Shown here piece after piece: positions 1 through 64,000 of a stretch of DNA of 64,000 bases. The notes under the pieces were generated by a model, which saw nothing but the letters and a program-made list of their open reading frames with translations, was not told the DNA's origin and did no database searches. This DNA is from an uncultured bacterium (GTDB lineage: Bacteria; Verrucomicrobiota; Lentisphaeria; Victivallales; UBA1829), in the NCBI GenBank assembly GCA_902802585.1, contig CADCMR010000004.1, positions 62,001-126,000 on the forward strand. Reading direction: 5' to 3'. Position numbers and translations under genes: made by a program. Within the stretch, counting starts at the first letter, position 1. Every line of letters starts with the position of its first letter.

Positions 1-1678
1 CGGAGATCATGGCGGAGCGGGAGAGCGATTCGCCGTGGACCAGCAGGTTGATGCCCTTCAGGAGGAACCCGCGCGAGAGCCTGTCCGAGCAATATTTGAG
101 CATGTTGTAGCTCGTGAACAGCACGAACGCGCTGCCGTTGGTCTTCTCCACGAACATCCTGATTTTTTCCGCCGCCTCCTCGTTGAAGTTGCGTTCGCTG
201 GGCTGTGGCATGTCCTTCGTGAGGTACAGCCGGACCTGTTTGCCGTAGTCGAACGGCGAGTCGAGGATCAGGCCCTCGCCGCCGCGGAATCCGACGCGGC
301 GGGCGTAGTAGGTGAGGGAGCCGTGCACGGCGAGCGTGGCGCTGGTGAGGATGACGGGCTTGCCGGAATCGAACAGCAGGTCACGGAGAAGTTCGGAGAC
401 GTTGAGCGGGGCGGAGGCGAGCTCAGTCTGGCGCGTGCGTGCGAATCCTGACTTGTGCCCCTCGACCCAGTAGACCTGGTCGGGCAGGGACATGTTCAGG
501 AAGAGGTTCAGCTCTTCGCGGTAGGACATGCAGTGTTCGAGCTGCGCCTCAAGTTCGAGCTTGAATCCGGAGTCGTCCTGGTTGTCCGCGTAGGTCCGCG
601 CGATGGTCTCGACGTCCAGGATGTTGTCGGAGACGAGGTCGCGGTATCGGCCCGGCTGCGAGAGGCGGAAGGTCTGCTCCGGGGACTTGTCGAGCGTCTC
701 GTCGAACTGCGCGAAGAAGTCGGTCAGCGCCTCGTGCGCGTTCGCGATGCTGTTTCGGACCTGCATGGAGTCCTCGCCGGGCTTCATCAGGAGTCCGCGC
801 CCGCTGACCGGGTTGAACAGGCGGTTCAGGGTGCCGCGGACGGCGGAGGAATAGATGTGGAGCCCGAGGTGGTTCGCGGCGTTGTCCTCCAGCGTGTGCG
901 CTTCGTCGAACACGACGGCGCAGTGTTCGGGCAGGGGGCAGTTCTCCTGCTCCTCGATGCGGCTGATCTTCAGGTTGGTGAAGAAGAGCGCGTGGTTTGT
1001 GATGAGCAGGTCCGCCTTGTCCCACGAATGCCGGGCGCGCCAGTAGAAGCACGAATGGAAATTCTGGCATTTCGGTCCGAGGCAGGTGCTGGTCTCGCAG
1101 CAGACGCTGTTCCAGATGTGGGGATTGACGCGGAACGGGACGTCGGAGAGCGTGCCGTCGTGCGTGGTGCGGCTCCAGTCCATGAGGTTCTGGAGTTCGT
1201 TGACCGGGGCGTCCGCGGGGAGGATTTCGTCGCGGTGGCTGCCGGCGGCGAGCGCGAGGCGGCGTTTGCAGAGGTAGTTGCTCCGGCCTTTGGCGATGGC
1301 GAACGTGAATTCGACGTCCAGGAGGTTTTGGAGCAGGGGCAGGTCCTTCTTCGCGAGCTGTTCCTGGAGGTTGATGGTCTCGGTGGTAATCAGCACGCAC
1401 TGGTGCATCGCCTTGGCGTGGTAGATCGCCGGGACGAGGTAGGCGAAACTCTTGCCGACGCCGGTCGGCGCCTCGACCATGAGGTTGCGCCCGTTCTGGA
1501 ACGCCTCGGCGACGGCGCACGCCATCTCCGTCTGCTGTTCGCGGCGTTCGTAGGGGCGTCCGCCGTACTCCTCCGCCCGCTTCAGAGGAGTGTCCTCGGA
1601 GAAGAAGGCGGCGGTACGCGGGAGAGCGTCCGAAAGAGTGACCTCTTTCAGTTCATGGTCGATGACCGGTAAAATCAC
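1..1678 (-). CDS. dinG: DinG-family ATP-dependent DNA helicase, 3' end cut by window
   Basis: Superfamily 2 iron-sulfur helicase of the DinG/XPD type, expected to unwind 5'-tailed DNA, D-loops or R-loops in the cytoplasm. About 559 codons are visible; the end lies outside the window. Seen in the translation: Walker A EAPTGVGKS (Lys about 76), a DEAH box in VVFDEAH (Asp about 258), and four cysteines near residues 137, 199, 204 and 210. The last three have the C-x4-C-x5-C spacing of the DinG Fe-S cluster. I chose the GTG at 1678 because an in-frame TAG lies 9 bases upstream and no ATG occurs before the conserved helicase start. No clear Shine-Dalgarno is seen. The gene starts 34 bases after rnfE on the same strand, so it may be co-transcribed. 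Confidence 0.88.
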   Translation of the reverse strand, partial: MILPVIDHELKEVTLSDALPRTAAFFSEDTPLKRAEEYGGRPYERREQQTEMACAVAEAFQNGRNLMVEAPTGVGKSFAYLVPAIYHAKAMHQCVLITTETINLQEQLAKKDLPLLQNLLDVEFTFAIAKGRSNYLCKRRLALAAGSHRDEILPADAPVNELQNLMDWSRTTHDGTLSDVPFRVNPHIWNSVCCETSTCLGPKCQNFHSCFYWRARHSWDKADLLITNHALFFTNLKISRIEEQENCPLPEHCAVVFDEAHTLEDNAANHLGLHIYSSAVRGTLNRLFNPVSGRGLLMKPGEDSMQVRNSIANAHEALTDFFAQFDETLDKSPEQTFRLSQPGRYRDLVSDNILDVETIARTYADNQDDSGFKLELEAQLEHCMSYREELNLFLNMSLPDQVYWVEGHKSGFARTRQTELASAPLNVSELLRDLLFDSGKPVILTSATLAVHGSLTYYARRVGFRGGEGLILDSPFDYGKQVRLYLTKDMPQPSERNFNEEAAEKIRMFVEKTNGSAFVLFTSYNMLKYCSDRLSRGFLLKGINLLVHGESLSRSAMIS

Positions 1679-1712
1679 GGTGTGCTACGGGCGCTTCGAA
1701 AGAAGCACCCCC

Positions 1713-2399
1713 TTATTTTGTTTTTGCAGGTTCTTCGGTGCTGAGCTTGCAGATGGAGCAGTGGCGGCAGTCGAACTCGGCGGGCGGCTCGTACTTGACG
1801 CCCGCCTTCTTCGCCTTGTGCATGTTCAGGAGGTTCATGCCGGCGAGGATGAGGCCGAGGAGGATGAATCCGCCGGGCGCCTGTCCCATGATCGCGAAGC
1901 CGTTGTCCCAGCACTGCATGCTGATGCCGAAGAGTGTTCCGGCGGCGAGGAATTCGCGGATGCAGCCGAGGCAGACGAGCACGAACGTGAATCCGAGACC
2001 CATGCCGAGGCCGTCCGCGGCGGACGCCAGCAGGCCGTTCTTCGAGGCGAATGCTTCGGCGCGGCCGAGCACGATGCAGTTCACGACGATCAGCGGCAGG
2101 AAGATGCCGAGCGTCTGGTACGCATCAGGCGCGTACGCCTGCATGAGGAGCTTCACGACGGTCACGAAGGTGGCAATGACCACAATGTAGCACGGGATGC
2201 GGATCTTCCCGGGGACGAGCTTGCGGATGACCGAAATCACCAGGTTGCTGCCCATCAGCACGAAGGTGGTGGCGAGTCCCATGGCGAGCCCCTTCACCGC
2301 GTCGGAGGACGTGGCGAGCGTGGGGCACATGCCCAGGACGAGCACGAGAACCGGGTTTTCTTTCCAGAACCCTTTGGTAAATTCTTTAAAGATGCTCAT
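1713..2399 (-). CDS. rnfE: Rnf complex membrane subunit RnfE
   Basis: Integral membrane subunit of the Rnf ferredoxin:NAD+ oxidoreductase, which couples electron transfer to Na+ or H+ pumping across the inner membrane. The 228-residue product has about six hydrophobic segments and the RnfE/NqrD signature around NPVLVLVLGMCPTLA near the N-terminus. It is last in the gene order rnfA-B-C-D-G-E, starting 2 bases after rnfG. An oddity is the hydrophilic C-terminal tail after the last membrane segment, which holds CRHCSIC, a C-x2-C-x2-C cluster I do not associate with textbook RnfE. The tail could bind metal, but that is inference. Confidence 0.93.
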   Translation of the reverse strand: MSIFKEFTKGFWKENPVLVLVLGMCPTLATSSDAVKGLAMGLATTFVLMGSNLVISVIRKLVPGKIRIPCYIVVIATFVTVVKLLMQAYAPDAYQTLGIFLPLIVVNCIVLGRAEAFASKNGLLASAADGLGMGLGFTFVLVCLGCIREFLAAGTLFGISMQCWDNGFAIMGQAPGGFILLGLILAGMNLLNMHKAKKAGVKYEPPAEFDCRHCSICKLSTEEPAKTK

Positions 2400-2401
2400 G
2401 A

Positions 2402-3070
2402 TCAGTTAGCCTCCTTCTTTTCGGCGGGAGCCGCGAGGTGCGCGCGGACGGCGGTCGAGGCGTACCAGACGAGGTCGCGGACGGCGTTCGAGGAATAGGT
2501 TGCGCCGGAAACGAAGTGGACGCCGTCCTTTTCCTTGGTCCATTTTGCGTCGCCGGGCTTCACGCCGGAGTAGGAATCCAGCGCGGCGTTCGGCGGGAGC
2601 TTCGAGGTGTCGGGTTTCACGCCCCTGGCGACGTCGGAGATGGTGCGCTTGACGGAGCGGTCGGTCACTTTCGTGCCGATGCCGGGGGTCTCGGCGTGAC
2701 CGGACTTCACGATCACGGTGTCGATGGTCCCGTCCGGCTTGAAGCTGACGATGCCGGCGACTTTTCCGCCGAATCCCGCAGCGGCGGCTTCGGCGGCGTA
2801 GCCGACCACGGCGCCGTCTTTCTTTGCCGTGTAGAGCTTGACGGGCTCGCCGTCGGGCGAAGTAATGTCGATGGCTTCGGACGCCGGATCGTTGTCGAAC
2901 GCCGGGAGGATCATTTTCAGGCTGTCGGCGGTTTCTTTCGCCTGGGCGGCCTTGATGGGGGCGTCGGTCTTCACCGCGACGAACGCCATGACGAGCGTGG
3001 AAACGCCGCAGACGACGAGCAGGAAGAACGCCAGATAGAACGGATTGGATGCCTTTGTCATGTCTTTCAT
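2402..3070 (-). CDS. rnfG: Rnf complex FMN-binding subunit RnfG
   Basis: Periplasmic flavoprotein subunit of the Rnf complex. The 222-residue product has one N-terminal membrane anchor (about residues 12-32) followed by an FMN-binding domain. SGATYSSNAV near residue 190 is the S-G-A-T motif in which the Thr carries covalently bound FMN in this family. Its start overlaps the end of rnfD by 4 bases, which suggests translational coupling. The gene belongs to the six-gene rnf operon. Confidence 0.93.
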   Translation of the reverse strand: MKDMTKASNPFYLAFFLLVVCGVSTLVMAFVAVKTDAPIKAAQAKETADSLKMILPAFDNDPASEAIDITSPDGEPVKLYTAKKDGAVVGYAAEAAAAGFGGKVAGIVSFKPDGTIDTVIVKSGHAETPGIGTKVTDRSVKRTISDVARGVKPDTSKLPPNAALDSYSGVKPGDAKWTKEKDGVHFVSGATYSSNAVRDLVWYASTAVRAHLAAPAEKKEAN

Positions 3071-4119
3071 TTGATCTCACCCCTTCTGATATTGAGCGCG
3101 GAGACGCTGTGGGAGTGCCAGCCGAAAGGACGGATGTAGCACATGCGGTCGATCAGCGGGACCAGGGCGTTCGCGATCACGATGGAGAAGCTGACGCCCT
3201 CCGGATACGCGCCCCAGATGCGGATGATGCAGGTCAGAATGCCGATGACGACGCCGAAGACGAGTGCCCCGAGGGGCGTGATGGGCGAGGTCACCATGTC
3301 GGTCGCCATGAAGAACGCGCCGATCATGACGCCGCCGCTGAGGATGTGGAAAATCGGGCTCGGGGTCAGGGCGGGCGCCGCCAGGTGCACGATGCCGGAG
3401 AAGACGAAGATCGTGCCGATCATGGCGAGCGGGATCTGCCATTTGATGAGGCGGAACGCCATGAGACCGACGCCGCCGATCAGAATCGCGAGAGCGGAGG
3501 TCTCGCCGATGGAGCCGCCGACGTTGCCGAGGAACAGCTTCATCAGGTTGTCGTTTGCTCCGAGCTGGGCGATGGCGTCCGCGGAGCCTTTCGCCGCGTT
3601 GATCGCTCCGAGCGGGGTCGCGCCGGAGATCAGGTCGCCGGTCGCCGGGGCTGCCCACTGGGTCATGGGACCTGCGAAACCGACCAGCAGCGCCACGCGC
3701 GCCGCGGCGGCGGGGTTGAACGGGTTCTGTCCGAGACCGCCGAAGAGCTCCTTCACGACGATGATCGCGAAGACGCTGCCGACGGCGCAGAGCCACCACG
3801 GGGCTCCGGGCGGGAGGTTCAGCGCCAGGATCACGCCCGTGACGAGCGCGCTGTAGTCGCCGATGGTGGCGTTCTGCCGCGTGGCGAGCGTCCAGCCGTA
3901 TTCGGCGAAGATGCTGAAGGAGGCGCAGTAGACGAGGATGCGGACGGCGTCGAAGCGGAAGAACCAGATGGACGCCGCGACGGCGGGGAGGAGGCAGAGC
4001 AGCACCTTCGCCATGATACGGGAGATGCTGTCGCCGTCCTGAACGTGAGGCGAAGTGCTCAGCACGAGCGAACCGGGCTCGGGGAGAGCGACGTTGTTTT
4101 TTTCGATTTCTTCACTCAT
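3067..4119 (-). CDS. rnfD: Rnf complex membrane subunit RnfD
   Basis: Membrane subunit of Rnf that carries covalent FMN and, with RnfG, moves electrons across the membrane. The 350-residue product begins with a short soluble segment and then about ten hydrophobic segments. SGATPLGAI near residue 170 is the conserved flavinylation site (Thr in S-G-A-T). Length is normal for RnfD. It starts 21 bases after rnfC and overlaps rnfG by 4 bases at its end. Confidence 0.93.
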   Translation of the reverse strand: MSEEIEKNNVALPEPGSLVLSTSPHVQDGDSISRIMAKVLLCLLPAVAASIWFFRFDAVRILVYCASFSIFAEYGWTLATRQNATIGDYSALVTGVILALNLPPGAPWWLCAVGSVFAIIVVKELFGGLGQNPFNPAAAARVALLVGFAGPMTQWAAPATGDLISGATPLGAINAAKGSADAIAQLGANDNLMKLFLGNVGGSIGETSALAILIGGVGLMAFRLIKWQIPLAMIGTIFVFSGIVHLAAPALTPSPIFHILSGGVMIGAFFMATDMVTSPITPLGALVFGVVIGILTCIIRIWGAYPEGVSFSIVIANALVPLIDRMCYIRPFGWHSHSVSALNIRRGEIK

Positions 4120-4140
4120 AATAGGGAACAGCTCCGGGAT

Positions 4141-5487
4141 TTAGGCTTGTTTTGCTTTCGCGGCGCGGCGCTTGGCGTTGATCTCCGCCTTCGCCCTGCG
4201 GAAATGCTGGACGAGGGGGCGTTTCGCCGGGCAGACAAAGGTGCAGACGCCGCATTCCATGCAGTCCATGACGTAGTCCTTTTCGGCTTCGTCGTAGTTT
4301 TCGCTTTCGACCATGACGCTGACGGGACCGGGGAGGAGTTTCATGGGGCAGGCGCGGACGCAGCGTCCGCAGCGGATGCACGGATTGGAGGTGTATTCGG
4401 CGGTCTCCTTCCACTGGAGCAGAAGGATGCCGGAGGAGTTCTTGGTGACCGTGACGCCGAGCGAAGTCTGGGCGAATCCCATCATCGGGCCGCCCATGAT
4501 GACTTTCGCCGTGCGCTCTTTCACGCCGCCCGCGAAGGTCAGCGCCTGTTCGACGGTCGTGCCGAGGCGGAGAATCCAGGTGCCGGGATTGGCGACCGGG
4601 GTGCCGGTGACCGTGGTGTAGCGCTCGATTAGCGGATGCCCCTCGACCACGGCGTCGCGGATGGCGGCGCAGGAACCGACGTTCTGCACCACGCAACCGA
4701 CGTCCATGGGGAGGCCGCCGGTGGCGACGGAGCGTCCGGTGAGGGCGTAGATGAGCTGTTTCTCGCCGCCCTGCGGATAGCGGACATGGAGCGGTACGAC
4801 GGTGACGCCGTAATCCTTTGCCTTCTCGTTGAGTGCGGCGATGGCGTCCGGCTTGTTCTCCTCGATGCCTAGGAAGACGCGATCGACGCGGAGGATTTTC
4901 GCGGCGATGGCGGCGCCTTCGAGGACCGCTTCGGTGCGTTCGAGCATGAGGCGGTGGTCGGCGGTGAGGTAGGGCTCGCACTCCGCGCCGTTCAGGATGA
5001 GCGTATCGATGACCTTTTCGGGCGGGGGCGAGAGCTTCACGTGGGTCGGGAACGCCGCGCCGCCCATGCCGACGATGCCGGCGTCCGCGATGCGCTTCTT
5101 GAGGACTTCGCGGTCGGTGTTCTTCCAGTTCGGGATCGGGTCCATGCCGGAGCCCCATTCGTCTTTGCCGTCGGAGATGATCTCAATGGCGGGGATCGCG
5201 CCGCCGTTGGCGCCGGGGACTTCGACGACGTCGCCGACCGTGCCGCTGGTGGGCGCGTGGACCGGGGCGGAGACGAATCCGCCGGGCTCGGCGATGAGCT
5301 GTCCCTTCTTCACCGTGTCGCCCTTCTGGACAACGGGCTTCGGGGGTGCGCCGATATTCTGCTGGATGGCGACCGTGTAGCGTTCGAGGAGCGGGGCGCG
5401 CTGCGCGGGGACGGAGTTGGAGAGCGCTTTGCCGTCGGCGGGATGCACGCCGCCATGGAAACGCCATGTCTTGATCGGAATGTTCAT
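4141..5487 (-). CDS. rnfC: Rnf complex NADH-binding subunit RnfC
   Basis: Peripheral subunit that exchanges electrons with NAD(H) and passes them through FMN and two [4Fe-4S] clusters. The 448-residue product has the N-terminal barrel-sandwich part (GGVHPADGKALS), the central Rossmann-like region with glycine-rich stretches, and two ferredoxin motifs near the C-terminus, CIRCGRCVRACP and CMECGVCTFVCP. Start at 5487: a GGAGGAGT Shine-Dalgarno lies just upstream and the ATG overlaps the rnfB stop codon by 4 bases. Confidence 0.95.
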   Translation of the reverse strand: MNIPIKTWRFHGGVHPADGKALSNSVPAQRAPLLERYTVAIQQNIGAPPKPVVQKGDTVKKGQLIAEPGGFVSAPVHAPTSGTVGDVVEVPGANGGAIPAIEIISDGKDEWGSGMDPIPNWKNTDREVLKKRIADAGIVGMGGAAFPTHVKLSPPPEKVIDTLILNGAECEPYLTADHRLMLERTEAVLEGAAIAAKILRVDRVFLGIEENKPDAIAALNEKAKDYGVTVVPLHVRYPQGGEKQLIYALTGRSVATGGLPMDVGCVVQNVGSCAAIRDAVVEGHPLIERYTTVTGTPVANPGTWILRLGTTVEQALTFAGGVKERTAKVIMGGPMMGFAQTSLGVTVTKNSSGILLLQWKETAEYTSNPCIRCGRCVRACPMKLLPGPVSVMVESENYDEAEKDYVMDCMECGVCTFVCPAKRPLVQHFRRAKAEINAKRRAAKAKQA

Positions 5488-6362
5488 TTGGACTCCTCCT
5501 TTTTCGGTGCGGGCGCGGCTTTCGGCGCGGGTTCAACCGGCTTCAGCGCGGCGATCTTGCGGTGGATTTCTTCGACCTGGAGCGCGCCGGTGGGACATTT
5601 GACCTGTTCGACGAAAGAGGCTTCGGGCGGGTTGGAGTAGTTCACGCGGACGAGACCCGCCTGCATCTGCATGTGGTTTTCGTTGGTGCGGATGCACTTC
5701 TTGCAGGCGAGGCACGGGTTCTTGCAGAACTTGCGGCGTTTTGCGGGCTTCTCCAGCGAGTTGCAGTAGACGTGGATCGGGGCGGATGCCGGGACCAGGC
5801 GGATCAGCTTGCGCGGGCAGACGTTCACGCACTTGCCGCAGGCGCGGCAGAGATCGGGATGGACAACCGCCAGACCGTCGCGGATTTCGATCGCGCCGAA
5901 CGGGCATGCACGGGCGCAGGAGCCGTAGCCGAGGCAGCCGAACCGGCAGGCTTTTCCGCCGCCGCCCGCAACGATGGAGGCTGAGCGGCAGTCGAGGATG
6001 CCGTTGTAGTCGGCGGCGCGCGTGGAGCGCGAGAAGCTGCCGGAGCAGAAGACGACCGCGGTCATCTTTTCCTTCTTTCCGGCGGCCTTGCCTGTGACTT
6101 CGGCGATCTTCGCGAGCATGGCGTCGGAGCAGGCGGAGCATCCGGAGGGATCGGCGTCCTTCGTGACGATGGCGCTTGCGAAATCGGCGCAGCCGGCATA
6201 GCCGCAGCCGCCGCAGTTCGCGCCGGGGAGGAGTTCCTGGACCGCCTCAATCTTCGGGTCGGTCTGGACTTCGAATTTCTTTGCCGTGAAGCCGATGAGC
6301 GCGCCGAGGAGCAGCCCGACGGCGGCGACCACGGCGGCTGAAACGAGAATCGTGATCAACAT
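5484..6362 (-). CDS. rnfB: Rnf complex ferredoxin-accepting subunit RnfB (long form)
   Basis: Electron-entry subunit, thought to take electrons from reduced ferredoxin. The 292-residue product has one N-terminal membrane helix (residues 3-25), a NCGGCGYAGC cluster motif typical of the RnfB Fe-S domain, and several ferredoxin-type Cys sets (GSCARACP, CRACGKCVNVCP, CLACKKC). A C-terminal Ala/Pro/Lys-rich tail follows. This long, multi-cluster form resembles RnfB of strict anaerobes more than the short proteobacterial one. GGGAGG precedes the start. Confidence 0.94.
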   Translation of the reverse strand: MLITILVSAAVVAAVGLLLGALIGFTAKKFEVQTDPKIEAVQELLPGANCGGCGYAGCADFASAIVTKDADPSGCSACSDAMLAKIAEVTGKAAGKKEKMTAVVFCSGSFSRSTRAADYNGILDCRSASIVAGGGGKACRFGCLGYGSCARACPFGAIEIRDGLAVVHPDLCRACGKCVNVCPRKLIRLVPASAPIHVYCNSLEKPAKRRKFCKNPCLACKKCIRTNENHMQMQAGLVRVNYSNPPEASFVEQVKCPTGALQVEEIHRKIAALKPVEPAPKAAPAPKKEESK

Positions 6363-6378
6363 GATTGCCGCGCCTCCC

Positions 6379-6987
6379 TCACTTGACCAGACCGGAGAAG
6401 CCCATGAACGCCATGGCGAGGATGCCGGCGGTCACGAGCGCGATCGCGGTGCCTTCCATCGCCTTCGGGATGCGGGCGATGGCGAGGCGTTCGCGGATGC
6501 TGGCGAAGAGCAGGAGCGCGAGGCCGAAGCCGACGCCGGTGCTGAAGCCGAACACGGTCGAGGAGATGAGTCCGCGCGACGCGTCGGCGTTCAGTTCCGC
6601 CGCACCAAGCACGGCGCAGTTTGTCGTGATGAGCGGCAGGTAGATGCCGAGCGAGACGTACAGCGACGGGCTGAACTTCTTCAGCAGGATCTCGACGATC
6701 TGGACGAGCGCCGCGATGACCACGATGAAGAGCAGGATGCGCGTGAACGACAGGTCGACCTCCTGACCGTTGATGGTGAAGGTCCGCGTGACCAGGAACC
6801 TGTTGAACAGCGCGGTGACAAACGATGCGAGCGTCATTACGAAGATGACGGCCCCGGACATGCCGAGCGCGGTTTCGATGCGCTTGGAGACGCCGAGGAA
6901 CGGACAGATGCCGAGGATGCGCGAGAGCACCACGTTGTTCACGAGGATCGCCCCCACGGTCAGCACCAGTATTTCGTTGGTATCCAT
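6379..6987 (-). CDS. rnfA: Rnf complex membrane subunit RnfA
   Basis: Integral membrane subunit of Rnf, inverted-topology partner of RnfE. The 202-residue product has six hydrophobic segments and RnfA/NqrE-type sequence (VNNVVLSRILGICPFLGVS near the N-terminus, TTNCAVLGAAE in the middle). It is the first rnf gene, 55 bases downstream of the cyclophilin gene. No promoter stands out in that gap, so the rnf genes may be read from the promoter ahead of the cyclophilin gene. Confidence 0.94.
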   Translation of the reverse strand: MDTNEILVLTVGAILVNNVVLSRILGICPFLGVSKRIETALGMSGAVIFVMTLASFVTALFNRFLVTRTFTINGQEVDLSFTRILLFIVVIAALVQIVEILLKKFSPSLYVSLGIYLPLITTNCAVLGAAELNADASRGLISSTVFGFSTGVGFGLALLLFASIRERLAIARIPKAMEGTAIALVTAGILAMAFMGFSGLVK

Positions 6988-7042
6988 GGCTTGTACCTGT
7001 TTCTATTTGGAAAGTTGAACTTGGATTGAGCTTGGCGCGGAA

Positions 7043-7561
7043 TTACTTCGCAGCGATCCGGGCGACGCGGAAGATGGTGATCGGCGCGGACGGGACGTCC
7101 TGGTAGAAGCCCATGGTGGTCGTCGGAATCGCTTCGATCGCGCGGACCACGTCCATGCCGTCCGTGACCTCGCCGAAGACGCAGTAGCCGAAGCCGCGCG
7201 GGGTCTCATCCTGGTGGTCGAGGAAGGTGTTCGGGGCGGTGTTGATGAAGAACTGGCTGGTGGCGCTGTCCACGACGGATGTGCGCGCCATGGCGATGGT
7301 ACCGACCTTGTTCGAGAGGCCGTTTCCGGCTTCGTTCTTGATCGGGGCGCGCTTGGACGGGACGTCGTTGAGTTTGGCGTCGAGACCGCCGCCCTGGATC
7401 ATGAATCCCTTGATGACGCGGTGGAAGACGGTCCCCGCGTAGAAGTTGTCGTCGACGTAGGCGAGGAAGTTCGCGACGGTGACGGGCGCTTCCTTCTCGA
7501 AGAGCTCGACGGTGATGTTCCCGAGGGAGGTCTCGATCAGGACTTTCGTGTTTTCAGACAT
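7043..7561 (-). CDS. Cyclophilin-type peptidyl-prolyl cis-trans isomerase
   Basis: Cytoplasmic cyclophilin (PpiB type) that speeds proline isomerisation. The 172-residue product is essentially one cyclophilin domain with no signal peptide. Visible active-site motifs are FHRVIKGFMIQGG (about residues 47-59, catalytic Arg and Phe-x-x-x-Gln) and SQFFINTAPN. Its start is preceded by AAAGGATC and by a well-formed promoter at 7609-7636. It is the first gene of a run that continues into rnfABCDGE and dinG on the same strand. Confidence 0.93.
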   Translation of the reverse strand: MSENTKVLIETSLGNITVELFEKEAPVTVANFLAYVDDNFYAGTVFHRVIKGFMIQGGGLDAKLNDVPSKRAPIKNEAGNGLSNKVGTIAMARTSVVDSATSQFFINTAPNTFLDHQDETPRGFGYCVFGEVTDGMDVVRAIEAIPTTTMGFYQDVPSAPITIFRVARIAAK

Positions 7562-7608
7562 GGTTGATCCTTTGGGTTAATGAGTGTGAAAAAAGGCAGC
7601 ATACCATA

Positions 7609-7636
7609 AATATAGTACACGAAAACGTTTTTTCAA
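7609..7636 (-). promoter_or_regulatory. Sigma70-type promoter for cyclophilin/rnf
   Basis: Read on the minus strand: TTGAAA, 16-base spacer, TATATT. It lies about 50 bases ahead of the cyclophilin start and matches the form seen at many other host genes here. Confidence 0.6.
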
Positions 7637-7773
7637 TATGAAGAAGATTATTTTCAGGCATTTCGGGGCGTAAAATAACGACCGGAACACCGATGGCGGC
7701 GGTCCGTCCGATGGACGCAACGCCGTGATGCGGCGAATCCGGCGACGGCGAATTCTGTTTTTTTGCAGGGTAA

Positions 7774-8340
7774 TCAGTCGCCGGGATAGCGCGCAAGCAG
7801 TTCCTTCGCCGCGGACAGCACGTCCCCGACGTCAACCGCCTGCGGGATTTTCTCGATATTCTGGTGGACGCCGTGGCCGGTGCGGACCAGCGCGACGCCC
7901 CGGCATCCGGCGTTGAGCCCCGCCTCCAGGTCGGATTCCTTGTCGCCGATCATGAAGGATGATGAGAGGTCGATATCAAGGTCTTTCGCGGCGCGCAGGA
8001 ACAAACCGGGCTTCGGCTTGCGGCAGTCGCAGTCGATGGCGTATTCCGGGACGACACCCTTCTTGTGGTGGTAGCAGTAGTACGTCGCGTCGATGTGCGC
8101 GCCTTCCGCCGCTAGCAGTTCGTTCATGCGGGCGTCGACCGCCTTCAGGTCCGCCTCGGTGAAATAGCCGCGGGCGATGCCGGACTGGTTGGACACTACG
8201 ATGACCAGGCGTCCGGCGTCGTGCATGGCGCGGACCGCCTCGGCTGCGAACGGGCACAGCCGGACGAGCGCCGGATCATGGATGTAGTCGGCTTCCTCGA
8301 TGATGACGCCGTCGCGGTCGAAAAAACATGCCTGGCGCAT
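7774..8340 (-). CDS. gmhB: D-glycero-D-manno-heptose-1,7-bisphosphate 7-phosphatase (HAD family)
   Basis: HAD phosphatase that removes the 7-phosphate of heptose bisphosphate on the way to ADP-heptose, the donor for LPS core and protein heptosylation. The 188-residue product has the HAD motifs FFDRDGVI (nucleophile Asp, residues 6-13), VVSNQSGIARG, and MIGDKESDLEAG. The GmhB zinc-loop style residues C-x-H and CDCRKPKPG are also visible. AGGAG lies 9 bases before the ATG. It starts 21 bases after the RND pump gene, so it looks like the third gene of the efflux operon, an unexpected partner. The heptosyltransferase at 13051 would use its product pathway. Confidence 0.88.
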   Translation of the reverse strand: MRQACFFDRDGVIIEEADYIHDPALVRLCPFAAEAVRAMHDAGRLVIVVSNQSGIARGYFTEADLKAVDARMNELLAAEGAHIDATYYCYHHKKGVVPEYAIDCDCRKPKPGLFLRAAKDLDIDLSSSFMIGDKESDLEAGLNAGCRGVALVRTGHGVHQNIEKIPQAVDVGDVLSAAKELLARYPGD

Positions 8341-8361
8341 GGGCGGGAACTCCTGTTTGCG

Positions 8362-11300
8362 TTACGCGGGCTGCACGCCCTGCGGCGCGGAACCGGACGC
8401 GGTTGTCTTCTGCTGCTTCTTGAGAGCCTTCTTCTCGCGGGCTCGTTCACGCCAGCCTTCCCATCCGGCGTAGAACGCGGGGATGAAGAAGAGTGTGATG
8501 AGCGTGGAGCTGGTGAGGCCGCCGATCACGGCGCGGGCGAGGGGCGCCTGGGATTCACCGCCTTCGCCGAGCCCCAGCGCGAGCGGCACGAGACCGAGCA
8601 CGGTGGTGAGCGTGGTCATCAGGATGGGGCGCAGGCGGCGGCGTCCGGTTTCGCGGACGGCGATGGCGAGCGGGAGCTTGTCGCGGCGGCGCAGGAGGTT
8701 CGCCGTGTCGACGAGCAGGATGGCGTTGTTCACGACGATGCCGGCGAGCATGACGCATCCGATGAAGGACTGGATGTTGAAGGTGGTGTAGGTGAGGAAG
8801 AGCATGAGGATGACGCCGATCGCCGCGAGGGGCACGGAGAACATGACGATGAGCGGGTCGATCAGGGACTCGAACTGGCACGCCATGACCATGTAGACCA
8901 GAACGAGGGCGAGGGCGAACGCCATACCGAGCTCGCGGAAGGTTTCCTGCTGGTCCTCGTAGTCGCCGGAGAACGAGATTGTGAAGTCGGCGGGCAGCGG
9001 ATAGAGCGCCTTGATCTTCTCCTGCATTTCCTCGACGGCGGACCCGAGGTCGCGGTCGTAGAGGTTGGCGGAGACGGTCAGATTGCGCTGCTGGTTCTTG
9101 CGCTCAATGGTGACGGGGCCGAGGACCTTTTCGGTGGTGAGGAAGTTGCGGAGGGCGACGTTTTCGCCGTCGCCGTTGCGGACGGTGAGGTCGAGGAGCG
9201 AATCGGTGGTCATGTACTTTGCGTCCTTGACTTTCACTAGGATCTTGTACTCGTAGCCGTTTTCGCGGAAGTAGTTCGCCTGGGTTCCGGCGAGACCGAG
9301 GCGGAGGCAGTTCGCGATGGTGTTCACGTCGACCTTCATCTTGCCAGCCTTTTCGCGGTCGATGATCACGCGGTTTTCCGGCATTCCGATGTCGCGGGAG
9401 AGCTTGGCGTCGGTCACGCCCTCGACGGTGAGGCAGAGCGCCTGCACACGGCGGGCGAGGTCTTCGGCGGTCTCGAAGTCGTATCCGCGGATGTCGATCT
9501 GGATGGCATCGCCGCCCGCGCCGCGTCCGCCCATGAAGGATTGCGCGGCGCGCACGCGGAAGATCGTGCCGGGGAGCTGGTTGAGCTTTTTGCCGAGGCG
9601 TGCTGCGATGGATTCGATGCCTTCGCTGCGTTCTGTCCTCGGGACGAGCTTCAGGTTGTAGCTCGCCTTGTGGCCGCCGGAGGAGTTCCATGTGGACGCG
9701 CCCGCGGAGGAGGTCCAGTGCTTGAGGTCATCTGAGATTTCCGAGCGGATGATCTGTTCGGTGGCGATGACGGTCTCGTTGACGAACTCGGGACCGGTGC
9801 CGACGGCATCCTCCATGTTGATGCGGAGCTGACCTTCGTCGGTCTTCGGCATGAGCTCGGTGCCGATGAGCGGGGCGATCACGAAGCAGAAGGACAGGAT
9901 GGCGATGCTGAAGATGATGGTGATGAGCTTGTGTCGCAGGACGGAGTCGAGCGCGTCGGCGTAGTAGTCGCCGAGTGCGTCGAAGCCGCGTTTCGAGATG
10001 CGGGCGAACCAGGCGATAAACCCGGTCTTCTTGGATTCGCTTTCGGTCAGCATCTGTCCGCAGAGCATCGGGACGATGGTGAGCGCGGACGCGAGCGAGC
10101 AGAGCAGTGCGAACGCGATCACGTACGCGAGCTGCTTGAACATGACGCCCGCCATGCCCTTCATGAAGACCATGGGCAGGAAGACGGCGACGGTGGTGAG
10201 CGTACTGGAGATGAGGGCGCTGGTGACTTCATTGGCGCCCTGCCTGGCGGCCTCCTTGCGCGGCAAGCCGCCGTCATGCAGTCGCACGGTGTTTTCGAGC
10301 ACCACGATGGAGTTGTCGACGAGCATTCCGACGCCGAGCGCGAGGCCGCCGAGGGTCATGATGTTCAGCGTGAATCCGCAGAAGTAGATGAGGGCGAAGG
10401 TGGCGACGATGGACAGCGGGATGCTGATGGCGATGATGAGCGTGCTTCGGACGTTGCAGAGGAAGATGAAGAGAATCAGGATGGCGAGGAGACCGCCGGA
10501 GACGGCGGTGTTCGACACGTTGTTGATGGATCGCTGGATGTACTCGGATTCATCGGTGACTGGGACGATGTTAAAGCTGCCGGCGAGTTCGGTGTTGATC
10601 TTTTCGAGTTCCTTGCGCACCTCGCGGGCGACGCCGACGGTGTTGGAGCCGGACTGCTTGTAGACCTCAATGTAGATGCCGGGCTTGCCGTTGATGCGGA
10701 CGAATCGCGTGGCTTCCTCGTGGGTGTCGACCACTTCGGCGACGTCGCGGACGCAGATCGCGGAGCCGTCGGGTCCGACCGTAAGGAAGAGGTCGCGGAT
10801 TTCGTCGAGGTTGCTGAACGTGCCGATGGTGCGGAGGCGGACGTCGAGTGTGCCGGACTTCTGGTTGCCGGCGGGCGTGGTGACGTTCGCGCTGCGGAGC
10901 TTGTTGAGGATGTCGGTGAGCGGGATGCGGAGGAGCTTCGCCTTGTCGACGTCGAGCAGGACGTGAATTTCGCGGTCGTAGCCGCCGCTGACGTTCGCGC
11001 TGGCGACGCCCTCGACGCGCTCGAAGCGGTAGACGACGCTGTCCTCGAGGTACTTCTTTGCCTTCGTCAGGTCCATGTCCGTGCTCACGCCCAGGCGCAT
11101 GATCGGCATGGAGGCGGAGTTGAATCGGATGAGCATCGGGCGGTCGACGTCGTCCGGGAGCATTTTCAGCGCGCGGTCGATTCGGTCGCGGATGTCGGAG
11201 ATGGCGTTGTCGAGGTTGGTGCCCCAGGTGAAGCGCACGATGACGGAGCTGGTTTCCTCGGAGCTGATGGATGTAATCTCCTCAATGCCGGTGACGGCGC

Positions 11301-11514
11301 TGATCTGGCGTTCGATCGGGCGTGTGATGAGCTCCTCGACCTCCTGCGGGGAGGCGTCGTCGTAGAACGTGGTGATGGAGCAGGCGGGGAAGTCGATTTC
11401 CGGGAAGAGGTCCACGGGGAGGTACTGCAGGGAGATGCCGCCGAGCACCAGGATGATGCAGGCGAACATCGAGATGAAAATCGGCCGTTCGACCGAGAAG
11501 TCGGCTAATTTCAT
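8362..11514 (-). CDS. RND (HAE1/AcrB-type) efflux pump inner-membrane transporter
   Basis: Proton-driven tripartite efflux pump component of 1050 residues, the usual size. The N-terminus shows the typical pattern of a short cytoplasmic start and first membrane helix (FSVERPIFISMFACIILV). The proton-relay helix motif GMLVDNSIVVLEN (about residue 400) marks the HAE1 family. Large periplasmic loops lie between helices 1-2 and 7-8, and a Lys/Gln-rich tail ends the protein. The start overlaps the membrane-fusion-protein gene by 4 bases and has GGAG at a good distance. The substrate cannot be told from sequence; the TolC-type lipoprotein at 43989-45410 is a possible outer-membrane partner. Confidence 0.94.
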   Translation of the reverse strand: MKLADFSVERPIFISMFACIILVLGGISLQYLPVDLFPEIDFPACSITTFYDDASPQEVEELITRPIERQISAVTGIEEITSISSEETSSVIVRFTWGTNLDNAISDIRDRIDRALKMLPDDVDRPMLIRFNSASMPIMRLGVSTDMDLTKAKKYLEDSVVYRFERVEGVASANVSGGYDREIHVLLDVDKAKLLRIPLTDILNKLRSANVTTPAGNQKSGTLDVRLRTIGTFSNLDEIRDLFLTVGPDGSAICVRDVAEVVDTHEEATRFVRINGKPGIYIEVYKQSGSNTVGVAREVRKELEKINTELAGSFNIVPVTDESEYIQRSINNVSNTAVSGGLLAILILFIFLCNVRSTLIIAISIPLSIVATFALIYFCGFTLNIMTLGGLALGVGMLVDNSIVVLENTVRLHDGGLPRKEAARQGANEVTSALISSTLTTVAVFLPMVFMKGMAGVMFKQLAYVIAFALLCSLASALTIVPMLCGQMLTESESKKTGFIAWFARISKRGFDALGDYYADALDSVLRHKLITIIFSIAILSFCFVIAPLIGTELMPKTDEGQLRINMEDAVGTGPEFVNETVIATEQIIRSEISDDLKHWTSSAGASTWNSSGGHKASYNLKLVPRTERSEGIESIAARLGKKLNQLPGTIFRVRAAQSFMGGRGAGGDAIQIDIRGYDFETAEDLARRVQALCLTVEGVTDAKLSRDIGMPENRVIIDREKAGKMKVDVNTIANCLRLGLAGTQANYFRENGYEYKILVKVKDAKYMTTDSLLDLTVRNGDGENVALRNFLTTEKVLGPVTIERKNQQRNLTVSANLYDRDLGSAVEEMQEKIKALYPLPADFTISFSGDYEDQQETFRELGMAFALALVLVYMVMACQFESLIDPLIVMFSVPLAAIGVILMLFLTYTTFNIQSFIGCVMLAGIVVNNAILLVDTANLLRRRDKLPLAIAVRETGRRRLRPILMTTLTTVLGLVPLALGLGEGGESQAPLARAVIGGLTSSTLITLFFIPAFYAGWEGWRERAREKKALKKQQKTTASGSAPQGVQPA

Positions 11515-12830
11515 TGTGCTTTGTCTCCGGATTCGGCGGGAACAGCCTGCGACTGGTCCGCGGCGGACTTCTGTTCCGGCTGTTTATCCTGCGCGGAGGC
11601 GGGCGTTTGTTCCTTCTTCGCGGCTTCTGCCGCCATGGACTCCGCCATGTGCAGACGGCTGAGCTGGGAGACTTCGACGTCCTTGCCTGTTTCGAGCATG
11701 TGGTTGCCGACGGTCACGATCAGGTCGTTCGGCTTGAACACGGGGGAGAGGATTTCCACGCGGGTGCGGTCCTCAAGGCCGGTTTCGACCGGCACGAACT
11801 GCGCGGTCTGGTCGGTCGGATCAATAATGAAGACGCCGCGCCGGTCGTTGCGGGACAGGATGGCGTTCGGCGGGATGGTCTGCGTGTCCCTGTGCTCGGA
11901 AAGGATGATGCGCACGCGTACGAACATGCCGGGGCGGAGGCGGAAATCCACGTTCGGGATGGAGAGGATGGCGACCACGGTGCGGGTGCTTTCGGCGAGT
12001 TCGTTGGAGATCATTTCGACGGTACCCTCGAACTTGACGCCGGGGTAGGCGTCGGTGGTGACTTCCGCCTGCTGACCGACCTGGAGGAAACGGAAGTCGC
12101 GTTCGATGATCGGGATCCTTGCTTTGATGCGGTTGATCTCAATGATCTTCAGGATGGGCTTGCCGGGGGAGACGAGCGAGCCCTCGTCGACGTAGCGGTC
12201 ACCGACGTGGCGGATGTCCGCCCCGGAGTTCCAGTCGGCGTAGATGCGGGTGTCGTCGAGCTTGACTTTCGCGGCGGCGAGTCGCGCCTCGCAGTTCTGG
12301 ATGTTCGCCTCGCTCTGGATGAGCGCGGCTTCCTGGACCTTCATGGCGCTTTCGGCGTTCTCGAATTCGGAGTCGCTGGTGGCGTTGCTGTCCAGGAGGA
12401 GTTTCAGGCGTTCGTACTGGGATTTGCGGAGCTTGAGCAGCGCCTTCACCTCGACGTCCTTGGCTTTCGCGACTTCGAGTTCGGCCTCGGCCTGGCGGAC
12501 CGCCTGTTCGTAGTTGGAGTCATCGAGCTGGGCGATGAGGTCGCCTTTCTTGATCTGGTCGCCGATGTCGAACTTCAGGGAGACGAGCTTGGCGGAGACT
12601 TCCGGGTCGATGTCGTAGGAGCTCCATGCCTGGGTCGTGCCGGAGTAGACGCGTTCGTCCAGCATGGTGACGCGTTCCACCTTGACGACGTTCACGACGA
12701 TGGCTTCCTCGGGGCGCTTCTGCGCCTTCCTTTCCTCCTCTTTCACAGATTCCTGATAGCGCTGCCAGGCGAAAACGGCGATGGCCGCGAACCCTGCGAT
12801 GAGTGCCAGCAGAACGATTTTTTTACCCAT
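11511..12830 (-). CDS. RND efflux periplasmic adaptor (membrane fusion protein)
   Basis: Links the RND pump to a TolC-type channel in the periplasm. The 439-residue product has an N-terminal membrane anchor or signal (IVLLALIAGFAAIAVFAW), a biotinyl-lipoyl half (VSAKLVSLKFDIGDQIKKGD), a helical hairpin around residues 105-185, a second lipoyl half, a beta-barrel domain, and a Lys/Gln/Ala-rich tail. GGAG lies 10 bases before the ATG, with a promoter at 12885-12912. It is the first gene of the operon. Confidence 0.93.
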   Translation of the reverse strand: MGKKIVLLALIAGFAAIAVFAWQRYQESVKEEERKAQKRPEEAIVVNVVKVERVTMLDERVYSGTTQAWSSYDIDPEVSAKLVSLKFDIGDQIKKGDLIAQLDDSNYEQAVRQAEAELEVAKAKDVEVKALLKLRKSQYERLKLLLDSNATSDSEFENAESAMKVQEAALIQSEANIQNCEARLAAAKVKLDDTRIYADWNSGADIRHVGDRYVDEGSLVSPGKPILKIIEINRIKARIPIIERDFRFLQVGQQAEVTTDAYPGVKFEGTVEMISNELAESTRTVVAILSIPNVDFRLRPGMFVRVRIILSEHRDTQTIPPNAILSRNDRRGVFIIDPTDQTAQFVPVETGLEDRTRVEILSPVFKPNDLIVTVGNHMLETGKDVEVSQLSRLHMAESMAAEAAKKEQTPASAQDKQPEQKSAADQSQAVPAESGDKAQ

Positions 12831-12884
12831 TTATAGTTTTCTCCAAAAGGTTTGGTTTTATTTTTAATTCGATGTACGAATTAT

Positions 12885-12912
12885 AAATTAGCACAACTTT
12901 TGAAAAAATCAA
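12885..12912 (-). promoter_or_regulatory. Promoter for the efflux operon
   Basis: Minus strand: TTGATT, 16-base spacer, TAATTT (TTTATAAT overlaps). It lies about 55 bases ahead of the adaptor gene in the divergent intergenic region. Confidence 0.5.
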
Positions 12913-12975
12913 GCCTGTGGGAAAACAATGTTGGATTTTAAGAATGAAAAAAGTGAAAAAATGTCGGACCGCACC

Positions 12976-13004
12976 TTGACTTTTTTCCGTCATGGTGCTA
13001 TTGT
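12976..13004 (+). promoter_or_regulatory. Promoter for the heptosyltransferase gene
   Basis: TTGACT, 17-base spacer, TATTGT, 47 bases ahead of the GTG start. It is back to back with the efflux promoter. Confidence 0.55.
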
Positions 13005-13050
13005 TTTTACGATTCGTTCAACCCACCCTGACAGATGAAGGAGAAAAACC

Positions 13051-14490
13051 GTGGATTCCAATTCCATTATCGTTACCCCCCAGGCGCAGGATTTTGCCAA
13101 GGACATTTCCATCGCACCCGCCGTTGAGCCGCAGAACACCCCGAACATCACACAGAAGGGGCCGGATCCGCAGCCGATCTCCCAGGCCACGGGTGCGCCC
13201 GACCTGGCGCCCGGACAGAAGCCCGATCCGAAGAAACAGCCGTCGATCTACGGCGAGATTCCGCAGATTCCCGTGCTGGACGCGGTCGAAGGCATCAAGT
13301 TCGACTTCAACCACGGCATCCGCATCCTCTTCCCGCAGAACGGCAAGAACTACCATGTGACGTTCACCGACATCGACACTGGCATCATCCTGTACAGCGC
13401 GGACACCGTACCGGGCGCGTTCATCACCAGCGTGAAGAAGTTCTTCATCCGGTTCCGCCTGATCATCCATGACAAGGGCAACGACAAACCGATCTTCACG
13501 CACGACTACGACGCCACGGACAAGGAGGTCATGATCCAGCTCCCGGTCGGCACCATCGGCGACAGCATCGGCTGGTTCAGCTACGTCGAGCGCTTCCAGC
13601 TGAAGCATAAATGCAGGCTCGTCTGCGTGATGACCCCGTGGATCGCGGACATCTTCAAAAAGCAGTACCCGAACATCAAGTTCATCACGACCGAGGAGAC
13701 CAAGACCTACCGTCCGTACGCCTCCTACTATATGGGTCTCTTCTTCCGCGGCGACGTGGACAACCAGCCGATCGACTTCCGCTACATCGGTCTGCACCGC
13801 ACCGCCGGCTACATCCTCGGCCTCGAGGACACGTCCGACATCCCGCCGCGCGTGGACCTCTCCGCCCCGCGCAAGATCAAGGAAAAATATGTTTGCATCG
13901 CGGCACAGTCCAGCTCCCAGGCGAAATACTGGAATAACCCGTTCGGCTGGATCACGCTCGTGCAGTTCCTGAAGGACAACGGCTACCGCGTGCTCTGCAT
14001 CGACAAGGAGAAAGTGCACGGCATCGGCCTCAACTGGAACTACATCCCCTACGGCACCGAGGATTTCACTGGCGATATCCCGCTGCAGGAACGCATCAAC
14101 CTCATCAAGGATGCCGACTTCTTCGTCGGTCTCTCCAGCGGTCTCTCCTGGCTCGCCTGGACCTGCAAGGTTCCGGTCGTCATGATTTCCGGCTTCACGC
14201 ACCCGACCAACGAGTTCGCGACGCCGTACCGCATCATCAACTACCACACCTGCCATTCCTGCTGGAACGACATGCGCGAGAACTTCGACCACTACGATTT
14301 CCTGTGGTGCCCGCGCCACAAGGGGACCGACCGCCATTTCGAGTGCACGCGCCTCATCTCCGCGGAACAGGTCATCAACACGATCAAGAAGATCCCGACG
14401 TTCCGGCCGTCCGAAAAGGCGAAGGACGAGAAAGCCGCCAGCGACAACGCCACGGCGCGCGATCCGAAGGAAGGCAAGCACAAAAAATAA
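13051..14490 (+). CDS. Autotransporter-type protein O-heptosyltransferase (TibC/AAH family)
   Basis: Predicted cytoplasmic glycosyltransferase that moves heptose from ADP-heptose to serines of repetitive adhesins. Length is 479 residues. The C-terminal half has the four-cysteine iron-binding pattern known for this family: HTCHSC (Cys 401 and 404), WCPRHKG (Cys 420) and ECTRLIS (Cys 432). A GT-B donor-site region precedes it (FFVGLSSGLSWLAW, about residue 355). GTG at 13051 was chosen because AAGGAG lies 8 bases upstream. The first about 70 residues are Pro/Gln-rich and look like an added linker not needed for the fold; the last about 35 are Lys/Glu/Ala-rich. No autotransporter lies in the window, so the substrate is unknown. 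gmhB at 7774 supplies ADP-heptose chemistry. Confidence 0.82.
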   Translation: MDSNSIIVTPQAQDFAKDISIAPAVEPQNTPNITQKGPDPQPISQATGAPDLAPGQKPDPKKQPSIYGEIPQIPVLDAVEGIKFDFNHGIRILFPQNGKNYHVTFTDIDTGIILYSADTVPGAFITSVKKFFIRFRLIIHDKGNDKPIFTHDYDATDKEVMIQLPVGTIGDSIGWFSYVERFQLKHKCRLVCVMTPWIADIFKKQYPNIKFITTEETKTYRPYASYYMGLFFRGDVDNQPIDFRYIGLHRTAGYILGLEDTSDIPPRVDLSAPRKIKEKYVCIAAQSSSQAKYWNNPFGWITLVQFLKDNGYRVLCIDKEKVHGIGLNWNYIPYGTEDFTGDIPLQERINLIKDADFFVGLSSGLSWLAWTCKVPVVMISGFTHPTNEFATPYRIINYHTCHSCWNDMRENFDHYDFLWCPRHKGTDRHFECTRLISAEQVINTIKKIPTFRPSEKAKDEKAASDNATARDPKEGKHKK

Positions 14491-14519
14491 TTCTACGCAT
14501 CTTCGGTCTATTCCGTTTT

Positions 14520-14563
14520 CTCCGGCCGACCTCGTTTGAGGATGCGGTCGGAGATTGTTTTTT
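14520..14563 (+). terminator. Rho-independent terminator after the heptosyltransferase
   Basis: A 9-bp stem (14520-14528 with 14545-14553, one G-U pair) has further inner pairing of CCTC with GAGG and is followed by a T-rich run. It lies 30 bases after the stop codon. Confidence 0.7.
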
Positions 14564-14584
14564 CAGCCATAAAGTTTTTTCAAC

Positions 14585-14866
14585 ATGCCTCATTTTTTCG
14601 AAGCCGCGATGCTGGTCTGCTTCGGCGCCAGCTGGCCGTTCGCCATTATCAAGACCGTCCGCGCGAAGAATCCGGCGGGCAAGAGCTATCTTTTCGCCGC
14701 GCTGGTCATCGTCGGATACGTCGCCGGATGCACCGCGAGGTTCATGCGCGACGGCGCGGACGGGGTGTTCTTCCTGTACATCTTCGACATGCTGATGGTC
14801 GGGACGGACACGGCGCTGTGCCTGTACTACAAACGGCGGAACGAACGCCGGGCGCAATCTTTCTAA
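14585..14866 (+). CDS. Small membrane protein, PQ-loop/SemiSWEET-like
   Basis: A 93-residue protein with three hydrophobic segments (about residues 4-20, 36-53 and 60-78). It has SWPFAIIKTVRAKNPAGKS between the first two, reminiscent of the 'P-x-I-x-x-x-x-S-x-x-x-x-G-x-S' turn of PQ-loop and SWEET-like half transporters. A job in small-solute transport is only a guess. The start codon has no convincing Shine-Dalgarno and the gene sits just after a terminator, so its expression signal is unclear. Confidence 0.6.
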   Translation: MPHFFEAAMLVCFGASWPFAIIKTVRAKNPAGKSYLFAALVIVGYVAGCTARFMRDGADGVFFLYIFDMLMVGTDTALCLYYKRRNERRAQSF

Positions 14867-14874
14867 CATTTTTC

Positions 14875-14886
14875 TCAAGCGCTTGA
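14875..14886. promoter_or_regulatory. Perfect 12-bp palindrome TCAAGCGCTTGA
   Basis: The core AAGCGCTT with a central CG resembles operators of LacI/GalR-type repressors. No regulator of that family is in the window and the site is about 300 bp ahead of the GH9 promoter, so its role is uncertain. Confidence 0.35.
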
Positions 14887-14923
14887 CAATGCGAAAGCGC
14901 GGGTGAATTGTATTTTGTGCGCC

Positions 14924-15078
14924 TCAATTAAATTGGTCTTGGGTGTTTTTTGCATTCGGACAAATCCCTGCTAGGAAGACTTTCGGTGGCTACCTGAAGG
15001 TAACCACCCTCAAATCTTCCTGTATCGTCTTGTTTGCCTGCCTGCAGAAAAACCATCCGATTCAATGAATAGAGATCC
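14924..15078 (+). repeat. Dispersed intergenic hairpin repeat, copy 1
   Basis: Aligns along most of its length with 31137-31293 and in part with the reverse strand of 51215-51286. Shared blocks include the AATCTT..ATCGTCTT run, the GAAAA(A)CCATCCG run and ATGAAT at the end. Its middle folds into a hairpin: outer arms AGGAAGA (14973-14979) and TCTTCCT (15015-15021), inner arms 14985-14994 and 14999-15008 around a TGAA loop. ATGAAT is 238 bases ahead of the GH9 start. Confidence 0.7.
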
Positions 15079-15174
15079 CCATAATCATAATGTATTGAGA
15101 TCCCGTCCATGGGGGAAAGGCGTGACGACGACCGGTCTTTTCCGGCGGAAAACGTCCGCTGCGCAAAAAAGCAT

Positions 15175-15203
15175 TTGACAAAGCGTGTTTCGCGGTATAT
15201 AAT
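15175..15203 (+). promoter_or_regulatory. Near-consensus sigma70 promoter for the GH9 gene
   Basis: TTGACA, 17-base spacer, TATAAT: a full consensus match. It predicts a leader of about 90 bases before the ATG at 15303. Confidence 0.8.
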
Positions 15204-15302
15204 ATAGAGATTCGTGAACCGCATCCGCCGCTGTTTGTGCGCATCCCGTTCGTCTCCGGGGCGGCGGAGGCATTGATTCCATTTTTCAGGAGTGTTTGTG
15301 CT

Positions 15303-18300
15303 ATGACTGGAAGACTTCGGCCGGCAGTTTCCTGCCTTTTTCTGATGTGCTTGTTTGCCGCCGGGATGCCGGCGACCTATGCGCTGGACGCGGATCCCGC
15401 TCTGATCGCCGCGCCGGACAAAAAGCCGTTCGTGATGACCGTGATGGGGGTGCGGAACGCGTTCCCGGCGGCCGCGGACGTCATCCGGGTGGAAGTCGGC
15501 GCGGCGAGCAATTCGTCCACCCTCTACGAGCTTGAGGCATTCCGCATCATGAGCGAGGACGACCCGGAATACGCGTATGAGAAGTTTGTTCAGCCTGCGG
15601 GCATATCGTTCCCGAAGGACCGCAGTTTTCCGGAGGTCTCCGCCCCGAAGGGGTTCAAGTCCGAATCCAAAGCCGCGAACATTACGGAATTCAAGCGTGA
15701 GTCGGTCGACCTGAAACTGCATTCGCCGATGCAGGCGGGCAAGACGTATGCGGTCGTCACGCGCGGACACGGTTCCGACGTGCTGTCCGCCGGACGCGCA
15801 GCATGTCAGTTCCGCTATGATCCGGCGGCTCTCTCGAACGTGCCGGATACCGGACGCGCGCCCGACCTCATGACGCTGACGGTCCTGGGGCTCCGCGGGC
15901 TGGACAGCGTGGGAAACGGGATTATCCGCCTGGAGTTCGGACCGACCTTTTTCTGCCAGGAGGGATATCTGCTCAAACACTACCATGTTTCGATCAACGG
16001 CGAGCCCGTCGAGATCAAGGCGATGGGACGCCGGAGCCAGATCGACCTGTACCGTCCGGTCGGCTGGCCGTATTCCGTCATCATGCAGCATGAGGTCTTC
16101 CTGCGGATGGACCGGGTGCTCGCCGAAGGAGACCGCCTGCGGGTCGAAGTCGATCCGGAGGTCGTTTCCGGTGCGAACGCGGCGGAGATCGTGTTTTCGG
16201 ACAAGCGTTCTTATTCCAGCGCGGTGAAGGTTAACCAGGTCGGATACATCACGTCGGCGGTCAAGACGGCGGAGATCGGACGCTGGCTCGGGTCGTTCCC
16301 TGACGAAGCGGCGGTCCTGGCGACATCCGGGGAAACGGAGCATTTCCGGGATATTTCCGCGGAAGAGCTTTTCTTCGGTGCTTCCAAAATCGAAAAGGAC
16401 GCCCAGGTCGCCAAGGACCGGTCATCCTCGGAGAAAGCGGACACGCCGGACAAAAACGAACCCGCATTGCCGGACAAGGACGAATCCGCAAAGCCGGGCA
16501 AAACGGAGACCATCAATGCCGGGACCGCGTCTGCCGCGGACCATGAGTATTCCAAATCCTCGCTTAGGTACGATGCGCCGCCTCCGTTCGAGATCCGCGA
16601 CGCCCGCACGCACGAGGTCGTTTTCTCCGGACAGAGCAAACTGTCCAATCCGGGAAAACGTTCGGAGGGCAGGGCGCAGTACTCCGGCGAGAACGTCTAC
16701 GAGATCGACTTCACGTCGTTCAAGACGCCCGGTCGCTATTACATCGCCGTTCCCGGTACGGGTCGCAGCTTCGAGTTCTCCATCGCCACCGACGTCTACG
16801 GCGAGGCGTTCCGGACCGCGGCGTACGGACTTTTCGCGCAGAGGTGCGGGATCGCGCTCGAACAGCCGTATTCGGAGTGGCGCCGCATCGCGTGCCACAA
16901 CAAGGGGATCCAGCTAACCACGCAGCGTCGCATAGACGGGGGAGAGTACATCGACGCGAAAAAGGCGGTTTTCGAGGCGAACCTGTCTTCCGAAGTGGCG
17001 GTGCGTCCCCCGGTCTACGCCGGTCCCGGGCTCATCGCTCATTTCCCGTTCAACGGGTCCGCGGCAAACGCCGTTCCCGGCGGCATGGCGCTCTCGCCGA
17101 CGAACGGAAAGGCGCAGTCGTTCAAAGTGATGCCGAATCTGATCTGGGACGGCGAAGCCAACCAGGTCTTTGAGACGAAATCGGACCGTGACAACGGCTG
17201 GACCGGGAAGCTGGACTATGACAAGGAGAAGGGGCTTTCGTTCTGTTTCTGGCTGCGCCGCAACGATGCCCCGAAGGGAAACCAATTCGACGGCGACATC
17301 CTGACGCTCCGGTCCGGACGCGGCAGGTCGTTCCGGTTCAGCTGTGGCTGGGGCGTCCCGTATTATGAGTTCAACGGAACCAGAATCTACGCGGGAAGCC
17401 GGTTCGGCGACGACCGCTGGCACTGCTTGATTTTTACGCTCAAGCCCGAGTCGGACGGGCGGTGGACGTGCCGCATCTACCGCGACGGGAAGCATGTCCG
17501 GACGGGGACGTCGTCCGCCTCGTTTACGCCGGGCAACGACATGGTCATCGGCGCCGTCACCAACAAGGGGGCCGAGGGGTGTTATTTTGATGAATTCCGC
17601 ATCTACAACCGCGTCCTCTCCACAGAAGAGATCGAGAAGCTTTCCGAGCGGATCGAGGCCCTCGTGCCGAAGCTCATCCAGGCGTCCGGCGGACACCACG
17701 ACGCCGGCGACTACAATCCGCGTTCGCACATCGACGTCGCGCAGGTCCTGATGGACGCGTACGAGGTCGCGCCGAAGAAATTCTACGACGGCCAGCTCAA
17801 TATTCCGGAGAAGGGCAACGGCATCCCGGACATCCTCGACGAGGCGCTTTGGGCGCTCAAGCTCTGGATCGGTCTTCAGGACGAGGACGGCGGCGTTTAT
17901 AACGGCACGGAATCCGACGGCGACCCGAATTTCGTCCAGACGGTCGAGCTTGATCCGAAGGGAGATTTCGTCTTTGCCAAGGACAGCCGCGGATCGCTGA
18001 TGTTCGCCGGGGCCATGGCGCATGCCTCCCGGCTGCTCCGGTCCCTCGGCAAAAAGGAAATGGCGGATGATTATCTGAACCGGGCGCGCCGTGCGTACGA
18101 CTGGGGAATCAGCAACAAACCCCAGACCAACAATGTGCAAACCTTCGGAAACTACTATACCGCCCCGCTTGCATACGCGGCGGCCCAGTTGTTCCACACT
18201 ACGGGCGAAAACGCGTATCATCAGGCGTTCCTTGACAACACCCCGTGGCAGAAGAACCCGAAAACGAAGATGATCGGCGACAACTACGATCTTTCTCTGG

Positions 18301-18905
18301 CCGCCTACGCCTACGCCGCGATCCCGCCTTCCAAGTGCGACATCACGATGCATTCCAACGTCGTCCGCGCCATCTGCGAGGAGGCGGACATGTATATCAA
18401 CGCGTCGAACAAGGCCCCCTATAAGTTCATCCGGCATCCCTATGCGCCCATCAACTGGGGAACGGGCGCCTACGAACACTACCTCACTGTCGTGTGGCAC
18501 GCATGGGCGTTTACGGACAACAAGCTCAAGGTTAAAACGTACAGGGACGCCATGATCCGGACCGCCGACAACACCCTCGGCTGCAACCCCCTGAACCTCA
18601 GCTGGATCGTCGGTGCGGGCTCAAACAGCATCCATGCCCCGCTCCACAACAGCCGGTTCAACCCCACGGGATTCTCCGTTTCCGGAATGCAGGTCCAGGG
18701 ACCGGACAACAAGGGCAAGGAATACCGTTACACCGAAACGCTCTTCCCGAGCCGCGACAAAACGCCGCCTCTCTACTGCTTCATCGACTCGATCTTCGCC
18801 ATAGGAATGGATGAAGGAACCGTGATCCATCAGGCGGAGACCATGGCGGCTTTCGGGCTCCTCCTTCCCGATGTGAAATCGCCGGAGGAGGACAAGGCGA
18901 AATAA
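15303..18905 (+). CDS. Secreted GH9 glycoside hydrolase with LamG domain inserted in the catalytic domain
   Basis: Probable endo-beta-glucanase or related beta-glucan hydrolase, exported. 1200 residues from the ATG at 15303; AGGAG lies 10 bases upstream, and the in-frame GTG at 15237 has no ribosome site. Residues 1-27 are a signal peptide. Two related beta domains follow (about 30-300), then a Lys/Asp/Pro-rich linker (about 360-420) and a CelD_N-type Ig domain (VKVNQVGY...GRYYIAVPGTG). The GH9 fold starts at AYGLFAQRCGIAL, is interrupted by a LamG/concanavalin-like domain (about 570-770, FPFNGSA to FDEFRIYNR), and resumes at HHDAGDY (Asp 800 and 803, the GH9 base and water-binding Asp). The C-terminal MDEGTVIHQAE (about 1170) likely holds the acid Glu. 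Confidence 0.85.
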   Translation: MTGRLRPAVSCLFLMCLFAAGMPATYALDADPALIAAPDKKPFVMTVMGVRNAFPAAADVIRVEVGAASNSSTLYELEAFRIMSEDDPEYAYEKFVQPAGISFPKDRSFPEVSAPKGFKSESKAANITEFKRESVDLKLHSPMQAGKTYAVVTRGHGSDVLSAGRAACQFRYDPAALSNVPDTGRAPDLMTLTVLGLRGLDSVGNGIIRLEFGPTFFCQEGYLLKHYHVSINGEPVEIKAMGRRSQIDLYRPVGWPYSVIMQHEVFLRMDRVLAEGDRLRVEVDPEVVSGANAAEIVFSDKRSYSSAVKVNQVGYITSAVKTAEIGRWLGSFPDEAAVLATSGETEHFRDISAEELFFGASKIEKDAQVAKDRSSSEKADTPDKNEPALPDKDESAKPGKTETINAGTASAADHEYSKSSLRYDAPPPFEIRDARTHEVVFSGQSKLSNPGKRSEGRAQYSGENVYEIDFTSFKTPGRYYIAVPGTGRSFEFSIATDVYGEAFRTAAYGLFAQRCGIALEQPYSEWRRIACHNKGIQLTTQRRIDGGEYIDAKKAVFEANLSSEVAVRPPVYAGPGLIAHFPFNGSAANAVPGGMALSPTNGKAQSFKVMPNLIWDGEANQVFETKSDRDNGWTGKLDYDKEKGLSFCFWLRRNDAPKGNQFDGDILTLRSGRGRSFRFSCGWGVPYYEFNGTRIYAGSRFGDDRWHCLIFTLKPESDGRWTCRIYRDGKHVRTGTSSASFTPGNDMVIGAVTNKGAEGCYFDEFRIYNRVLSTEEIEKLSERIEALVPKLIQASGGHHDAGDYNPRSHIDVAQVLMDAYEVAPKKFYDGQLNIPEKGNGIPDILDEALWALKLWIGLQDEDGGVYNGTESDGDPNFVQTVELDPKGDFVFAKDSRGSLMFAGAMAHASRLLRSLGKKEMADDYLNRARRAYDWGISNKPQTNNVQTFGNYYTAPLAYAAAQLFHTTGENAYHQAFLDNTPWQKNPKTKMIGDNYDLSLAAYAYAAIPPSKCDITMHSNVVRAICEEADMYINASNKAPYKFIRHPYAPINWGTGAYEHYLTVVWHAWAFTDNKLKVKTYRDAMIRTADNTLGCNPLNLSWIVGAGSNSIHAPLHNSRFNPTGFSVSGMQVQGPDNKGKEYRYTETLFPSRDKTPPLYCFIDSIFAIGMDEGTVIHQAETMAAFGLLLPDVKSPEEDKAK

Positions 18906-18929
18906 AAAAAGCGGGATCCGGAATCCCGC
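18904..18929 (-). terminator. Terminator for the metK-adoK-ahcY operon
   Basis: Stem GCGGGAT/ATCCCGC (18911-18929) is followed on the minus strand by seven T. It lies 68 bases beyond the ahcY stop codon. Confidence 0.7.
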
Positions 18930-18954
18930 GCGGAAATGACAAGGAAGACCGTAT

Positions 18955-18994
18955 GCCGCCTCCGCTAAAACGGCGGAGGCGGCACAATGTTTTT
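18955..18994 (+). terminator. Terminator after the GH9 gene
   Basis: A long stem GCCGCCTCCG/CGGAGGCGGC (18955-18983) is followed after a few bases by TTTTT. It lies 50 bases after the GH9 stop, between converging genes. Confidence 0.6.
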
Positions 18995-18996
18995 GA

Positions 18997-20430
18997 TCAG
19001 TAGCGGTAGCCGTCCGGCTTGAATGGACCGGAGACTTTCACGCCGATGTAGTCCGCCTGTTCCTGCGTGAGCTTCGAGAGCTTCGCGCCGCATTTGGCGA
19101 GGTGGAGGCGCGCGACTTCCTCGTCGAGCGTCTTCGGGATCAGGTAGACGTTCTTTTCGAGCTTCTTTCCGGCGATCTCGATTTGGGCGAGGACCTGGTT
19201 CGAGAAGGAGCAGCTCATGACGAAGTTCGGGTGTCCGGTGGCGCAGCCGAGGTTGACCAGGCGACCCTCGGCGAGGAGATAGATGCTGTGCCCGTCGGGG
19301 AAGGTGTATTTATGGACAGGGCACTCGCAACCCTTGATCTCGGTGACTTTGATGCCCTTGACCGCCTTCAGCCCCGCCACGTCGATCTCGTCGTCGAAGT
19401 GTCCGATGTTGCAGACGATCGCCTGGTCCTTCATCCCCGCCATGTGCTTTGCCGTGATGATGCGGCAGTTGCCGGTGCAGGTCACGTAGATGTCGGCGGT
19501 TTTCAGCGCATCTTCAATGCGTGCGACCTGGAATCCTGCCATGCAAGCCTGGAGCGCGCAGATCGGATCGACCTCGGTCACGACGACGCGGGCGCGCTCG
19601 TTCTTCATTGCCTCGGCGCAGCCCTTGCCGACGTCGCCGTATCCGCAGACCACGACCTGCTTGCCGGAGATCAGCACATCGAGCGCGCGTTTCAGTCCGT
19701 CGGGCAGGGAATGGCGGCAGCCGTAGACATTGTCGAACTTGGACTTCGTGACGGAGTCATTCACGTTGATGGCGGGGAAGAGGAGTTCGCCGGTCTTCGC
19801 GAGGTGGTTGAGGCGGTGGATGCCCGTGGTGGTCTCCTCTGAGACGCCCTTTATGCCCGCCGCGATCTTTCGCCAGAACTTGCGATCCTGCTTCCGGATG
19901 TCCTTCAGAATTGCGAACACCGCCTTTTCGTCGGCGGATTTCGGCGTGGTCTTCAGAAAAGCGGGGTCAAGCTCGCCCTTCACGCCCATGTGGACCAGAC
20001 CGGTGGCGTCGCCGCCGTCGTCCACGATCTGGTCCGGACCCTTGCCGTCCGGCCAGACCATCGCCTTCATGACGAACTGCCAGTATTCGGGGATGCTCTC
20101 GCCTTTGTAGGCGAAGACCGGGATGCCGCGTTTCGCGATGGCGGCGGCGGCATGGTCCTGCGTGGAGAAGATGTTGCAGGAGCACCAGCGGAGGTCGGCT
20201 CCGAGTTCGGCGAGCGTCTCGATGAGGACCGCGGTCTGGATGGTCATGTGCAGGCAGCCCATGATGCGGACTCCGGCGAGCGGTTTGGATTTGCTGTATT
20301 TTTCGCGGATCGCCATGAGACCGGGCATTTCGTACTCGGCGATCTCGATCTCCTTGCGTCCGAAGTCGGCGAGTCCGATGTCGCGGACCAGGTATTCACC
20401 TTTTGTTTTCCGGGTTGTTTTCGCGGGCAT
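18997..20430 (-). CDS. ahcY: S-adenosylhomocysteine hydrolase
   Basis: Splits S-adenosylhomocysteine into homocysteine and adenosine with bound NAD+. The 477-residue product has the substrate domain ([29 protein letters not shown]), the NAD-binding motif [11 protein letters not shown], and the conserved C-terminus ending PDGYRY, where Lys and Tyr contact NAD of the partner subunit. I start at the ATG at 20430, which has AAGGAACC upstream; the open frame continues upstream only as a shadow of adoK. It is the third gene of metK-adoK-ahcY. Confidence 0.95.
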
Positions 20431-20471
20431 TGTGAGGGTTCCTTTTCGGTGGCATGTTATGATTTTTGAGT

Positions 20472-21482
20472 TCAAAGCATGGCGCGGACACGGGGGCGGA
20501 GCTCCCGCCAGGCGGTTTCCGGCAGACGCGCGCCGTAATGCGATACCGCGGCCGCGCCCAGGATGGAGCCGATGCGTCCGCAGATTTCCGGCGGGGCGTG
20601 GTTCAGCCAGCCGAACAGGAATCCCGCCTGCCAGAGGTCGCCCGCGCCCGTCGCGTCGACCGGGACCGCGTTTTCCGGCGCGATCCTGACCGTGCGTCCG
20701 TCCATACGGACGACCGAGCCGAGTGCGCCGAGCTTGACCGCGGCAACGGGGCAGAGTCGCGCGAGTGCGCCGAGCATGGCTTCGGGATCGTTTGTCCCGG
20801 CGAATTCCGCCGCCTCCAGTTCGTTTGCGAAGACGACGTCGACGTAATTTCCGAGGTAATCGCGGAGCACATCGCGGTACTCCCGCACGATCCCGTAGGA
20901 CGCCAGGTCGAAGCTCACCGGGATCCCGGCGTTTTTCGCCTGTTCGAGGAGGCGCGGCAGGAATGTCCGGTCCTTCAAACCGCACAGGTAGCCCTCCGTG
21001 TGCAGGAGATTCGCGCCGTCCAGGTCGGACGGCAGGATCCCGTCCGCGCGCATTTCAGCGGAGGCGCCGAGGTCGGTGACCATGGAGCGGTCGGCGTCGG
21101 GCGAGATCAGGCTCAGACAGCGACCGGTATGTTTCGAGGGGTGGTATTTGAACGAATGGATGCCGCCGCCGGATTCCGCGAAGGTGTCGCGGTAGTATAT
21201 GCCGTCGTCGTCGAGTCCGAGCCAGCCGAGGAAACGCGTGCCGAAACCGAGTTCGGAAAGACCGCAGAGGAGATTGCCGGTCGAGCCGCCCGGCGCTTTT
21301 TCCGGCTGGAATCCGCGTTCCAGCAGATGCCGGACCAGTTCGTCCAGGCGCGACGCTTCGACCCAGGTGGTATTGCCGCGTCCGCCGGGCAGTTCGCGCG
21401 CCAGGAAGTCGTCGTCGACGCGGACCAGCAGGTCGACGATCGCGGTCCCCGCGCCGGTGACTGTGGCGGCATGGCTTCTCAT
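20472..21482 (-). CDS. PfkB-family kinase, probable adenosine kinase
   Basis: Ribokinase-type sugar or nucleoside kinase of 336 residues. Visible motifs are [16 protein letters not shown] near residue 65 (PfkB signature 1 region) and [13 protein letters not shown] near residue 278 (signature 2, anion hole and catalytic Asp). The family fold alone does not fix the substrate. Its place between metK and ahcY strongly suggests it phosphorylates the adenosine released by AhcY and so pulls that reversible reaction forward. The gaps are 41 bases to ahcY and 21 to metK. Confidence 0.8.
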
Positions 21483-21503
21483 TCAGGAAATCCCGTACGG
21501 GAA

Positions 21504-22688
21504 TCAGTCCGCGAATCTCTTTGCGGCGGCGAGGAGCGCGTCGACTTTGTCGGTCGCCTCCCACGGGAAACCGTCGCGTCCGAAGTGCCCGTATGCGGCG
21601 GTCTGACGGTATGCCCAGCCTTTGCGTTCCTTCAGTCCGAGCGCGGCGGTGATGCCCGCAGGAGTCATGTCGAAGACCTCGCGGACGACTTTCTCCAGCG
21701 CATGGTCGGAGAGTTTGCCCGTGCCGAACGTGTCGACGAAGATGGAGACTGGCTCGGTCACGCCGATGGCGTACGCCACCTGGATCTGGCAGCGGTCCGC
21801 AAGGCCCGCCTTCACGATGTTCTTGGCGATGTAACGGCACATATAGGCGGCGGAACGGTCCACTTTCGAGGGGTCCTTGCCGGAGAACGCGCCGCCGCCG
21901 TGCAGACCGCGTCCGCCGTAGGTGTCGACGATGATCTTTCGTCCGGTCAGACCGGTGTCGCCCGCGGGACCGCCGATCACGAAGGTCCCGGTCGGGTTCA
22001 CGAAATACACGGTCTTTTCCGTCAGGAATCCAGCGGGGACCACGTCCGCCACGACTTTCCGCACAAGAGATTCGAGCTGGGCTCGGGTGGCGTCCTTCGT
22101 GTGCTGGGTGGAGACCACGACCGTTTCAATGGCGACCGGCTTGTCGTTCACGTAGCGCACGGACACCTGGCATTTCGCGTCGGGACGGAGGAAGGCATAC
22201 GGTTTTCCCCCGGTTTTACGCAGGCGCGCCAGTTCGGCGACGATACGGTGCGCATAGTAGATGGGGGCGGGCATCAGCGCGTCGGTTTCGGTGCAGGCGA
22301 ATCCGAACATCATGCCCTGGTCGCCCGCGCCCTGCGCCTTGTTTTCTCCGGCGTCCACGCCCTGCGCGATGTCGGGCGACTGCCTGTGGATCTTCAGCAG
22401 GACTTCCGCCGTGTCGGCGGAGAATCCGAGTTCAGGATCGGTGTAGCCGATGTCGCGCACGACGCCGCGGGCGATCCTCTCCCAGTCCACGTGCGCCTTC
22501 GTCGAGATCTCGCCCGCGAGCACGATGAAATCCGTGGTGCAGAGCGTTTCGAGCGCCACGCGGCTGTCCTTGTCCTGCTCCATGCAGGCGTCGAGTATGG
22601 CATCGGAAATCTGGTCGGCGACTTTGTCGGGGTGTCCTTCCGAAACGGATTCCGAGGTGAACAGGTAATCTTTTTTGAGCTGGTTCAT
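21504..22688 (-). CDS. metK: S-adenosylmethionine synthetase
   Basis: Makes S-adenosylmethionine from methionine and ATP. The 394-residue product has the N-terminal [20 protein letters not shown] block, the methionine-binding [10 protein letters not shown] near residue 118, and the P-loop-like [19 protein letters not shown] near residue 260. I start at the ATG at 22688, preceded by the promoter at 22766-22793. No SAM-type riboswitch was recognisable in the roughly 75-base leader. It heads the metK-adoK-ahcY operon. Confidence 0.95.
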
Positions 22689-22765
22689 GATAATGGATTC
22701 GCTATGGGTAAAGTCAAACACGAAAAGGCGGAATTCAGTCGGCGGTTCAAAAAACCGCGCCTTAT

Positions 22766-22793
22766 AATATAGCATAAACCGCCCGCGATACAA
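22766..22793 (-). promoter_or_regulatory. Promoter for metK-adoK-ahcY
   Basis: Minus strand: TTGTAT, 16-base spacer, TATATT with TGC just ahead of the -10. It lies about 78 bases ahead of metK. Confidence 0.65.
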
Positions 22794-22909
22794 ATTCGCG
22801 GAATGAATAATTCCATTTTTTACCGATGCGGCGGGGGAGGGCAAGCCATCCACTGAGGTTGTGCCCGGCAGTCGCTCGGGCACGCTTTGCATGTCATGGC
22901 ACAGCGCCG

Positions 22910-24577
22910 CTAGATGCTGAAGAGCGAGCCGATCTTCTTTCCGAGCAGGACGGACGCGGCAGCGAGGATGGACGCCAGGAAGCACATCGACCATACGCCG
23001 AACGCCGCGGCGGTGTACGGACCCGCGCCGAGATACTGCGAGAGCTCGTAGATCGCCTTCGTGATCGGATAGAATTCGGCTTTCTGCGCGAGGATCAGCG
23101 AATCGGAGACCTCCATCATGGAGAAGCTGAACGCGAACAGCGCGCCGACGACCAGGTTTGCCGCCACCAGCGGGAGTGTGATCTTCACCAGCGTGCGCCC
23201 GTAGCCCGCGCCGGCGTTCCGCGAGGCGCGTTCGAGTTCCTCCGGCGTCTGGTCCAGCCCGCCCGCGACGGAGCGCAGGACGTACGGCACGCGCCGGACC
23301 GCGTAGGCGACGGCGAGCAGAAAGACCGGATTCGCGACCGGATCGAACAGCATGTGCGCCCACTGGTAGCGGATGGACATGCCGAGGAACCCGACCGCCA
23401 TTACGACGCCGGGGATCATGAGCGGCGTCATGGCGACGAGGTCGAGCAGCCAGCCGAACTTGAGGCTGCCGCGGCGGGTCAGGAACGCCGTCAGCACGCC
23501 CGCGGCGAGCGCCAGCGCCGTGGCGAGGAGCGCGTATTTCAAGCTGTTCACGATGCTCGGCACGACCAGGTGGTCGCCGAGCGCGTTCCGGTAGTGCATC
23601 AGCGAGAAGTGTTCCGGCAGGACCGTCCCGCTCCAGCTCGCCGAGGAAGCGATCAGCACCAGGCAGATGTGCGGCAGTGCGGCGACGAACGTGAACCCGG
23701 CGAAGACCGCGAGCGGAAGCCAGCGTCCGGGACCGGTAAGCTTCCGTGCGGACGCGCCCGGAGTTCCTTTCGCGACCGATGCCGCCGCGCCGCGTCCGAG
23801 CAGGAGTTTTGCGCCGAGGTAGAGCAGGCAGGAGACGGCGAGCGTGATGATGACGAGCGAGTACGCGGCGGGATTTGTGCCGAGTTCGGTCACGCCGTTG
23901 AAGATCTGGACCGGGGTCACGGTGTTGTACCCGAACATGAGCGGGGTGCCGAGTTCGGTGAACGCCCAGAGGAGGACGATGCTGCCGCCCGCGAGGAGCC
24001 CGGGGCGGAGCATGGGCAGCGTGATGCGGCGGAATCTCTGCCACGGACCCGCGCCGGCGTTTCGGGCGGATTCGAGCAGGGACGGATCAATGTTTCCGAA
24101 CGCCGTGACGAGGTTGAGGTAGGCGATCGGGTACAGATGCAGCGCCTGGATCATGCAGACGCTCCAGAACCTGCCGCTGCCGCCGAGCCAATCGACCGGG
24201 GGCAGTCCGAGCTCGCCGAGGATGCTGTTCAGGAGTCCGTAGTGCCCGAGGAGCTGCTGGAATCCGAGCGCGCCGACGAACGGCGGCAGGATCATTGGCG
24301 CCATCATCATCACGGAGCACGCGGCTTTGCCGGGGAAATCGTACTTGTCGTAGAGCGCGGCGAGTGGGATGGAGATCAGAAAGACGATGCCCGTGGTGAC
24401 GGCGGCGACCGCGAGCGAATTCATCATGCCCTGAAGGTACAGGCGGCTGCGGAAGACTTCGCGTATGACCGCCGGGTCGCAGCCCTCCGCCACGACCGTG
24501 AAGAGCGGCAGAAAAAGGAACAGAGCGAAGAATGCCAGGACCGCCAGCGCGAGGAAGAGGGCGAGGAAGCGTTTCAT
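22910..24577 (-). CDS. ABC transporter permease, fused double domain (FbpB/ThiP-like)
   Basis: Inner-membrane channel of a Fe3+/thiamine/phosphonate-type importer. The 555-residue product carries two permease halves in one chain, each with an EAA-type loop that contacts the ATPase: [17 protein letters not shown] (about residue 150) and [18 protein letters not shown] (about residue 445). About twelve hydrophobic segments are visible. The start overlaps the binding-protein gene by 4 bases and the gene stops with TAG. It is the third gene of the ABC operon. Confidence 0.88.
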
Positions 24578-26124
24578 TTCGGCGCGGCTCCTTTCTTCCG
24601 GGCGAGTTCGGCGGCGCGCAGGTAGCTTGCGCGGGCGGCCTCAGTCCAGCGGGTGCGTGCCGCCGCCGCTTCGGCGGGCGTGCCGCCCAGGGCTTTCGCT
24701 CCGTCTGCGGCGGATTCATACGGCACGGGGAGCGCGAGGAGTTCCGCCATTGCCTCGGGATTGGCGTCCGGGCCGCCGTTGTCCAGGATGGCTTTCCAGG
24801 CGGCGCGCAGGTCGTCCTCCGGGTCAAGCGCCGCACACTTGACGAGCACGCGGATGAGGCTGAAATAACGTCCCGTCCAGGCGGAATTGTATTCGAACGT
24901 GCCGCCGAGGTCGTAGGGGCGGTAGTCGGGCAGGGCGAGCTCGTCTTTCGGGAGTTCAAGCGGGGAATCCTTGCGGACGGACGGTCGGAGCTGAACGTAT
25001 TTGACCGGACCGCCGGGCGTGCCGGGTTTCAGGAGCCAGATCGCCGCGCCCTCCTTCGAGAGCAGAAAATCGATGAAATCCTTCGCCGCGTCGGGGTTGG
25101 GCGCGCCGCGCAGGAGCTGGACCGGATCGGCGGTGACGGCGGTACCCCCGCGCGGCATGACATAAGTCATGGTCGGTTCGCCGGTCCTCTGCCGCGCCCA
25201 TTCCGCCTCGCTGAACCCGTAGAAGTCGATGCAGATGCCCGCCGCCGCCTCGCCGGAGGAGACGTCGCGGACGACCTTGCCCGCACTGTCGGCGATGGAG
25301 CGCGCGTTGGCGGTGAGGAGTTTGATGCGGCGGAATCCCTCAAGCCAGCCTTTTTCCGGGCCGAGCTCCGCCATCGCCTGCTGGAGGATCATCTCGTAGC
25401 ACTTGGTGATGGAGCCGGACTTGGTCGGGTCGGCGAGCACGAGCGTGCCGAAGAACGCCGGGTCCGCGAGGTCGGTCCAGTTTTGCGGCGGCTCGACGCC
25501 GAGCTCGCGGATGCGCCGGAAATTGTACGCGATGCCGAACGAGGACAGGCAGTATCCGTAGTAGCGACCCTCCGGGTCGTAGATCTGCTCGCCCGCGAAG
25601 TTCATGGGGATGACGTCGTCGGTGAACCAGTCCGGGTGGCGCTCCTTCACCCCGGCGTCGACCGCGTAGCCGATGGAGGCGAATTTCGCCTGGTCGTAGG
25701 TGCCGCCGCCGAAGAAGAGGTCGATGCCGATGCCGATATCGGATTCGAGCAGGAGCCTGCGCGCCGGATGGTCATCTGCCGTGAGCTTGGAATTCTTGAA
25801 CGCCGCCGCCGTGTCGCGGTCCCATTCCATGCCTTTTTCGAGCGCGTACAGGCGGAATTCCGCCTCGAAGCGGTCGCCGATGTAGCGCACGATGTCGCTG
25901 GTGCCGCCGGGACTGCGCCAGTCGATCTTGATGTCGCGTCCGCGATGCTCCCTGTACCACTTGCGGAACGCCTGCTCGAACTCGTATTTGATCTGTTCCG
26001 AGTTCGGCGTGATGACCACGAGGCTTTCCGGCGCGTCCGGGCTCCAGTCGGCGGACGGCCTGAGCACGAGCGGGAGGATGATCAGCAGAATCGGGACTGC
26101 CAGGGCGAGGGCGAGACGTTTCAT
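24574..26124 (-). CDS. ABC transporter periplasmic substrate-binding protein
   Basis: Extracellular solute-binding protein, family 1-like, 516 residues, long for the type. Residues 1-24 form a signal or anchor. The body begins LVVITPNSEQIKYEFEQAF, the usual opening strand and helix of Fe3+/thiamine binding proteins. GLVPPQN-like NWTDLADPAFFGTLVLADP and the later YVMPRGGTAV stretch are typical of this group. An Ala/Arg-rich helical tail of about 100 residues follows. The ligand cannot be fixed from sequence; ferric iron is the first guess from operon make-up. Confidence 0.82.
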   Translation of the reverse strand: MKRLALALAVPILLIILPLVLRPSADWSPDAPESLVVITPNSEQIKYEFEQAFRKWYREHRGRDIKIDWRSPGGTSDIVRYIGDRFEAEFRLYALEKGMEWDRDTAAAFKNSKLTADDHPARRLLLESDIGIGIDLFFGGGTYDQAKFASIGYAVDAGVKERHPDWFTDDVIPMNFAGEQIYDPEGRYYGYCLSSFGIAYNFRRIRELGVEPPQNWTDLADPAFFGTLVLADPTKSGSITKCYEMILQQAMAELGPEKGWLEGFRRIKLLTANARSIADSAGKVVRDVSSGEAAAGICIDFYGFSEAEWARQRTGEPTMTYVMPRGGTAVTADPVQLLRGAPNPDAAKDFIDFLLSKEGAAIWLLKPGTPGGPVKYVQLRPSVRKDSPLELPKDELALPDYRPYDLGGTFEYNSAWTGRYFSLIRVLVKCAALDPEDDLRAAWKAILDNGGPDANPEAMAELLALPVPYESAADGAKALGGTPAEAAAARTRWTEAARASYLRAAELARKKGAAPK

Positions 26125-26142
26125 GGCTGTTTCGCTCCGGCG

Positions 26143-27219
26143 TCAGCGGGCGTTGTCCGGCGGGAGGATGGCGATCGCGTCCGGCGGGACGGAGCACGTG
26201 AGCGCGTCGCCGGGACGGCGTTCCGGCGCGGCGGATTCGCTCGCGTGGAGCGTGAACCCGGAGGCATCCAGCGTGAGGCCGGTCGTTTCGCCGAGGAAGA
26301 CGCTGTCGCGGACGATGCACGGGAAGGCGTTGACGGACACGGGATCGACGCCGGTGCGGACAGCTTCCGGACGGATCATGAGCGTACAGACGGCGTCCGG
26401 CGCGGGCTGGACGGGCTGGTCTTCAAGGCGCACACGGAGTTCGCCCGGCTGCGTGGAGAAGACGGCAATTCCGTTTTCGATACGCAGGCATTTCGCCTCC
26501 GGGAAATCGGCGTCGCCGAGGAACGCCGCCGTGAACTTGTTCGCAGGGCGCGTGTAGAGCGTGCGGGGCGCGTCAAGCTGAAGGATCACGCCATCCTTCA
26601 TGACGGCGATGCGGTCGCCCACACTGAGCGCCTCGCGCCGGTCGTGCGTGACATAGAGCGCCGTAAGATTGCGTTCCTTGCAGATGCGGCGGATTTCGGT
26701 GCGCATGAGGTCGCGGAGGCGCGCATCGAGGTTGGAGAGCGGTTCGTCGAGCAGGAGGATGTCGCCTTTGAGTGCGAGGGCGCGTGCGAGCGCCACGCGC
26801 TGCTGCTGGCCGCCGGAAAGCTCGTTGACCTTGCGTTTTGCGAACTCCGCCATGCCGACGACACCGAGCATCTCGTCAACGGTCTTTTTGATTTCAGACC
26901 GAGGGAGCTTCTTGATCTTGAGCCCGAATTCGATGTTTTCGGCGACGTTCAGGTGCGGCCAGAGCGCATAGTTCTGGAACACCATCGGGGTGTTGCGGGA
27001 TTCCGGGGGCAGGGCGGAGACGTCGCGCCCGCCGAGGACGATGGAACCCGCGTCCTGCCGGATCAGACCGGCGACGATGCGCAGGAGCGTGGATTTGCCG
27101 CAGCCGGAAGGACCGAGCAGGAACATGAGCTCGCCGGGTTCGACGGAGAGGTCGACGCCGCGCAGGACGGGCGTCTTGCCGTAGGCTTTGGAGACGCCGC
27201 GGATTTCAAGCATTGCCAT
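26143..27219 (-). CDS. ABC transporter ATPase (FbpC/PotA-like)
   Basis: ATP-hydrolysing subunit, 358 residues. Walker A GPSGCGKST (about residue 38), signature LSGGQQQRVALARAL (about 136), Walker B ILLLDEPLSNLDA, and the H-loop YVTHDRREAL are all visible. A C-terminal regulatory TOBE-type region follows (about 245-358). An alternative start is the ATG two codons further in (27213); neither has a strong ribosome site. It is the first importer gene and lies 13 bases after the small exported-protein gene at 27233. Confidence 0.9.
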   Translation of the reverse strand: MAMLEIRGVSKAYGKTPVLRGVDLSVEPGELMFLLGPSGCGKSTLLRIVAGLIRQDAGSIVLGGRDVSALPPESRNTPMVFQNYALWPHLNVAENIEFGLKIKKLPRSEIKKTVDEMLGVVGMAEFAKRKVNELSGGQQQRVALARALALKGDILLLDEPLSNLDARLRDLMRTEIRRICKERNLTALYVTHDRREALSVGDRIAVMKDGVILQLDAPRTLYTRPANKFTAAFLGDADFPEAKCLRIENGIAVFSTQPGELRVRLEDQPVQPAPDAVCTLMIRPEAVRTGVDPVSVNAFPCIVRDSVFLGETTGLTLDASGFTLHASESAAPERRPGDALTCSVPPDAIAILPPDNAR

Positions 27220-27232
27220 GATCGTGCCCGGC

Positions 27233-27811
27233 TCAGCGGAAGTTTTCGAACGTGAGGTCGTCGTCGGTGATGTCGATGAAGAAGAATCCGAGCACGGCGT
27301 CCAGGATTTCGACCGGATGGATTGACACGTCCGCTTCGATCACGGCAAGTCCGAGCGAGCCGCCGATCTCCCAGAAGTCGATGGCGCCTTCCTTCGGCAG
27401 GAAGATCTCATCGGAGGGCGTCACGAGCCCGTCCTTGTCCCACCAGTATTCCTTCGCGAGCAGGAACGCCGGGCGTCGTTCCATGTTAGTGGCGACGATC
27501 GGACCGATGCCGCTGTAGACGCCGTTCCTGCGTGCGAACCCGTACTGGCGGTTGTAGTCCTTGACCATCTGCGCCGTGGCGGAGAATCCGCCGCCGATCT
27601 CGACCTCGTGTGTGGCACGGAGGCTGGCGTGAGCGGTGAGGCCGACGCCGATATTGAGGGAGAAAACGTCGAGGAGGTCCAGAACGCGGTTCGGGAAGTA
27701 GAGCGTGACCTTGTCCATCCAATGCGACTGCGCGTGGACGGACGTCGAGGCGCTGAAGAGCATGCCGATGCCGAGCAGAACCGCGACCAGACGGTGTTTC
27801 ATTTGTTTCAT
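27233..27811 (-). CDS. Conserved exported protein of unknown function
   Basis: 192 residues from the ATG at 27811, where AAGGAA lies 7 bases upstream. The N-terminus is a signal peptide (about residues 4-28, cleavage near VHAQ). The mature part opens with FPNRVLDLLDVFSLNIGVG and closes with HPVEILDAVLGFFFIDITDDD. I recall that layout from widely spread small envelope proteins with no assigned function. Alternating residues suggest beta strands, so a small outer-membrane barrel is possible. It precedes the ABC importer by 13 bases and may share its transcript. Confidence 0.72.
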   Translation of the reverse strand: MKQMKHRLVAVLLGIGMLFSASTSVHAQSHWMDKVTLYFPNRVLDLLDVFSLNIGVGLTAHASLRATHEVEIGGGFSATAQMVKDYNRQYGFARRNGVYSGIGPIVATNMERRPAFLLAKEYWWDKDGLVTPSDEIFLPKEGAIDFWEIGGSLGLAVIEADVSIHPVEILDAVLGFFFIDITDDDLTFENFR

Positions 27812-27930
27812 GGGCGTTTTCCTTGTATTGCAAAGAGTTGAATGTGCTGAAAGATGCGGGCGGATTCTTTCCCGTATGCGGATGCCGTCTCCGGAGGCGG
27901 AAAAAACGGAGCCGCAAATAAAATCATAGA

Positions 27931-27958
27931 ACAATAAGCCATTTTTCCGAAAAGTCAA
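27931..27958 (-). promoter_or_regulatory. Promoter for the exported protein/ABC operon
   Basis: Minus strand: TTGACT, 16-base spacer, TATTGT (TATGAT follows closely). It is back to back with the plus-strand promoter at 27967-27994. Confidence 0.5.
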
Positions 27959-27966
27959 GAAAAAAA

Positions 27967-27994
27967 CTTGACTTTCCGCCGATTTCCTGTATTT
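27967..27994 (+). promoter_or_regulatory. Promoter for the CNNM/CBS protein
   Basis: TTGACT, 16-base spacer, TATTTT. The -35 boxes of this and the divergent promoter are only 8 bases apart. Confidence 0.55.
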
Positions 27995-28057
27995 TATTAT
28001 TCTGTCCCGGCACGGGACGTCTCCCAGGAACTGAAAACGGAAACCCCGGATCCCGCT

Positions 28058-29383
28058 TTGATACTGCACCTTGTTTTTCTTGTCGTTCTGATCCTCTGCA
28101 ACGCCTTTTTCTCGGCTGCCGAAGCGGCGCTGATCTCCCTGAAACCCGTCACGCTGGACCAGCTGTCGAAGGAAGGGAAACGCGGTCGGATCCTCGGTTC
28201 CCTTGCCGCCGACACAGGGCGATTCCTCGCCACGGTCCAGGTCGGCGTGACGTTCGCCGGGTTTCTCGCCAGCGCATTCGCCGCCGACACGTTCTCCGAT
28301 CCCCTGACGCACTGGATTTACCACGACATCGGCTTCACCGGACTGTCCGAAACGGTGATCGACCATATTTCCGTGGTGTTCATCACGCTGGTCCTGTCAT
28401 TTTTTTCGCTGGTCTTCGGCGAACTCGTGCCGAAGCAGATCGCGCTGCGCTACACGTCGTTCGTCGCGCTGAACTCCGCGGTCCCGATCCACTGGCTTGC
28501 CCGGATCGCGTCGCCTCTGGTTTGGTTGCTGAACAACTCGGTCAAGCTCGTCATGATGCCGTTCTGCTCCGCGGAGAATACCGACAAGGTCACGGAGGAG
28601 GAGATCCGTTCGCTCATCAATATGGGCGAGAAGGACGGTCTGATCGACGCCGACGAGCGCCGCATCATCCAGAACGTCTTCGAGCTGGACGATATCACCT
28701 GCGGCGAGATCATGACGCGGCGCGGCGCCGTCTGCGCCATCGAGGCCGGCGCACGGACCGAGGAGATCGAACGGCTCCTGGTCGAAAAGGGCTTTTCGGC
28801 GTTTCCTGTATACCGTGGCAGTATCGACCGGGTCATCGGTGTCCTTTATGCGTTGGACTATTACCGGATCAAGCTCAAAACCGGACAGCCGCCGCTTCCG
28901 GTCGCCGCCATGCGCAAACCCCATTTCGTGCCGGAGGGCGCGAGTGTCCAGCAGGTGCTGCACGACATGCAGCGCGAACAGTTCGAGATCGCGGTCGTGC
29001 TGGACGAATTCGGCGGGACGGCGGGCGTGGTCACGCGCGACGACCTGCTGGAGGAGCTCGTCGGATCGCTTCATCCGCGGAAACCGGAGGAGTCCCTGAT
29101 CCGCGTGGCCGAAACGATCTGGGAGTCCGGCGGACTCGTGCGCATTGCCGAGGTCGAACGCGAACTGAACTGCAAACTGCCGGAGGACGAACGCCCGGAC
29201 ACAGTGGGCGGACTGCTGATGGCGGAGCTGGACGACATTCCGAAGCCGGGCGACGTCGCGGAGATCGGCGGGTTGCGTTTTACCGTGCAGGCGCTCGAAG
29301 GCCACCGCATCACCCGCGTCCGTATCGAAACCCCTGAACCGGATGCGGACGGGACCGGACGACCCGTGCCCGATGCGGTATGA
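28058..29383 (+). CDS. CNNM (DUF21)/CBS/CorC-domain membrane protein, hemolysin C-like
   Basis: Inner-membrane protein of the CorC/CNNM family, linked to Mg2+ or Co2+ export. Domains in order: DUF21 transmembrane part (about 1-180) with the opening NAFFSAAEAALISL, a CBS pair (about 200-330, with EIMTRRGAV and VLDEFGGTAGVVT), and a CorC_HlyC domain at the C-terminus (GGLLMAELDDIPKPGD). I start at the TTG at 28058, where family similarity begins. The longer frame to 27968 would overlap the promoter. No good ribosome site marks either start. Confidence 0.8.
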   Translation: MILHLVFLVVLILCNAFFSAAEAALISLKPVTLDQLSKEGKRGRILGSLAADTGRFLATVQVGVTFAGFLASAFAADTFSDPLTHWIYHDIGFTGLSETVIDHISVVFITLVLSFFSLVFGELVPKQIALRYTSFVALNSAVPIHWLARIASPLVWLLNNSVKLVMMPFCSAENTDKVTEEEIRSLINMGEKDGLIDADERRIIQNVFELDDITCGEIMTRRGAVCAIEAGARTEEIERLLVEKGFSAFPVYRGSIDRVIGVLYALDYYRIKLKTGQPPLPVAAMRKPHFVPEGASVQQVLHDMQREQFEIAVVLDEFGGTAGVVTRDDLLEELVGSLHPRKPEESLIRVAETIWESGGLVRIAEVERELNCKLPEDERPDTVGGLLMAELDDIPKPGDVAEIGGLRFTVQALEGHRITRVRIETPEPDADGTGRPVPDAV

Positions 29384-29486
29384 CGCCACGCGCCGGACGG
29401 GCTGTGTCCCCGGTATGCCTCTGGGCGGAGGAAGCACGTCATTTTAGTTTTTTACTGTTTTTTTCGGCAAAAATGCGAAAAATAAC

Positions 29487-29514
29487 TTGTCTTTCCGCGA
29501 TAGCGTGATATATT
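29487..29514 (+). promoter_or_regulatory. Promoter for the repeat protein gene
   Basis: TTGTCT, 16-base spacer, TATATT, 49 bases ahead of the ATG at 29563. Confidence 0.55.
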
Positions 29515-29562
29515 TCCCTTTATGATTTATGTAGTCTTGAACCATTTTTGAAGGAAACAGCC

Positions 29563-30636
29563 ATGGCAGATCCGACTTCCGATACCCCGGTGACCCCGAA
29601 TACCCCCGAGGATATTCGTCCGCGCGCCACGATCAAGCTCAAACCGATGACTCCGCCCGCTCCCGCCGCCGATGCGGCCGCACCCGCCGGAGCCGCCGCG
29701 GACGCCGCGACCGATGCCGCCGCACAGGCGGAACCCGCTGTCCATATCACGCCGTCGCCAACCGCGACCGTCCCCGGCATCAAGCAGACCATCCGGCTTC
29801 GTCCGCCGACGGCTGCTCCCGCTGATGCTCCTGCATCGCCCGATGTGAAGCCCGCGATCAAGATCGTGCCTAAGGCGGCGGAAAACCCGGCCGGCATCCC
29901 GACCGCCAAGCCCGTGGAATCCTCCGCTCCGGCGGCTTCCCCCTCCACGGTCCAGCTGAAGAAGCCGGAATCCTCGACGCCGACGATCCAGCTGAAGAAG
30001 CCGGAATCCTCGCCCCCGACGGTCCAGTTGAAGAAGCCGGAATCCTCGACGCCGACGATCCAGCTGAAGAAGCCGGAGTCCTCGTCGCCGACGATCCAGT
30101 TGAAGAAGCCGGAATCCTCGACGCCGACGATCCAGCTGAAAAAGCCGGAAGAGCAGAAGCCGGGGGATTCCTCCGCGCCCGCCAAGAAAGTCGGCGAGTC
30201 TCCGATCCCGCCGGAACGCAAGCTCACGCTGAAGCTGAAAAGCCAGCCAGCCCAGCCGAAGGAACTTCCGAAGAATATCATCCCCGGCCTGAACATCCCG
30301 AACATGCCGCCTCAGGCGCAGAAACCGGAAGACCAGAAGCCCGCGGACGCCGCCGCACAACAGGCGGAACAGCCGCCCGTCGCCGCTCCAGTCGAAACCT
30401 CGACGCCCGTGCCGGAATCCGTGCCTGAGGACAAGAAGAAAAAAGGCAAGCTGCCGAAGGTGAAAAAGCAGAAAGATCCGGTCACCTCCGCCGACGAGCC
30501 GAACTGGTTTTTCCTCACGCTTTCCATTCTCACGCTCATCTGCGTCTGCTTCATCGCCTATCTGCTCTTCGCGCAGTACATGAACATGTACCAGGGGCAG
30601 CAGATTCCGATCCCGCAGTTCCTCATGCCGAAATGA
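29563..30636 (+). CDS. Tail-anchored protein with Pro/Ala-rich body and 12-residue tandem repeats
   Basis: 357 residues from the ATG at 29563 (AAGGAA 6 bases upstream). No enzyme domain is visible. The body is Pro, Ala, Lys and Ser rich. Residues 129-200 are six tandem copies of a 12-mer close to TIQLKKPESSTP. Looser versions of the same strand (TIKLKPM, TIRLRPP, LTLKLKS) occur before and after. A Lys-rich stretch near residue 290 is followed by a single hydrophobic segment (WFFLTLSILTLICVCFIAYL, about 312-331) and a short tail. That predicts an N-in, single-pass inner-membrane protein with a long disordered cytoplasmic arm. Function unknown. Confidence 0.75.
   Translation: MADPTSDTPVTPNTPEDIRPRATIKLKPMTPPAPAADAAAPAGAAADAATDAAAQAEPAVHITPSPTATVPGIKQTIRLRPPTAAPADAPASPDVKPAIKIVPKAAENPAGIPTAKPVESSAPAASPSTVQLKKPESSTPTIQLKKPESSPPTVQLKKPESSTPTIQLKKPESSSPTIQLKKPESSTPTIQLKKPEEQKPGDSSAPAKKVGESPIPPERKLTLKLKSQPAQPKELPKNIIPGLNIPNMPPQAQKPEDQKPADAAAQQAEQPPVAAPVETSTPVPESVPEDKKKKGKLPKVKKQKDPVTSADEPNWFFLTLSILTLICVCFIAYLLFAQYMNMYQGQQIPIPQFLMPK
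29947..30162 (+). repeat. Six 36-bp tandem coding repeats
   Basis: In-frame 36-bp units coding TVQ/TIQ-LKKPESS-xP. The first five are nearly identical at DNA level; the last has drifted (PEEQKP). Copy-number change between strains would keep the frame. Confidence 0.9.
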
Positions 30637-30689
30637 TCGGTCCCCGCCCGGAAAGACCGGGCGGAACGCAGAGCAAGATCAGGATCCCG

Positions 30690-30729
30690 CCGCATCCGGA
30701 GACCGTTTCCGGGTGCGGTTTTTCTTTTT
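30690..30729 (+). terminator. Terminator after the repeat protein gene
   Basis: Stem CCGCATCCGGA/TCCGGGTGCGG with a short loop, then TTTTTCTTTTT. It lies 54 bases after the stop codon. Confidence 0.85.
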
Positions 30730-30866
30730 GTCGCGGGGAGATGATCCGGCGGTGCCAAATACTTTTTCCGGGCGTCCGGACTGCGAAACTTGTACAGCAA
30801 ACTTGACCACCACGGAAAAAGTGCGTCCCAGGATGCTTTTTCTTCCTTCCGGCGGCGTTTCCGCGT

Positions 30867-30895
30867 TTGCTTCCGACTGGAAAGCATGGTATAGT
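30867..30895 (+). promoter_or_regulatory. Orphan promoter in the intergenic region
   Basis: TTGCTT, 17-base spacer, TATAGT. No convincing ORF follows, so it may drive a small RNA or a long GH2 leader. Confidence 0.4.
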
Positions 30896-31136
30896 AACTG
30901 TGTGAGGGGGGAGCGATCCTTCTCTCCGGCATAAGCGGTCCTGACCCGGGAATCACGGAATCGGGGGAGTCCCGGACAGGATGAACGATCCGCACGATGC
31001 CATGCATTGGAATCCGCCGTCAAGGGGGCCGGACGACCGTTTTCGGGGGGAAGCGGTTCTCCGGTGACGGCGGGTTACGGGGGGAATGCGTGGCGCGGGA
31101 TCGTTTCCGCTTATGCTTTTTTTGTTTGGACACTTT

Positions 31137-31293
31137 AATTCATTTGTTCCGGCGTCTTTTCGCATCTGAACAACGTCCGAGGAGAAAGAATCTCGGCGGT
31201 CACGTTTTTAGACATTCGCCCTCGAATCTTTCCACATCGTCTTTTTGTCCATCTGCTGAAAATCCATCCGGTCCGAATGAATCGAAGTGCCAC
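31137..31293 (+). repeat. Dispersed intergenic hairpin repeat, copy 2
   Basis: Diverged copy of the element at 14924-15078, same orientation relative to the next gene. The hairpin is kept with changed bases: outer AAAGA (31185-31189) with TCTTT (31227-31231), inner GGCG (31195-31198) with CGCC (31217-31220). ATGAAT lies 240 bases ahead of the GH2 start, against 238 in copy 1. Confidence 0.7.
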
Positions 31294-31332
31294 TTTCTTT
31301 TTTCAATTCATTTGTCCCGGCTGCTTCCATGT

Positions 31333-31352
31333 GAACGTTGTTATTAACGTTC
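31333..31352. promoter_or_regulatory. Inverted repeat GAACGTT-N6-AACGTTC
   Basis: Perfect 7-bp arms, 59 bases ahead of the GH2 -35 box. It looks like a repressor or activator site; the regulator is not in the window. Confidence 0.45.
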
Positions 31353-31410
31353 TCAACGTGAAAAATGACGTAGAAAGAATGTTTTTCTCCTGAAAAACGC
31401 GGAAAACTGT

Positions 31411-31438
31411 TTGCAAATTATCACGAATGGAATAAAGT
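31411..31438 (+). promoter_or_regulatory. Promoter for the GH2 gene at 31517
   Basis: TTGCAA, 16-base spacer, TAAAGT. It gives a leader of about 70 bases. Confidence 0.5.
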
Positions 31439-31516
31439 AAAGGAGAAACGTTAACAGACATTTTTTCCCGGTGTGGTGCGACGCCGCCCGGAAAGATAAC
31501 AGGAAAGGATACCGGA

Positions 31517-34192
31517 ATGAAGTCGTTTCATCGTTATTGCGCCGGCGCGGTCCTCTGCGCTGGAATCATGATCCTCGGCGCCGCCCAGGCGGACGCGCAG
31601 GCCGTCGTCCCCGGCGCGGTCGCGGCGGGCAAGAAGCCGCCCCTCTCTGGCCGCGTGGTCTCCAACCTGAACGCCGAATGGAAGTTCAAGCTCGGTACGG
31701 TCGAGAACGGCCAGGCGGTCGACCTCGACGACAGCAAGTGGGAAACGACGCATGTCCCGCACTCGTTCAGCATGCCGTATTTCCTCTCCGACCGGTTCTA
31801 TACCGGCGACGGCTGGTATCGCAAGAAAATTCATATTGCGAACACCGATTTCGTCATCAAAGACGGTCAGATCGCGGCGGAGGAAAACAAGACGTATCGT
31901 TTTTACCTTGACTTCAAGGGCGTCTTCCAGGTCGCGGACGTTTATGTAAACGGCAAGCTCGCCGGACATCACGAGGGCGGCTACACCGGGTTCGAGGTCG
32001 ATTTCACGGACCAGATGGTGAACGGCGACAACCTGATCGCCGTGCGCGTGAACAATAACTGGAACCCGCGCATCGCGCCGCGTGCGGGCGAGCACACGTT
32101 CTCCGGCGGCATCTACCGCGACGTCTCTCTGGTCGTGAAACGTGTCGTCCATGTGACGTGGTACGGCATGAGCATCACGACGCCGAAGCTGGAGGAGGGC
32201 GACACGTCCGTCCGCGTGGTCAGCGAGATTCGCAACCAGTCGGACGAGGAACGCACGGTCGACGTCGAGACCTCCATCTACGACGCGTCCGGCGCGCTCG
32301 TCGCGCGGGCGTCCAAAAAGGGCGTCGTGATGACGCCGAACGCCGTCCGCGAGGTCGAGATCGTGACGCCGCAGGTGAAGGACGCGAAACGCTGGTCGCC
32401 CGAGACGCCGAACCTGTACCGCGCCGAGACCACCGTGGTCGACGCGAAGACCTCGCTCTTCTACGACCGCTTCTCCGACCAGTTCGGATTCCGTACGATC
32501 AAATGGACCGCCGACAAGGGGTTCTTCCTGAACGGCGAGAACCGCTATTTCCACGGCTCGAACGTGCATCAGGACCGCGCGGGCTGGGGCGACGCCGTGA
32601 CGCACGCCGGATTCGAACGCGACATCCGCTACATGAAGGAAGCCGGATTCGACATCATCCGCGGCAGCCACTATCCGCATCATCCCGTGTTCGCCGAACT
32701 CTGCGACCGCATCGGCATGATGTTCTGGTGCGAGAACTGCTTCTGGGGCACGACCGGCATGGGCGGCCCGAACATCTGGGGCGGCGCGAGCGCGTACCCC
32801 GTCGAGGAGGCCGACCAGCTCCCGTTCGAGGAGTCCGTGATCCATACGCTGCGCGACATGATCCGCATCAACCGCAACCGCCCGTCCATCGTATGCTGGA
32901 GCCTCTGCAACGAAGTGTTCTTCTCCGACGGACGCGTGATGACGAAAGTGCGCGACTTCCTGCGGCGTCTCACGAAGATCGCCCATGAGGCAGACCCGAC
33001 GCGTCTGGCTGCGGTCGGCGGGGCCCAGCGCGGCCAGGTCGACCACTGCAGCGACATCGCGGGCTACAACGGCGACGGCGAATACATGCGCGAATACCAG
33101 AACCCCGGCATCCCGAACGTCGTCAGCGAATACGGCGCGGTCGGTTCGGCCATGGAAGTCCGCCCCGGCAAGTTCGACGCGGGCTACGAAGCCGTCAGCC
33201 ACATCAACGGTAAAAAGGTGTACGACTGGCGCAGCGGCGAGATCATCTGGTGCGGCATCGATCACGGCAGCATGGGCGGCCGCTTCGGCTGGATGGGGAC
33301 GATGGACTACTTCCGCCTGCCCAAACGCCGCTGGTACTACTACCGCGAGGTGTTCGGCGGCGTGAAGCACCCGGAATGGCCCGTCGAGGGCACCCCGGCG
33401 AAGGTCGTCCTGACCTCCGACAAAAAGACGATGTTCGCCGACGGCACCGACGACGTGCAGCTGATCGCCACGATCGTGGACGCTTCCGGCAAGTGGATCA
33501 GCAACAGCCCGGACGTCACGTTCCGCGTGGTCTCCGGCCCCGGCGAATTCCCCACCGGACGCTCCATCACGTTCAAAAATGACTCCGACATCGCCATCCG
33601 CGACGGCAAGTGCTCCATCGACTTCCGTTCGTACTACAGCGGCACGACCGTGATCGAGGCGACTTCGCCCGGACTCGGATCCGGCCGCATCGAGATCGCC
33701 TCCACGCGCGGTCCCGGCTTCCGGCCCGGCCAGTCCGTGGTCATCGAAAACCGCCCGTACGTCAAGTTCACCGGCCAGCTCGTCGGCACGAAGCCGCTCG
33801 ACAAGCCGCTGAACATGGCGCTGGACAAGCCCACGCAGGCTTCCGAATCCATCGACGGCCACTCCGCCATGTGCGCGGTCGACGGCCGCCCGGACACGTT
33901 CTATCAGGCGAAATCAGCGGACAACTGTTTCCTGACCGTCTCCGCCGAACGCATCATCAAGCCGAAAAACATCCGCATCGTCTTCAACTCCGAGGCGGAG
34001 TATTCGTTCAAGGTGGAATGCTCGCTGGACCAGGAGTCCTGGACGCCTGTCGGCGAGGTCAAGGGGAACTTCAAGGAAACGGTCGTCCCGATGGACGGCA
34101 AGTTCGAGGGACTCTTCTTCCGGATTACGTTCGGTCCGGCGGACGCGGGCAAACCCGGTCCGGCGGTCTCCGAATTCGAGATCATGCTGTAA
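31517..34192 (+). CDS. Secreted GH2 glycoside hydrolase with C-terminal discoidin-like domain
   Basis: Beta-galactosidase/glucuronidase/mannosidase-superfamily enzyme, exported. 891 residues; signal peptide 1-27 (ILGAAQADA). Domains: sugar-binding jelly roll (about 45-220, WYRKKIHIA, HEGGYTGFEVD), Ig-like domain (to about 320), TIM barrel with the acid/base Glu 466 in WSLCNEVFF and the probable nucleophile Glu 538 in VVSEYGAV, an Ig-like domain (about 620-740), and a C-terminal F5/8-type C module (about 770-891, MALDKPTQASES, FRITFG). AAAGGA precedes the ATG. The exact glycan specificity is not readable from these motifs. Confidence 0.85.
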   Translation: MKSFHRYCAGAVLCAGIMILGAAQADAQAVVPGAVAAGKKPPLSGRVVSNLNAEWKFKLGTVENGQAVDLDDSKWETTHVPHSFSMPYFLSDRFYTGDGWYRKKIHIANTDFVIKDGQIAAEENKTYRFYLDFKGVFQVADVYVNGKLAGHHEGGYTGFEVDFTDQMVNGDNLIAVRVNNNWNPRIAPRAGEHTFSGGIYRDVSLVVKRVVHVTWYGMSITTPKLEEGDTSVRVVSEIRNQSDEERTVDVETSIYDASGALVARASKKGVVMTPNAVREVEIVTPQVKDAKRWSPETPNLYRAETTVVDAKTSLFYDRFSDQFGFRTIKWTADKGFFLNGENRYFHGSNVHQDRAGWGDAVTHAGFERDIRYMKEAGFDIIRGSHYPHHPVFAELCDRIGMMFWCENCFWGTTGMGGPNIWGGASAYPVEEADQLPFEESVIHTLRDMIRINRNRPSIVCWSLCNEVFFSDGRVMTKVRDFLRRLTKIAHEADPTRLAAVGGAQRGQVDHCSDIAGYNGDGEYMREYQNPGIPNVVSEYGAVGSAMEVRPGKFDAGYEAVSHINGKKVYDWRSGEIIWCGIDHGSMGGRFGWMGTMDYFRLPKRRWYYYREVFGGVKHPEWPVEGTPAKVVLTSDKKTMFADGTDDVQLIATIVDASGKWISNSPDVTFRVVSGPGEFPTGRSITFKNDSDIAIRDGKCSIDFRSYYSGTTVIEATSPGLGSGRIEIASTRGPGFRPGQSVVIENRPYVKFTGQLVGTKPLDKPLNMALDKPTQASESIDGHSAMCAVDGRPDTFYQAKSADNCFLTVSAERIIKPKNIRIVFNSEAEYSFKVECSLDQESWTPVGEVKGNFKETVVPMDGKFEGLFFRITFGPADAGKPGPAVSEFEIML

Positions 34193-34241
34193 TGCTTGAC
34201 CTGACGGACGCAAAACGAACGTCCGCCTTGTAATGGAATCT

Positions 34242-34281
34242 ATCCCGGCTCTCCAGAATATTGGGGCAGCCGGGATTTCTT
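34242..34281 (+). terminator. Terminator after the GH2 gene
   Basis: Stem ATCCCGGCT/AGCCGGGAT (34242-34250, 34268-34276), then TTCTTTT. It sits between the converging GH2 and MFS genes. Confidence 0.7.
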
Positions 34282-34294
34282 TTGCGCCGCGCGG

Positions 34295-35572
34295 TCAAAT
34301 TTCTTTGTAGTGGCGCATGGTGAGATAGACGAAGGCGGCGGTCAGGAGGAAGAAGACGGAGCCGCCCGCGAAAATGGCGCGGATGCCGAGGTTCGCCGCG
34401 ATGGGGCCGCCCGCGACCGGGGCGAGCCCGAGTCCGAGGCAGCGCATGGCGGACGCCCAGCCGAACATCTGGCCGCGGGAGCGTTCGTCGGTCTTTTTTG
34501 CGAGCCATATCTGCATGGCGGGGTCGATGCCGCTGCTCATGAAAATCATGGCGAAACGCAGGATGAAGAGCGCGGCGAGCCCCCAGACGAACGAGATGGA
34601 GAACATGAAGGCGGCGGTCAGGAGGGCGGAGAAGACCGCCAGGCGGCCCGGCGGGTAGTGGTCGGCGAGATACCCGAGCAGGAACCCGGACACGACGCCG
34701 GCGAGTCCGCAAATGCCGGAAAGCGCGCCGGTGATTTTTGACGCGCCTTCGATGCCGCCGTGCAGGTCCTGCACGAAGAGCGGGACGAAGGATGCGTCGA
34801 ACGAACGGGAGAACATGACCAGGCACATGATCAGCAGGATGGGCAGGTTGAGCGCGAGCTGGGCGGTCTCGGGGCGGAGCGCGTAAAGCATGCCGCGCAC
34901 GCCGGACGTGCTGTTCCTCGGCGGTTCGTAATATTCGCGGGAGAAGAAGAAGACCGCGATGAACGACAGGATAAAGCAGAGGGCGGAGATTAAGAATGCC
35001 AGACGGTATCCGGCAAGTTCCGCCACGTATCCGCCCGCGAACGCCCCGGCGATGGTGCCGGAGAACATGGCGCTGTTCAGTGCCCCGAGCGCGAATCCGG
35101 TGTGTTCGCGCGGAGTCTGCGTGGAGATGAGCGCTTGCGAGGCGGACATGGTGCCGCAGAACGCGCCCTGGATGACGCGGAGCATGACAAGCTGGAGCGG
35201 AGTCTGCGCTACGCTGATGAGCCCGACCGCCACCGCTCCGCCGATATAGGAGCGCAGAAGCATCTTGCGGCGTCCGTAACGGTCGCCGAGCGCGCCCCAG
35301 ACGGGGGAGAAGAACATCATGGTGAGCGGGCAGGCGGCGCTGAACGCGGCGACCCAGTAGGCGAGCTCGGCTTTGTCCGTGACGCCCATATCCTCCTGCA
35401 TCAGGTAGGAGATGAACGGCAGTCCGAAGGAAAAGCCGATGGCGGACAGGAACTGCGCGCTCCAGATCACGCAGAGATGGCGTTTCCAGGTTTTTGTGAA
35501 ATCCGGAGCTTTCCCGCCGGAGAGCAGGACGGACGCCGGGGCGTCCGCCGATTGTCGTTCGAGGCGCGGCAT
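34295..35572 (-). CDS. MFS transporter, drug:H+ antiporter-like
   Basis: 12-helix major facilitator of 425 residues. Motif A in the loop between helices 2 and 3 reads GALGDRYGRRKML (about residue 91), and motif C-like glycine-rich stretches (GTIAGAFAGGYVAELAGYR) follow in helix 5, typical of exporters of the DHA1 group. A soluble N-terminus of about 30 residues precedes helix 1. It starts 18 bases after hydF on the same strand, so it may be co-transcribed. The substrate is unknown. Confidence 0.85.
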   Translation of the reverse strand: MPRLERQSADAPASVLLSGGKAPDFTKTWKRHLCVIWSAQFLSAIGFSFGLPFISYLMQEDMGVTDKAELAYWVAAFSAACPLTMMFFSPVWGALGDRYGRRKMLLRSYIGGAVAVGLISVAQTPLQLVMLRVIQGAFCGTMSASQALISTQTPREHTGFALGALNSAMFSGTIAGAFAGGYVAELAGYRLAFLISALCFILSFIAVFFFSREYYEPPRNSTSGVRGMLYALRPETAQLALNLPILLIMCLVMFSRSFDASFVPLFVQDLHGGIEGASKITGALSGICGLAGVVSGFLLGYLADHYPPGRLAVFSALLTAAFMFSISFVWGLAALFILRFAMIFMSSGIDPAMQIWLAKKTDERSRGQMFGWASAMRCLGLGLAPVAGGPIAANLGIRAIFAGGSVFFLLTAAFVYLTMRHYKEI

Positions 35573-35590
35573 GACCGCCGTCCGCGCCGG

Positions 35591-36838
35591 TCAGGCGCGA
35601 CCTCCGCACGCGGCGGCTTTGAACGCATCGAAGGCGTCGGGGAAGGGGGAGAGGGCTCGTTCGAGGATGCCGTGGATGTGCGCGATGGCGACGCCGTAGT
35701 TGGTGAACGGGACGCCCTGTTCGCGGCAGTGCAGGATGCGCGACAGGACGGCGCGGCGGTTGAAGGTGCATGCGCCGCAATGGAGCACCAGGTCGTATTG
35801 CGTGAGGTCGTCGGGGAAATCGGCTCCGGCGGCCATGGTGAATTCGATGCCGTCTGTGTGGCGGTATTCGCGGATCCAGCGCGGGAGCTTCACGCGCCCG
35901 ATGTCGTCGCCAATGGGGTGGTGCGTGCAAGCCTCCGCCACGAGCACGCGGGAGCCGGCGTGGAGACGGTCGATCGCGGCTGCTCCCGCGGCGCATGCGG
36001 CGAGGTCGCCTTTCATGCGCGCGAGGAGGATGGAGAAGGACGTGAGCGGGATTTCCGGCGGGACGGAACGCGAGGCGATGCCGAACGCCTGGGAATCGGT
36101 CACGGCGAGCGCGGGCGGCGTTTTCAGGCGCGCCAGCATGTCCGCGATGCGGTGTTCGGTGACGCACAGGCAGAGCGCGTCGTGGTCGAGCGTGTCGCGG
36201 ATCGCCTGGACTTCCGGCAGGATCATGCGTCCCTTCGGCGCTTCCTTGTCGATGGGCGTGATGAGCAGCACGGAGTCGCCCGGTGCAATCAGGTCGCCGA
36301 GCATGGGACGCGCGCCGAGGAACCCTTCGGGGGCGGCGTTGACCAGGGCGGCACGGAGGGCGGCGAGCCCGGCGCCCGTCTGCGCGGAGATCTCGACGTG
36401 CGGGATCCTGTCCGCGTCGAGGCGGGCGACGAGCGCGGGATCGGGCGCGGCGACGTCGGCTTTCGTGAAGACCGCGATGAGTGGCGTGCCTCGTTCGCGG
36501 AAGAACGCGAGCACGTCTTCCTCCGTCTTGCTCCAGGCTCCGTCGGCAACGACCAGCGCGAGGTCGGTCCGGTCAAAGACGCGGCGGCTTTTCTCGACGC
36601 GCATGCCGCCGAGCGTGGTCGGGTCTTCGTCCAGCCCGGCGGTGTCGATGAAGAGGACCGGTCCGAGCGGGGGCAGTTCCATGGGCTTCTCGACGGGGTC
36701 GGTGGTGGTGCCGGGCACGTCGGAGACGATGACGACGTCCTGTCCTGCGAGCGCGTTGAGCAGGGAGGATTTTCCTGCGTTTCGCCTGCCGAAGAACCCG
36801 ATCTGGAGGCGGAGCCCCTTAGGCGTGTTCTGGATCAT
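35591..36838 (-). CDS. hydF: [FeFe]-hydrogenase maturation GTPase HydF
   Basis: GTPase and scaffold that receives the 2Fe subcluster and delivers it to [FeFe]-hydrogenase. The 415-residue product has the N-terminal GTPase domain (GRRNAGKSSL, residues 16-25; switch II DTAGLDE; FTKAD), a dimerisation domain, and the C-terminal Fe-S domain. The cluster ligands are visible: Cys 304 with His 306 in CTHHP, and HCGAC (Cys 354, Cys 357). HydE, HydG and a hydrogenase are not in the window. It lies 26 bases after the GH2 gene at 36865 and 18 before the MFS gene. Confidence 0.93.
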   Translation of the reverse strand: MIQNTPKGLRLQIGFFGRRNAGKSSLLNALAGQDVVIVSDVPGTTTDPVEKPMELPPLGPVLFIDTAGLDEDPTTLGGMRVEKSRRVFDRTDLALVVADGAWSKTEEDVLAFFRERGTPLIAVFTKADVAAPDPALVARLDADRIPHVEISAQTGAGLAALRAALVNAAPEGFLGARPMLGDLIAPGDSVLLITPIDKEAPKGRMILPEVQAIRDTLDHDALCLCVTEHRIADMLARLKTPPALAVTDSQAFGIASRSVPPEIPLTSFSILLARMKGDLAACAAGAAAIDRLHAGSRVLVAEACTHHPIGDDIGRVKLPRWIREYRHTDGIEFTMAAGADFPDDLTQYDLVLHCGACTFNRRAVLSRILHCREQGVPFTNYGVAIAHIHGILERALSPFPDAFDAFKAAACGGRA

Positions 36839-36864
36839 GGTTGAAGCCTGGGCTGGAGATTCGT

Positions 36865-39738
36865 TTATTTCGAGGAAGCGGTCTTTTTGAGTTTTTCCGG
36901 CGTGGCGTAGACGATGTCGCCGAGGAGGATATTGCCGCTGGCATCCGGCTGGATGAGGATATTGACCATTGCTGTTTCAAGTCCTTTTTTCAGGCGGATG
37001 ACGACATCCGCGGCCGCCGAAGTCTTTCTGTTCAGGATGAGTTCGCCGTTGAGATAAATCTCCGTTTTCCCCGTCAAGTTTTTGAAGCAGAGCGAACCGC
37101 CGTTTTCCGTGATGTCGGCGGGGATCTTGAAGTTGTTGCAGTAGAGTACCCAGTCCTTCGGCTTCACGGAGAGTATTTCGCCCATTTTTGCCTCCGAGAG
37201 ATTGGCGATATCTTCCTTGGTATTTTCCGTAAGGAGATCCGGTTTTTCGGCGGAGGGGAGCGAAACGTGCCAGCCGTTGATCGTGATTTCATGGTTTATG
37301 AACCCGCCGACGACCGGAAGCCCTGTGGCGTTGACGGTTTTGATGGAGCATGTCGCGGTCTTCAGACCTTCGCTTTTCGCGGTGATCTCGATCGTTCCTT
37401 TCTTGTCGCGTTCGGACTGGACGATGATCTGCGCATAACCGTTGAAAAGCGGCCGGGAATCGGCTTTCTCGCTGAGGATGCAGGTCGGGTCGCCGTTGCC
37501 GACGCCGATGTTGTGTCCGACGCCCGAGACCGTGAATTCGACGGGGAGCTTCGCGGTCGGGACGACGCGTCCGGACGCGTCGATGGCGCAGACCGTGATG
37601 GGAATGGCGTCGCGTCCGTCCGCCTTGATTTCTGTGCGGTCCGGGATCAGTTTGAGCCCGACGGGCTTTCCGGTGGTTTCGATCTGGGTGCGTATGACTT
37701 CCTGTCCGGCTTTTCTGCCGATGATGACCAGGGTGCCGGGTTCATATTTGACTTTCTGCGTCAGCATCTCGAATGGATCGATTTTGAACGTGCCGATGTT
37801 TTTGCTGTTGAGAACGAAGGAAACCTCGTCCACGTTCGTCGCGCAGAAAACGTCGATATCCTTCCCTTCCATGCCTTCGAAATTCCAGTGATCCGGCGCG
37901 GTATGGAGGATGGGGCTGTCAATCCACTGCGCCTGGCGGATGTAGAAGGCGGTCTTCGGGAATCCGCAGAGGTCCATGCATCCGAAATAGCTGCTGTTCG
38001 CCGGGAACTTGTTGTTGTAGGGAGTGGGCTCCCCGTGGTAGTCGAATCCGGTCCAGACGAACGTTCCGGAGAGGAAGCGCCGCTTCATGACGGTCTCCCA
38101 GTCCTTGCGGTGCGTGGTTCCCCAGCTGGCGGCGTCGACGTCGAGGGAGGAGCTGATGAATTTGTCCCGGTCCGTGGCGAACTCGCCGCGCGTTTCGAAC
38201 GCGCTTGCGCCTTCGGTGAGAAGGATCGGGATGTTCGGGTATTCGGCATGGAATTTGTCGATGTTTCCGTACTGGTAGTTGAATCCGATGATGTCGAGAA
38301 CGTTGCGTGCGCTTTCCTTCGAGAAGAAACCGCCGTTCATGGCGGCGAGGACGGGGCGCGTCTGATCCTCGGACTTGACGACATTGACGAGCGCGCGTGC
38401 GATCTCCTGACCTCGGAATTCGCCCTGCAGAGGCTCTTCATTGAAGATGCTCCAGGCGATGACGGACGGATGGTTGCGGTCGCGGCGGATGTGCGACCTG
38501 AGGTAACCAAGCCAGTCGGGGCCTGCGTTGAACGCACGGTTTTCGTCGATGACGAGAAGTCCGTACTTGTCGCAGAGGTCGAGTATGTTTTCACTCGGGG
38601 GATTATGGGCGCAGCGGTAGGCGTTCGCGCCCATTTCCTTGAGCTTTTTGATGCGGAATTCTTCGATGGAGGCGGGTATTGCGGCTCCGACGCCGGCATG
38701 GTCCTGGTGGTTGCAGACGCCTTTGATCTTCATCGGCTTGCCGTTGATGGAGAATCCGTTCGTGAAATCGAACTTGAAGGTCCGGAATCCGAAATTGACA
38801 GTCTTTTCATCGAAAACGCGCGTGTCGTTTTTGAGCGTGACTTTGAGCTTGTAGAGAGACGGCGTTTCGGGAGACCAGGTTTTCGGTGAGGCGATGCGGA
38901 TGGAGTACGGAACACGGACCGTCTCGTTCTCGGGGACCGTCGGGAGAAGCCGCTTGGATTCGATCTTTTTTCCATCGGGCGCGATGATGTCGAGGTCAAG
39001 GGACGGGGACGATTCCCTCCGGCCGTCGTTGACAATCTCCACATAGCCGTTGACATTCCATCCGTCAAGCTTGACCTCGGCGTTGACTAGGATGCCCGCG
39101 TCCGTGGCGATATGGACCGGTTCGCTGACGATGAGCTTGACGTCTCGGTAGATGCCGGCGCCTTCGTACCACCAGCCTTCGAACACGGCGGCGTTGACTT
39201 CGACCGCGATCACGTTGTCACGTCCGAACATCAGGGCCGGCGTAATGTCAATGGTAAAAGTGTTGTATCCGCTGAAATTGTGGTGGAGGGGCATCTGGTT
39301 GATCCAGAATGTGGAGTGCGTGGCGATGCCCCCGAACTGGATCTCCACACGTTTGCCTTTCCATGCGGCAGGCACGAAGAAGCGTTTGCGGTAATAGCCC
39401 CATCCGCGTTTGCGGAATCCCTGTTCGCCGTCTTCTTCCGGATAGAAGCCGTCTTCGACCGCCCAGTCGTGGGGCAGGTTGACGGACCGGAAATCCCTGT
39501 CGTCAAAAGTGAGCGACGTGAACGGCCAAACCTCGTCCGCGGTGGCGGCCTTCGCGCCCGCCCAGATGGATTTGTGCTCTTTATACTCCTTCGGGGCGAT
39601 CTGATGGTCCGAATGAAGGAACATCCAGCCGGGATTGAAATCGTAGATTTCGGAAGCGTTTGACGAGTCGGCGAGAAGCAACAGGAAAAGGAAGAGACAG
39701 ATGAATTCGGCGGCGGTTCTGTTGATTATTGCATTCAT
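36865..39738 (-). CDS. Secreted GH2 glycoside hydrolase, beta-galactosidase type
   Basis: 957 residues with a signal peptide (1-28, FLFLLLLADSSNA). Domains: sugar-binding jelly roll (to about 220, LPHDWAVEDG, GWGYYRKRF), Ig-like (about 225-330), and TIM barrel with KGVCNHQDHAGVG near 335. The acid/base Glu 434 is in WSIFNEEPL and the probable nucleophile Glu 509 in LLTEGASAFE. A DUF4982-like region (about 610-700), a further Ig-like domain (KLPVEFTVSGVG) and a C-terminal beta domain complete it. Layout and motifs match exported beta-galactosidases of gut polysaccharide degraders. AGGA precedes the ATG and a promoter lies at 39827. Confidence 0.87.
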   Translation of the reverse strand: MNAIINRTAAEFICLFLFLLLLADSSNASEIYDFNPGWMFLHSDHQIAPKEYKEHKSIWAGAKAATADEVWPFTSLTFDDRDFRSVNLPHDWAVEDGFYPEEDGEQGFRKRGWGYYRKRFFVPAAWKGKRVEIQFGGIATHSTFWINQMPLHHNFSGYNTFTIDITPALMFGRDNVIAVEVNAAVFEGWWYEGAGIYRDVKLIVSEPVHIATDAGILVNAEVKLDGWNVNGYVEIVNDGRRESSPSLDLDIIAPDGKKIESKRLLPTVPENETVRVPYSIRIASPKTWSPETPSLYKLKVTLKNDTRVFDEKTVNFGFRTFKFDFTNGFSINGKPMKIKGVCNHQDHAGVGAAIPASIEEFRIKKLKEMGANAYRCAHNPPSENILDLCDKYGLLVIDENRAFNAGPDWLGYLRSHIRRDRNHPSVIAWSIFNEEPLQGEFRGQEIARALVNVVKSEDQTRPVLAAMNGGFFSKESARNVLDIIGFNYQYGNIDKFHAEYPNIPILLTEGASAFETRGEFATDRDKFISSSLDVDAASWGTTHRKDWETVMKRRFLSGTFVWTGFDYHGEPTPYNNKFPANSSYFGCMDLCGFPKTAFYIRQAQWIDSPILHTAPDHWNFEGMEGKDIDVFCATNVDEVSFVLNSKNIGTFKIDPFEMLTQKVKYEPGTLVIIGRKAGQEVIRTQIETTGKPVGLKLIPDRTEIKADGRDAIPITVCAIDASGRVVPTAKLPVEFTVSGVGHNIGVGNGDPTCILSEKADSRPLFNGYAQIIVQSERDKKGTIEITAKSEGLKTATCSIKTVNATGLPVVGGFINHEITINGWHVSLPSAEKPDLLTENTKEDIANLSEAKMGEILSVKPKDWVLYCNNFKIPADITENGGSLCFKNLTGKTEIYLNGELILNRKTSAAADVVIRLKKGLETAMVNILIQPDASGNILLGDIVYATPEKLKKTASSK

Positions 39739-39826
39739 GCTAAGCAGTCCTTTCTTTTAAGTTCCGCGAATGAGCCGGGAACAGATTGGAGCCGGAAGAC
39801 AAAACGACAAATACGTTTACCAAAAT

Positions 39827-39855
39827 AATATAGCACACAGGGAGAGCGGAATCAA
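39827..39855 (-). promoter_or_regulatory. Promoter for the GH2-hydF-MFS unit
   Basis: Minus strand: TTGATT, 17-base spacer, TATATT preceded by TGC, about 90 bases ahead of the GH2 start. Confidence 0.6.
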
Positions 39856-39929
39856 CCCCGCACGGAAAAAACGTGCGTGTTTTTTCCCTCGCCGGAGCCG
39901 TCTGCTGCAAAGAAGGAAGTGCGGACGCG

Positions 39930-40649
39930 TCAGAAGGAGACGTTGATGTCGCCGGAAATTGCGGTCGGATGCGGGATGAGCTTCATCCCCATGGAGTTCA
40001 GCCAGTCCTGGTCCCAGGAGTTGAGCATCTTCGGATCGGTGGGCGGTCCGAAGGGATTCAGGTCGATGACCAGGATCTCGTCCTTGGAGGTGAAGTAAAT
40101 GTCGAGCACGATGTCCGGTTCCGGAAGCACCCAGAAATTCCTGTCGATGAAATCGACCGCAAGCGTCCAATACTTTTCGCGGCTTTTTTCCAGGCGCGGG
40201 AAATTCCGGGTCATCCAGTACTGGCTCATCGCGCGAAGCTTGCCGTTCTTTACGAACAGGCGGAATTCGCGGGCGGAATCCATCCTGCGGAACGGACGGA
40301 CACAGAGTGCGGACACCATGCCGTTCCGGGCGGCATTGCGCACTTTCGCGCTCTGGGTCAGGAAATACCACGCGCTGTTCGCGGACCGGACCGCGCCGCG
40401 TTTTTCCTCGAAGCGGACGGTGTCGGTCGGCGCGACGAGGTCGGTCCCCACGAAGCGCGTGAAGGGGAACTTGCTCATGGCGCTTTCGAGGCGGTCGATC
40501 ACGTTTTTCGCGATGCCGGATTCCGCGTCGCCTTCCTGAAGCGCCTTGATCTCGATATCCATCAGGAACACGAAGTTCGTGGGCAGGGAGTATACGGAAA
40601 GCCGCGGATACCAGTTCTGGATCCGGCAGTGTTCAAGTGTTTTGTTCAT
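39930..40649 (-). CDS. D123 (CDC123)-family ATP-grasp protein
   Basis: 239 residues. It resembles eukaryotic CDC123 along its length. It opens with EHCRIQNWYPRL, the place of the CDC123 N-terminal H-C-x5-W-Y-P. RFVGTDLVAPTDTVRF follows, where R-x-x-x-T/S-D precedes the S-P/D region. Then come REFRLFVKNGKLRAMSQYW and the metal/ATP site DIYFTSKDEILVIDLNPFG with conserved Asp and Asn. In eukaryotes CDC123 assembles translation factor eIF2; bacterial members have no settled job. It is the last gene of gltX-def-(membrane protein)-D123, so a link to translation or protein maturation is possible but inferred. Confidence 0.82.
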   Translation of the reverse strand: MNKTLEHCRIQNWYPRLSVYSLPTNFVFLMDIEIKALQEGDAESGIAKNVIDRLESAMSKFPFTRFVGTDLVAPTDTVRFEEKRGAVRSANSAWYFLTQSAKVRNAARNGMVSALCVRPFRRMDSAREFRLFVKNGKLRAMSQYWMTRNFPRLEKSREKYWTLAVDFIDRNFWVLPEPDIVLDIYFTSKDEILVIDLNPFGPPTDPKMLNSWDQDWLNSMGMKLIPHPTAISGDINVSF

Positions 40650-40675
40650 GGCGGGCCTCCTTCTTGGCAGGCTTG

Positions 40676-41704
40676 TTAAAAATCGGAATCGTCGAAATCA
40701 TCGTCTTTCCGGTCGATCTGAGGACAGACTTTTCTGATGACGGCACGGAATGCGAAGAGCTGGTAGGCGAAAAAGATTCCGACGAAAAGAAGTTGGAATG
40801 AAATGAATCTGGAACCGCCGGCGGCGTCGAACAGCGTGGCTGCGATCTGCGCGGGGAAGGTGGAGTAGACCATGACCGTCAGGACGTTCCTGAAGACGAT
40901 TCCCTTCGGGAGCGTGGAGGCGCGCAGATACTGGACCAGCGACACCAGCAGCACGAGCAGGCCGATTTCCAGGAAATTCCGCGCGAACGTGGTCACCAGA
41001 ATGAGCGCGGTCAGCAGGGAGAGCGCAAAGTCGGCGGCCTGCGATCCTGTGACTGTGACCGTGGACGCGGCCTCGTCATGGGATTTTCCCCCGCCCGTTC
41101 CCTTTGTCTTCGGGGCGGCGAACTCCTTTTTCAGTGTTTCGGTGAACCCGGGACCGGAGAACATCTCCGTATGCGTTCCGGCAGGATTGAACCCGGCGTC
41201 TTTTTGCTGGGAAAGCGAAGCGTGGAGCATGGATGCGGGCAGCAGGGTGGCGTAGAAAAGCTCTTCGCCTTTCCAGTTGACCGAGGCCCAGGACGCCAAG
41301 CCGCCGGGGAGGATCACGATGCCGTGGTCGGAGGTGCGTCCGACGTTGAAATCCTCGCTCGTGAACGTGTCGCCGGGGAAATACTCCAGCATGATGTACG
41401 GAAGCTTGAAGCGGCGGGGCGTGTCCGGTTCCTTCCGGAACGAAATCGTGTCCGGCGTGACTTCAAGCGCCCCGATTTCTCCGTCGAGATTGCGTCCGGC
41501 GCGCTTGAACATGCCTTTCTGCACAAACGTCCCGACGACCGACGCCATGATGGCGCAGAGGACGGTCAGCAGTAAGAACCGCCAGGCGGCACGCGCGGGC
41601 GAAGACTCGTATATCTCCGTCATGACCTTCGTGCCTGCGCACAGGCGCACGGTGGTGGCGAGGAAGCCGGGCGTAGACCCGGTGTCTGTGCCGGGCAGGG
41701 GCAT
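40676..41704 (-). CDS. Multi-pass membrane protein of unknown function
   Basis: 342 residues. One hydrophobic segment near residues 43-62, a periplasmic stretch of about 150 residues, then four segments from about 225 on (ADFALSLLTALILVTTFA, IGLLVLLVSLV, and two more), and an acidic tail (DRKDDDFDDSDF). The layout recalls DUF1189-type proteins, but I would not assign a family. I chose the ATG at 41704 because AGGAGG lies 11 bases upstream. The inner ATG at 41623 (MTEIYES) has only a close AAGG. It follows def by 2 bases and lies 26 bases ahead of the D123 gene. Confidence 0.7.
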   Translation of the reverse strand: MPLPGTDTGSTPGFLATTVRLCAGTKVMTEIYESSPARAAWRFLLLTVLCAIMASVVGTFVQKGMFKRAGRNLDGEIGALEVTPDTISFRKEPDTPRRFKLPYIMLEYFPGDTFTSEDFNVGRTSDHGIVILPGGLASWASVNWKGEELFYATLLPASMLHASLSQQKDAGFNPAGTHTEMFSGPGFTETLKKEFAAPKTKGTGGGKSHDEAASTVTVTGSQAADFALSLLTALILVTTFARNFLEIGLLVLLVSLVQYLRASTLPKGIVFRNVLTVMVYSTFPAQIAATLFDAAGGSRFISFQLLFVGIFFAYQLFAFRAVIRKVCPQIDRKDDDFDDSDF

Positions 41705-41706
41705 GG

Positions 41707-42315
41707 TCAGACGAGCCTCCTGACTTTGAAGCCGCGGGGGCCGTTCCGTTTGATGATCTTTTCGACGCGCCTGGATATGGACGGATAGACGTCCGGATCG
41801 ACCTTCTGGACGAACACGACGCCGTCAAGGTGGTCAAGTTCGTGCTGGACGACACGCGCAAGCAGGCCGCGGCATTCAAGGACGAACTCGGAGCCGTCGA
41901 GGAGCATGGATTTGAGTACGACGGAGTCGCTGCGCATGACGCGTCCGTAGACCTCCGGCACGCTCAGGCAGCCTTCGTCGAACGGGCAGAGGTTGCCGGA
42001 GAACGAAACGATTTCCGGGTTGATCAGCGTAATCGGCATCAGTGGAAGAAGCTTGCGTTCGCCCTCGGAATGTACCGGAAGCTCGTTGCCGTCCTCATCG
42101 GTTGGCGGCTCGATGTCAATGGTCACGATGCGCTGGAGCAGCCCGACCTGGTTTCCGGCGAGGCCGATCCCATGCGATTTGTACATGATGTCAAGCATAG
42201 CCTCGGAAATGCGTTCCGTTTCCTCGGTGATCTGGTCGACCGGACGCGCTTTTGCCGCCAGGATCGGATCGCCGAGCAGGCGGAGCCTGAGTTTTTCGAC
42301 GGGGATGTTGTTCAT
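41707..42315 (-). CDS. def: Peptide deformylase
   Basis: Metalloenzyme that removes the formyl group from new polypeptides. 202 residues with all three motifs: GIGLAGNQVGL (motif 1), EGCLSVP (motif 2, metal Cys) and QHELDHLDG (motif 3, two metal His and catalytic Glu). It starts 18 bases after gltX and is followed 2 bases later by the membrane protein gene. Confidence 0.95.
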   Translation of the reverse strand: MNNIPVEKLRLRLLGDPILAAKARPVDQITEETERISEAMLDIMYKSHGIGLAGNQVGLLQRIVTIDIEPPTDEDGNELPVHSEGERKLLPLMPITLINPEIVSFSGNLCPFDEGCLSVPEVYGRVMRSDSVVLKSMLLDGSEFVLECRGLLARVVQHELDHLDGVVFVQKVDPDVYPSISRRVEKIIKRNGPRGFKVRRLV

Positions 42316-42333
42316 GCGTCCTCCTGAATGAGG

Positions 42334-43920
42334 TTATGCGGTCGCGGCAAGCGCGGCACGGATGCGGCGGGCGCATTCCTTCACGCCGATGCAGACGACC
42401 GTCTCGTAGATGCTGGCGCCGACGGTGACGCCGCAGACTGCGACGCGGACGGGCTGGTTGAGTGCGAACTGGGAAAGTCCGTCGGCCGCCTCGATGGCGC
42501 GGAGCGCGTCTTCGACCGCCTTCGGGTCGTTTTCGGGGAGGGAACCGAACGCGTCGGATGCTTTTGCGAGCGCGGCGCGCATGGGCTCCGGCGTAAGGAA
42601 TTTCTTCACGCCCTTCGGATCGTAGTCGACCGGAACGGCGAAGAAATAGGTCCATGCCGCCAGGTCGGTCATGAGCTTGGTGCGGCTCTGCATCAGGTCC
42701 GCCACGGCGTCGAATTTCGCACGATCGACGGATTCCCGCCACGGATAGGCGGCGGCGAAATCCCAGGCGCGTTCGCGGAAGACAGCGGGATCCAGCGCGG
42801 CGATGTACTGCCCGTTCAGGTTCGCCATCTTCACCGCGTCGAACTGCGCGGGCGAATGCTGGACGCGGGCGAGGTCGAATGCCTCGACGAGTTCTTCGCG
42901 GGACATCTTCTCGCGGTTGTCGCCGGAGGACCAGCCGAGGAGCGTCAAATAATTGAAAAGCGCCTCAGGGAGCACGCCCTTGTCGCGGAAATCGCCGACG
43001 AAAGCGTCGCCGTCGCGTTTGCTGTAGGGCTTGCCCTGGGCGTTCACGATCATCGGCAGGTGGGCATAGGAGGGGACCTGCGCGCCGAGCGTCCGGAACA
43101 TGAAGAGGTGGCGGTAGGTGTTTTCCACATGGTCGTCGCCGCGGACGATGAGCGTGATGCCCTGCGTGATGTCGTCGCAGACGTTCGCGAGGTGGAAGAC
43201 CGGGCTGCCGTCGCTGCGGACGATGATGAAGTCGCGCATGCTGTCGAGCGGCTTGGAAAGATGCCCCTTGACCATGTCGTCGTAGAAGACTTCGCGGCGG
43301 GTGAACGTCATGGACGCGGCGTGTTCGACGGTCTCGACGGCGCCGTTGCCGAGGATGTCGTTGAGCTTGTCGTCCGTGAGCGCGAAGAGCGTCTGCCCGG
43401 CGTCGTCGAGGACCGCGAGATCCTTGAATCCGGCGAGGCACGCCTGGTTTTCGACGGGCTTGCCCTTCGGCGAGAGCGTGGTGAACTTCAGGCCGCCGCC
43501 ATTGATCTCGACCGCGGTGTCCGGCGCGAGCGTGTACGAGGCGGGACCGACCGTGCGGACGAACGGGAAGTCGTCGCAGAAGACGGGGATGCGGAAGAGG
43601 ACCGGGGAATGCTCCACGACGGGTCCGAGTGGGTAGGCGTTTCCGTCGTCCATGAGCTTTTTCGCGGCGTCGAGGTGGTGCTGTGCCTGCGAGGTCTGGT
43701 AAAGGACTTCCTCGTCGTAGTCGAGGCCGAGCCATTCCATGCACTCGAGGAGCGTGTCGATCGCCTCCTTTGTGGAGCGTTCGAGGTCGGTGTCCTCAAT
43801 TCTTAGAATGAACTTGCCGCCCATGTGGCGGGCGGCAAGCCAGTTGAAGATCGCGGTGCGGATATTTCCAATGTGGACCTGCCCGGTGGGGGAGGGTGCG
43901 AATCTGAGTCTGTGCTGCAT
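42334..43920 (-). CDS. gltX: Glutamyl-tRNA synthetase
   Basis: Class I synthetase that charges tRNA-Glu. 528 residues, somewhat long. The HIGH-type motif reads PTGQVHIGN (residues 10-18) and the KMSKS-type loop reads YSKRDGD (near residue 305). The C-terminal anticodon-binding region follows. Just ahead of the ATG there is no Shine-Dalgarno but a terminator-like hairpin whose T-run ends about 5 bases from the start codon. It heads the gltX-def-membrane protein-D123 set. Confidence 0.93.
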   Translation of the reverse strand: MQHRLRFAPSPTGQVHIGNIRTAIFNWLAARHMGGKFILRIEDTDLERSTKEAIDTLLECMEWLGLDYDEEVLYQTSQAQHHLDAAKKLMDDGNAYPLGPVVEHSPVLFRIPVFCDDFPFVRTVGPASYTLAPDTAVEINGGGLKFTTLSPKGKPVENQACLAGFKDLAVLDDAGQTLFALTDDKLNDILGNGAVETVEHAASMTFTRREVFYDDMVKGHLSKPLDSMRDFIIVRSDGSPVFHLANVCDDITQGITLIVRGDDHVENTYRHLFMFRTLGAQVPSYAHLPMIVNAQGKPYSKRDGDAFVGDFRDKGVLPEALFNYLTLLGWSSGDNREKMSREELVEAFDLARVQHSPAQFDAVKMANLNGQYIAALDPAVFRERAWDFAAAYPWRESVDRAKFDAVADLMQSRTKLMTDLAAWTYFFAVPVDYDPKGVKKFLTPEPMRAALAKASDAFGSLPENDPKAVEDALRAIEAADGLSQFALNQPVRVAVCGVTVGASIYETVVCIGVKECARRIRAALAATA

Positions 43921-43924
43921 AATG

Positions 43925-43953
43925 GGAAAAGATGCGGGCCTGTGACGGCCCGC
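43925..43953 (-). terminator. Hairpin and T-run between tolC-like gene and gltX
   Basis: Minus strand: GCGGGCC, 6-base loop, GGCCCGC, then ATCTTTT. It fits a terminator for the efflux lipoprotein gene, but it also touches the gltX start and so could act on gltX expression. Confidence 0.65.
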
Positions 43954-43988
43954 GGATTGTGTTCAGAATTGCGGTTGAAAGGAATGGC

Positions 43989-45410
43989 TCAGTTGGCGTT
44001 GGTCGCGGCGAGGATCTGCGCCTTGGCGTTGTGCATGCTGACGACCGCCTGGGCGAGAGAGGTTTCCGCGTTGACGAACTCGCGCTGGACTTCGTTCACA
44101 CGGGTGATGGCGCAGTTGCCGGCCTCGTATTCGTCGTCGACCAGGTCGCGCATCTTGCGGACCGCCTCAAGGTTCTTCTGGTAGAGCTTGACAGTCTTGA
44201 GGCTGACGATATAGTTTTCGTAGGCGGTGCGGACGTCGTTGATGACGGTGATCCACTTGTCGGCGAGCGTGTACTCGGCCTGCTCCATCGCGGCCTGGGA
44301 GGCGCGCATATTGAAGAAGGTGCTGCCGCCGGAGAAGAGGTTCCAGGAGACGTTGATGCTGCTGTTGAACGTGCTGTAGCGGTTCCTGCGGATGCCCTGG
44401 TGCTGGGTGTAGCCGGCGTCGGACCGGAACGGGCTGTAGTGCGTGGCGGAGTTGTTGTAGCCGACGCCGAGGCTGGCGTTGACGGTTGGACCGAACGCGG
44501 CGATGCTGGAGTAGTAGTTGAACTTGGATGCTTCAAGCGCCTCGCGGAGGGCCTTCAGGTCGGGACGGTTCGCGAGGGCGGCGTCGAGGTAGACGTTCTC
44601 ATCGGCGAGCATCTCGCCGTCGATCGCGAGCTGTTCAGGGAATTCGACGTCGTCGGGGATGGTGCCTTCGGTGAGACCCATGAGGGCGGCGAGTGCGAAC
44701 TTGGAGGAGGCGAGGTTGTAGTTCGCGGAATAGAGGCTGCTTTCGGCGTTGTTGTAGTTCACCTTGAAGTTGAGGACGTCGGAAAGCGTGGAGGCGCCGA
44801 CGCCGTACTTCAGCTCGGTTTCCTTGAGGAGCTGGCGGTTGTAGCGCATGTCCTCGATCGCGATGTTGCGCCTGGCTTTCGCGTACATCACGTTGTTGTA
44901 TGCATACGCGACGTTCTGGAGGAGCAGGCGGCGGGCGTCCTGTTCGGTCTGTTCGGAGCTCTTCCAGTTGTGGCGTGCCGCCAGCAGGTTCATTTCACGC
45001 TGGAAGCTGTCGAAGACGAGCAGCGAGGCGGTCATGGACGGGTTGGACGTGTAGGTCTTGTAGCTGGCGCCGGCGTCTTCCGTGTAGCCGTGGCTGTGAT
45101 AGGAAGTCATGGCGTAGGAGGCGGTGACGCTGGGCAGATAGTACGCGAAGCGGCTGTAGTACTGGGCGCGCGCCTGGGAGACGGCGAAATAACGGGACTT
45201 GAAGCTCGGGTTGTTCTGGATGGCGATGGCCTGCGCCTCGTCGAGCGTGAGGAGCTTGAGCCCGGCGGGAAGCTGCTGGTGCTCTTCCTGGGTGATTTCG
45301 GTATATTTGTCTTTGGAAATAGCAGCAGGCGGTTTCGCGACGTTGCACGCGGTGAGGGCCGCGAGAAGGATCGCGGAAACGGCGGTAGCGCTCAAAACTT
45401 GAATTTTCAT
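43989..45410 (-). CDS. TolC/NodT-family outer-membrane efflux lipoprotein
   Basis: Outer-membrane channel for tripartite efflux or type I secretion. 473 residues. The N-terminus is a lipoprotein signal (ILLAALTAC, lipobox LTAC, Cys about 22). The rest shows the two-fold repeated long-helix pattern of outer-membrane factors, with DEAQAIAIQNNPSFKSRY in the first half and NRPDLKALREALEASK at the start of the second. It stands alone, about 31 kb from the RND/adaptor pair, under its own promoter (45469-45496). It may serve that pump. Confidence 0.88.
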   Translation of the reverse strand: MKIQVLSATAVSAILLAALTACNVAKPPAAISKDKYTEITQEEHQQLPAGLKLLTLDEAQAIAIQNNPSFKSRYFAVSQARAQYYSRFAYYLPSVTASYAMTSYHSHGYTEDAGASYKTYTSNPSMTASLLVFDSFQREMNLLAARHNWKSSEQTEQDARRLLLQNVAYAYNNVMYAKARRNIAIEDMRYNRQLLKETELKYGVGASTLSDVLNFKVNYNNAESSLYSANYNLASSKFALAALMGLTEGTIPDDVEFPEQLAIDGEMLADENVYLDAALANRPDLKALREALEASKFNYYSSIAAFGPTVNASLGVGYNNSATHYSPFRSDAGYTQHQGIRRNRYSTFNSSINVSWNLFSGGSTFFNMRASQAAMEQAEYTLADKWITVINDVRTAYENYIVSLKTVKLYQKNLEAVRKMRDLVDDEYEAGNCAITRVNEVQREFVNAETSLAQAVVSMHNAKAQILAATNAN

Positions 45411-45468
45411 GTTGTTCAGTCGCCTTTCGATGGGGTAAAATGTTTTTGTAGACGAATTACTACCTCTA

Positions 45469-45496
45469 AATATACATCGTTCCCCGGAATATTCAA
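45469..45496 (-). promoter_or_regulatory. Promoter for the TolC-like gene
   Basis: Minus strand: TTGAAT, 16-base spacer, TATATT, about 60 bases ahead of the start. Confidence 0.6.
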
Positions 45497-45587
45497 ATGA
45501 TTCTCCTGAGAAAATTTGTTTTTTTCAAAAAGCGAAAGACAAATCTGTTTTCCTGAAAGGAAATGCCTGAAACAACCGGAAAAAGAC

Positions 45588-45615
45588 TTGCAAAAAAAAC
45601 GAGACGGGCTATATT
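45588..45615 (+). promoter_or_regulatory. Promoter for the acyltransferase/acyl-ACP synthetase
   Basis: TTGCAA, 16-base spacer, TATATT preceded by GGC, about 50 bases ahead of the ATG at 45666. Confidence 0.6.
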
Positions 45616-45665
45616 ATCGTTAAAATCATATCCCATTCCCTCGTTTTTCATTATGTCCGTGCGTC

Positions 45666-48422
45666 ATGAAGAACAATCTTGAACTCGCTGTCACTTCCGT
45701 CATTGCCGGTGTGTCCGGCACCCTGCTTCTAGCCGCCTGCCTGCTCGTCCTGACCCTTGTCCCATATTCCTCGCTTCCCGCGTGGGGCGTATGGCTCGCC
45801 GGGCTTTCGATCGCGGCGGGATTCGCGGCTGTGCTGTGCGCGCGGAACTACGGCGTGCTGGTTGGTGCGGTCGTGCCGGGACTGCTGCTCGCGGTCCTGG
45901 GGCTGCACTGGGCTTTGGCGGGCGGCGAAGTGAAACGAAGCGTCGCCCTTGCGATGGCGTGCGGCGGATTCTGGGGGTACCTGTGGATCAGTTCGCAGAT
46001 GCTGGCGGCAACGTGCCGGTCGCGGCTCGGAATGGGACCGGGCAAGTCGGTGTTCGCGGGCGCGGCGGTCCTGCTGATCCTGTCGAAGACTCTGGCGCAG
46101 GTCGTGGCGTGGCGCGGTGCGCCGGGGGTTCACGCTCTTGAGATCGCGTTGGCGGTCTGGCTGGCGGCCTTGCTGATCTGGCGGCCGTCGCTGGTCCTGC
46201 GAACGCTGGGGCTGGTCCTGTCTCACACGCTGTACCGGATCCGCGTCGACCGCATCGATAACTATCCGGACGCCGGACCGGTCCTGCTCGTCGCAAACCA
46301 TATTTCATTCCTGGACTTCATTTTCATCCTCTGCCTGAAGCCGCGCCGCGTGACGTTCATGGTGGACGAGGCGTTCTACCGATTCCCCGGTCTGCATCTG
46401 TTTTTCAAGTGGAGCGGTGCGCTGGAAGTGCCGCGCGGGATGAACCGGGAGAAGATGCGGCAGCTGATCGGACGGACGCACGATGTTTTGAACCGCGGCG
46501 GCGCGGTGTGCGTGTTCCCCGAGGGTGCGATCTCGCCGAACGGCATTACGCACGCGTTCCGGTCGGGGTTGCACAGGCTGATGCCCTCGCCGGACATCCC
46601 GGTGGTCCCGGTGCGCCTGGGGCTGCACTGGGGGAGTCTGCTGACGATCTACAACGGGAAACTGCGTTTCATCAAGCCGCGTCTGCTGCCGATCCCGGGC
46701 ACGATCATCGTTGGCGAACCGATTCCGCCGGACTGGAACGGATTCCGCATCTGGCAGCGGATTCAGGAACTGGGCGCGGAGGCGGAGATGAAGCCCGTGC
46801 GCGGCGAGAAGACGGTGCACTACCGGTATTTGCGGCGGTCGCTTCAGCATCCCTTCGAAAGCACGTTCAAGGATGCCGACGCGCCGAATGGGCTGTCGAA
46901 TTTCGCCATGCTGGCGCAGTCGATCATCATCAGCCGGAAACTGCGGCGGATCCTGGAGGAACGCGGCGACGACGGGCAGTTCGTCGGCGTGCTGCTGCCG
47001 AACAAGGCGGTGTCCGTGGCGGTTCTGCTCGGCGTGATGTTCGCCGACCGGACGCCCGCGATCCTGAACTACACGGCGGGCGACGCCGTGATGCAGTCCA
47101 TGTACGACCGGGCGAAATTGAAGACGGTCATCACGAGCCGCCTTTTCCTGAGCAAGCTTAAGAAGCCGGTGCGCGACGAGATGTTTTTCCTGGAGGACCT
47201 GCCGAAGCTCGTCACGAAGGGCGACAAGTTCCTGACCGCGGCGCAGATCGTCTTCCTGCCGCACCAGCTGCTCATCCGCCTGGTGTCGCCGCGCTACGGG
47301 ACCGACCTCATGCACCCGGCTGCCCTGCTGTTCTCCAGCGGGTCCACGGGCATGCCGAAGGGCATCCTGCTGTCGCACCACAACATCACGGCGAACATCT
47401 GGAGTTTCTGGCGGCAGCTGAACTGGCTGTACGGCACGGAGCGCATCCTCGGCAATCTGCCGCTTTTCCATGCGTTCGGGCTGATGGTCGGGCTGTGCTT
47501 CCCCGGCGTCACCGGCACGAAAGTCACCCTGGTGGCGAATCCGCTGGACGGCGCGGGCGTGTGCAAGGCGGTGCGCGACGACAAGGTCACGATGCTGATC
47601 TCCACGCCGACGTTCCTGCAGACCTACATGCGGAGCTGCAAGCCCGGCGATTTCGACTCCCTGCGCATGATGGTGACCGGGGCGGAGAAACTTCAGAAAC
47701 GCCTTGCGGACGCATTCCTGAAGCTGACCGGGCTGAACATCATCGAGGGCTACGGCTGCACCGAGATGTCGCCGATCGTGTCGCTGAACCTGCCCAAAGA
47801 TTTCCTGGCGGTCGGACGCGAGGCGGGACCGGAGGGGAGCATCGGCGTGGCGATGCCCGGCATCGCGGCGCGTATCGCCGACGTGGATACGGGCGAACTG
47901 CTCGGTCCGGGCAGGGAGGGGCTGCTCCAGCTGAAATCGGCGTCCGTGATGCTCGGCTACCTGGACGACCCGGACGCCACGGCGGCCGCCATGACCCCGG
48001 ACGGCTGGTACAACACCAACGACGTCGCGTCCATGGACCGCGACGGCTATATTCGCATCACGGGGCGCCTTTCGCGGTTCAGTAAGATTGGCGGCGAGAT
48101 GGTCCCGCACGAGCTGATCGAGAACCGCCTGGAGGAATTCTACGGGGTCGAAGGAAAGGTCGCCGTCACGGCGCGCCCCGATTCGAGGAAGGGCGAGCAG
48201 CTCGTTGTGTTCTACGCCGCCGACTGCGGGCTCGACCCCGTCGAAGCCGGGAACCGTCTCCGCGAATCCGGTCTGCCGAACCTCTGGGTGCCGCGCCCCG
48301 ACAGCTTCTTCCCGCTGGAAAAGATCCCGTTCCTCGGCAACGGCAAAAAAGACCTGAAGAAACTGCGCGAGCTGGCGTTGAATGCCGGCGCCGTAAGCTA
48401 TGCTGATACGGTGCGCGGCTGA
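45666..48422 (+). CDS. Fused acyltransferase/acyl-ACP synthetase (Aas-like)
   Basis: 918-residue membrane-bound enzyme predicted to activate fatty acids and re-acylate lysophospholipid. Residues 1-190 hold about six hydrophobic segments. A PlsC-type acyltransferase domain follows (about 195-390) with the H-x4-D motif in NHISFLDF (His 212, Asp 217) and FPEGAIS. Residues about 410-900 form an AMP-binding acyl-ligase domain with FSSGSTGMPKG (about 557), EGYGCTEMSP and GWYNTNDVA. E. coli Aas has the same order but lacks so long a membrane part. It begins a plus-strand run toward cdaA, though 180 bases and a promoter separate them. Confidence 0.85.
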   Translation: MKNNLELAVTSVIAGVSGTLLLAACLLVLTLVPYSSLPAWGVWLAGLSIAAGFAAVLCARNYGVLVGAVVPGLLLAVLGLHWALAGGEVKRSVALAMACGGFWGYLWISSQMLAATCRSRLGMGPGKSVFAGAAVLLILSKTLAQVVAWRGAPGVHALEIALAVWLAALLIWRPSLVLRTLGLVLSHTLYRIRVDRIDNYPDAGPVLLVANHISFLDFIFILCLKPRRVTFMVDEAFYRFPGLHLFFKWSGALEVPRGMNREKMRQLIGRTHDVLNRGGAVCVFPEGAISPNGITHAFRSGLHRLMPSPDIPVVPVRLGLHWGSLLTIYNGKLRFIKPRLLPIPGTIIVGEPIPPDWNGFRIWQRIQELGAEAEMKPVRGEKTVHYRYLRRSLQHPFESTFKDADAPNGLSNFAMLAQSIIISRKLRRILEERGDDGQFVGVLLPNKAVSVAVLLGVMFADRTPAILNYTAGDAVMQSMYDRAKLKTVITSRLFLSKLKKPVRDEMFFLEDLPKLVTKGDKFLTAAQIVFLPHQLLIRLVSPRYGTDLMHPAALLFSSGSTGMPKGILLSHHNITANIWSFWRQLNWLYGTERILGNLPLFHAFGLMVGLCFPGVTGTKVTLVANPLDGAGVCKAVRDDKVTMLISTPTFLQTYMRSCKPGDFDSLRMMVTGAEKLQKRLADAFLKLTGLNIIEGYGCTEMSPIVSLNLPKDFLAVGREAGPEGSIGVAMPGIAARIADVDTGELLGPGREGLLQLKSASVMLGYLDDPDATAAAMTPDGWYNTNDVASMDRDGYIRITGRLSRFSKIGGEMVPHELIENRLEEFYGVEGKVAVTARPDSRKGEQLVVFYAADCGLDPVEAGNRLRESGLPNLWVPRPDSFFPLEKIPFLGNGKKDLKKLRELALNAGAVSYADTVRG

Positions 48423-48541
48423 CGCTCACGCACCGCGCAGACGGTGTCGTGGCAGTGCCTTCTTCGCCCGGGCACAATGCTGTGAACCGCATCATGGAGG
48501 ACTTGTCCATTCTTTTTTCACAACTTTTTAACAAAAAAAAC

Positions 48542-48569
48542 TTGTTTTTTCCGTTTTTTGAGGTATCTT
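48542..48569 (+). promoter_or_regulatory. Promoter for cdaA-cdaR
   Basis: TTGTTT, 16-base spacer, TATCTT (TATGAT follows at 48572), about 35 bases ahead of the cdaA start. Confidence 0.45.
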
Positions 48570-48603
48570 TTTATGATTTGATACACGCGGAGAAACCAGC
48601 ATC

Positions 48604-49458
48604 ATGCCGAACCAGGACGTCATCGTCAAATATCTTTTCTATTCCGTCGACTTCGTGATCATCTGGGCGATGATCTACTGGGTGCTGTATTTCCTGCGCG
48701 GAACACGAAGCGCGAACGTTCTGTTCGGCGCGATCGCCATCCTCCTGAGCGCCACGATCGCGGTCGACTACGTGGAACGTCTGACCGTGCTTCGGTTCCT
48801 GCTCATCGAATGCCTGATCCCGTCGCTCGGCATCGCCATCCTCGTGATTTTCCAGCCTGAGTTCCGGCGCGCATTCGCGCAGGCGGGCAGCCTGTTCGTG
48901 TCAAACCGCACGGGTCAGGAGACGATCGACCAGGTGACCGAGGCCGCCGCGCAGCTGTCCCTCACGCGGACCGGCGCGATTATCGTGTTCGAACGTAACA
49001 TCGGGCTCACGGACACCACGCGGTCGGCAGTGTCACTGGATGCGCGCGTGGACGCACTTCTGCTCCAATCCATCTTCTATCCGAACTCGCCCCTTCATGA
49101 CTGCGCTGTGGTCATCGGCAAGAACAACCGCATCGTGGCGGCGCACGCCGTGCTGCCGCTTGCCGAAGAGGACTATTTCGTGAACGGGAAACGCCTCGGC
49201 ACACGCCACCGTGCCGCGGTCGGGATTTCGCAGGAGACCGACGCCGTTGCCGTGGTCGTTTCCGAGGAGACCGGGCTGATCAGCCTGGCGAAAAAGGGCC
49301 GCCTGATCCGCGGACTGAATACCGGGGAACTGCGTTTCCAGCTCAGCACGATCCTGCTGGAACGGAAAAAGGCGCCGTGGAAACGGTTCGGCAAGGCGGC
49401 GGTGACGGACCTGGCGAATCCGGACGGAGCGGGAGCCGGGAAGGACGGTGAAGCATGA
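48604..49458 (+). CDS. cdaA: Diadenylate cyclase CdaA (c-di-AMP synthase)
   Basis: Membrane-anchored enzyme that joins two ATP to c-di-AMP. 284 residues: three hydrophobic segments (about 8-90), then the DAC domain. The signature regions are LHDCAVVI (Asp 166, Cys 167, Ala 168) and GTRHRAAVG (Arg 201, His 202, Arg 203). The first is usually D-G-A; here the Gly is Cys, which may matter for activity. A basic, Ala-rich tail of about 40 residues follows. It overlaps cdaR by 4 bases, the usual pairing. Confidence 0.9.
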   Translation: MPNQDVIVKYLFYSVDFVIIWAMIYWVLYFLRGTRSANVLFGAIAILLSATIAVDYVERLTVLRFLLIECLIPSLGIAILVIFQPEFRRAFAQAGSLFVSNRTGQETIDQVTEAAAQLSLTRTGAIIVFERNIGLTDTTRSAVSLDARVDALLLQSIFYPNSPLHDCAVVIGKNNRIVAAHAVLPLAEEDYFVNGKRLGTRHRAAVGISQETDAVAVVVSEETGLISLAKKGRLIRGLNTGELRFQLSTILLERKKAPWKRFGKAAVTDLANPDGAGAGKDGEA

Positions 49459-50459
49459 GCTTGATCCGCAATTTCTGGATGAAAATCCTGCCGCACATCC
49501 CGTATGTCATCCGGCACGATTTCTGGCGCAAGCTCTTCGCGCTGATTTTCGCCGGTCTGCTGACCGGGTACGCGTACCAAAACGTGAAAGAGCGGATGGA
49601 AATGGTCCGGGTCAACATCCGGGGCGTGCCGGTCCGGTTCGTGCCGGTCGAGGAGGGCGTCACGCTGATTCCGCGCGACGTGTCCGCCGACGTCACACTG
49701 GAAGTCCCCAAGGCGCAAAAGACGCTGAAAAACTCGGATTTCTACCTCGAATGCCCCGTGACGAAATACCAGGTCGAGACCGATATGCCAGTGGAGCTGC
49801 GCTTGGACATGCTGCGCTCGAATGTGGTGCTCGACGAGATGCGCGTGCTGGCGGTCAATCCCGACATGATCCCGCTGAACATCGACATCATGGACACGAA
49901 GGACGTCCCGGTGCTTCCCGTCAGTGATTCCGCCGAGGTGATGGAAGGGTATCAGGCATCGCTGGTCCGGCCGGAAAAGCCGGTCACGGTCCGGGGGCCG
50001 AAAAAGCTCCTCGACACCATCGAATACCTCGAAACAGAGAAGATACCGCTGGCGAACGTGACCAAGAGCTTCTCGCGCCAGGTCGACCTGGTCTCGCCGT
50101 ACGGCAGGAACATTGAGATTCTGTCCGGCAAGGTGAAGGTCGAGGTGAAGGTCGAGAAGAACAAGCCGCGCGCCTTCGACGGCATCCCTGTTCAGGTCCT
50201 CTTCGGCAGGACCGGGGCGAACAACCTCGTCATCTCGAAGATCCAGCCCGAAACCGTGACCGTCCTGGTCGACAGCGTCCCCGACATTTCCCAGACGCAG
50301 ATACACCCGTTCCTCGACCTGTCGGATGTGACGCGGCCGAGCGTCACAACCGTCGATATCAAATGCTGGTCGGACAACGACCGCATCAAGGTGGTCGAGG
50401 TGATTCCCTCCCAGGCCACCGTGACGCTGGAACCAGTTGCCGCACCCGCCTCAAAATAG
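49455..50459 (+). CDS. cdaR: YbbR-domain regulator of the diadenylate cyclase (CdaR-like)
   Basis: Single-pass membrane protein with an extracytoplasmic YbbR-repeat region, known in Firmicutes to bind and tune CdaA. 334 residues: short cytoplasmic start, hydrophobic segment about 29-44 (KLFALIFAGLLTGYAY), then at least three YbbR-like beta repeats (VTLEVPKAQKTL, PVTVRGPKKLLDTI, ISKIQPETVTVLVD). The ATG overlaps the cdaA stop. The gene ends with TAG, showing that TAG is a normal stop in the host. Confidence 0.87.
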   Translation: MSLIRNFWMKILPHIPYVIRHDFWRKLFALIFAGLLTGYAYQNVKERMEMVRVNIRGVPVRFVPVEEGVTLIPRDVSADVTLEVPKAQKTLKNSDFYLECPVTKYQVETDMPVELRLDMLRSNVVLDEMRVLAVNPDMIPLNIDIMDTKDVPVLPVSDSAEVMEGYQASLVRPEKPVTVRGPKKLLDTIEYLETEKIPLANVTKSFSRQVDLVSPYGRNIEILSGKVKVEVKVEKNKPRAFDGIPVQVLFGRTGANNLVISKIQPETVTVLVDSVPDISQTQIHPFLDLSDVTRPSVTTVDIKCWSDNDRIKVVEVIPSQATVTLEPVAAPASK

Positions 50460-50489
50460 GAACCGTTTTCAACCGGAAATGAATTCACC

Positions 50490-51125
50490 ATGACTGAAGC
50501 TGCCACATCTCAATACCAGTACACGCAGGCGGAGGACATCTGCAACTCCGTCACGCATACCGCCGGGGCCATCCTTGCGGTCTACGGCACGTATCTCCTG
50601 ATCCAGAACTCGTCCATGCCGTCCTTCATCGTCTGCGCCCTGATTTACGGCGTCGCAATCTTCTCCATGTTCCTGGTCTCCTCCGTGTACCACGCCATCC
50701 GCGACACGGAGGTGAAGAGCTTCGTCCGGAGAATCGACCACGCCGTGATTTATTTCGCGATAGCCGGGACCTACGTGCCGATCCTGAACGCCATCGCGTC
50801 TCCGCACGAGTGCATGGTCTGGTTCTGCGTGCTCGGCGCGTGCACTGTGGCGGGCGGCATCTTCTCCTTCATCTCGCTCAAACACAATTTCATTACCACG
50901 ATCATCTATCTGGTCATGGGCTGGGCGTCGCTCCTCCTGCTGAAGAATCTCTGGAGCCTCGGCGAGCCGATGATTGTCTGGCTGCTGGTCGGCGGCGGCG
51001 CGGCGTTTTCCGTCGGCGCGGGGCTGTACCTCATCAAAAAGCCGTTTGTGCATACCGTGTTCCATGTCTTTGTACTGGCGGGCGTGATCCTCCAGTACCT
51101 CTCGATCAAATTGCTGTATTCCTGA
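50490..51125 (+). CDS. Hemolysin III/PAQR-family membrane protein
   Basis: Seven-helix membrane protein of the YqfA/HlyIII family, 211 residues. Conserved residues are visible: EDICNSVTHTAGA at the start, SSVYHAIRD with the metal-site His, RRIDHAVIYFAIAGTYVP, and HTVFHVFVLAG at the end, whose His residues match the zinc-binding set of PAQR receptors. The physiological job is unsettled; some members have ceramidase-like or stress roles. It follows cdaR by 30 bases and could share its transcript; a terminator follows. Confidence 0.9.
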   Translation: MTEAATSQYQYTQAEDICNSVTHTAGAILAVYGTYLLIQNSSMPSFIVCALIYGVAIFSMFLVSSVYHAIRDTEVKSFVRRIDHAVIYFAIAGTYVPILNAIASPHECMVWFCVLGACTVAGGIFSFISLKHNFITTIIYLVMGWASLLLLKNLWSLGEPMIVWLLVGGGAAFSVGAGLYLIKKPFVHTVFHVFVLAGVILQYLSIKLLYS

Positions 51126-51168
51126 TCAGGGGCTGGCATTCGCTCTTGTATCCGGGGCACAAAAAAAC

Positions 51169-51207
51169 GTCCGGCGCCGCAAAACGCGAGTCGCTGGACA
51201 TTTTTTT
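51169..51207 (+). terminator. Terminator after the hemolysin III gene
   Basis: Stem GTCC-G-GCG with CGC-T-GGAC, followed by ATTTTTTT. It lies 44 bases after the stop. Confidence 0.6.
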
Positions 51208-51214
51208 GTATCTC

Positions 51215-51286
51215 AAATTCATTTGATCGGATGGTTTTTCAGCAGATACGCCGAAAATCCTCTTGATCGGGATTTATCCGGATGCG
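51215..51286 (-). repeat. Dispersed intergenic repeat, copy 3 (short form)
   Basis: Reverse orientation to copies 1 and 2. It keeps both ends, CGGATGGTTTTTCAGCAGAT and a GGGATTTATCCGGATGC end like the copy 1 reverse strand, but lacks the central hairpin. Lies between the hemolysin III terminator and tRNA-Ser(CGA). Confidence 0.5.
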
Positions 51287-51400
51287 ATGCTCTGCCAACT
51301 CCAGACAATGCCTTCCATCGCATCATATTCCGGCAGTCCCCTTTTCCAAAAGCTTCGGGAATACCCCGGAAAGGGAATGCGAATCCGGAAGGGACGAAGC

Positions 51401-51491
51401 TGGCGGAGAGAGGGGGATTCGAACCCCCGAACGGGAATATCCCGTTAACGGTTTTCGAGACCGCCGCCTTCGACCGCTCAGCCATCTCTCC
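51401..51491 (-). tRNA. tRNA-Ser (anticodon CGA)
   Basis: 91 bases including encoded CCA. The acceptor stem GGAGAGA pairs with TCTCTCC, the D-arm reads TGGCTGAGCGGTCGAAGGC, and the anticodon loop CTCGAAA gives CGA. There is a long class II variable arm (AACGGGATATTCCCGTT) and a T-arm with GGTTCGAATCC. Confidence 0.97.
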
Positions 51492-51517
51492 GGTTTTTTC
51501 AAAAAAAAACGCTGAAT

Positions 51518-51546
51518 AATATAACCTGTGAAGATGGAAAAAGCAA
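51518..51546 (-). promoter_or_regulatory. Promoter for tRNA-Ser(CGA)
   Basis: Minus strand: TTGCTT, 17-base spacer, TATATT, with the -10 about 27 bases ahead of the mature tRNA 5' end. Confidence 0.65.
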
Positions 51547-51723
51547 GCGGGACGCCCGTTTTTTTGTAAAAATGGAAACACAAATGGGATGCCGCGGTCA
51601 AAAGCCGTCTGGGATGAAAAAGGTTGATTGTTGTCGGATAAGAAAGACACCTGTTTGAATGCGAAAAACGAGCTTTATGCGGGATAAAAGCGTCTGTTTT
51701 TCTCAAAAAAACGGGTTTTCTGT

Positions 51724-51752
51724 TTGCAATCGCCCCTGGCGCATGCTATATT
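51724..51752 (+). promoter_or_regulatory. Promoter for tRNA-Ser(GGA)
   Basis: TTGCAA, 17-base spacer, TATATT preceded by TGC, 18 bases ahead of the tRNA. Confidence 0.7.
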
Positions 51753-51770
51753 ATATCTTGTCTTATCTGC

Positions 51771-51860
51771 GGAGAGATGGCCGAGTGGTCGAAGGCGCAG
51801 CATTGGAAATGCTGTATAGGGGCAACTCTATCGTGGGTTCAAATCCCACTCTCTCCGCCA
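51771..51860 (+). tRNA. tRNA-Ser (anticodon GGA)
   Basis: 90 bases with encoded CCA. Acceptor GGAGAGA/TCTCTCC, anticodon loop TTGGAAA (GGA), class II variable arm, and T-arm with GGTTCAAATCC. An integrase gene follows 111 bases downstream, so its 3' end is the likely attachment site of the mobile element. Confidence 0.97.
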
Positions 51861-51907
51861 TTTTTATGCTCAAATTCGGAAAATCTGCCCATTTGTGCCC
51901 ATTTTTC

Positions 51908-51936
51908 TTGACTTTTTCCCCTTCGAGTGATATAGT
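51908..51936 (+). promoter_or_regulatory. Promoter for the integrase
   Basis: TTGACT, 17-base spacer, TATAGT, 36 bases ahead of the ATG. Confidence 0.6.
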
Positions 51937-51943
51937 GTGTCGA

Positions 51944-51965
51944 AGACCGCTAACAAGCGAGGTCT
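51944..51965 (+). promoter_or_regulatory. Hairpin covering the integrase ribosome site
   Basis: AGACCGCT, loop AACA, then AGCG-A-GGTCT: an 8-bp stem with one bulged A. The 3' arm contains GCGAGG, the only Shine-Dalgarno-like stretch of the integrase, so folding would hide it. Confidence 0.5.
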
Positions 51966-51971
51966 GGCATC

Positions 51972-53342
51972 ATGGTTTGCACAAGAAACGGAAGACGAAT
52001 GAAGAAAATGAACACGCTGCAAGGGAAATTAAGGCCGCGAGGAAAACAAGGGTTCTATACGTACAGATTGATTGTATCGAATGGTGTACGTCAGGATTTC
52101 CCGCTCAAAACCGCAGATATCGAAGAAGCCATTCAGAAAGCAACTGAACTGGACAAGGCATATCTTGCCGACACACATGAGGAACTGGTAGCTCAGATGA
52201 GCGCGATCCGCGGTTTCTCCAAACGGGCCGAGAACATTTCGTTTGAGGAAGCATGGGAAAAATACCAGGTTCATCCCGAACGAGCAATGCCGCATACCGT
52301 AAGTGAACAGAACGCGTATCAAGGCACTTTTGAGGAATTTGCTCAGTTTGCTTCTCATCCGAGGGGGGCACGCAAAAAGAGTCTCACGGTCGTGACGAGC
52401 ATTGCCGAAGTTACACCACAGATCTGTGAAGCGTTCTCCGCCTACCTCAAGACCACCATGCTTGCGGTCGATACGCACAATCGGAAAATCAAGCGACTTC
52501 GCAAAATCTTCGACTGCCTCAAGGATTACTACGAAGGCGAAAACCCTTTTCGGTCAAAAACTCTTTTGCGAAGTGAGCGTGAGGAGCAAGGTACCGTTGT
52601 GCATCGTCAGGCATTCACCAAGGAACAGGAAGATGCTCTGCTTGCCGTGTTGTCGGACTCCGCTCCTGAGCACAAGCTTATGAACAAGGCCGAAATGCGC
52701 ATCGTGTACATCATCGGCATGTTTACAGGGCAACGCCTTAAAGACTGCGTCCTGCTCCAGTGGCAGAATATCGACATGGAGAAACGTCGTATCTGGGTGA
52801 AGCAGTTCAAAACGGGTAAGGAAGTAACCATCCCGATAGCTCCTGAGCTTTACGATGCCCTGGTTGAAGCGAAGGAATGGAAATGCGATCAGTACGTCAC
52901 GCCCAAGTGCGCTGCACGCTACAACAAAACGAATGCTGAGGGGAAGAATGTTGGCAATAACCTCATCGACATAGATGCGCTCAGGCCGATTCGCTGGATC
53001 GGTCTTGAACCCGCCGTTGCGGTCCCAGGCCGAAAAAAGAAGATGACCGTTTACGGCTTCCACTCGCTTCGACACAGCTTCGCAAGTTTTTGCGCTGAGG
53101 CTGGCGTTCCCAAGGCAACATTGCTTTCTATCCTTGGAACAGAATCCGAGATCGCGGACAAGTATTACACTCATGTCGGAAACGATAGCCAGCAAAAAGC
53201 GATTGAGGCGATCAGCAATCGCAGCAGTTCCACCGCTCAGGAAAAAATAAATCGTATTCGTACCCTGCTTGAAGCGAATCAACATGAAATCGCTTCCAAC
53301 AGCCTTCTCATACAAATCAACACCATACTGAAGGAGTCTTAA
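51972..53342 (+). CDS. Tyrosine site-specific recombinase (integrase)
   Basis: 456 residues, start at the ATG at 51972 with GAGG 9 bases upstream. It has an N-terminal Arm-type region, a core-binding domain (about 75-200, FEEAWEKYQ, VTPQICEAFSAYL) and a catalytic domain. Catalytic residues seen: Arg 255 in TGQRLKD, Lys in FKTGKEV (about 278), HSLRHSF (His 364, Arg 367), and Tyr 398/399 in DKYYTHV. The His/Trp usually found in the G-H/W position before the tyrosine is GT here (ILGTESE), a change from the norm. It sits beside tRNA-Ser(GGA), its likely target, and is followed 3 bases later by the 331-residue gene. Confidence 0.9.
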   Translation: MVCTRNGRRMKKMNTLQGKLRPRGKQGFYTYRLIVSNGVRQDFPLKTADIEEAIQKATELDKAYLADTHEELVAQMSAIRGFSKRAENISFEEAWEKYQVHPERAMPHTVSEQNAYQGTFEEFAQFASHPRGARKKSLTVVTSIAEVTPQICEAFSAYLKTTMLAVDTHNRKIKRLRKIFDCLKDYYEGENPFRSKTLLRSEREEQGTVVHRQAFTKEQEDALLAVLSDSAPEHKLMNKAEMRIVYIIGMFTGQRLKDCVLLQWQNIDMEKRRIWVKQFKTGKEVTIPIAPELYDALVEAKEWKCDQYVTPKCAARYNKTNAEGKNVGNNLIDIDALRPIRWIGLEPAVAVPGRKKKMTVYGFHSLRHSFASFCAEAGVPKATLLSILGTESEIADKYYTHVGNDSQQKAIEAISNRSSSTAQEKINRIRTLLEANQHEIASNSLLIQINTILKES

Positions 53343-53345
53343 AAA

Positions 53346-54341
53346 ATGGACAAAATGAAAGACGAATCAAGCAATACTAAAAAGAAAAACGACAATAACG
53401 TACCCGATGCAATACCAATCACGGACAATCCAATTTTTGATTTTTTAATCCATCCTGAAATAAACTGTTTTTTACTTAAAACACTTATTTCTCTGACAAA
53501 AGAAATTGAGACTGAAAAAGAAAGGGCATTTTTGGATAAAATAGGTAAGACTATTCTTGCTGGTGCAAAGGATCCTTGCATTATGAATCAAAAAGAATTA
53601 TTTGAAATGAGGATACATAGACCGAAAGAGAAAGAAGCCATATACAAATTGAATGATGAGCTTAACAATGCAGAAAGTCTTGAAGAAATAGAAAACTGCC
53701 TAAAAAAAGCCGAGAGAGATAATATTGCTGTTCGTGAAGAATATGTTGCATTTTTCCATTTCGTAAACAATTTGAAAAGAATGAAAAAAACAATTGAATC
53801 CATAGGAAAAAATACACAAGATCTGTTTGCGTCTGCTATACGGTCTATGTTATCTTCATTTGATTTGGCGGAAATTGAGTGTTCTCTGGAATACCAGGCA
53901 ATGACTAGTAAAAACTTCCAGGAGCATAACGAAAAAAAAGAAAATGAACTATTATTTAAAATTTCTAACTTCCAACAATACCTGTTTGAAATAGAATCAT
54001 TCTGGAGTTCAGAAAACAAGAAAAGAGTATGCAGTTTTGAACTTGCTAGTAAACATGTTTTTAATGACCATATAAATAAGAATGATAAGAAACTTAAGAT
54101 GCTTTTTAGCAGACATTATAAGATCGACTGCACAGAACCGGAAAACAAACAGTTTTGTATCAACAAATTGAAGGAACTCACAATGGAATATCGGAACAGA
54201 GTCCTGGCAAAGCATCCAGATTATGAGAATAAACCTCAAAAACGCAAACCGCGGTCAGACGAATCTCGCCAAAAATCAAGCGAAGGGCAAAAAGAAGCAA
54301 TTGAGCGGAAAAAGAACGAATGCAAGAAAAGCTCTGAGTAA
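53346..54341 (+). CDS. Unknown AT-rich protein, probably co-transcribed with the integrase
   Basis: 331 residues, start ATG at 53346 with AAGGAG overlapping the integrase end. No family is recognised. It is highly charged, Lys/Glu/Asn rich and mostly predicted helical, with coiled-coil-like stretches (about 85-140 and 175-200), no signal peptide and no membrane segment. The C-terminal 35 residues are strongly basic (KPQKRKPRSDESRQKSS). Codon use is far more AT-rich than the neighbours, which points to a different origin. Position next to the integrase suggests an excision, regulatory or accessory role, but nothing in the sequence shows it. Confidence 0.7.
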   Translation: MDKMKDESSNTKKKNDNNVPDAIPITDNPIFDFLIHPEINCFLLKTLISLTKEIETEKERAFLDKIGKTILAGAKDPCIMNQKELFEMRIHRPKEKEAIYKLNDELNNAESLEEIENCLKKAERDNIAVREEYVAFFHFVNNLKRMKKTIESIGKNTQDLFASAIRSMLSSFDLAEIECSLEYQAMTSKNFQEHNEKKENELLFKISNFQQYLFEIESFWSSENKKRVCSFELASKHVFNDHINKNDKKLKMLFSRHYKIDCTEPENKQFCINKLKELTMEYRNRVLAKHPDYENKPQKRKPRSDESRQKSSEGQKEAIERKKNECKKSSE

Positions 54342-54566
54342 AACAGTCCATCTGTCCTACTTGGGCGAGTATGGAAACGACAAAAGCATTGAAGGCTGAG
54401 TTTCGGACAAGAGCCGGATAACGTCCCTAACGGCGGTTCTCCGCAAGCCTAATACTAATGCGACATAGTTCATCTGTTTGCATCTTTTTTCGCGTTCGTG
54501 TTATTTTTTGATGTTTTCATTGATGTTGGTATTTTTTCTTCCGATGCTGTTCACCGATCCTCAATA

Positions 54567-54605
54567 GAAGCCGTTGGCGACGAAACCAACGGCTTCCGGT
54601 TTTTT
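54567..54605 (+). terminator. Strong terminator hairpin
   Basis: Perfect 11-bp stem GAAGCCGTTGG/CCAACGGCTTC, then CGGTTTTTT. It can end the integrase/331-residue transcript and separates it from the opposing operon. Confidence 0.8.
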
Positions 54606-54616
54606 AACATCCGGTA

Positions 54617-54796
54617 TCACAGCTTCGGGATTTTCGGGAATCCGATTCCGAGCTGGCCGAGCAGAAGCCCGGCTATGGCACTGAGGACGAAGCCGCCGAG
54701 ACCGTTGAAGATGCTGCTGTCATTCTGCTGCGTCTGCTGCGGCGGCATGATATAGACAGGCTACGCGGGAATGTTGTTGGTGTTGTTTTTGGACAT
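54617..54796 (-). pseudogene. Small hydrophobic protein gene with in-frame amber codon 12
   Basis: ATG at 54796 has a perfect AAGGAGG 6 bases upstream. The frame reads MSKNNTNNIPA, then TAG (54761-54763), then PVYIMPPQQTQQND and a Gly/Leu-rich hydrophobic stretch (GLGGFVLSAIAGLLLGQLG), ending with TGA: 58 residues if read through. TAG could be a one-base change of CAG (Gln), which would suit the Q-rich context. The inner ATG at 54748 has no ribosome site. It is last in the minus-strand operon. Either a nonsense mutation, a sequencing error or suppression is possible; TAG is a normal stop in host genes. Confidence 0.6.
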
Positions 54797-54884
54797 AGGG
54801 TCCCTCCTTGTGATTTTTGAGGTTTGTTTGAGTTTGAATGAGGCGGGGCAGCTGTGCCTCCGCCTCGGTTGAATTGGTTTTAGT

Positions 54885-56594
54885 TCAGACAGAGATCGGC
54901 AACTCGATTTCTTCCTGTTCTTCCCCGGAACAGGATTCCGTCGACTGCATACCGAGCAGGCACGGAGCCTTGGAGACGTCGAGCAACCGGAAGCAGTTGA
55001 AGTAACGTTCGGCACCCTTGGCCATTTCAGGCGGGAACTCCTGTGCTATGTCGCTCGGCTTGCGAATCCAGCCGAGCTTACGGGCGACAGCAACGTTCAA
55101 CGCCTTCATCAGCTCGATATTGAACTTAATGTGAACATTGCTGTTGAGGTAGCACCGGAAGGCAAAGAGGACCGTTTTGTTGTCGTCCATGTAGACCGTG
55201 CCACGCTTCCCCCAGGTTTCCGGCATCTGGATGATCCCTGCCTTGAAACCGAGACTGAACGCTACAGCACAGACGTCCTCGATTTTGCGCTGACAGGCAT
55301 ACTCGATGTGGTTATCCCATGAGTGCCATCCTTCACCCGGCAACGCGTATTCCGTACAGATGATCCGGTAGTCGAGCGTGTAATGCGTATTCTTCTTCGC
55401 ATCCGAGCTGTACCGCGAACAGAACTCCTCGAAGACGCGCTTGTTGGAAACGTAGTTCCGCACGTTCTCCTTGGACGACAGTCCGATGAACAGGTCGATC
55501 ATCTGCTGCTCGGTGAACTTGTTGTAGTTCTTGATGACCCAGACGATCATCGCGTACAAGTTCGACGGCGTGAAGTCCACCTGCTTCAGCATGGAAAAGT
55601 CGCTGAGGATCTTGTTGCGGGATTCCGAGGTCAGACGCGAAGTGATTTCATCCAGGCAGTCGAAAGCTGCCTGCCAGTAAAGATTCTTCAGGCCCTTGTA
55701 CCTCTTCTTCAAGGCTTCCTTGACGTTGTCCTTATGGACGCCGATTGAGGCGAGAAGTTCGGTATCCAAGCTCGCGATCTTCCTGAAGTGTTCGTACAGC
55801 TGCTTTCGGGCTGCTTCGTAGCCGTCGCAGAGGATTTCCACCTTGTTCTTTCCGGTGGTCAGGGCTCGTTTCAGGGCAGCTCGTGCTCTCTCCTCCTCGT
55901 CGTTCTCCCAGCTGTGTTTGTTGTGGTCCGGTTCATCGGCCATTTGGAAAAGCTCGTCGAACATGTAGTCGAATCCGGCATCAGCACCCATCCAGCTTTT
56001 GTCGATGTGGAGGATGTCAACCTTTGCTCTCGCATTGCGCTCGGCATTCAGGAAATCCGCATGACCGAGCACGCTGACAAGTTTTGTGCCGAACGGAGCT
56101 TTCAACGACCTCAACGCGAGCTGAATCGCCTTGCTCTGTTTCCAACGGCTCGGGATGATGAGGAAGATGTCGTCGCAGTTGCTTTCGAGGATAATACGCC
56201 TCGTCCACTCCTCGTATTCCGAATACGGCGGGTTGCAGAAGATCGTGTCCACCTCTTTGTCGATGAGTGTAGCCTCGTTGAAGTCAGTGCCGAGCACGAT
56301 CACATCCGGGTCGAGCCTGTCGATCAGAATGCGACTTTTCTCGATGACGTAATATTCGTAGATGTCCACGGACGAACGGTCCCCTGCTTCTCGATTGAGT
56401 TCGTGGACCCATTTGCGGAAGTCGCATTTGCCGCAGCCGATGTCGAGAACTTTTCCGAAACGACAATGGCCGGAACGGTTGTCGCTTTGGAATCTCCAAA
56501 TACGACGGACCATATCGCATGTGGTCGGATAAAACTCGAAGTCTTCTCCGGCCTTTTTGAGCTCGACGATCAGCTCGTTCATTTGCTTTGTCAT
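54885..56594 (-). CDS. Adenine-specific DNA methyltransferase with DUF4942-like C-terminus
   Basis: 569 residues. The N-terminal part is a SAM-dependent methyltransferase: VLDIGCGKCDF (about residue 48, SAM-binding motif I) and the catalytic N-P-P-Y in TIFCNPPYSEYEEW (about 120), typical of N6-adenine enzymes. The region from about 255 on is the DUF4942-type domain found in phage and plasmid methyltransferases. A short acidic tail ends the protein. No restriction enzyme is adjacent, so it is probably an orphan methylase that protects or marks the element. It follows the DUF932-like gene by 81 bases. Confidence 0.85.
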   Translation of the reverse strand: MTKQMNELIVELKKAGEDFEFYPTTCDMVRRIWRFQSDNRSGHCRFGKVLDIGCGKCDFRKWVHELNREAGDRSSVDIYEYYVIEKSRILIDRLDPDVIVLGTDFNEATLIDKEVDTIFCNPPYSEYEEWTRRIILESNCDDIFLIIPSRWKQSKAIQLALRSLKAPFGTKLVSVLGHADFLNAERNARAKVDILHIDKSWMGADAGFDYMFDELFQMADEPDHNKHSWENDEEERARAALKRALTTGKNKVEILCDGYEAARKQLYEHFRKIASLDTELLASIGVHKDNVKEALKKRYKGLKNLYWQAAFDCLDEITSRLTSESRNKILSDFSMLKQVDFTPSNLYAMIVWVIKNYNKFTEQQMIDLFIGLSSKENVRNYVSNKRVFEEFCSRYSSDAKKNTHYTLDYRIICTEYALPGEGWHSWDNHIEYACQRKIEDVCAVAFSLGFKAGIIQMPETWGKRGTVYMDDNKTVLFAFRCYLNSNVHIKFNIELMKALNVAVARKLGWIRKPSDIAQEFPPEMAKGAERYFNCFRLLDVSKAPCLLGMQSTESCSGEEQEEIELPISV

Positions 56595-56675
56595 GAGCTT
56601 GTCCTTGTGTTTGAAAACGCCGGAGGGAGGTCATCCCTCCGGCTGTAACAGTTTTGTGCTTGGATGCGTTCAGAT

Positions 56676-57392
56676 TCAGGCGAAGATCGCGGCTTCCCGT
56701 CCGTCCAGACCGAAAGCACGGTTCAACGCGAGGTAGGAATGATCCACGCGCTGAGGCGAGTATTTCTTGACGGTTTCCGTAAACGCGTTCATCAGGCTCC
56801 ATCGCGTCGGCTCTTTGAACTCTTCGTGCGAGGGTTCCTTGTACTCGCGGTAGACCGGAAGGATGTCACAGGAATTGATAACGCCAAGCTCGGCAGCTCG
56901 CACGATACAGCTCCGGGCCTCGTCATCATTCTTCAGGTACTCGTCCTTCAGGTCTTCGCACCGCGTCTCGGTCGTCAGGAAATCGTCTTCGAGCGAAGCG
57001 ACAGCACGGTCGATCAGCTCGGCAAGGTCAATGCCGCTGGTGTGGCGACGCTTGATGACCGTTGTGCCGCCGAACGCCATATTTGTGCAGACGCAGACCA
57101 CGATGCCCGCAGACAGCCCGACAGCAAAGGATTTGTCGTGGCTGTTGCGGATGCCGATGCAGCGATGCCACTCCGGCGAAGACGAGCGTGAAATCTCCAT
57201 CACGCCGAACATCTTCTGTCCTTCACGTGCGAGACCGAACTTTTCGCCTTCGATTTCCCAGTCGTGAGCTCGGACGACCTTGGTCACCGCCTCGATCACG
57301 TCGATGTGCGGAACCGGACGCCAGGTGTCGGTCGAATTGGGAGTGTCGATACGTGCGACCTCATCGCGACTGACGAACTTGCCTTCTTGCAT
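56676..57392 (-). CDS. DUF932-like phage/plasmid protein
   Basis: 238 residues from the ATG at 57392 (GGGA 6-7 bases upstream); the earlier ATG at 57404 has no ribosome site but would also fit. The central block around RSSSPEWHRCIGIRNSHDKS and AVGLSAGIVVCVCTNMAFG is characteristic of the DUF932 group, which is common in phages and conjugative elements, often near RecT/RecB-like genes. No catalytic function is known to me. It lies between the nuclease and methyltransferase genes. Confidence 0.7.
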   Translation of the reverse strand: MQEGKFVSRDEVARIDTPNSTDTWRPVPHIDVIEAVTKVVRAHDWEIEGEKFGLAREGQKMFGVMEISRSSSPEWHRCIGIRNSHDKSFAVGLSAGIVVCVCTNMAFGGTTVIKRRHTSGIDLAELIDRAVASLEDDFLTTETRCEDLKDEYLKNDDEARSCIVRAAELGVINSCDILPVYREYKEPSHEEFKEPTRWSLMNAFTETVKKYSPQRVDHSYLALNRAFGLDGREAAIFA

Positions 57393-57407
57393 AATCAGTC
57401 CCATACA

Positions 57408-58199
57408 TCACGCTGCCTTTCTGTGGATGGCCTTACAGCGGCTGCCGTAGGCGCATTCAGCACAATTCATGCAGGATTCGATCGGAAGGAAGATGCCGCT
57501 GTTGACGGCCTTCTCGATCTTTCCGGCGAGGTAGACGAAACGGTCGAAATCATCGTTCGTTCTGAGCGTGTAGAACTGATGATGAGCAGGCGTTTTCGCT
57601 TTCGTGAACACATCGAACCGGAAAACAGGATTCACGCCATACTTCTTCATGTAGGCGTAGGCGAACGTCGTAGCCTGAAGATCACGGTCGGCTTTCCCTT
57701 TCGGCCAGTTCGTCGCTGCCGTTTTCCAGTCGCAGATTGTTTCGTCCCCGCCGTCCACAGTAACGAGGTCAAATTCCCCGACCAGCGGTTTGCTAAGTCC
57801 GGGCACGTTCACGCTGAATGCTTCAGCGACCGATTTAACGGTGTAGTCGTCCGGCCATTCGGCAATCGCAAGTTCAAGCATGTCGCAGCCTCGCTTGTCC
57901 CAGAACCAGTAGTCCTCGCCCTCTTTGTAGGTCAGGTTCTCGCAGACCTCGGTTTCGCCTTTGAAGTAGACGGCGAAATCTTCCTTCGCGTCCACGATGG
58001 TGTAGTTCGTTCCCTTCATGGCACGTTCGCTGAGCACCAGATGGATGGCTCGACCGAACGGGATGCTGATGGGAGTCCGTTCAACCTCGGCGTGTTCGAT
58101 GTACCGGAAGTAATAGCGCATCGGACATGTGAGGTAGGTCTGCAATGCGCTGTACGACCAGTGAGGCGCATCGCGCATGGTTTCGATTTCACGTTCCAT
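57408..58199 (-). CDS. PD-(D/E)XK nuclease, RecB/Cas4-like with Fe-S cysteines
   Basis: 263 residues from the ATG at 58199. It opens with WSYSALQTYLTCPMRYYFRY, the usual first motif of the RecB/AddB/Cas4 nuclease fold. The catalytic core is GEFDLVTVD (metal Asp, about 175) and ICDWKTA (Asp and Lys, about 190). One Cys near the N-terminus and CMNCAECAYGSRC at the C-terminus match the four-Cys Fe-S staple of AddB/Cas4. It probably degrades or trims DNA ends in recombination with its neighbours. It starts 4 bases after the preceding small gene. Confidence 0.85.
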   Translation of the reverse strand: MEREIETMRDAPHWSYSALQTYLTCPMRYYFRYIEHAEVERTPISIPFGRAIHLVLSERAMKGTNYTIVDAKEDFAVYFKGETEVCENLTYKEGEDYWFWDKRGCDMLELAIAEWPDDYTVKSVAEAFSVNVPGLSKPLVGEFDLVTVDGGDETICDWKTAATNWPKGKADRDLQATTFAYAYMKKYGVNPVFRFDVFTKAKTPAHHQFYTLRTNDDFDRFVYLAGKIEKAVNSGIFLPIESCMNCAECAYGSRCKAIHRKAA

Positions 58200-58203
58200 G
58201 AGG

Positions 58204-58668
58204 TCACGCCGCCTTTCCGCTGAGCTCGTCGATTGCGCGGCTGCACTGTGTTTTGGAGAGGCTTTCGAGCGAGGGAACGTTGAACTTGTTTTTGATCTGG
58301 TCGGGGGAAACTCCATATTGCTTTGCGAGGTCGAGGAGGTATTTGATCTGCTTGGGAGACGCCGGAGCATCAGAGGTCGTTCCGTTCTTCTTGTTGTAGG
58401 CGGGTTTCGCGGCGTTCTGAGGCGTGGTGTCGTACAGCCCCGGCTGAGATGCCGGATTGTTCTGCACCATCTGCTGAGGCGCGCTTCCATGGAGTTCCGC
58501 TTCGACAGACGCGCGGACGAGATCGAAGGTCTCATGGATCTTCGCGTTGAGCTGATCCTGCGTGAGACCGTCAGGGAGTTCCACCTCGACCGAGGCGTGG
58601 AAAGACTGGCTGCTGTATTGGGAGTCAGCCGGGACCTTTTTGGAATAGGATGCGTTGAGTTTGAGCAT
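58204..58668 (-). CDS. Small element protein A, shared C-terminal module
   Basis: 154 residues, ATG at 58668 (AGGA 10 bases upstream). N-terminal part: a beta stretch and an amphipathic helix (ASVEVELPDGLTQDQLNAK). A Gln/Pro/Asn-rich linker (about 70-105) follows, then a C-terminal helical module beginning ASPKQIKYLLDLAKQYGV. The same module ends the next two genes upstream. Such S-x-K-Q helical tails occur on phage recombination and single-strand DNA proteins as I recall them. A DNA-annealing or binding role beside the nuclease is a reasonable guess, not shown. Confidence 0.7.
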   Translation of the reverse strand: MLKLNASYSKKVPADSQYSSQSFHASVEVELPDGLTQDQLNAKIHETFDLVRASVEAELHGSAPQQMVQNNPASQPGLYDTTPQNAAKPAYNKKNGTTSDAPASPKQIKYLLDLAKQYGVSPDQIKNKFNVPSLESLSKTQCSRAIDELSGKAA

Positions 58669-58757
58669 GGTGGTTTGTCCTTTCGGTTGAAGGTAAAAAA
58701 GGCGCATCCCCGGCAGCTTGCGCCGCCGAGGATGCTGATATGTTTTTTTGTTTCGTG

Positions 58758-59129
58758 TTACGGTTTTTGTTTCTGGTCAACGGTTTGGATGATTTCTGCA
58801 ATGACTCCCAGTGCATTACCGGCAGTGAGCTCTTCGATGCAGCCAACTTCATATTTTGTGCAGACCTCAGATTCCGGAATTTGTTCTTTTTCCAGAATTT
58901 TCTTGAATGTCTGAGCTTGCTTCTCGGAGATCGTCTGCCTCAGCCGCGCGTCAATGGGGTCGGGGTCTTTTTTGGCCCTTTCGCTTTCCAGCTTCAGATG
59001 CAACGGGATACTCTCTTGATTTTCCCTGGCATCCAGAAGAATGGCAAGCAACATGAAGAGCGTTCCGAGGTCCACCTTGAATCTGATCGTGTCACAGCTC
59101 GGTGGCGAGATTAAAACTTCAAGTGTCAT
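58758..59129 (-). CDS. Small element protein B, shared C-terminal module
   Basis: 123 residues, ATG at 59129 with AAGGAA 6 bases upstream. A short beta-like N-terminus (MTLEVLISPP) and a hydrophobic helix (about 20-35) precede a charged stretch and the module ISEKQAQTFKKILEKEQI...ELTAGNALGVIAEI. The module aligns without gaps to proteins A and C. Function unknown. Confidence 0.65.
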   Translation of the reverse strand: MTLEVLISPPSCDTIRFKVDLGTLFMLLAILLDARENQESIPLHLKLESERAKKDPDPIDARLRQTISEKQAQTFKKILEKEQIPESEVCTKYEVGCIEELTAGNALGVIAEIIQTVDQKQKP

Positions 59130-59162
59130 AGTCGATTCCTTTATGTAAGATTTTGAGAGCTG

Positions 59163-59624
59163 TCAGTATTGTTCCTTTTTGATAATTATCCATGCCATCT
59201 TGCCAGAAAGGTTTTCAACACAATCAACACCATGTTTAGCACAAAAGTCCTTTTCTGATATTTCACGGGCTTTTAGATTAACATGGATCAGGCCAGCTTG
59301 TTTTTTGGAAATGGTTCCTGGCGAAGAGGTATCTTTTTTGGGGGGGTGGGATAGAGCATTATTCTGTTGTGAAGTATTCCATCTGCTGTCTGGCGATGGT
59401 TCTTCTCGTGCAGGGGGTGAGGCGCGGGAAATATCCTGAACTTCGACTTCCGAACTTGAAAGTTGTCTCGTTTGCGGTCTCGCCTGAAACTCCGTGATAG
59501 CTTCCTGAATCTGAGAAAGCATACCATGGAGATCATGCGTCGCATTTCCTTCTTCAGCGAGATGGATTGTGATGGAAGGGCGGTCATTCTGAATAGAATA
59601 AATTATTTCAGCTTTTTTTGGCAT
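59163..59624 (-). CDS. Small element protein C, shared C-terminal module
   Basis: 153 residues, ATG at 59624 with AAGGAGGT 5 bases upstream, the best ribosome site of the operon. The N-terminal strand-helix part (EIIYSIQNDRPSITIHLAEE, then a helix) is followed by a Ser/Pro/Gln-rich linker and the module ISKKQAGLIHVNLKAREI...VENLSGKMAW. With proteins A and B it forms a set of three adjacent paralogues. Confidence 0.68.
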   Translation of the reverse strand: MPKKAEIIYSIQNDRPSITIHLAEEGNATHDLHGMLSQIQEAITEFQARPQTRQLSSSEVEVQDISRASPPAREEPSPDSRWNTSQQNNALSHPPKKDTSSPGTISKKQAGLIHVNLKAREISEKDFCAKHGVDCVENLSGKMAWIIIKKEQY

Positions 59625-59745
59625 AATTACCTCCTTATTTGCTGATTTGTACATGTTTCATATAATGACCACAATTCCGGCCACAATAATCCCAACGGAT
59701 AATAATGATCCATTTCTCTTTGTTGAGGGAAAGACGAGGGAGGAA

Positions 59746-61278
59746 TCAGAATCCGCTGGCAGTGCGGATGCGTTCGATGGTACGCCGGGTCTGTTGGTAC
59801 TCGCGTTCTTTCTGGCGCTGAGCAAGAGCGACCTCGCGGACCTTACGGGCCATGGCAGCGGAGTCGTCGAACATGACTTTGATTTTGGCCTTCATGTCTT
59901 CGATGTTGGCGAGCAGTTCGTCGAGCGGGTTCAGCTCTTTTTCGGGTTCCTGGTTCTGGGCGGACGTCTGCACGGGAGCAGACACGATGCGGGTGATGGT
60001 GTTTTCGTTCATCGGGGTGTTTTCCTTTCGGGTATTTGTGGTTTTTGAGGTGGGGTTTTCCTGAGAATGAGGCGGAATCTGCTTGGTAACGGATTCCGTG
60101 GTTTCGGGAACGTGCTGAGGTTCATTCTGCTCAGGTTGAACGGGAGTTTCTTCGACCATTTGATTGGAAACAGCCTGTTCCGATTCCTGCTCATTTTGAG
60201 CTTGCGCCTTTTTGGTGATGATGGGCATGGCGATGTACTGACCGGAGCCACCAGTTCCGACAATCGGCCCATAGGCGTCGTTGAGTTCGATCTTCCGATG
60301 ACCTGCATCCAGCAGACGCAGAAGGAATTCTTTCCGGACACAGAAGCTCAGTTCATTCCAGTTCGGATCGAATTCAGCGAGGGTGCTGAACAGCATTCCG
60401 TTCGAGCTTTCGAGATGGAGATTATCCGGGACTTCGGGGAGACGGCTCAACTTGACAGCATTGTTGTGTTCCTTGTCGTCCGGGATGCTCTTCAGGTAAC
60501 GCTGAAGCCGTTCGGCGCGGTCGTCCTGGAAGCTCACGTAATGCGTGGCAGCCGTTCGTTCGGGTACGACGCGCATCCAGTTCGGATAGTTTTCCCGAAT
60601 TGCTTTGGCGCGCCAAGTCCACGCACCAAGTGTAAGCTCGAAGTACGTGTCCTCGTCTTTCTGCCAGGTCGAGAGACGACCGGAATCGCCAAAGGCTTTC
60701 GTCGCAAGCAGAGCGAGAGGGAACGGGATCGTAACACTCCCGCTCGTTTCGAGCTTGAGCGGGATGTTCGAAAGCTCTTTGCCGTTTGTTGCGGTGAAGC
60801 CGTATCCGCTGATATTGATTCCACCAAGAGCCTTGCGGATGTCCGTGCCCTTGTCCGTGATCGGCGCAAGGAGAGACAGCGCGGATAACGTATCAGCTGG
60901 CAATTCCGTGACACAGATGTCCTGATCCGGGATCTGTTCCTTCGGCGGGAAGCTACCTTTAACGGGTGCGAGCTTCACATCGTCGATAAAGACCTCACCG
61001 CAGTCAATCTCCATCTTCATCGTCTTGTTCTTGCAGTTGCGAACCATCTGACGGAACTGCTCGAACTCCACGATGGTTGCCGGGAAATCATCTTCCAAGT
61101 CGGCAAACAGTCGGAATTCGATCTGCTCGATCACGTTTCGGGTTCTGAAGTAAAGCATGTTCGCTTTGCCTTCGATTTCGATCCCCTGATACGCCTTAAT
61201 CAAGGACGTCCGAGAGACCAGTTTTCCCAGAGCCGACAGGGCTCCGGCCAACGAGTTTTTGTTTACGGGGATTTCCAT
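59746..61278 (-). CDS. Sliding-clamp (DnaN)-like protein with coiled-coil C-terminal extension
   Basis: 510 residues from the ATG at 61278, where GGAGGA lies 4-5 bases upstream; the ATG at 61290 lacks one. Residues about 1-345 look like the three-domain beta clamp. Domain I has FPATIVEFEQFRQMVRN, domain II DIRKALGGINISGYGFTATNGKEL (the R-x-x-L-x-G and T-D/N-G pattern), and domain III closes with GSGQYIAMPI, like the clamp C-terminus Y-x-x-M-P. A Gln/Pro/Thr-rich linker (about 350-425) and a helical, charged tail (about 445-510) follow, which normal clamps lack. An in-frame ATG at 60012 with AAAGGAAA upstream could also give an 88-residue C-terminal product. First gene of the element operon. 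Confidence 0.75.
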   Translation of the reverse strand: MEIPVNKNSLAGALSALGKLVSRTSLIKAYQGIEIEGKANMLYFRTRNVIEQIEFRLFADLEDDFPATIVEFEQFRQMVRNCKNKTMKMEIDCGEVFIDDVKLAPVKGSFPPKEQIPDQDICVTELPADTLSALSLLAPITDKGTDIRKALGGINISGYGFTATNGKELSNIPLKLETSGSVTIPFPLALLATKAFGDSGRLSTWQKDEDTYFELTLGAWTWRAKAIRENYPNWMRVVPERTAATHYVSFQDDRAERLQRYLKSIPDDKEHNNAVKLSRLPEVPDNLHLESSNGMLFSTLAEFDPNWNELSFCVRKEFLLRLLDAGHRKIELNDAYGPIVGTGGSGQYIAMPIITKKAQAQNEQESEQAVSNQMVEETPVQPEQNEPQHVPETTESVTKQIPPHSQENPTSKTTNTRKENTPMNENTITRIVSAPVQTSAQNQEPEKELNPLDELLANIEDMKAKIKVMFDDSAAMARKVREVALAQRQKEREYQQTRRTIERIRTASGF

Positions 61279-61315
61279 AAATTCCTCCATAGTTTTGGTT
61301 AGGGTAAAATATCAA

Positions 61316-61326
61316 ATCAACTTGAT
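61316..61326. promoter_or_regulatory. Palindrome ATCAACTTGAT ahead of the clamp operon
   Basis: An 11-base inverted repeat about 40 bases ahead of the clamp start, with TATATA-rich sequence further upstream (61339-61346 on the minus strand). It could be an operator for the operon. Confidence 0.35.
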
Positions 61327-61416
61327 CACGGGAGGAATATATATGCGAGAAATCTTGATAAACACTTTTTCAGCATAAAAGGGCTGTTTTTTAAGTAAAA
61401 AGGCTCAAAAAAAGGG

Positions 61417-61433
61417 AAAAAAGCCGCTTTTTT
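61417..61433 (-). terminator. A/T-armed terminator
   Basis: AAAAAAGC-C-GCTTTTTT: an 8-bp stem ending in a T-run on either strand. It lies about 30 bases beyond the disrupted Rep-like gene (61463). Runs of A and T about every 10-15 bases around it may also bend the DNA. Confidence 0.5.
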
Positions 61434-61462
61434 GGCATTTTTTACGCGTTTTTGCCTGGTTA

Positions 61463-61930
61463 TTACAACTTGGAACAGGCAAAAGCACGTTGATGCGATG
61501 GTAAAAGTCTTTGCTGTGTCGAAGGGACAAAAGGCATTCTGTTCATGGTATCAAAAAGATTCAATTTATCATTGGCAAGTGTTTCCATACATAAAGGCAT
61601 TTCAGCTATAAACTGGATAGGGAACGGAGAATACAGAGTCCATATGCGTTGGGCTCTTTCCGTAACATCATTCATGTCATTTCTGAAGTACCCGCTGACA
61701 ATCACTATTAGGTTATAGCATCCGCGAGTGGAATCAAAAGATCATGAATAGGCAGGACGGCTATTGGCACGTTTCAATGCGGACATAAAAGCGTTCAGGT
61801 AACGAGTAAAATTATAGTGATTCTCTAAACAAGGAAAAACATAAAGCCCAATTCTTGCTAGTCCGAAGCTGTTCAAATAACTTTCTATTAAGTTGCTGAT
61901 TTTTTCAAGTTGAATGATTTCATTTGTCAT
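61463..61930 (-). pseudogene. Disrupted ORF, possible YagK/YfjJ/Gp2-like relative (in-frame TGA)
   Basis: ATG at 61930 has a perfect AAGGAGGT. The frame runs 62 codons to TGA (61742-61744) and continues in the same frame for 92 more codons to TAA. Across the stop it shows a weak match to the 62216 protein: a strand ending in F-P near residue 29 (there L-P), a helix, then GCYNLIVIVSGYF at the place of the HHHMVLFLNG strand. The TGA could come from CGA by one change. The metal-binding His pair is absent, so it may be a decayed or regulatory relative. Alternatively these are two unrelated small genes. Confidence 0.45.
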
Positions 61931-62016
61931 GCTACCTCCTTGGTTATCGTGGATAATAGAATACATAGAATGTTGGATTTGAATTCGTAATGAAAATTAT
62001 GTCGCGATATATCCTA

Positions 62017-62073
62017 TGAACAATATTTCCGGTGTAATACATGAAAAACATCAATGTATTACGGGTTTGTTCA
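62017..62073. other. Long imperfect hairpin ahead of the Rep-like gene
   Basis: Outer arms TGAACAA/TTGTTCA (62017-62023, 62067-62073) and inner arms GTAATACAT/ATGTATTAC (62034-62042, 62054-62062). It sits about 140 bases upstream of the replication-protein start in very AT-rich DNA, as expected for a replication origin or a regulatory RNA. Confidence 0.6.
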
Positions 62074-62161
62074 TGGGCTATACAACTCGGATAATATATG
62101 CTACTTATATGCTCTCTTTGTCTTATATATCCCTCCCTACAAGCCACATCCATCTTAACAC

Positions 62162-62190
62162 ACAACACATTCACATACAACACATTCACA
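62162..62190 (+). repeat. Iteron-like direct repeats
   Basis: Two perfect 14-base units ACAACACATTCACA, 15-base period, followed by shorter ACAACACA pieces up to about 62203. They lie directly ahead of the Rep-like start at 62216. Confidence 0.6.
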
Positions 62191-62215
62191 ACACAACACA
62201 ACAGAAAGAACCACG

Positions 62216-62851
62216 ATGAATTCCTACACTTATTCAAACAACTCTGTCTATCTTGAAATCTATAAAATGTTCAATAAGATACAGAACATCTATTACAACC
62301 TTTTAATACAGTCTCTTATCAAACATTGTAAGGTCTTTGTTATGAGAATAGATATACACCTTCCTCAAGATTTGGATCAAGGACTTATAATGATGTTTAA
62401 TCATCGTTTCATTGAGAAAGAAAAGATTGCAAAGAATGATCCTCTTTACCTCGTAGTCAGAGAACTCAGTTCAGAGGGTAAGATTCATCATCACATGGTA
62501 CTTTTCTTGAATGGGAACGTAACGAATAATACTTTTTATCATTTTGAATATGCCAGAACAGTCCTTAGAAACATCTGTGGAGATTATGGCAGCATCAATG
62601 AATGTAATAATGGACATAGAAACGGTATTATGATAGAACGTAACATGTTTTCTTCCTATGACTTGTATGAAGCCTTACGTCAAGTCAGTTATTTGGCAAA
62701 GATTGATCAGAAGGACAATGTTCCAGGTAAGACTTTCTTTTATTCCAAGATTCCTATTTCTGATCTCAGCAACGAAGATATAACAAATAATTTTCAGTTA
62801 TTGTTTCCAAATCTTTCCTTTGTCCCTGGAATGAAGTGGTTTGCGAATTGA
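62216..62851 (+). CDS. YagK/YfjJ/inovirus-Gp2-like replication protein
   Basis: 211 residues. The core matches the YagK_YfjJ_C group found in prophages, satellites and inoviruses: VFVMRIDIHLPQDLD (first strand R-x-D-x-H-x-P), KIHHHMVLFLNGN (His-rich strand like an HUH metal site), and LRQVSYLAKIDQKDN near the end. A role in replication start of a small element is likely from family and from the adjacent hairpin and iterons. The ATG at 62216 has only a weak AGAAAG site. Much more AT-rich than the clamp operon. Confidence 0.72.
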   Translation: MNSYTYSNNSVYLEIYKMFNKIQNIYYNLLIQSLIKHCKVFVMRIDIHLPQDLDQGLIMMFNHRFIEKEKIAKNDPLYLVVRELSSEGKIHHHMVLFLNGNVTNNTFYHFEYARTVLRNICGDYGSINECNNGHRNGIMIERNMFSSYDLYEALRQVSYLAKIDQKDNVPGKTFFYSKIPISDLSNEDITNNFQLLFPNLSFVPGMKWFAN

Positions 62852-63291
62852 ATCACATCTTTGTATCGAGTCAAAAAGGACTTTATTATCATTTGGGGAA
62901 TGAAGTGATATTGCATTGTATCAAGATAACTTTTATAGGCAGGAGAACAAGTCTCCAGGACAGAGTTATATCCTTCTTGAAGACTTGGAGTTTCAGCAAA
63001 TACATGTAGCTTTATTATAACATAATAGGAGTTATCAAAATAGAAGGATGAATATTTTTCTTTTCTGATAGACAAAAAGAATATCAAATCTCTTACTTAA
63101 TTCGATTATTATATGACAGTAAAACTTAGAGAAGATCACATCGTAACTATGATGCGTATAATCTGAGTTCAAAAAAGATGTCTTTTGATAAGTTCACCTT
63201 GACTGTCACCGCATCGACATATGCCATCATTTTCTTCCGCTGATTCCAAGTTTATGTTCCAACATCTTTCATATCAATTCTACATTTGCCC

Positions 63292-63388
63292 AAGAACCGG
63301 GAAATGACAACGAAATCGCAATATCCTCTTCAAAAAACAGAAATGTTTTGCCGCGTACCCCACACCAAGTTCGAGTTTCCCGGTTCTT
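63292..63388. repeat. 13-bp perfect inverted repeat
   Basis: AAGAACCGGGAAA (63292-63304) and TTTCCCGGTTCTT (63376-63388), 71 bases apart. The right arm overlaps a second small hairpin GGTTC/GAACC. Confidence 0.6.
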
Positions 63389-63402
63389 TTGATGAACCGC
63401 CC

Positions 63403-63425
63403 ACCGCTCCTTTAATGGGAGCGGT
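63403..63425. repeat. Hairpin ACCGCTCC/GGGAGCGGT
   Basis: Stem of about 8 bp with a TTTAAT-type loop and no T-run, so not a classic terminator. It lies 14 bases after the 13-bp inverted repeat and could be part of a recombination site or an RNA structure. Confidence 0.45.
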
Positions 63426-63629
63426 AGGGTAATGAAGTCCTAGCTGGACTCATCCGGGCAGATAGTGTCTGACGGGATGTGTCATCAATCAAAACCGGGT
63501 ATATAGATTTGCCCATTTTCGTTTTTCCGCTTTCCGGTTTTACCTCAAATCGGAAATAAACAACCGGAAAATGTTACCCCTGAAATCGGAACAACCGGAA
63601 ACGATGAAAGCTGTCCCCACAGGACGCCG

Positions 63630-64000
63630 ATGATGCTTGCGCGGCTGGAGGACTTCTGCGAGGCCACTGTCCCGCAGATTGCGGACGCCATCGGGCAGGA
63701 CTTCTGGGACGAAGCCACGCTGGTCGAACGCCGCAATATCGCCGAGTTCCTGGTCGCTAAGGTTACGCTTTACGTCGACAGGTTTGAGCTGGAGATCAAG
63801 GCGGACGGCATCAGCGCCTTCAAGGACTATATCGACCACGAAATGAAGGAGGAATCGGCGAAGACCGAGATGCTCCCCAACGGGAACGTGCTCGTGAGCG
63901 TTCCCTTCGACATGCAGGAAAAACGGAAAGGCAAGTTCCTCATTCTGCCGGACGGCGAGGTCACGGACAAGAGCCGGACTGCATTTCTGATGGCGGTTGC
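63630..64000 (+). pseudogene. C-terminal part of a large serine recombinase, runs off the window
   Basis: From the ATG at 63630 the frame reads like the back end of recombinase-family proteins: ARLEDFCEAT, then WDEATLVERRNIAEFLVAKV, LYVDRFELEIKADG, and the late block PNGNVLVSVPF...FLILPDGEV. The catalytic resolvase domain and the middle of the protein are missing. Upstream the frame is open only to 63507 and shows no recombinase sequence. It is GC-rich, unlike the AT-rich DNA just before it, so it looks like a truncated gene at a junction. The 3' end is outside the window. Confidence 0.7.

Follow-up and report, generated by a model that had tools for sequence, protein, structure and literature searches.

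Replication and repair share the sliding clamp as a hub. Bacterial DnaN resembles the clamp of the operon described here in its three-domain homology, its partner pocket and its positive inner face; however, the element clamp falls in a separate clade, has a long coiled-coil tail and occurs in many copies on mobile elements. Among phage proteins, the processivity factors of PHROG 947 (phrog_947, 'DNA polymerase processivity factor') match the window clamp clearly, at 2.3e-16. Cas4 has the PD-(D/E)XK motif, four cysteines and profile similarity (4e-11) in common with the operon nuclease, although the latter scores under the curated Cas4 cut-off and the neighbouring operon proteins have no CRISPR family match. 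In SynExo-type phage pairs, a RecB-like or Cas4-like nuclease is coupled to the annealing protein ERF (Geobacillus phage TP-84, Bacillus phage vB_BpsM-61); the operon nuclease is a true relative of these enzymes, which sit in a recombination operon. In contrast to the phage exonuclease-annealase pairs, the operon has no recognisable annealase and has protein C, a DUF932 protein and a clamp there instead. YagK/YfjJ and DUF932 proteins occur in enterobacterial cryptic elements, e.g. CP4-6 and CP4-57, and their Pfam families, PF11726 and PF06067, are common to the window element; elements of the CP4-6/CP4-57 type have, to our knowledge, no clamp of their own. DUF932 is a common phage and plasmid family for which we know of no function. 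In the open-access literature, we found no report of a tailed or mobile DnaN.

Within the window, the whole stretch of 64,000 nucleotides that we analyzed, the operon comprises eight ORFs at 54617-61278, all on the minus strand, behind a clamp-like gene and near an integrase, as the preliminary description had it (Table 1). The genes for C, the nuclease and DUF932 nearly abut, with gaps of 4 and 3 bp; the other gaps are 121 bp (clamp to A), 33 bp (A to B), 89 bp (B to C), 81 bp (DUF932 to methylase) and 136 bp (methylase to small ORF). The PDDEXK_1, DUF932 and DUF4942 matches all exceed the Pfam curated cut-offs. In the small eighth ORF, an in-frame TAG cuts a frame that runs longer in a related locus (L007). 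The 331-aa ORF between integrase and operon has no family match in Pfam or PHROGs and is present in no other locus compared.

Table 1. Features of the operon and its surroundings, in positions of the window.
Feature	Position	Strand	Remarks
DnaN-type sliding clamp	59746..61278	-	residues ~1-355 clamp, then linker and conserved C-terminal coiled-coil tail
Protein A, C-like small protein	59163..59624	-	shared C-terminal ~45 aa domain
Protein B, C-like small protein	58758..59129	-	shared C-terminal domain
Protein C, core gene	58204..58668	-	N-terminal domain, variable linker, conserved C-terminal domain 'ASPKQIKYLLDLA..LT..QCS..IDE'
PD-(D/E)XK nuclease, RecB/Cas4 type	57408..58199	-	PF12705 (PDDEXK_1) 5e-21
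DUF932 protein	56676..57404	-	PF06067 8.7e-13; C-terminal ending [AP]-x-[IL]-[FW]
DUF4942 DNA adenine methylase, accessory	54885..56594	-	PF13708 4e-15; NPPY motif at residue 121
Small hydrophobic ORF	54617..54748	-	43 aa from internal ATG
Divergent Rep-like protein, YagK/YfjJ family	62216..62851	+	PF11726 5.2e-7; HUH motif IHHHMVL, tyrosine motif SYLAK
Second YagK-family relative, without HUH motif	61466..61960	-	TGA-interrupted in window copy; open in L004-L009
Tyrosine integrase	51972..53342	+	PF00589 1.2e-16, phrog_1 3.9e-38
tRNA-Ser(GGA), probable left attachment site	51771..51860	+	
331-aa ORF between integrase and operon	53346..54341	+	

The preliminary description had treated the eight genes as one unit and had proposed a search for co-occurring neighbours. 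We found that the clamp, protein C, the Fe-S PD-(D/E)XK nuclease and DUF932 occur together in 43 of the 62 clamp loci, which span many genera and several classes, and the gene set is therefore no chance arrangement. As judged from these neighborhoods, only these four of the eight genes form a constant core, and the remainder are variable extras; the DUF4942 methylase, detected in 5 of 46 loci, is classed by its distribution as an accessory gene outside the core. The core genes stand in the window order in 41 loci and in altered order in L114, L116, L117 and L120, and protein C is present in almost every core locus. Proteins A, B and C had been called three paralogs; their similarity lies chiefly in the C-terminal ~45 residues, A and B being additional C-like proteins. 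In one arrangement (G036), a different PD-(D/E)XK-like protein comes after C, so that C and a nuclease stay paired, and C-nuclease(-DUF932) sets with no clamp nearby are found at L180 and L173-L177. The dN/dS values of the core genes, 0.06-0.20, indicate strong purifying selection on the operon, which moves between families. We give about an even chance to the reading that this is a DNA-handling operon in which the element clamp would act as a hub tethering the nuclease, C and DUF932 for recombination, circularisation or repair.

The lead gene had been described as clamp-like, and its product proved to belong with DnaN. Searched against the PDB, the clamp family profile matches solved DnaN at E 1.7e-23 over positions 1-344 of 353, an alignment to full-length DnaN structures that covers all three clamp domains (~365 aa, DnaN family), and hhalign aligns it with Verrucomicrobiota DnaN over 338 columns at 99.9%. 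The Pfam match is marginal (E 0.1) and the NCBIfam match (dnan, 2.4e-10) is under its curated cut-off. Since the AlphaFold model, built from a shallow alignment of 7 near-identical sequences, reaches a pLDDT of only 37.6, the three-domain claim is based on sequence profiles; the C-terminal helix at residues 451-508 comes from the same model of pLDDT 37.6. A conserved coiled coil of ~60 residues ends the added tail in nearly all full-length mobile clamps. The partner pocket is conserved among 61 clamps: L155 in 56, T172 in 55, G174 in 57, L177 in 58, P242 in 60, V247 (V/I) in 59, M362 in 54 and P363 in 58. In a tree, a branch with 100/100 support separates all 61 mobile clamps from 20 cellular DnaN sequences, one of the DnaN rows (L163) being a misread sequence that forms a long branch. 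Taken together, profile and tree analyses show a diverged beta-clamp relative that has a conserved pocket for partners and has gained a coiled-coil tail, and place the element clamps, not as orthologs of cellular DnaN, but in a single clade apart from the vertically inherited protein.

The surface that would face DNA bears on whether such a clamp still encircles it. Some DNA-facing residues (R24, R73 and R197) are not conserved among the mobile clamps, as would be expected of a protein scaffold that no longer surrounds DNA; however, 58 of 61 clamps retain R152, the inner-face helices are still net positive (median +4 vs +3 in host DnaN), unlike the whole chain, which is negative, and purifying selection is strong across the whole clamp part. 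We consider a pure scaffold very unlikely. The pocket itself raises a different alternative, in which the clamp draws host replisome partners off DnaN, favoring the element or slowing the host, and the other genes act independently. That the pocket is conserved in the manner of host DnaN, with the host-like residues K (position 175) and P (position 346), and that the mobile clamps form a separate, ancient lineage would suit such a decoy, but the conserved linkage with C, the nuclease and DUF932, even in changed order, would be left unexplained, and up to ten clamp copies per genome would be costly if each were a strong inhibitor. We regard this alternative as improbable.

For the nuclease, the match to PF12705 scores 76 bits against a cut-off of 22, and E142, D144, D157, K159, Q175, C25, C246, C249 and C255 are invariant in 27 copies, with H53 a further motif residue in the window copy. 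The earlier assignment as RecB/Cas4-like thus held, and these motifs place the protein in the RecB/AddB/Cas4-type Fe-S PD-(D/E)XK family. On the curated Cas4 model, it scores 36 bits against a cut-off of 65. The nuclease family profile matches the nucleases of TP-84 and vB_BpsM-61 at 3.7e-29 and 3.8e-25, and the closest phage nucleases adjoin ERF annealing proteins. Candidate clamp-binding peptides in the nuclease or C were scattered and not conserved. The resemblance to Cas4 profiles, the methylase in some copies and the reverse transcriptases of related elements, which match defence RT profiles, are features of a defence or counter-defence island, in which these enzymes would protect host or element from phages and the clamp would recruit the nuclease to invading forks. 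However, defence models match neither the clamp, C nor DUF932 and match the methylase only weakly, and methylase and reverse transcriptase lie outside the conserved core; we think such an island quite unlikely.

The remaining two core proteins are less readily placed. DUF932 scores 49 bits against a Pfam cut-off of 23, and its model (pLDDT 77.7) found no significant match in the PDB by Foldseek; VIA-align rows reach Z 7.7, a level that reflects a common helix-sheet arrangement. Neither Foldseek nor profile comparison linked DUF932 or C to Rad52/ERF, and the comparison of DUF932 with the ERF profile gave 0.2%. In Salinibacter phage M8CRM-1, DUF932 is followed by a recombinase-type endonuclease, SSB and ERF. 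Because the ERF comparison is null and M8CRM-1 has an ERF as well, the idea that DUF932 is the annealase is unproven. Protein C weakly matches phage families whose function is unknown; the idea that it corresponds to the C-terminal domain of ERF was not supported by profile comparison. Only the C-terminus of DUF932 has a constant ending, [AP]x[IL][FW], which we compared with the clamp-binding motif: a loose Q-containing motif is present in 9 copies, most at the C-terminus, and the glutamine usual in the clamp-binding motif is absent from most copies, including that of the window. The coiled-coil tail and this C-terminal motif are only suggestive of an interaction.

The preliminary description had assigned the operon to a mobile element, and the integrase, which starts 111 bp past the end of tRNA-Ser(GGA), agrees with this. 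In three relatives, direct repeats of the tRNA end (56 bp in L034, 51 bp in L041, 21 bp in L049) bound complete elements of 14-18.6 kb, and the core genes sit in integrase-bearing, multi-copy elements; these loci belong to a family of Verrucomicrobiota mobile elements that integrate at tRNA genes. In the window element, identity with relatives generally ends just past the tRNA-Ser end, and we found no right att repeat up to the window end. The gene at 62216-62851, which the preliminary description overlooked, encodes a HUH Rep-like (YagK/YfjJ, inovirus G2P-like) family member (PF11726, 30.2 bits vs a cut-off of 25.8; PF23343 under its cut-off), its HxH and YLAK motifs are conserved in neighbors, and such a gene often flanks the clamp, being found in about a third of loci. 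The element size fits phage satellites, DUF932 relatives occur in phages and the best single-sequence family match of the clamp is the phage family phrog_947, all of which would fit a phage or satellite replication operon, either a remnant or a minimal form, whose clamp would serve replication of the phage type. In contrast, the ORF lists of the three delimited elements include no recognised capsid, terminase or primase-polymerase gene; the viral contigs scanned yielded nothing closely related to clamp, nuclease or C, and there were no sequence-level clamp relatives in 50,697 phage records (E 0.1) or IMG/VR scans. A plasmid search returned only distant matches for DUF932 and the nuclease, and none for the clamp. 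We consider this reading unlikely.

We return to the reading of the clamp as a hub. The operon had been called a self-contained DNA replication/recombination kit, a claim that found no support: neither the three delimited elements nor the families common to the loci include a recognisable DNA polymerase or clamp loader, and the three ORF lists show no recognisable strand-annealing protein. That the clamp would replace or compete with host DnaN, as was also proposed, is a conjecture. The operon is likely instead an element-borne recombination/replication module for which the host would supply polymerase and clamp loader, and probably serves repair, recombination and copying of the element's own DNA. 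We infer the following mechanism. The integrase would excise the element, Rep would nick it and the host polymerase would copy it, while the host clamp loader would load the element clamp onto element DNA. Through its pocket and tail, this clamp would hold the nuclease, C and DUF932 close to forks or DNA ends. At these sites the nuclease would resect ends and C and DUF932, in roles that we likewise infer, would handle the resulting single strands, so that the element is recombined, circularised or repaired; in copies that carry it, the methylase would probably mark or protect element DNA. More tentatively, and with some doubt, the tail itself may hold the three partners so that resection and annealing occur only on DNA bearing the element clamp, C and DUF932 being new single-strand-handling families. 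In weighing the hub, we counted for it the three-domain homology, conserved pocket, positive inner helices, invariant nuclease residues, core linkage across classes, C-nuclease pairing, low dN/dS, att repeats, ERF beside phage nuclease relatives and the DUF932 context in M8CRM-1; against it, we counted the lack of an identified annealing protein, the ERF that M8CRM-1 carries besides DUF932, the glutamine missing from most DUF932 C-termini, the low pLDDT of the clamp model, the clamp-less C-nuclease sets and the presence of a Rep-like gene in only ~1/3 of loci.

The hub reading would offer a testable role for protein C and DUF932. With its compact size, the operon lends itself to reconstitution in a laboratory strain, and recombination tools might profit from the clamp-nuclease link. 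If the reading is true, these elements would be a mobile-element lineage with a private, tailed clamp linked to a resection nuclease, a parasite's own hub on the host machinery.

The window (G000:C4:62001-126000) belongs to a genome of 2.61 Mb in 31 contigs whose nearest named relatives are the rumen Lentisphaerae/Victivallales assemblies RUG555, RUG12414 and Tb.RUG.336. We found that the eight ORFs claimed in the preliminary description are real, intact and correctly placed. They lie on the minus strand with intergenic gaps of 3-136 bp, protein C, the nuclease and DUF932 being separated by 3-4 bp, and the end of the operon faces tRNA-Ser(GGA), the gene of a tyrosine integrase and an isolated ORF of 331 aa.

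Coordinates of the operon, neighbouring window features and related elements
Locus	Feature	Position (strand)	Size	Remarks
Window	Eight-ORF operon	54617-61278 (-)		
Window	Small hydrophobic ORF	54617-54796 (-)		In-frame TAG where the protein of related locus L007 has Gln
Window	Second YagK-family relative	61466-61960 (-)		No HUH motif; in-frame TGA, open in loci L004-L009
Window	YagK/YfjJ-family gene	62216-62851 (+)		
Window	ORF crossing window edge	63630-64000 (+)		By eye like C-terminal part of serine recombinase; no Pfam match
L034	Element		13.9 kb	56-bp direct repeats of tRNA end
L034	Reverse transcriptase (RVT_1)	14698-16107 (+)		Adjoins HTH_17 excisionase-like gene
L041	Element		15.2 kb	51-bp direct repeats of tRNA end
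L041	Reverse transcriptase (RVT_1)	14117-15565 (-)		
L049	Element		18.6 kb	21-bp direct repeats of tRNA end
L049	Apparent glycosyltransferase and membrane genes of complete element	698-8816		Read by eye

From one sequence, the clamp was the least obvious family assignment in the operon (Pfam 0.1; NCBIfam dnan 2.4e-10; PHROG 947 2.3e-16). Its family profile matched DnaN structures over nearly the full length (best 4trt, 1.7e-23; E. coli beta, 2e-14), and profile-profile comparison with Verrucomicrobiota DnaN covered 338 columns at 99.9% probability; homology of the lead gene to DnaN is established by sequence comparison. Phylogenetic analysis of 61 mobile clamps together with 20 DnaN sequences, among which row L163 was read in the wrong frame and forms a long branch, places the two groups on opposite sides of one branch (support 100/100, length 1.58), so the mobile clamps are not recent copies of host DnaN. 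When compared with what we take to be the E. coli clamp sequence and residue list, mobile clamps conserve the peptide-pocket positions and do not conserve several DNA-facing and dimer residues. Summed over the six inner helices, net charge has a median of +4 in mobile clamps, compared with +3 in host clamps and +6 in E. coli, and the whole mobile-clamp chain is negative. A rival reading is that the clamp acts as a decoy for host partners. At least 82 residues follow the clamp part in 54/63 frames, and most extended tails finish in a conserved segment like NPLDEL..IE...KLK...DE...L.RKVKE....QKQKERE..QAKRAIERIR, a single long helix in the predicted model; most of the short tails come from contigs that are truncated or from copies that have degraded.

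A clamp match at 1e-5 was present in 46 of 100 relatives, from 10 strong copies in one genome (G057) down to weak matches, the weak end being ordinary DnaN of ~365 aa, and screening 289 genomes from the phylum with a profile brought up additional long-frame copies, which belong to other families and classes. Across the initial 46 loci, profiles detected clamp, C, nuclease and DUF932 as a recurring series and the methylase in 5; the same four families recurred in 17 loci across the phylum, with altered order in L114, L116, L117 and L120. All four core genes are present in 43 of the 62 loci, in standard order in 41, with at least three on one strand in 55, counts that are not independent since the loci were picked by clamp and several are from one genome. 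Many loci without the full core are interrupted by contig ends. Linkage of the core genes is evident from these gene orders.

The nuclease keeps its catalytic residues and four cysteines in 27/27 aligned copies, and its nearest phage relatives are annotated RecB-like and adjoin ERF annealing proteins. DUF932 also has phage relatives (~30% identity); in Salinibacter phage M8CRM-1 the gene directly precedes a recombinase-type endonuclease and is followed by SSB and ERF. The predicted DUF932 model (pLDDT 77.7) resembles other viral DUF932 models and had no match among solved folds. In Victivallales, the C-terminus of clamp-linked DUF932 proteins is a near-constant [AP]x[IL][FW], at times QAAIF or QAALF, which resembles a clamp-binding motif, though most copies lack the usual Gln. 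For protein C we found no known relative apart from weak matches to phage families of unknown function; A and B resemble it mainly in the C-terminal domain. A phage or satellite replication operon is a further rival.

A search anchored on protein C gave 27/60 genomes, with informative exceptions. Locus L179 has neither clamp nor nuclease, and L180 has no detectable clamp. The one-contig genome G036 has five C genes (L173-L177) without a clamp; in the two whose neighbourhood we read, the genes after C encode another weak PD-(D/E)XK protein and a CbbQ-type AAA ATPase, and a gene for a DUF3150 protein lies downstream. This arrangement appears to be a second type of C operon. Near the clamps of two distant loci, L116 and L112, DUF3150-like genes stand in place of DUF932, with an AAA ATPase too in L116, and other families may hold another clamp partner set.

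Next to the clamp there is often a gene of the YagK/YfjJ family; it carries HUH and YLAK motifs and is therefore likely a rolling-circle type initiator. The TGA that splits the second relative reflects either recent pseudogenisation or an error in the sequence. In ORF lists and family scans of the L034, L041 and L049 elements we recognised an integrase, an excisionase-like HTH_17 gene (Pfam-confirmed for L034) and the core operon, along with variable genes, and neither a polymerase or clamp loader nor a capsid or terminase gene. The variable genes include a reverse transcriptase in the first two, a DUF3987-like ATPase in L041, and glycosyltransferase-like cargo and a YagK gene in L049, whose apparent glycosyltransferase and membrane genes suggest surface-sugar cargo. 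Reverse transcriptases also occur in or near the clamp elements of L043, L059 and L069; they might represent an independent gene for defence or diversification. The left boundary of the window's element is probably the tRNA end; we looked for a right boundary in the window and found none.

Whole operons (3.4 kb) of two genomes from different families, G029 and G045, share 91.8% DNA identity, which indicates recent transfer between families, and the core genes are in use because their dN/dS is 0.06-0.20; both mobility and selection can be read from sequence. Another rival reading gives the operon a defence function.

The operon with a private sliding clamp is real and conserved, and it is apparently undescribed in the open-access papers that our literature search covered; its parts are of known kinds, and their combination is apparently new to that literature. 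From what clamps do and from the conservation, we infer that the host clamp loader would place the element's clamp on element DNA and that the clamp's tail or pocket would recruit the nuclease, C and DUF932. A reasonable picture is that they would resect ends and handle strands, either at forks or on single-stranded intermediates that the HUH Rep produces.
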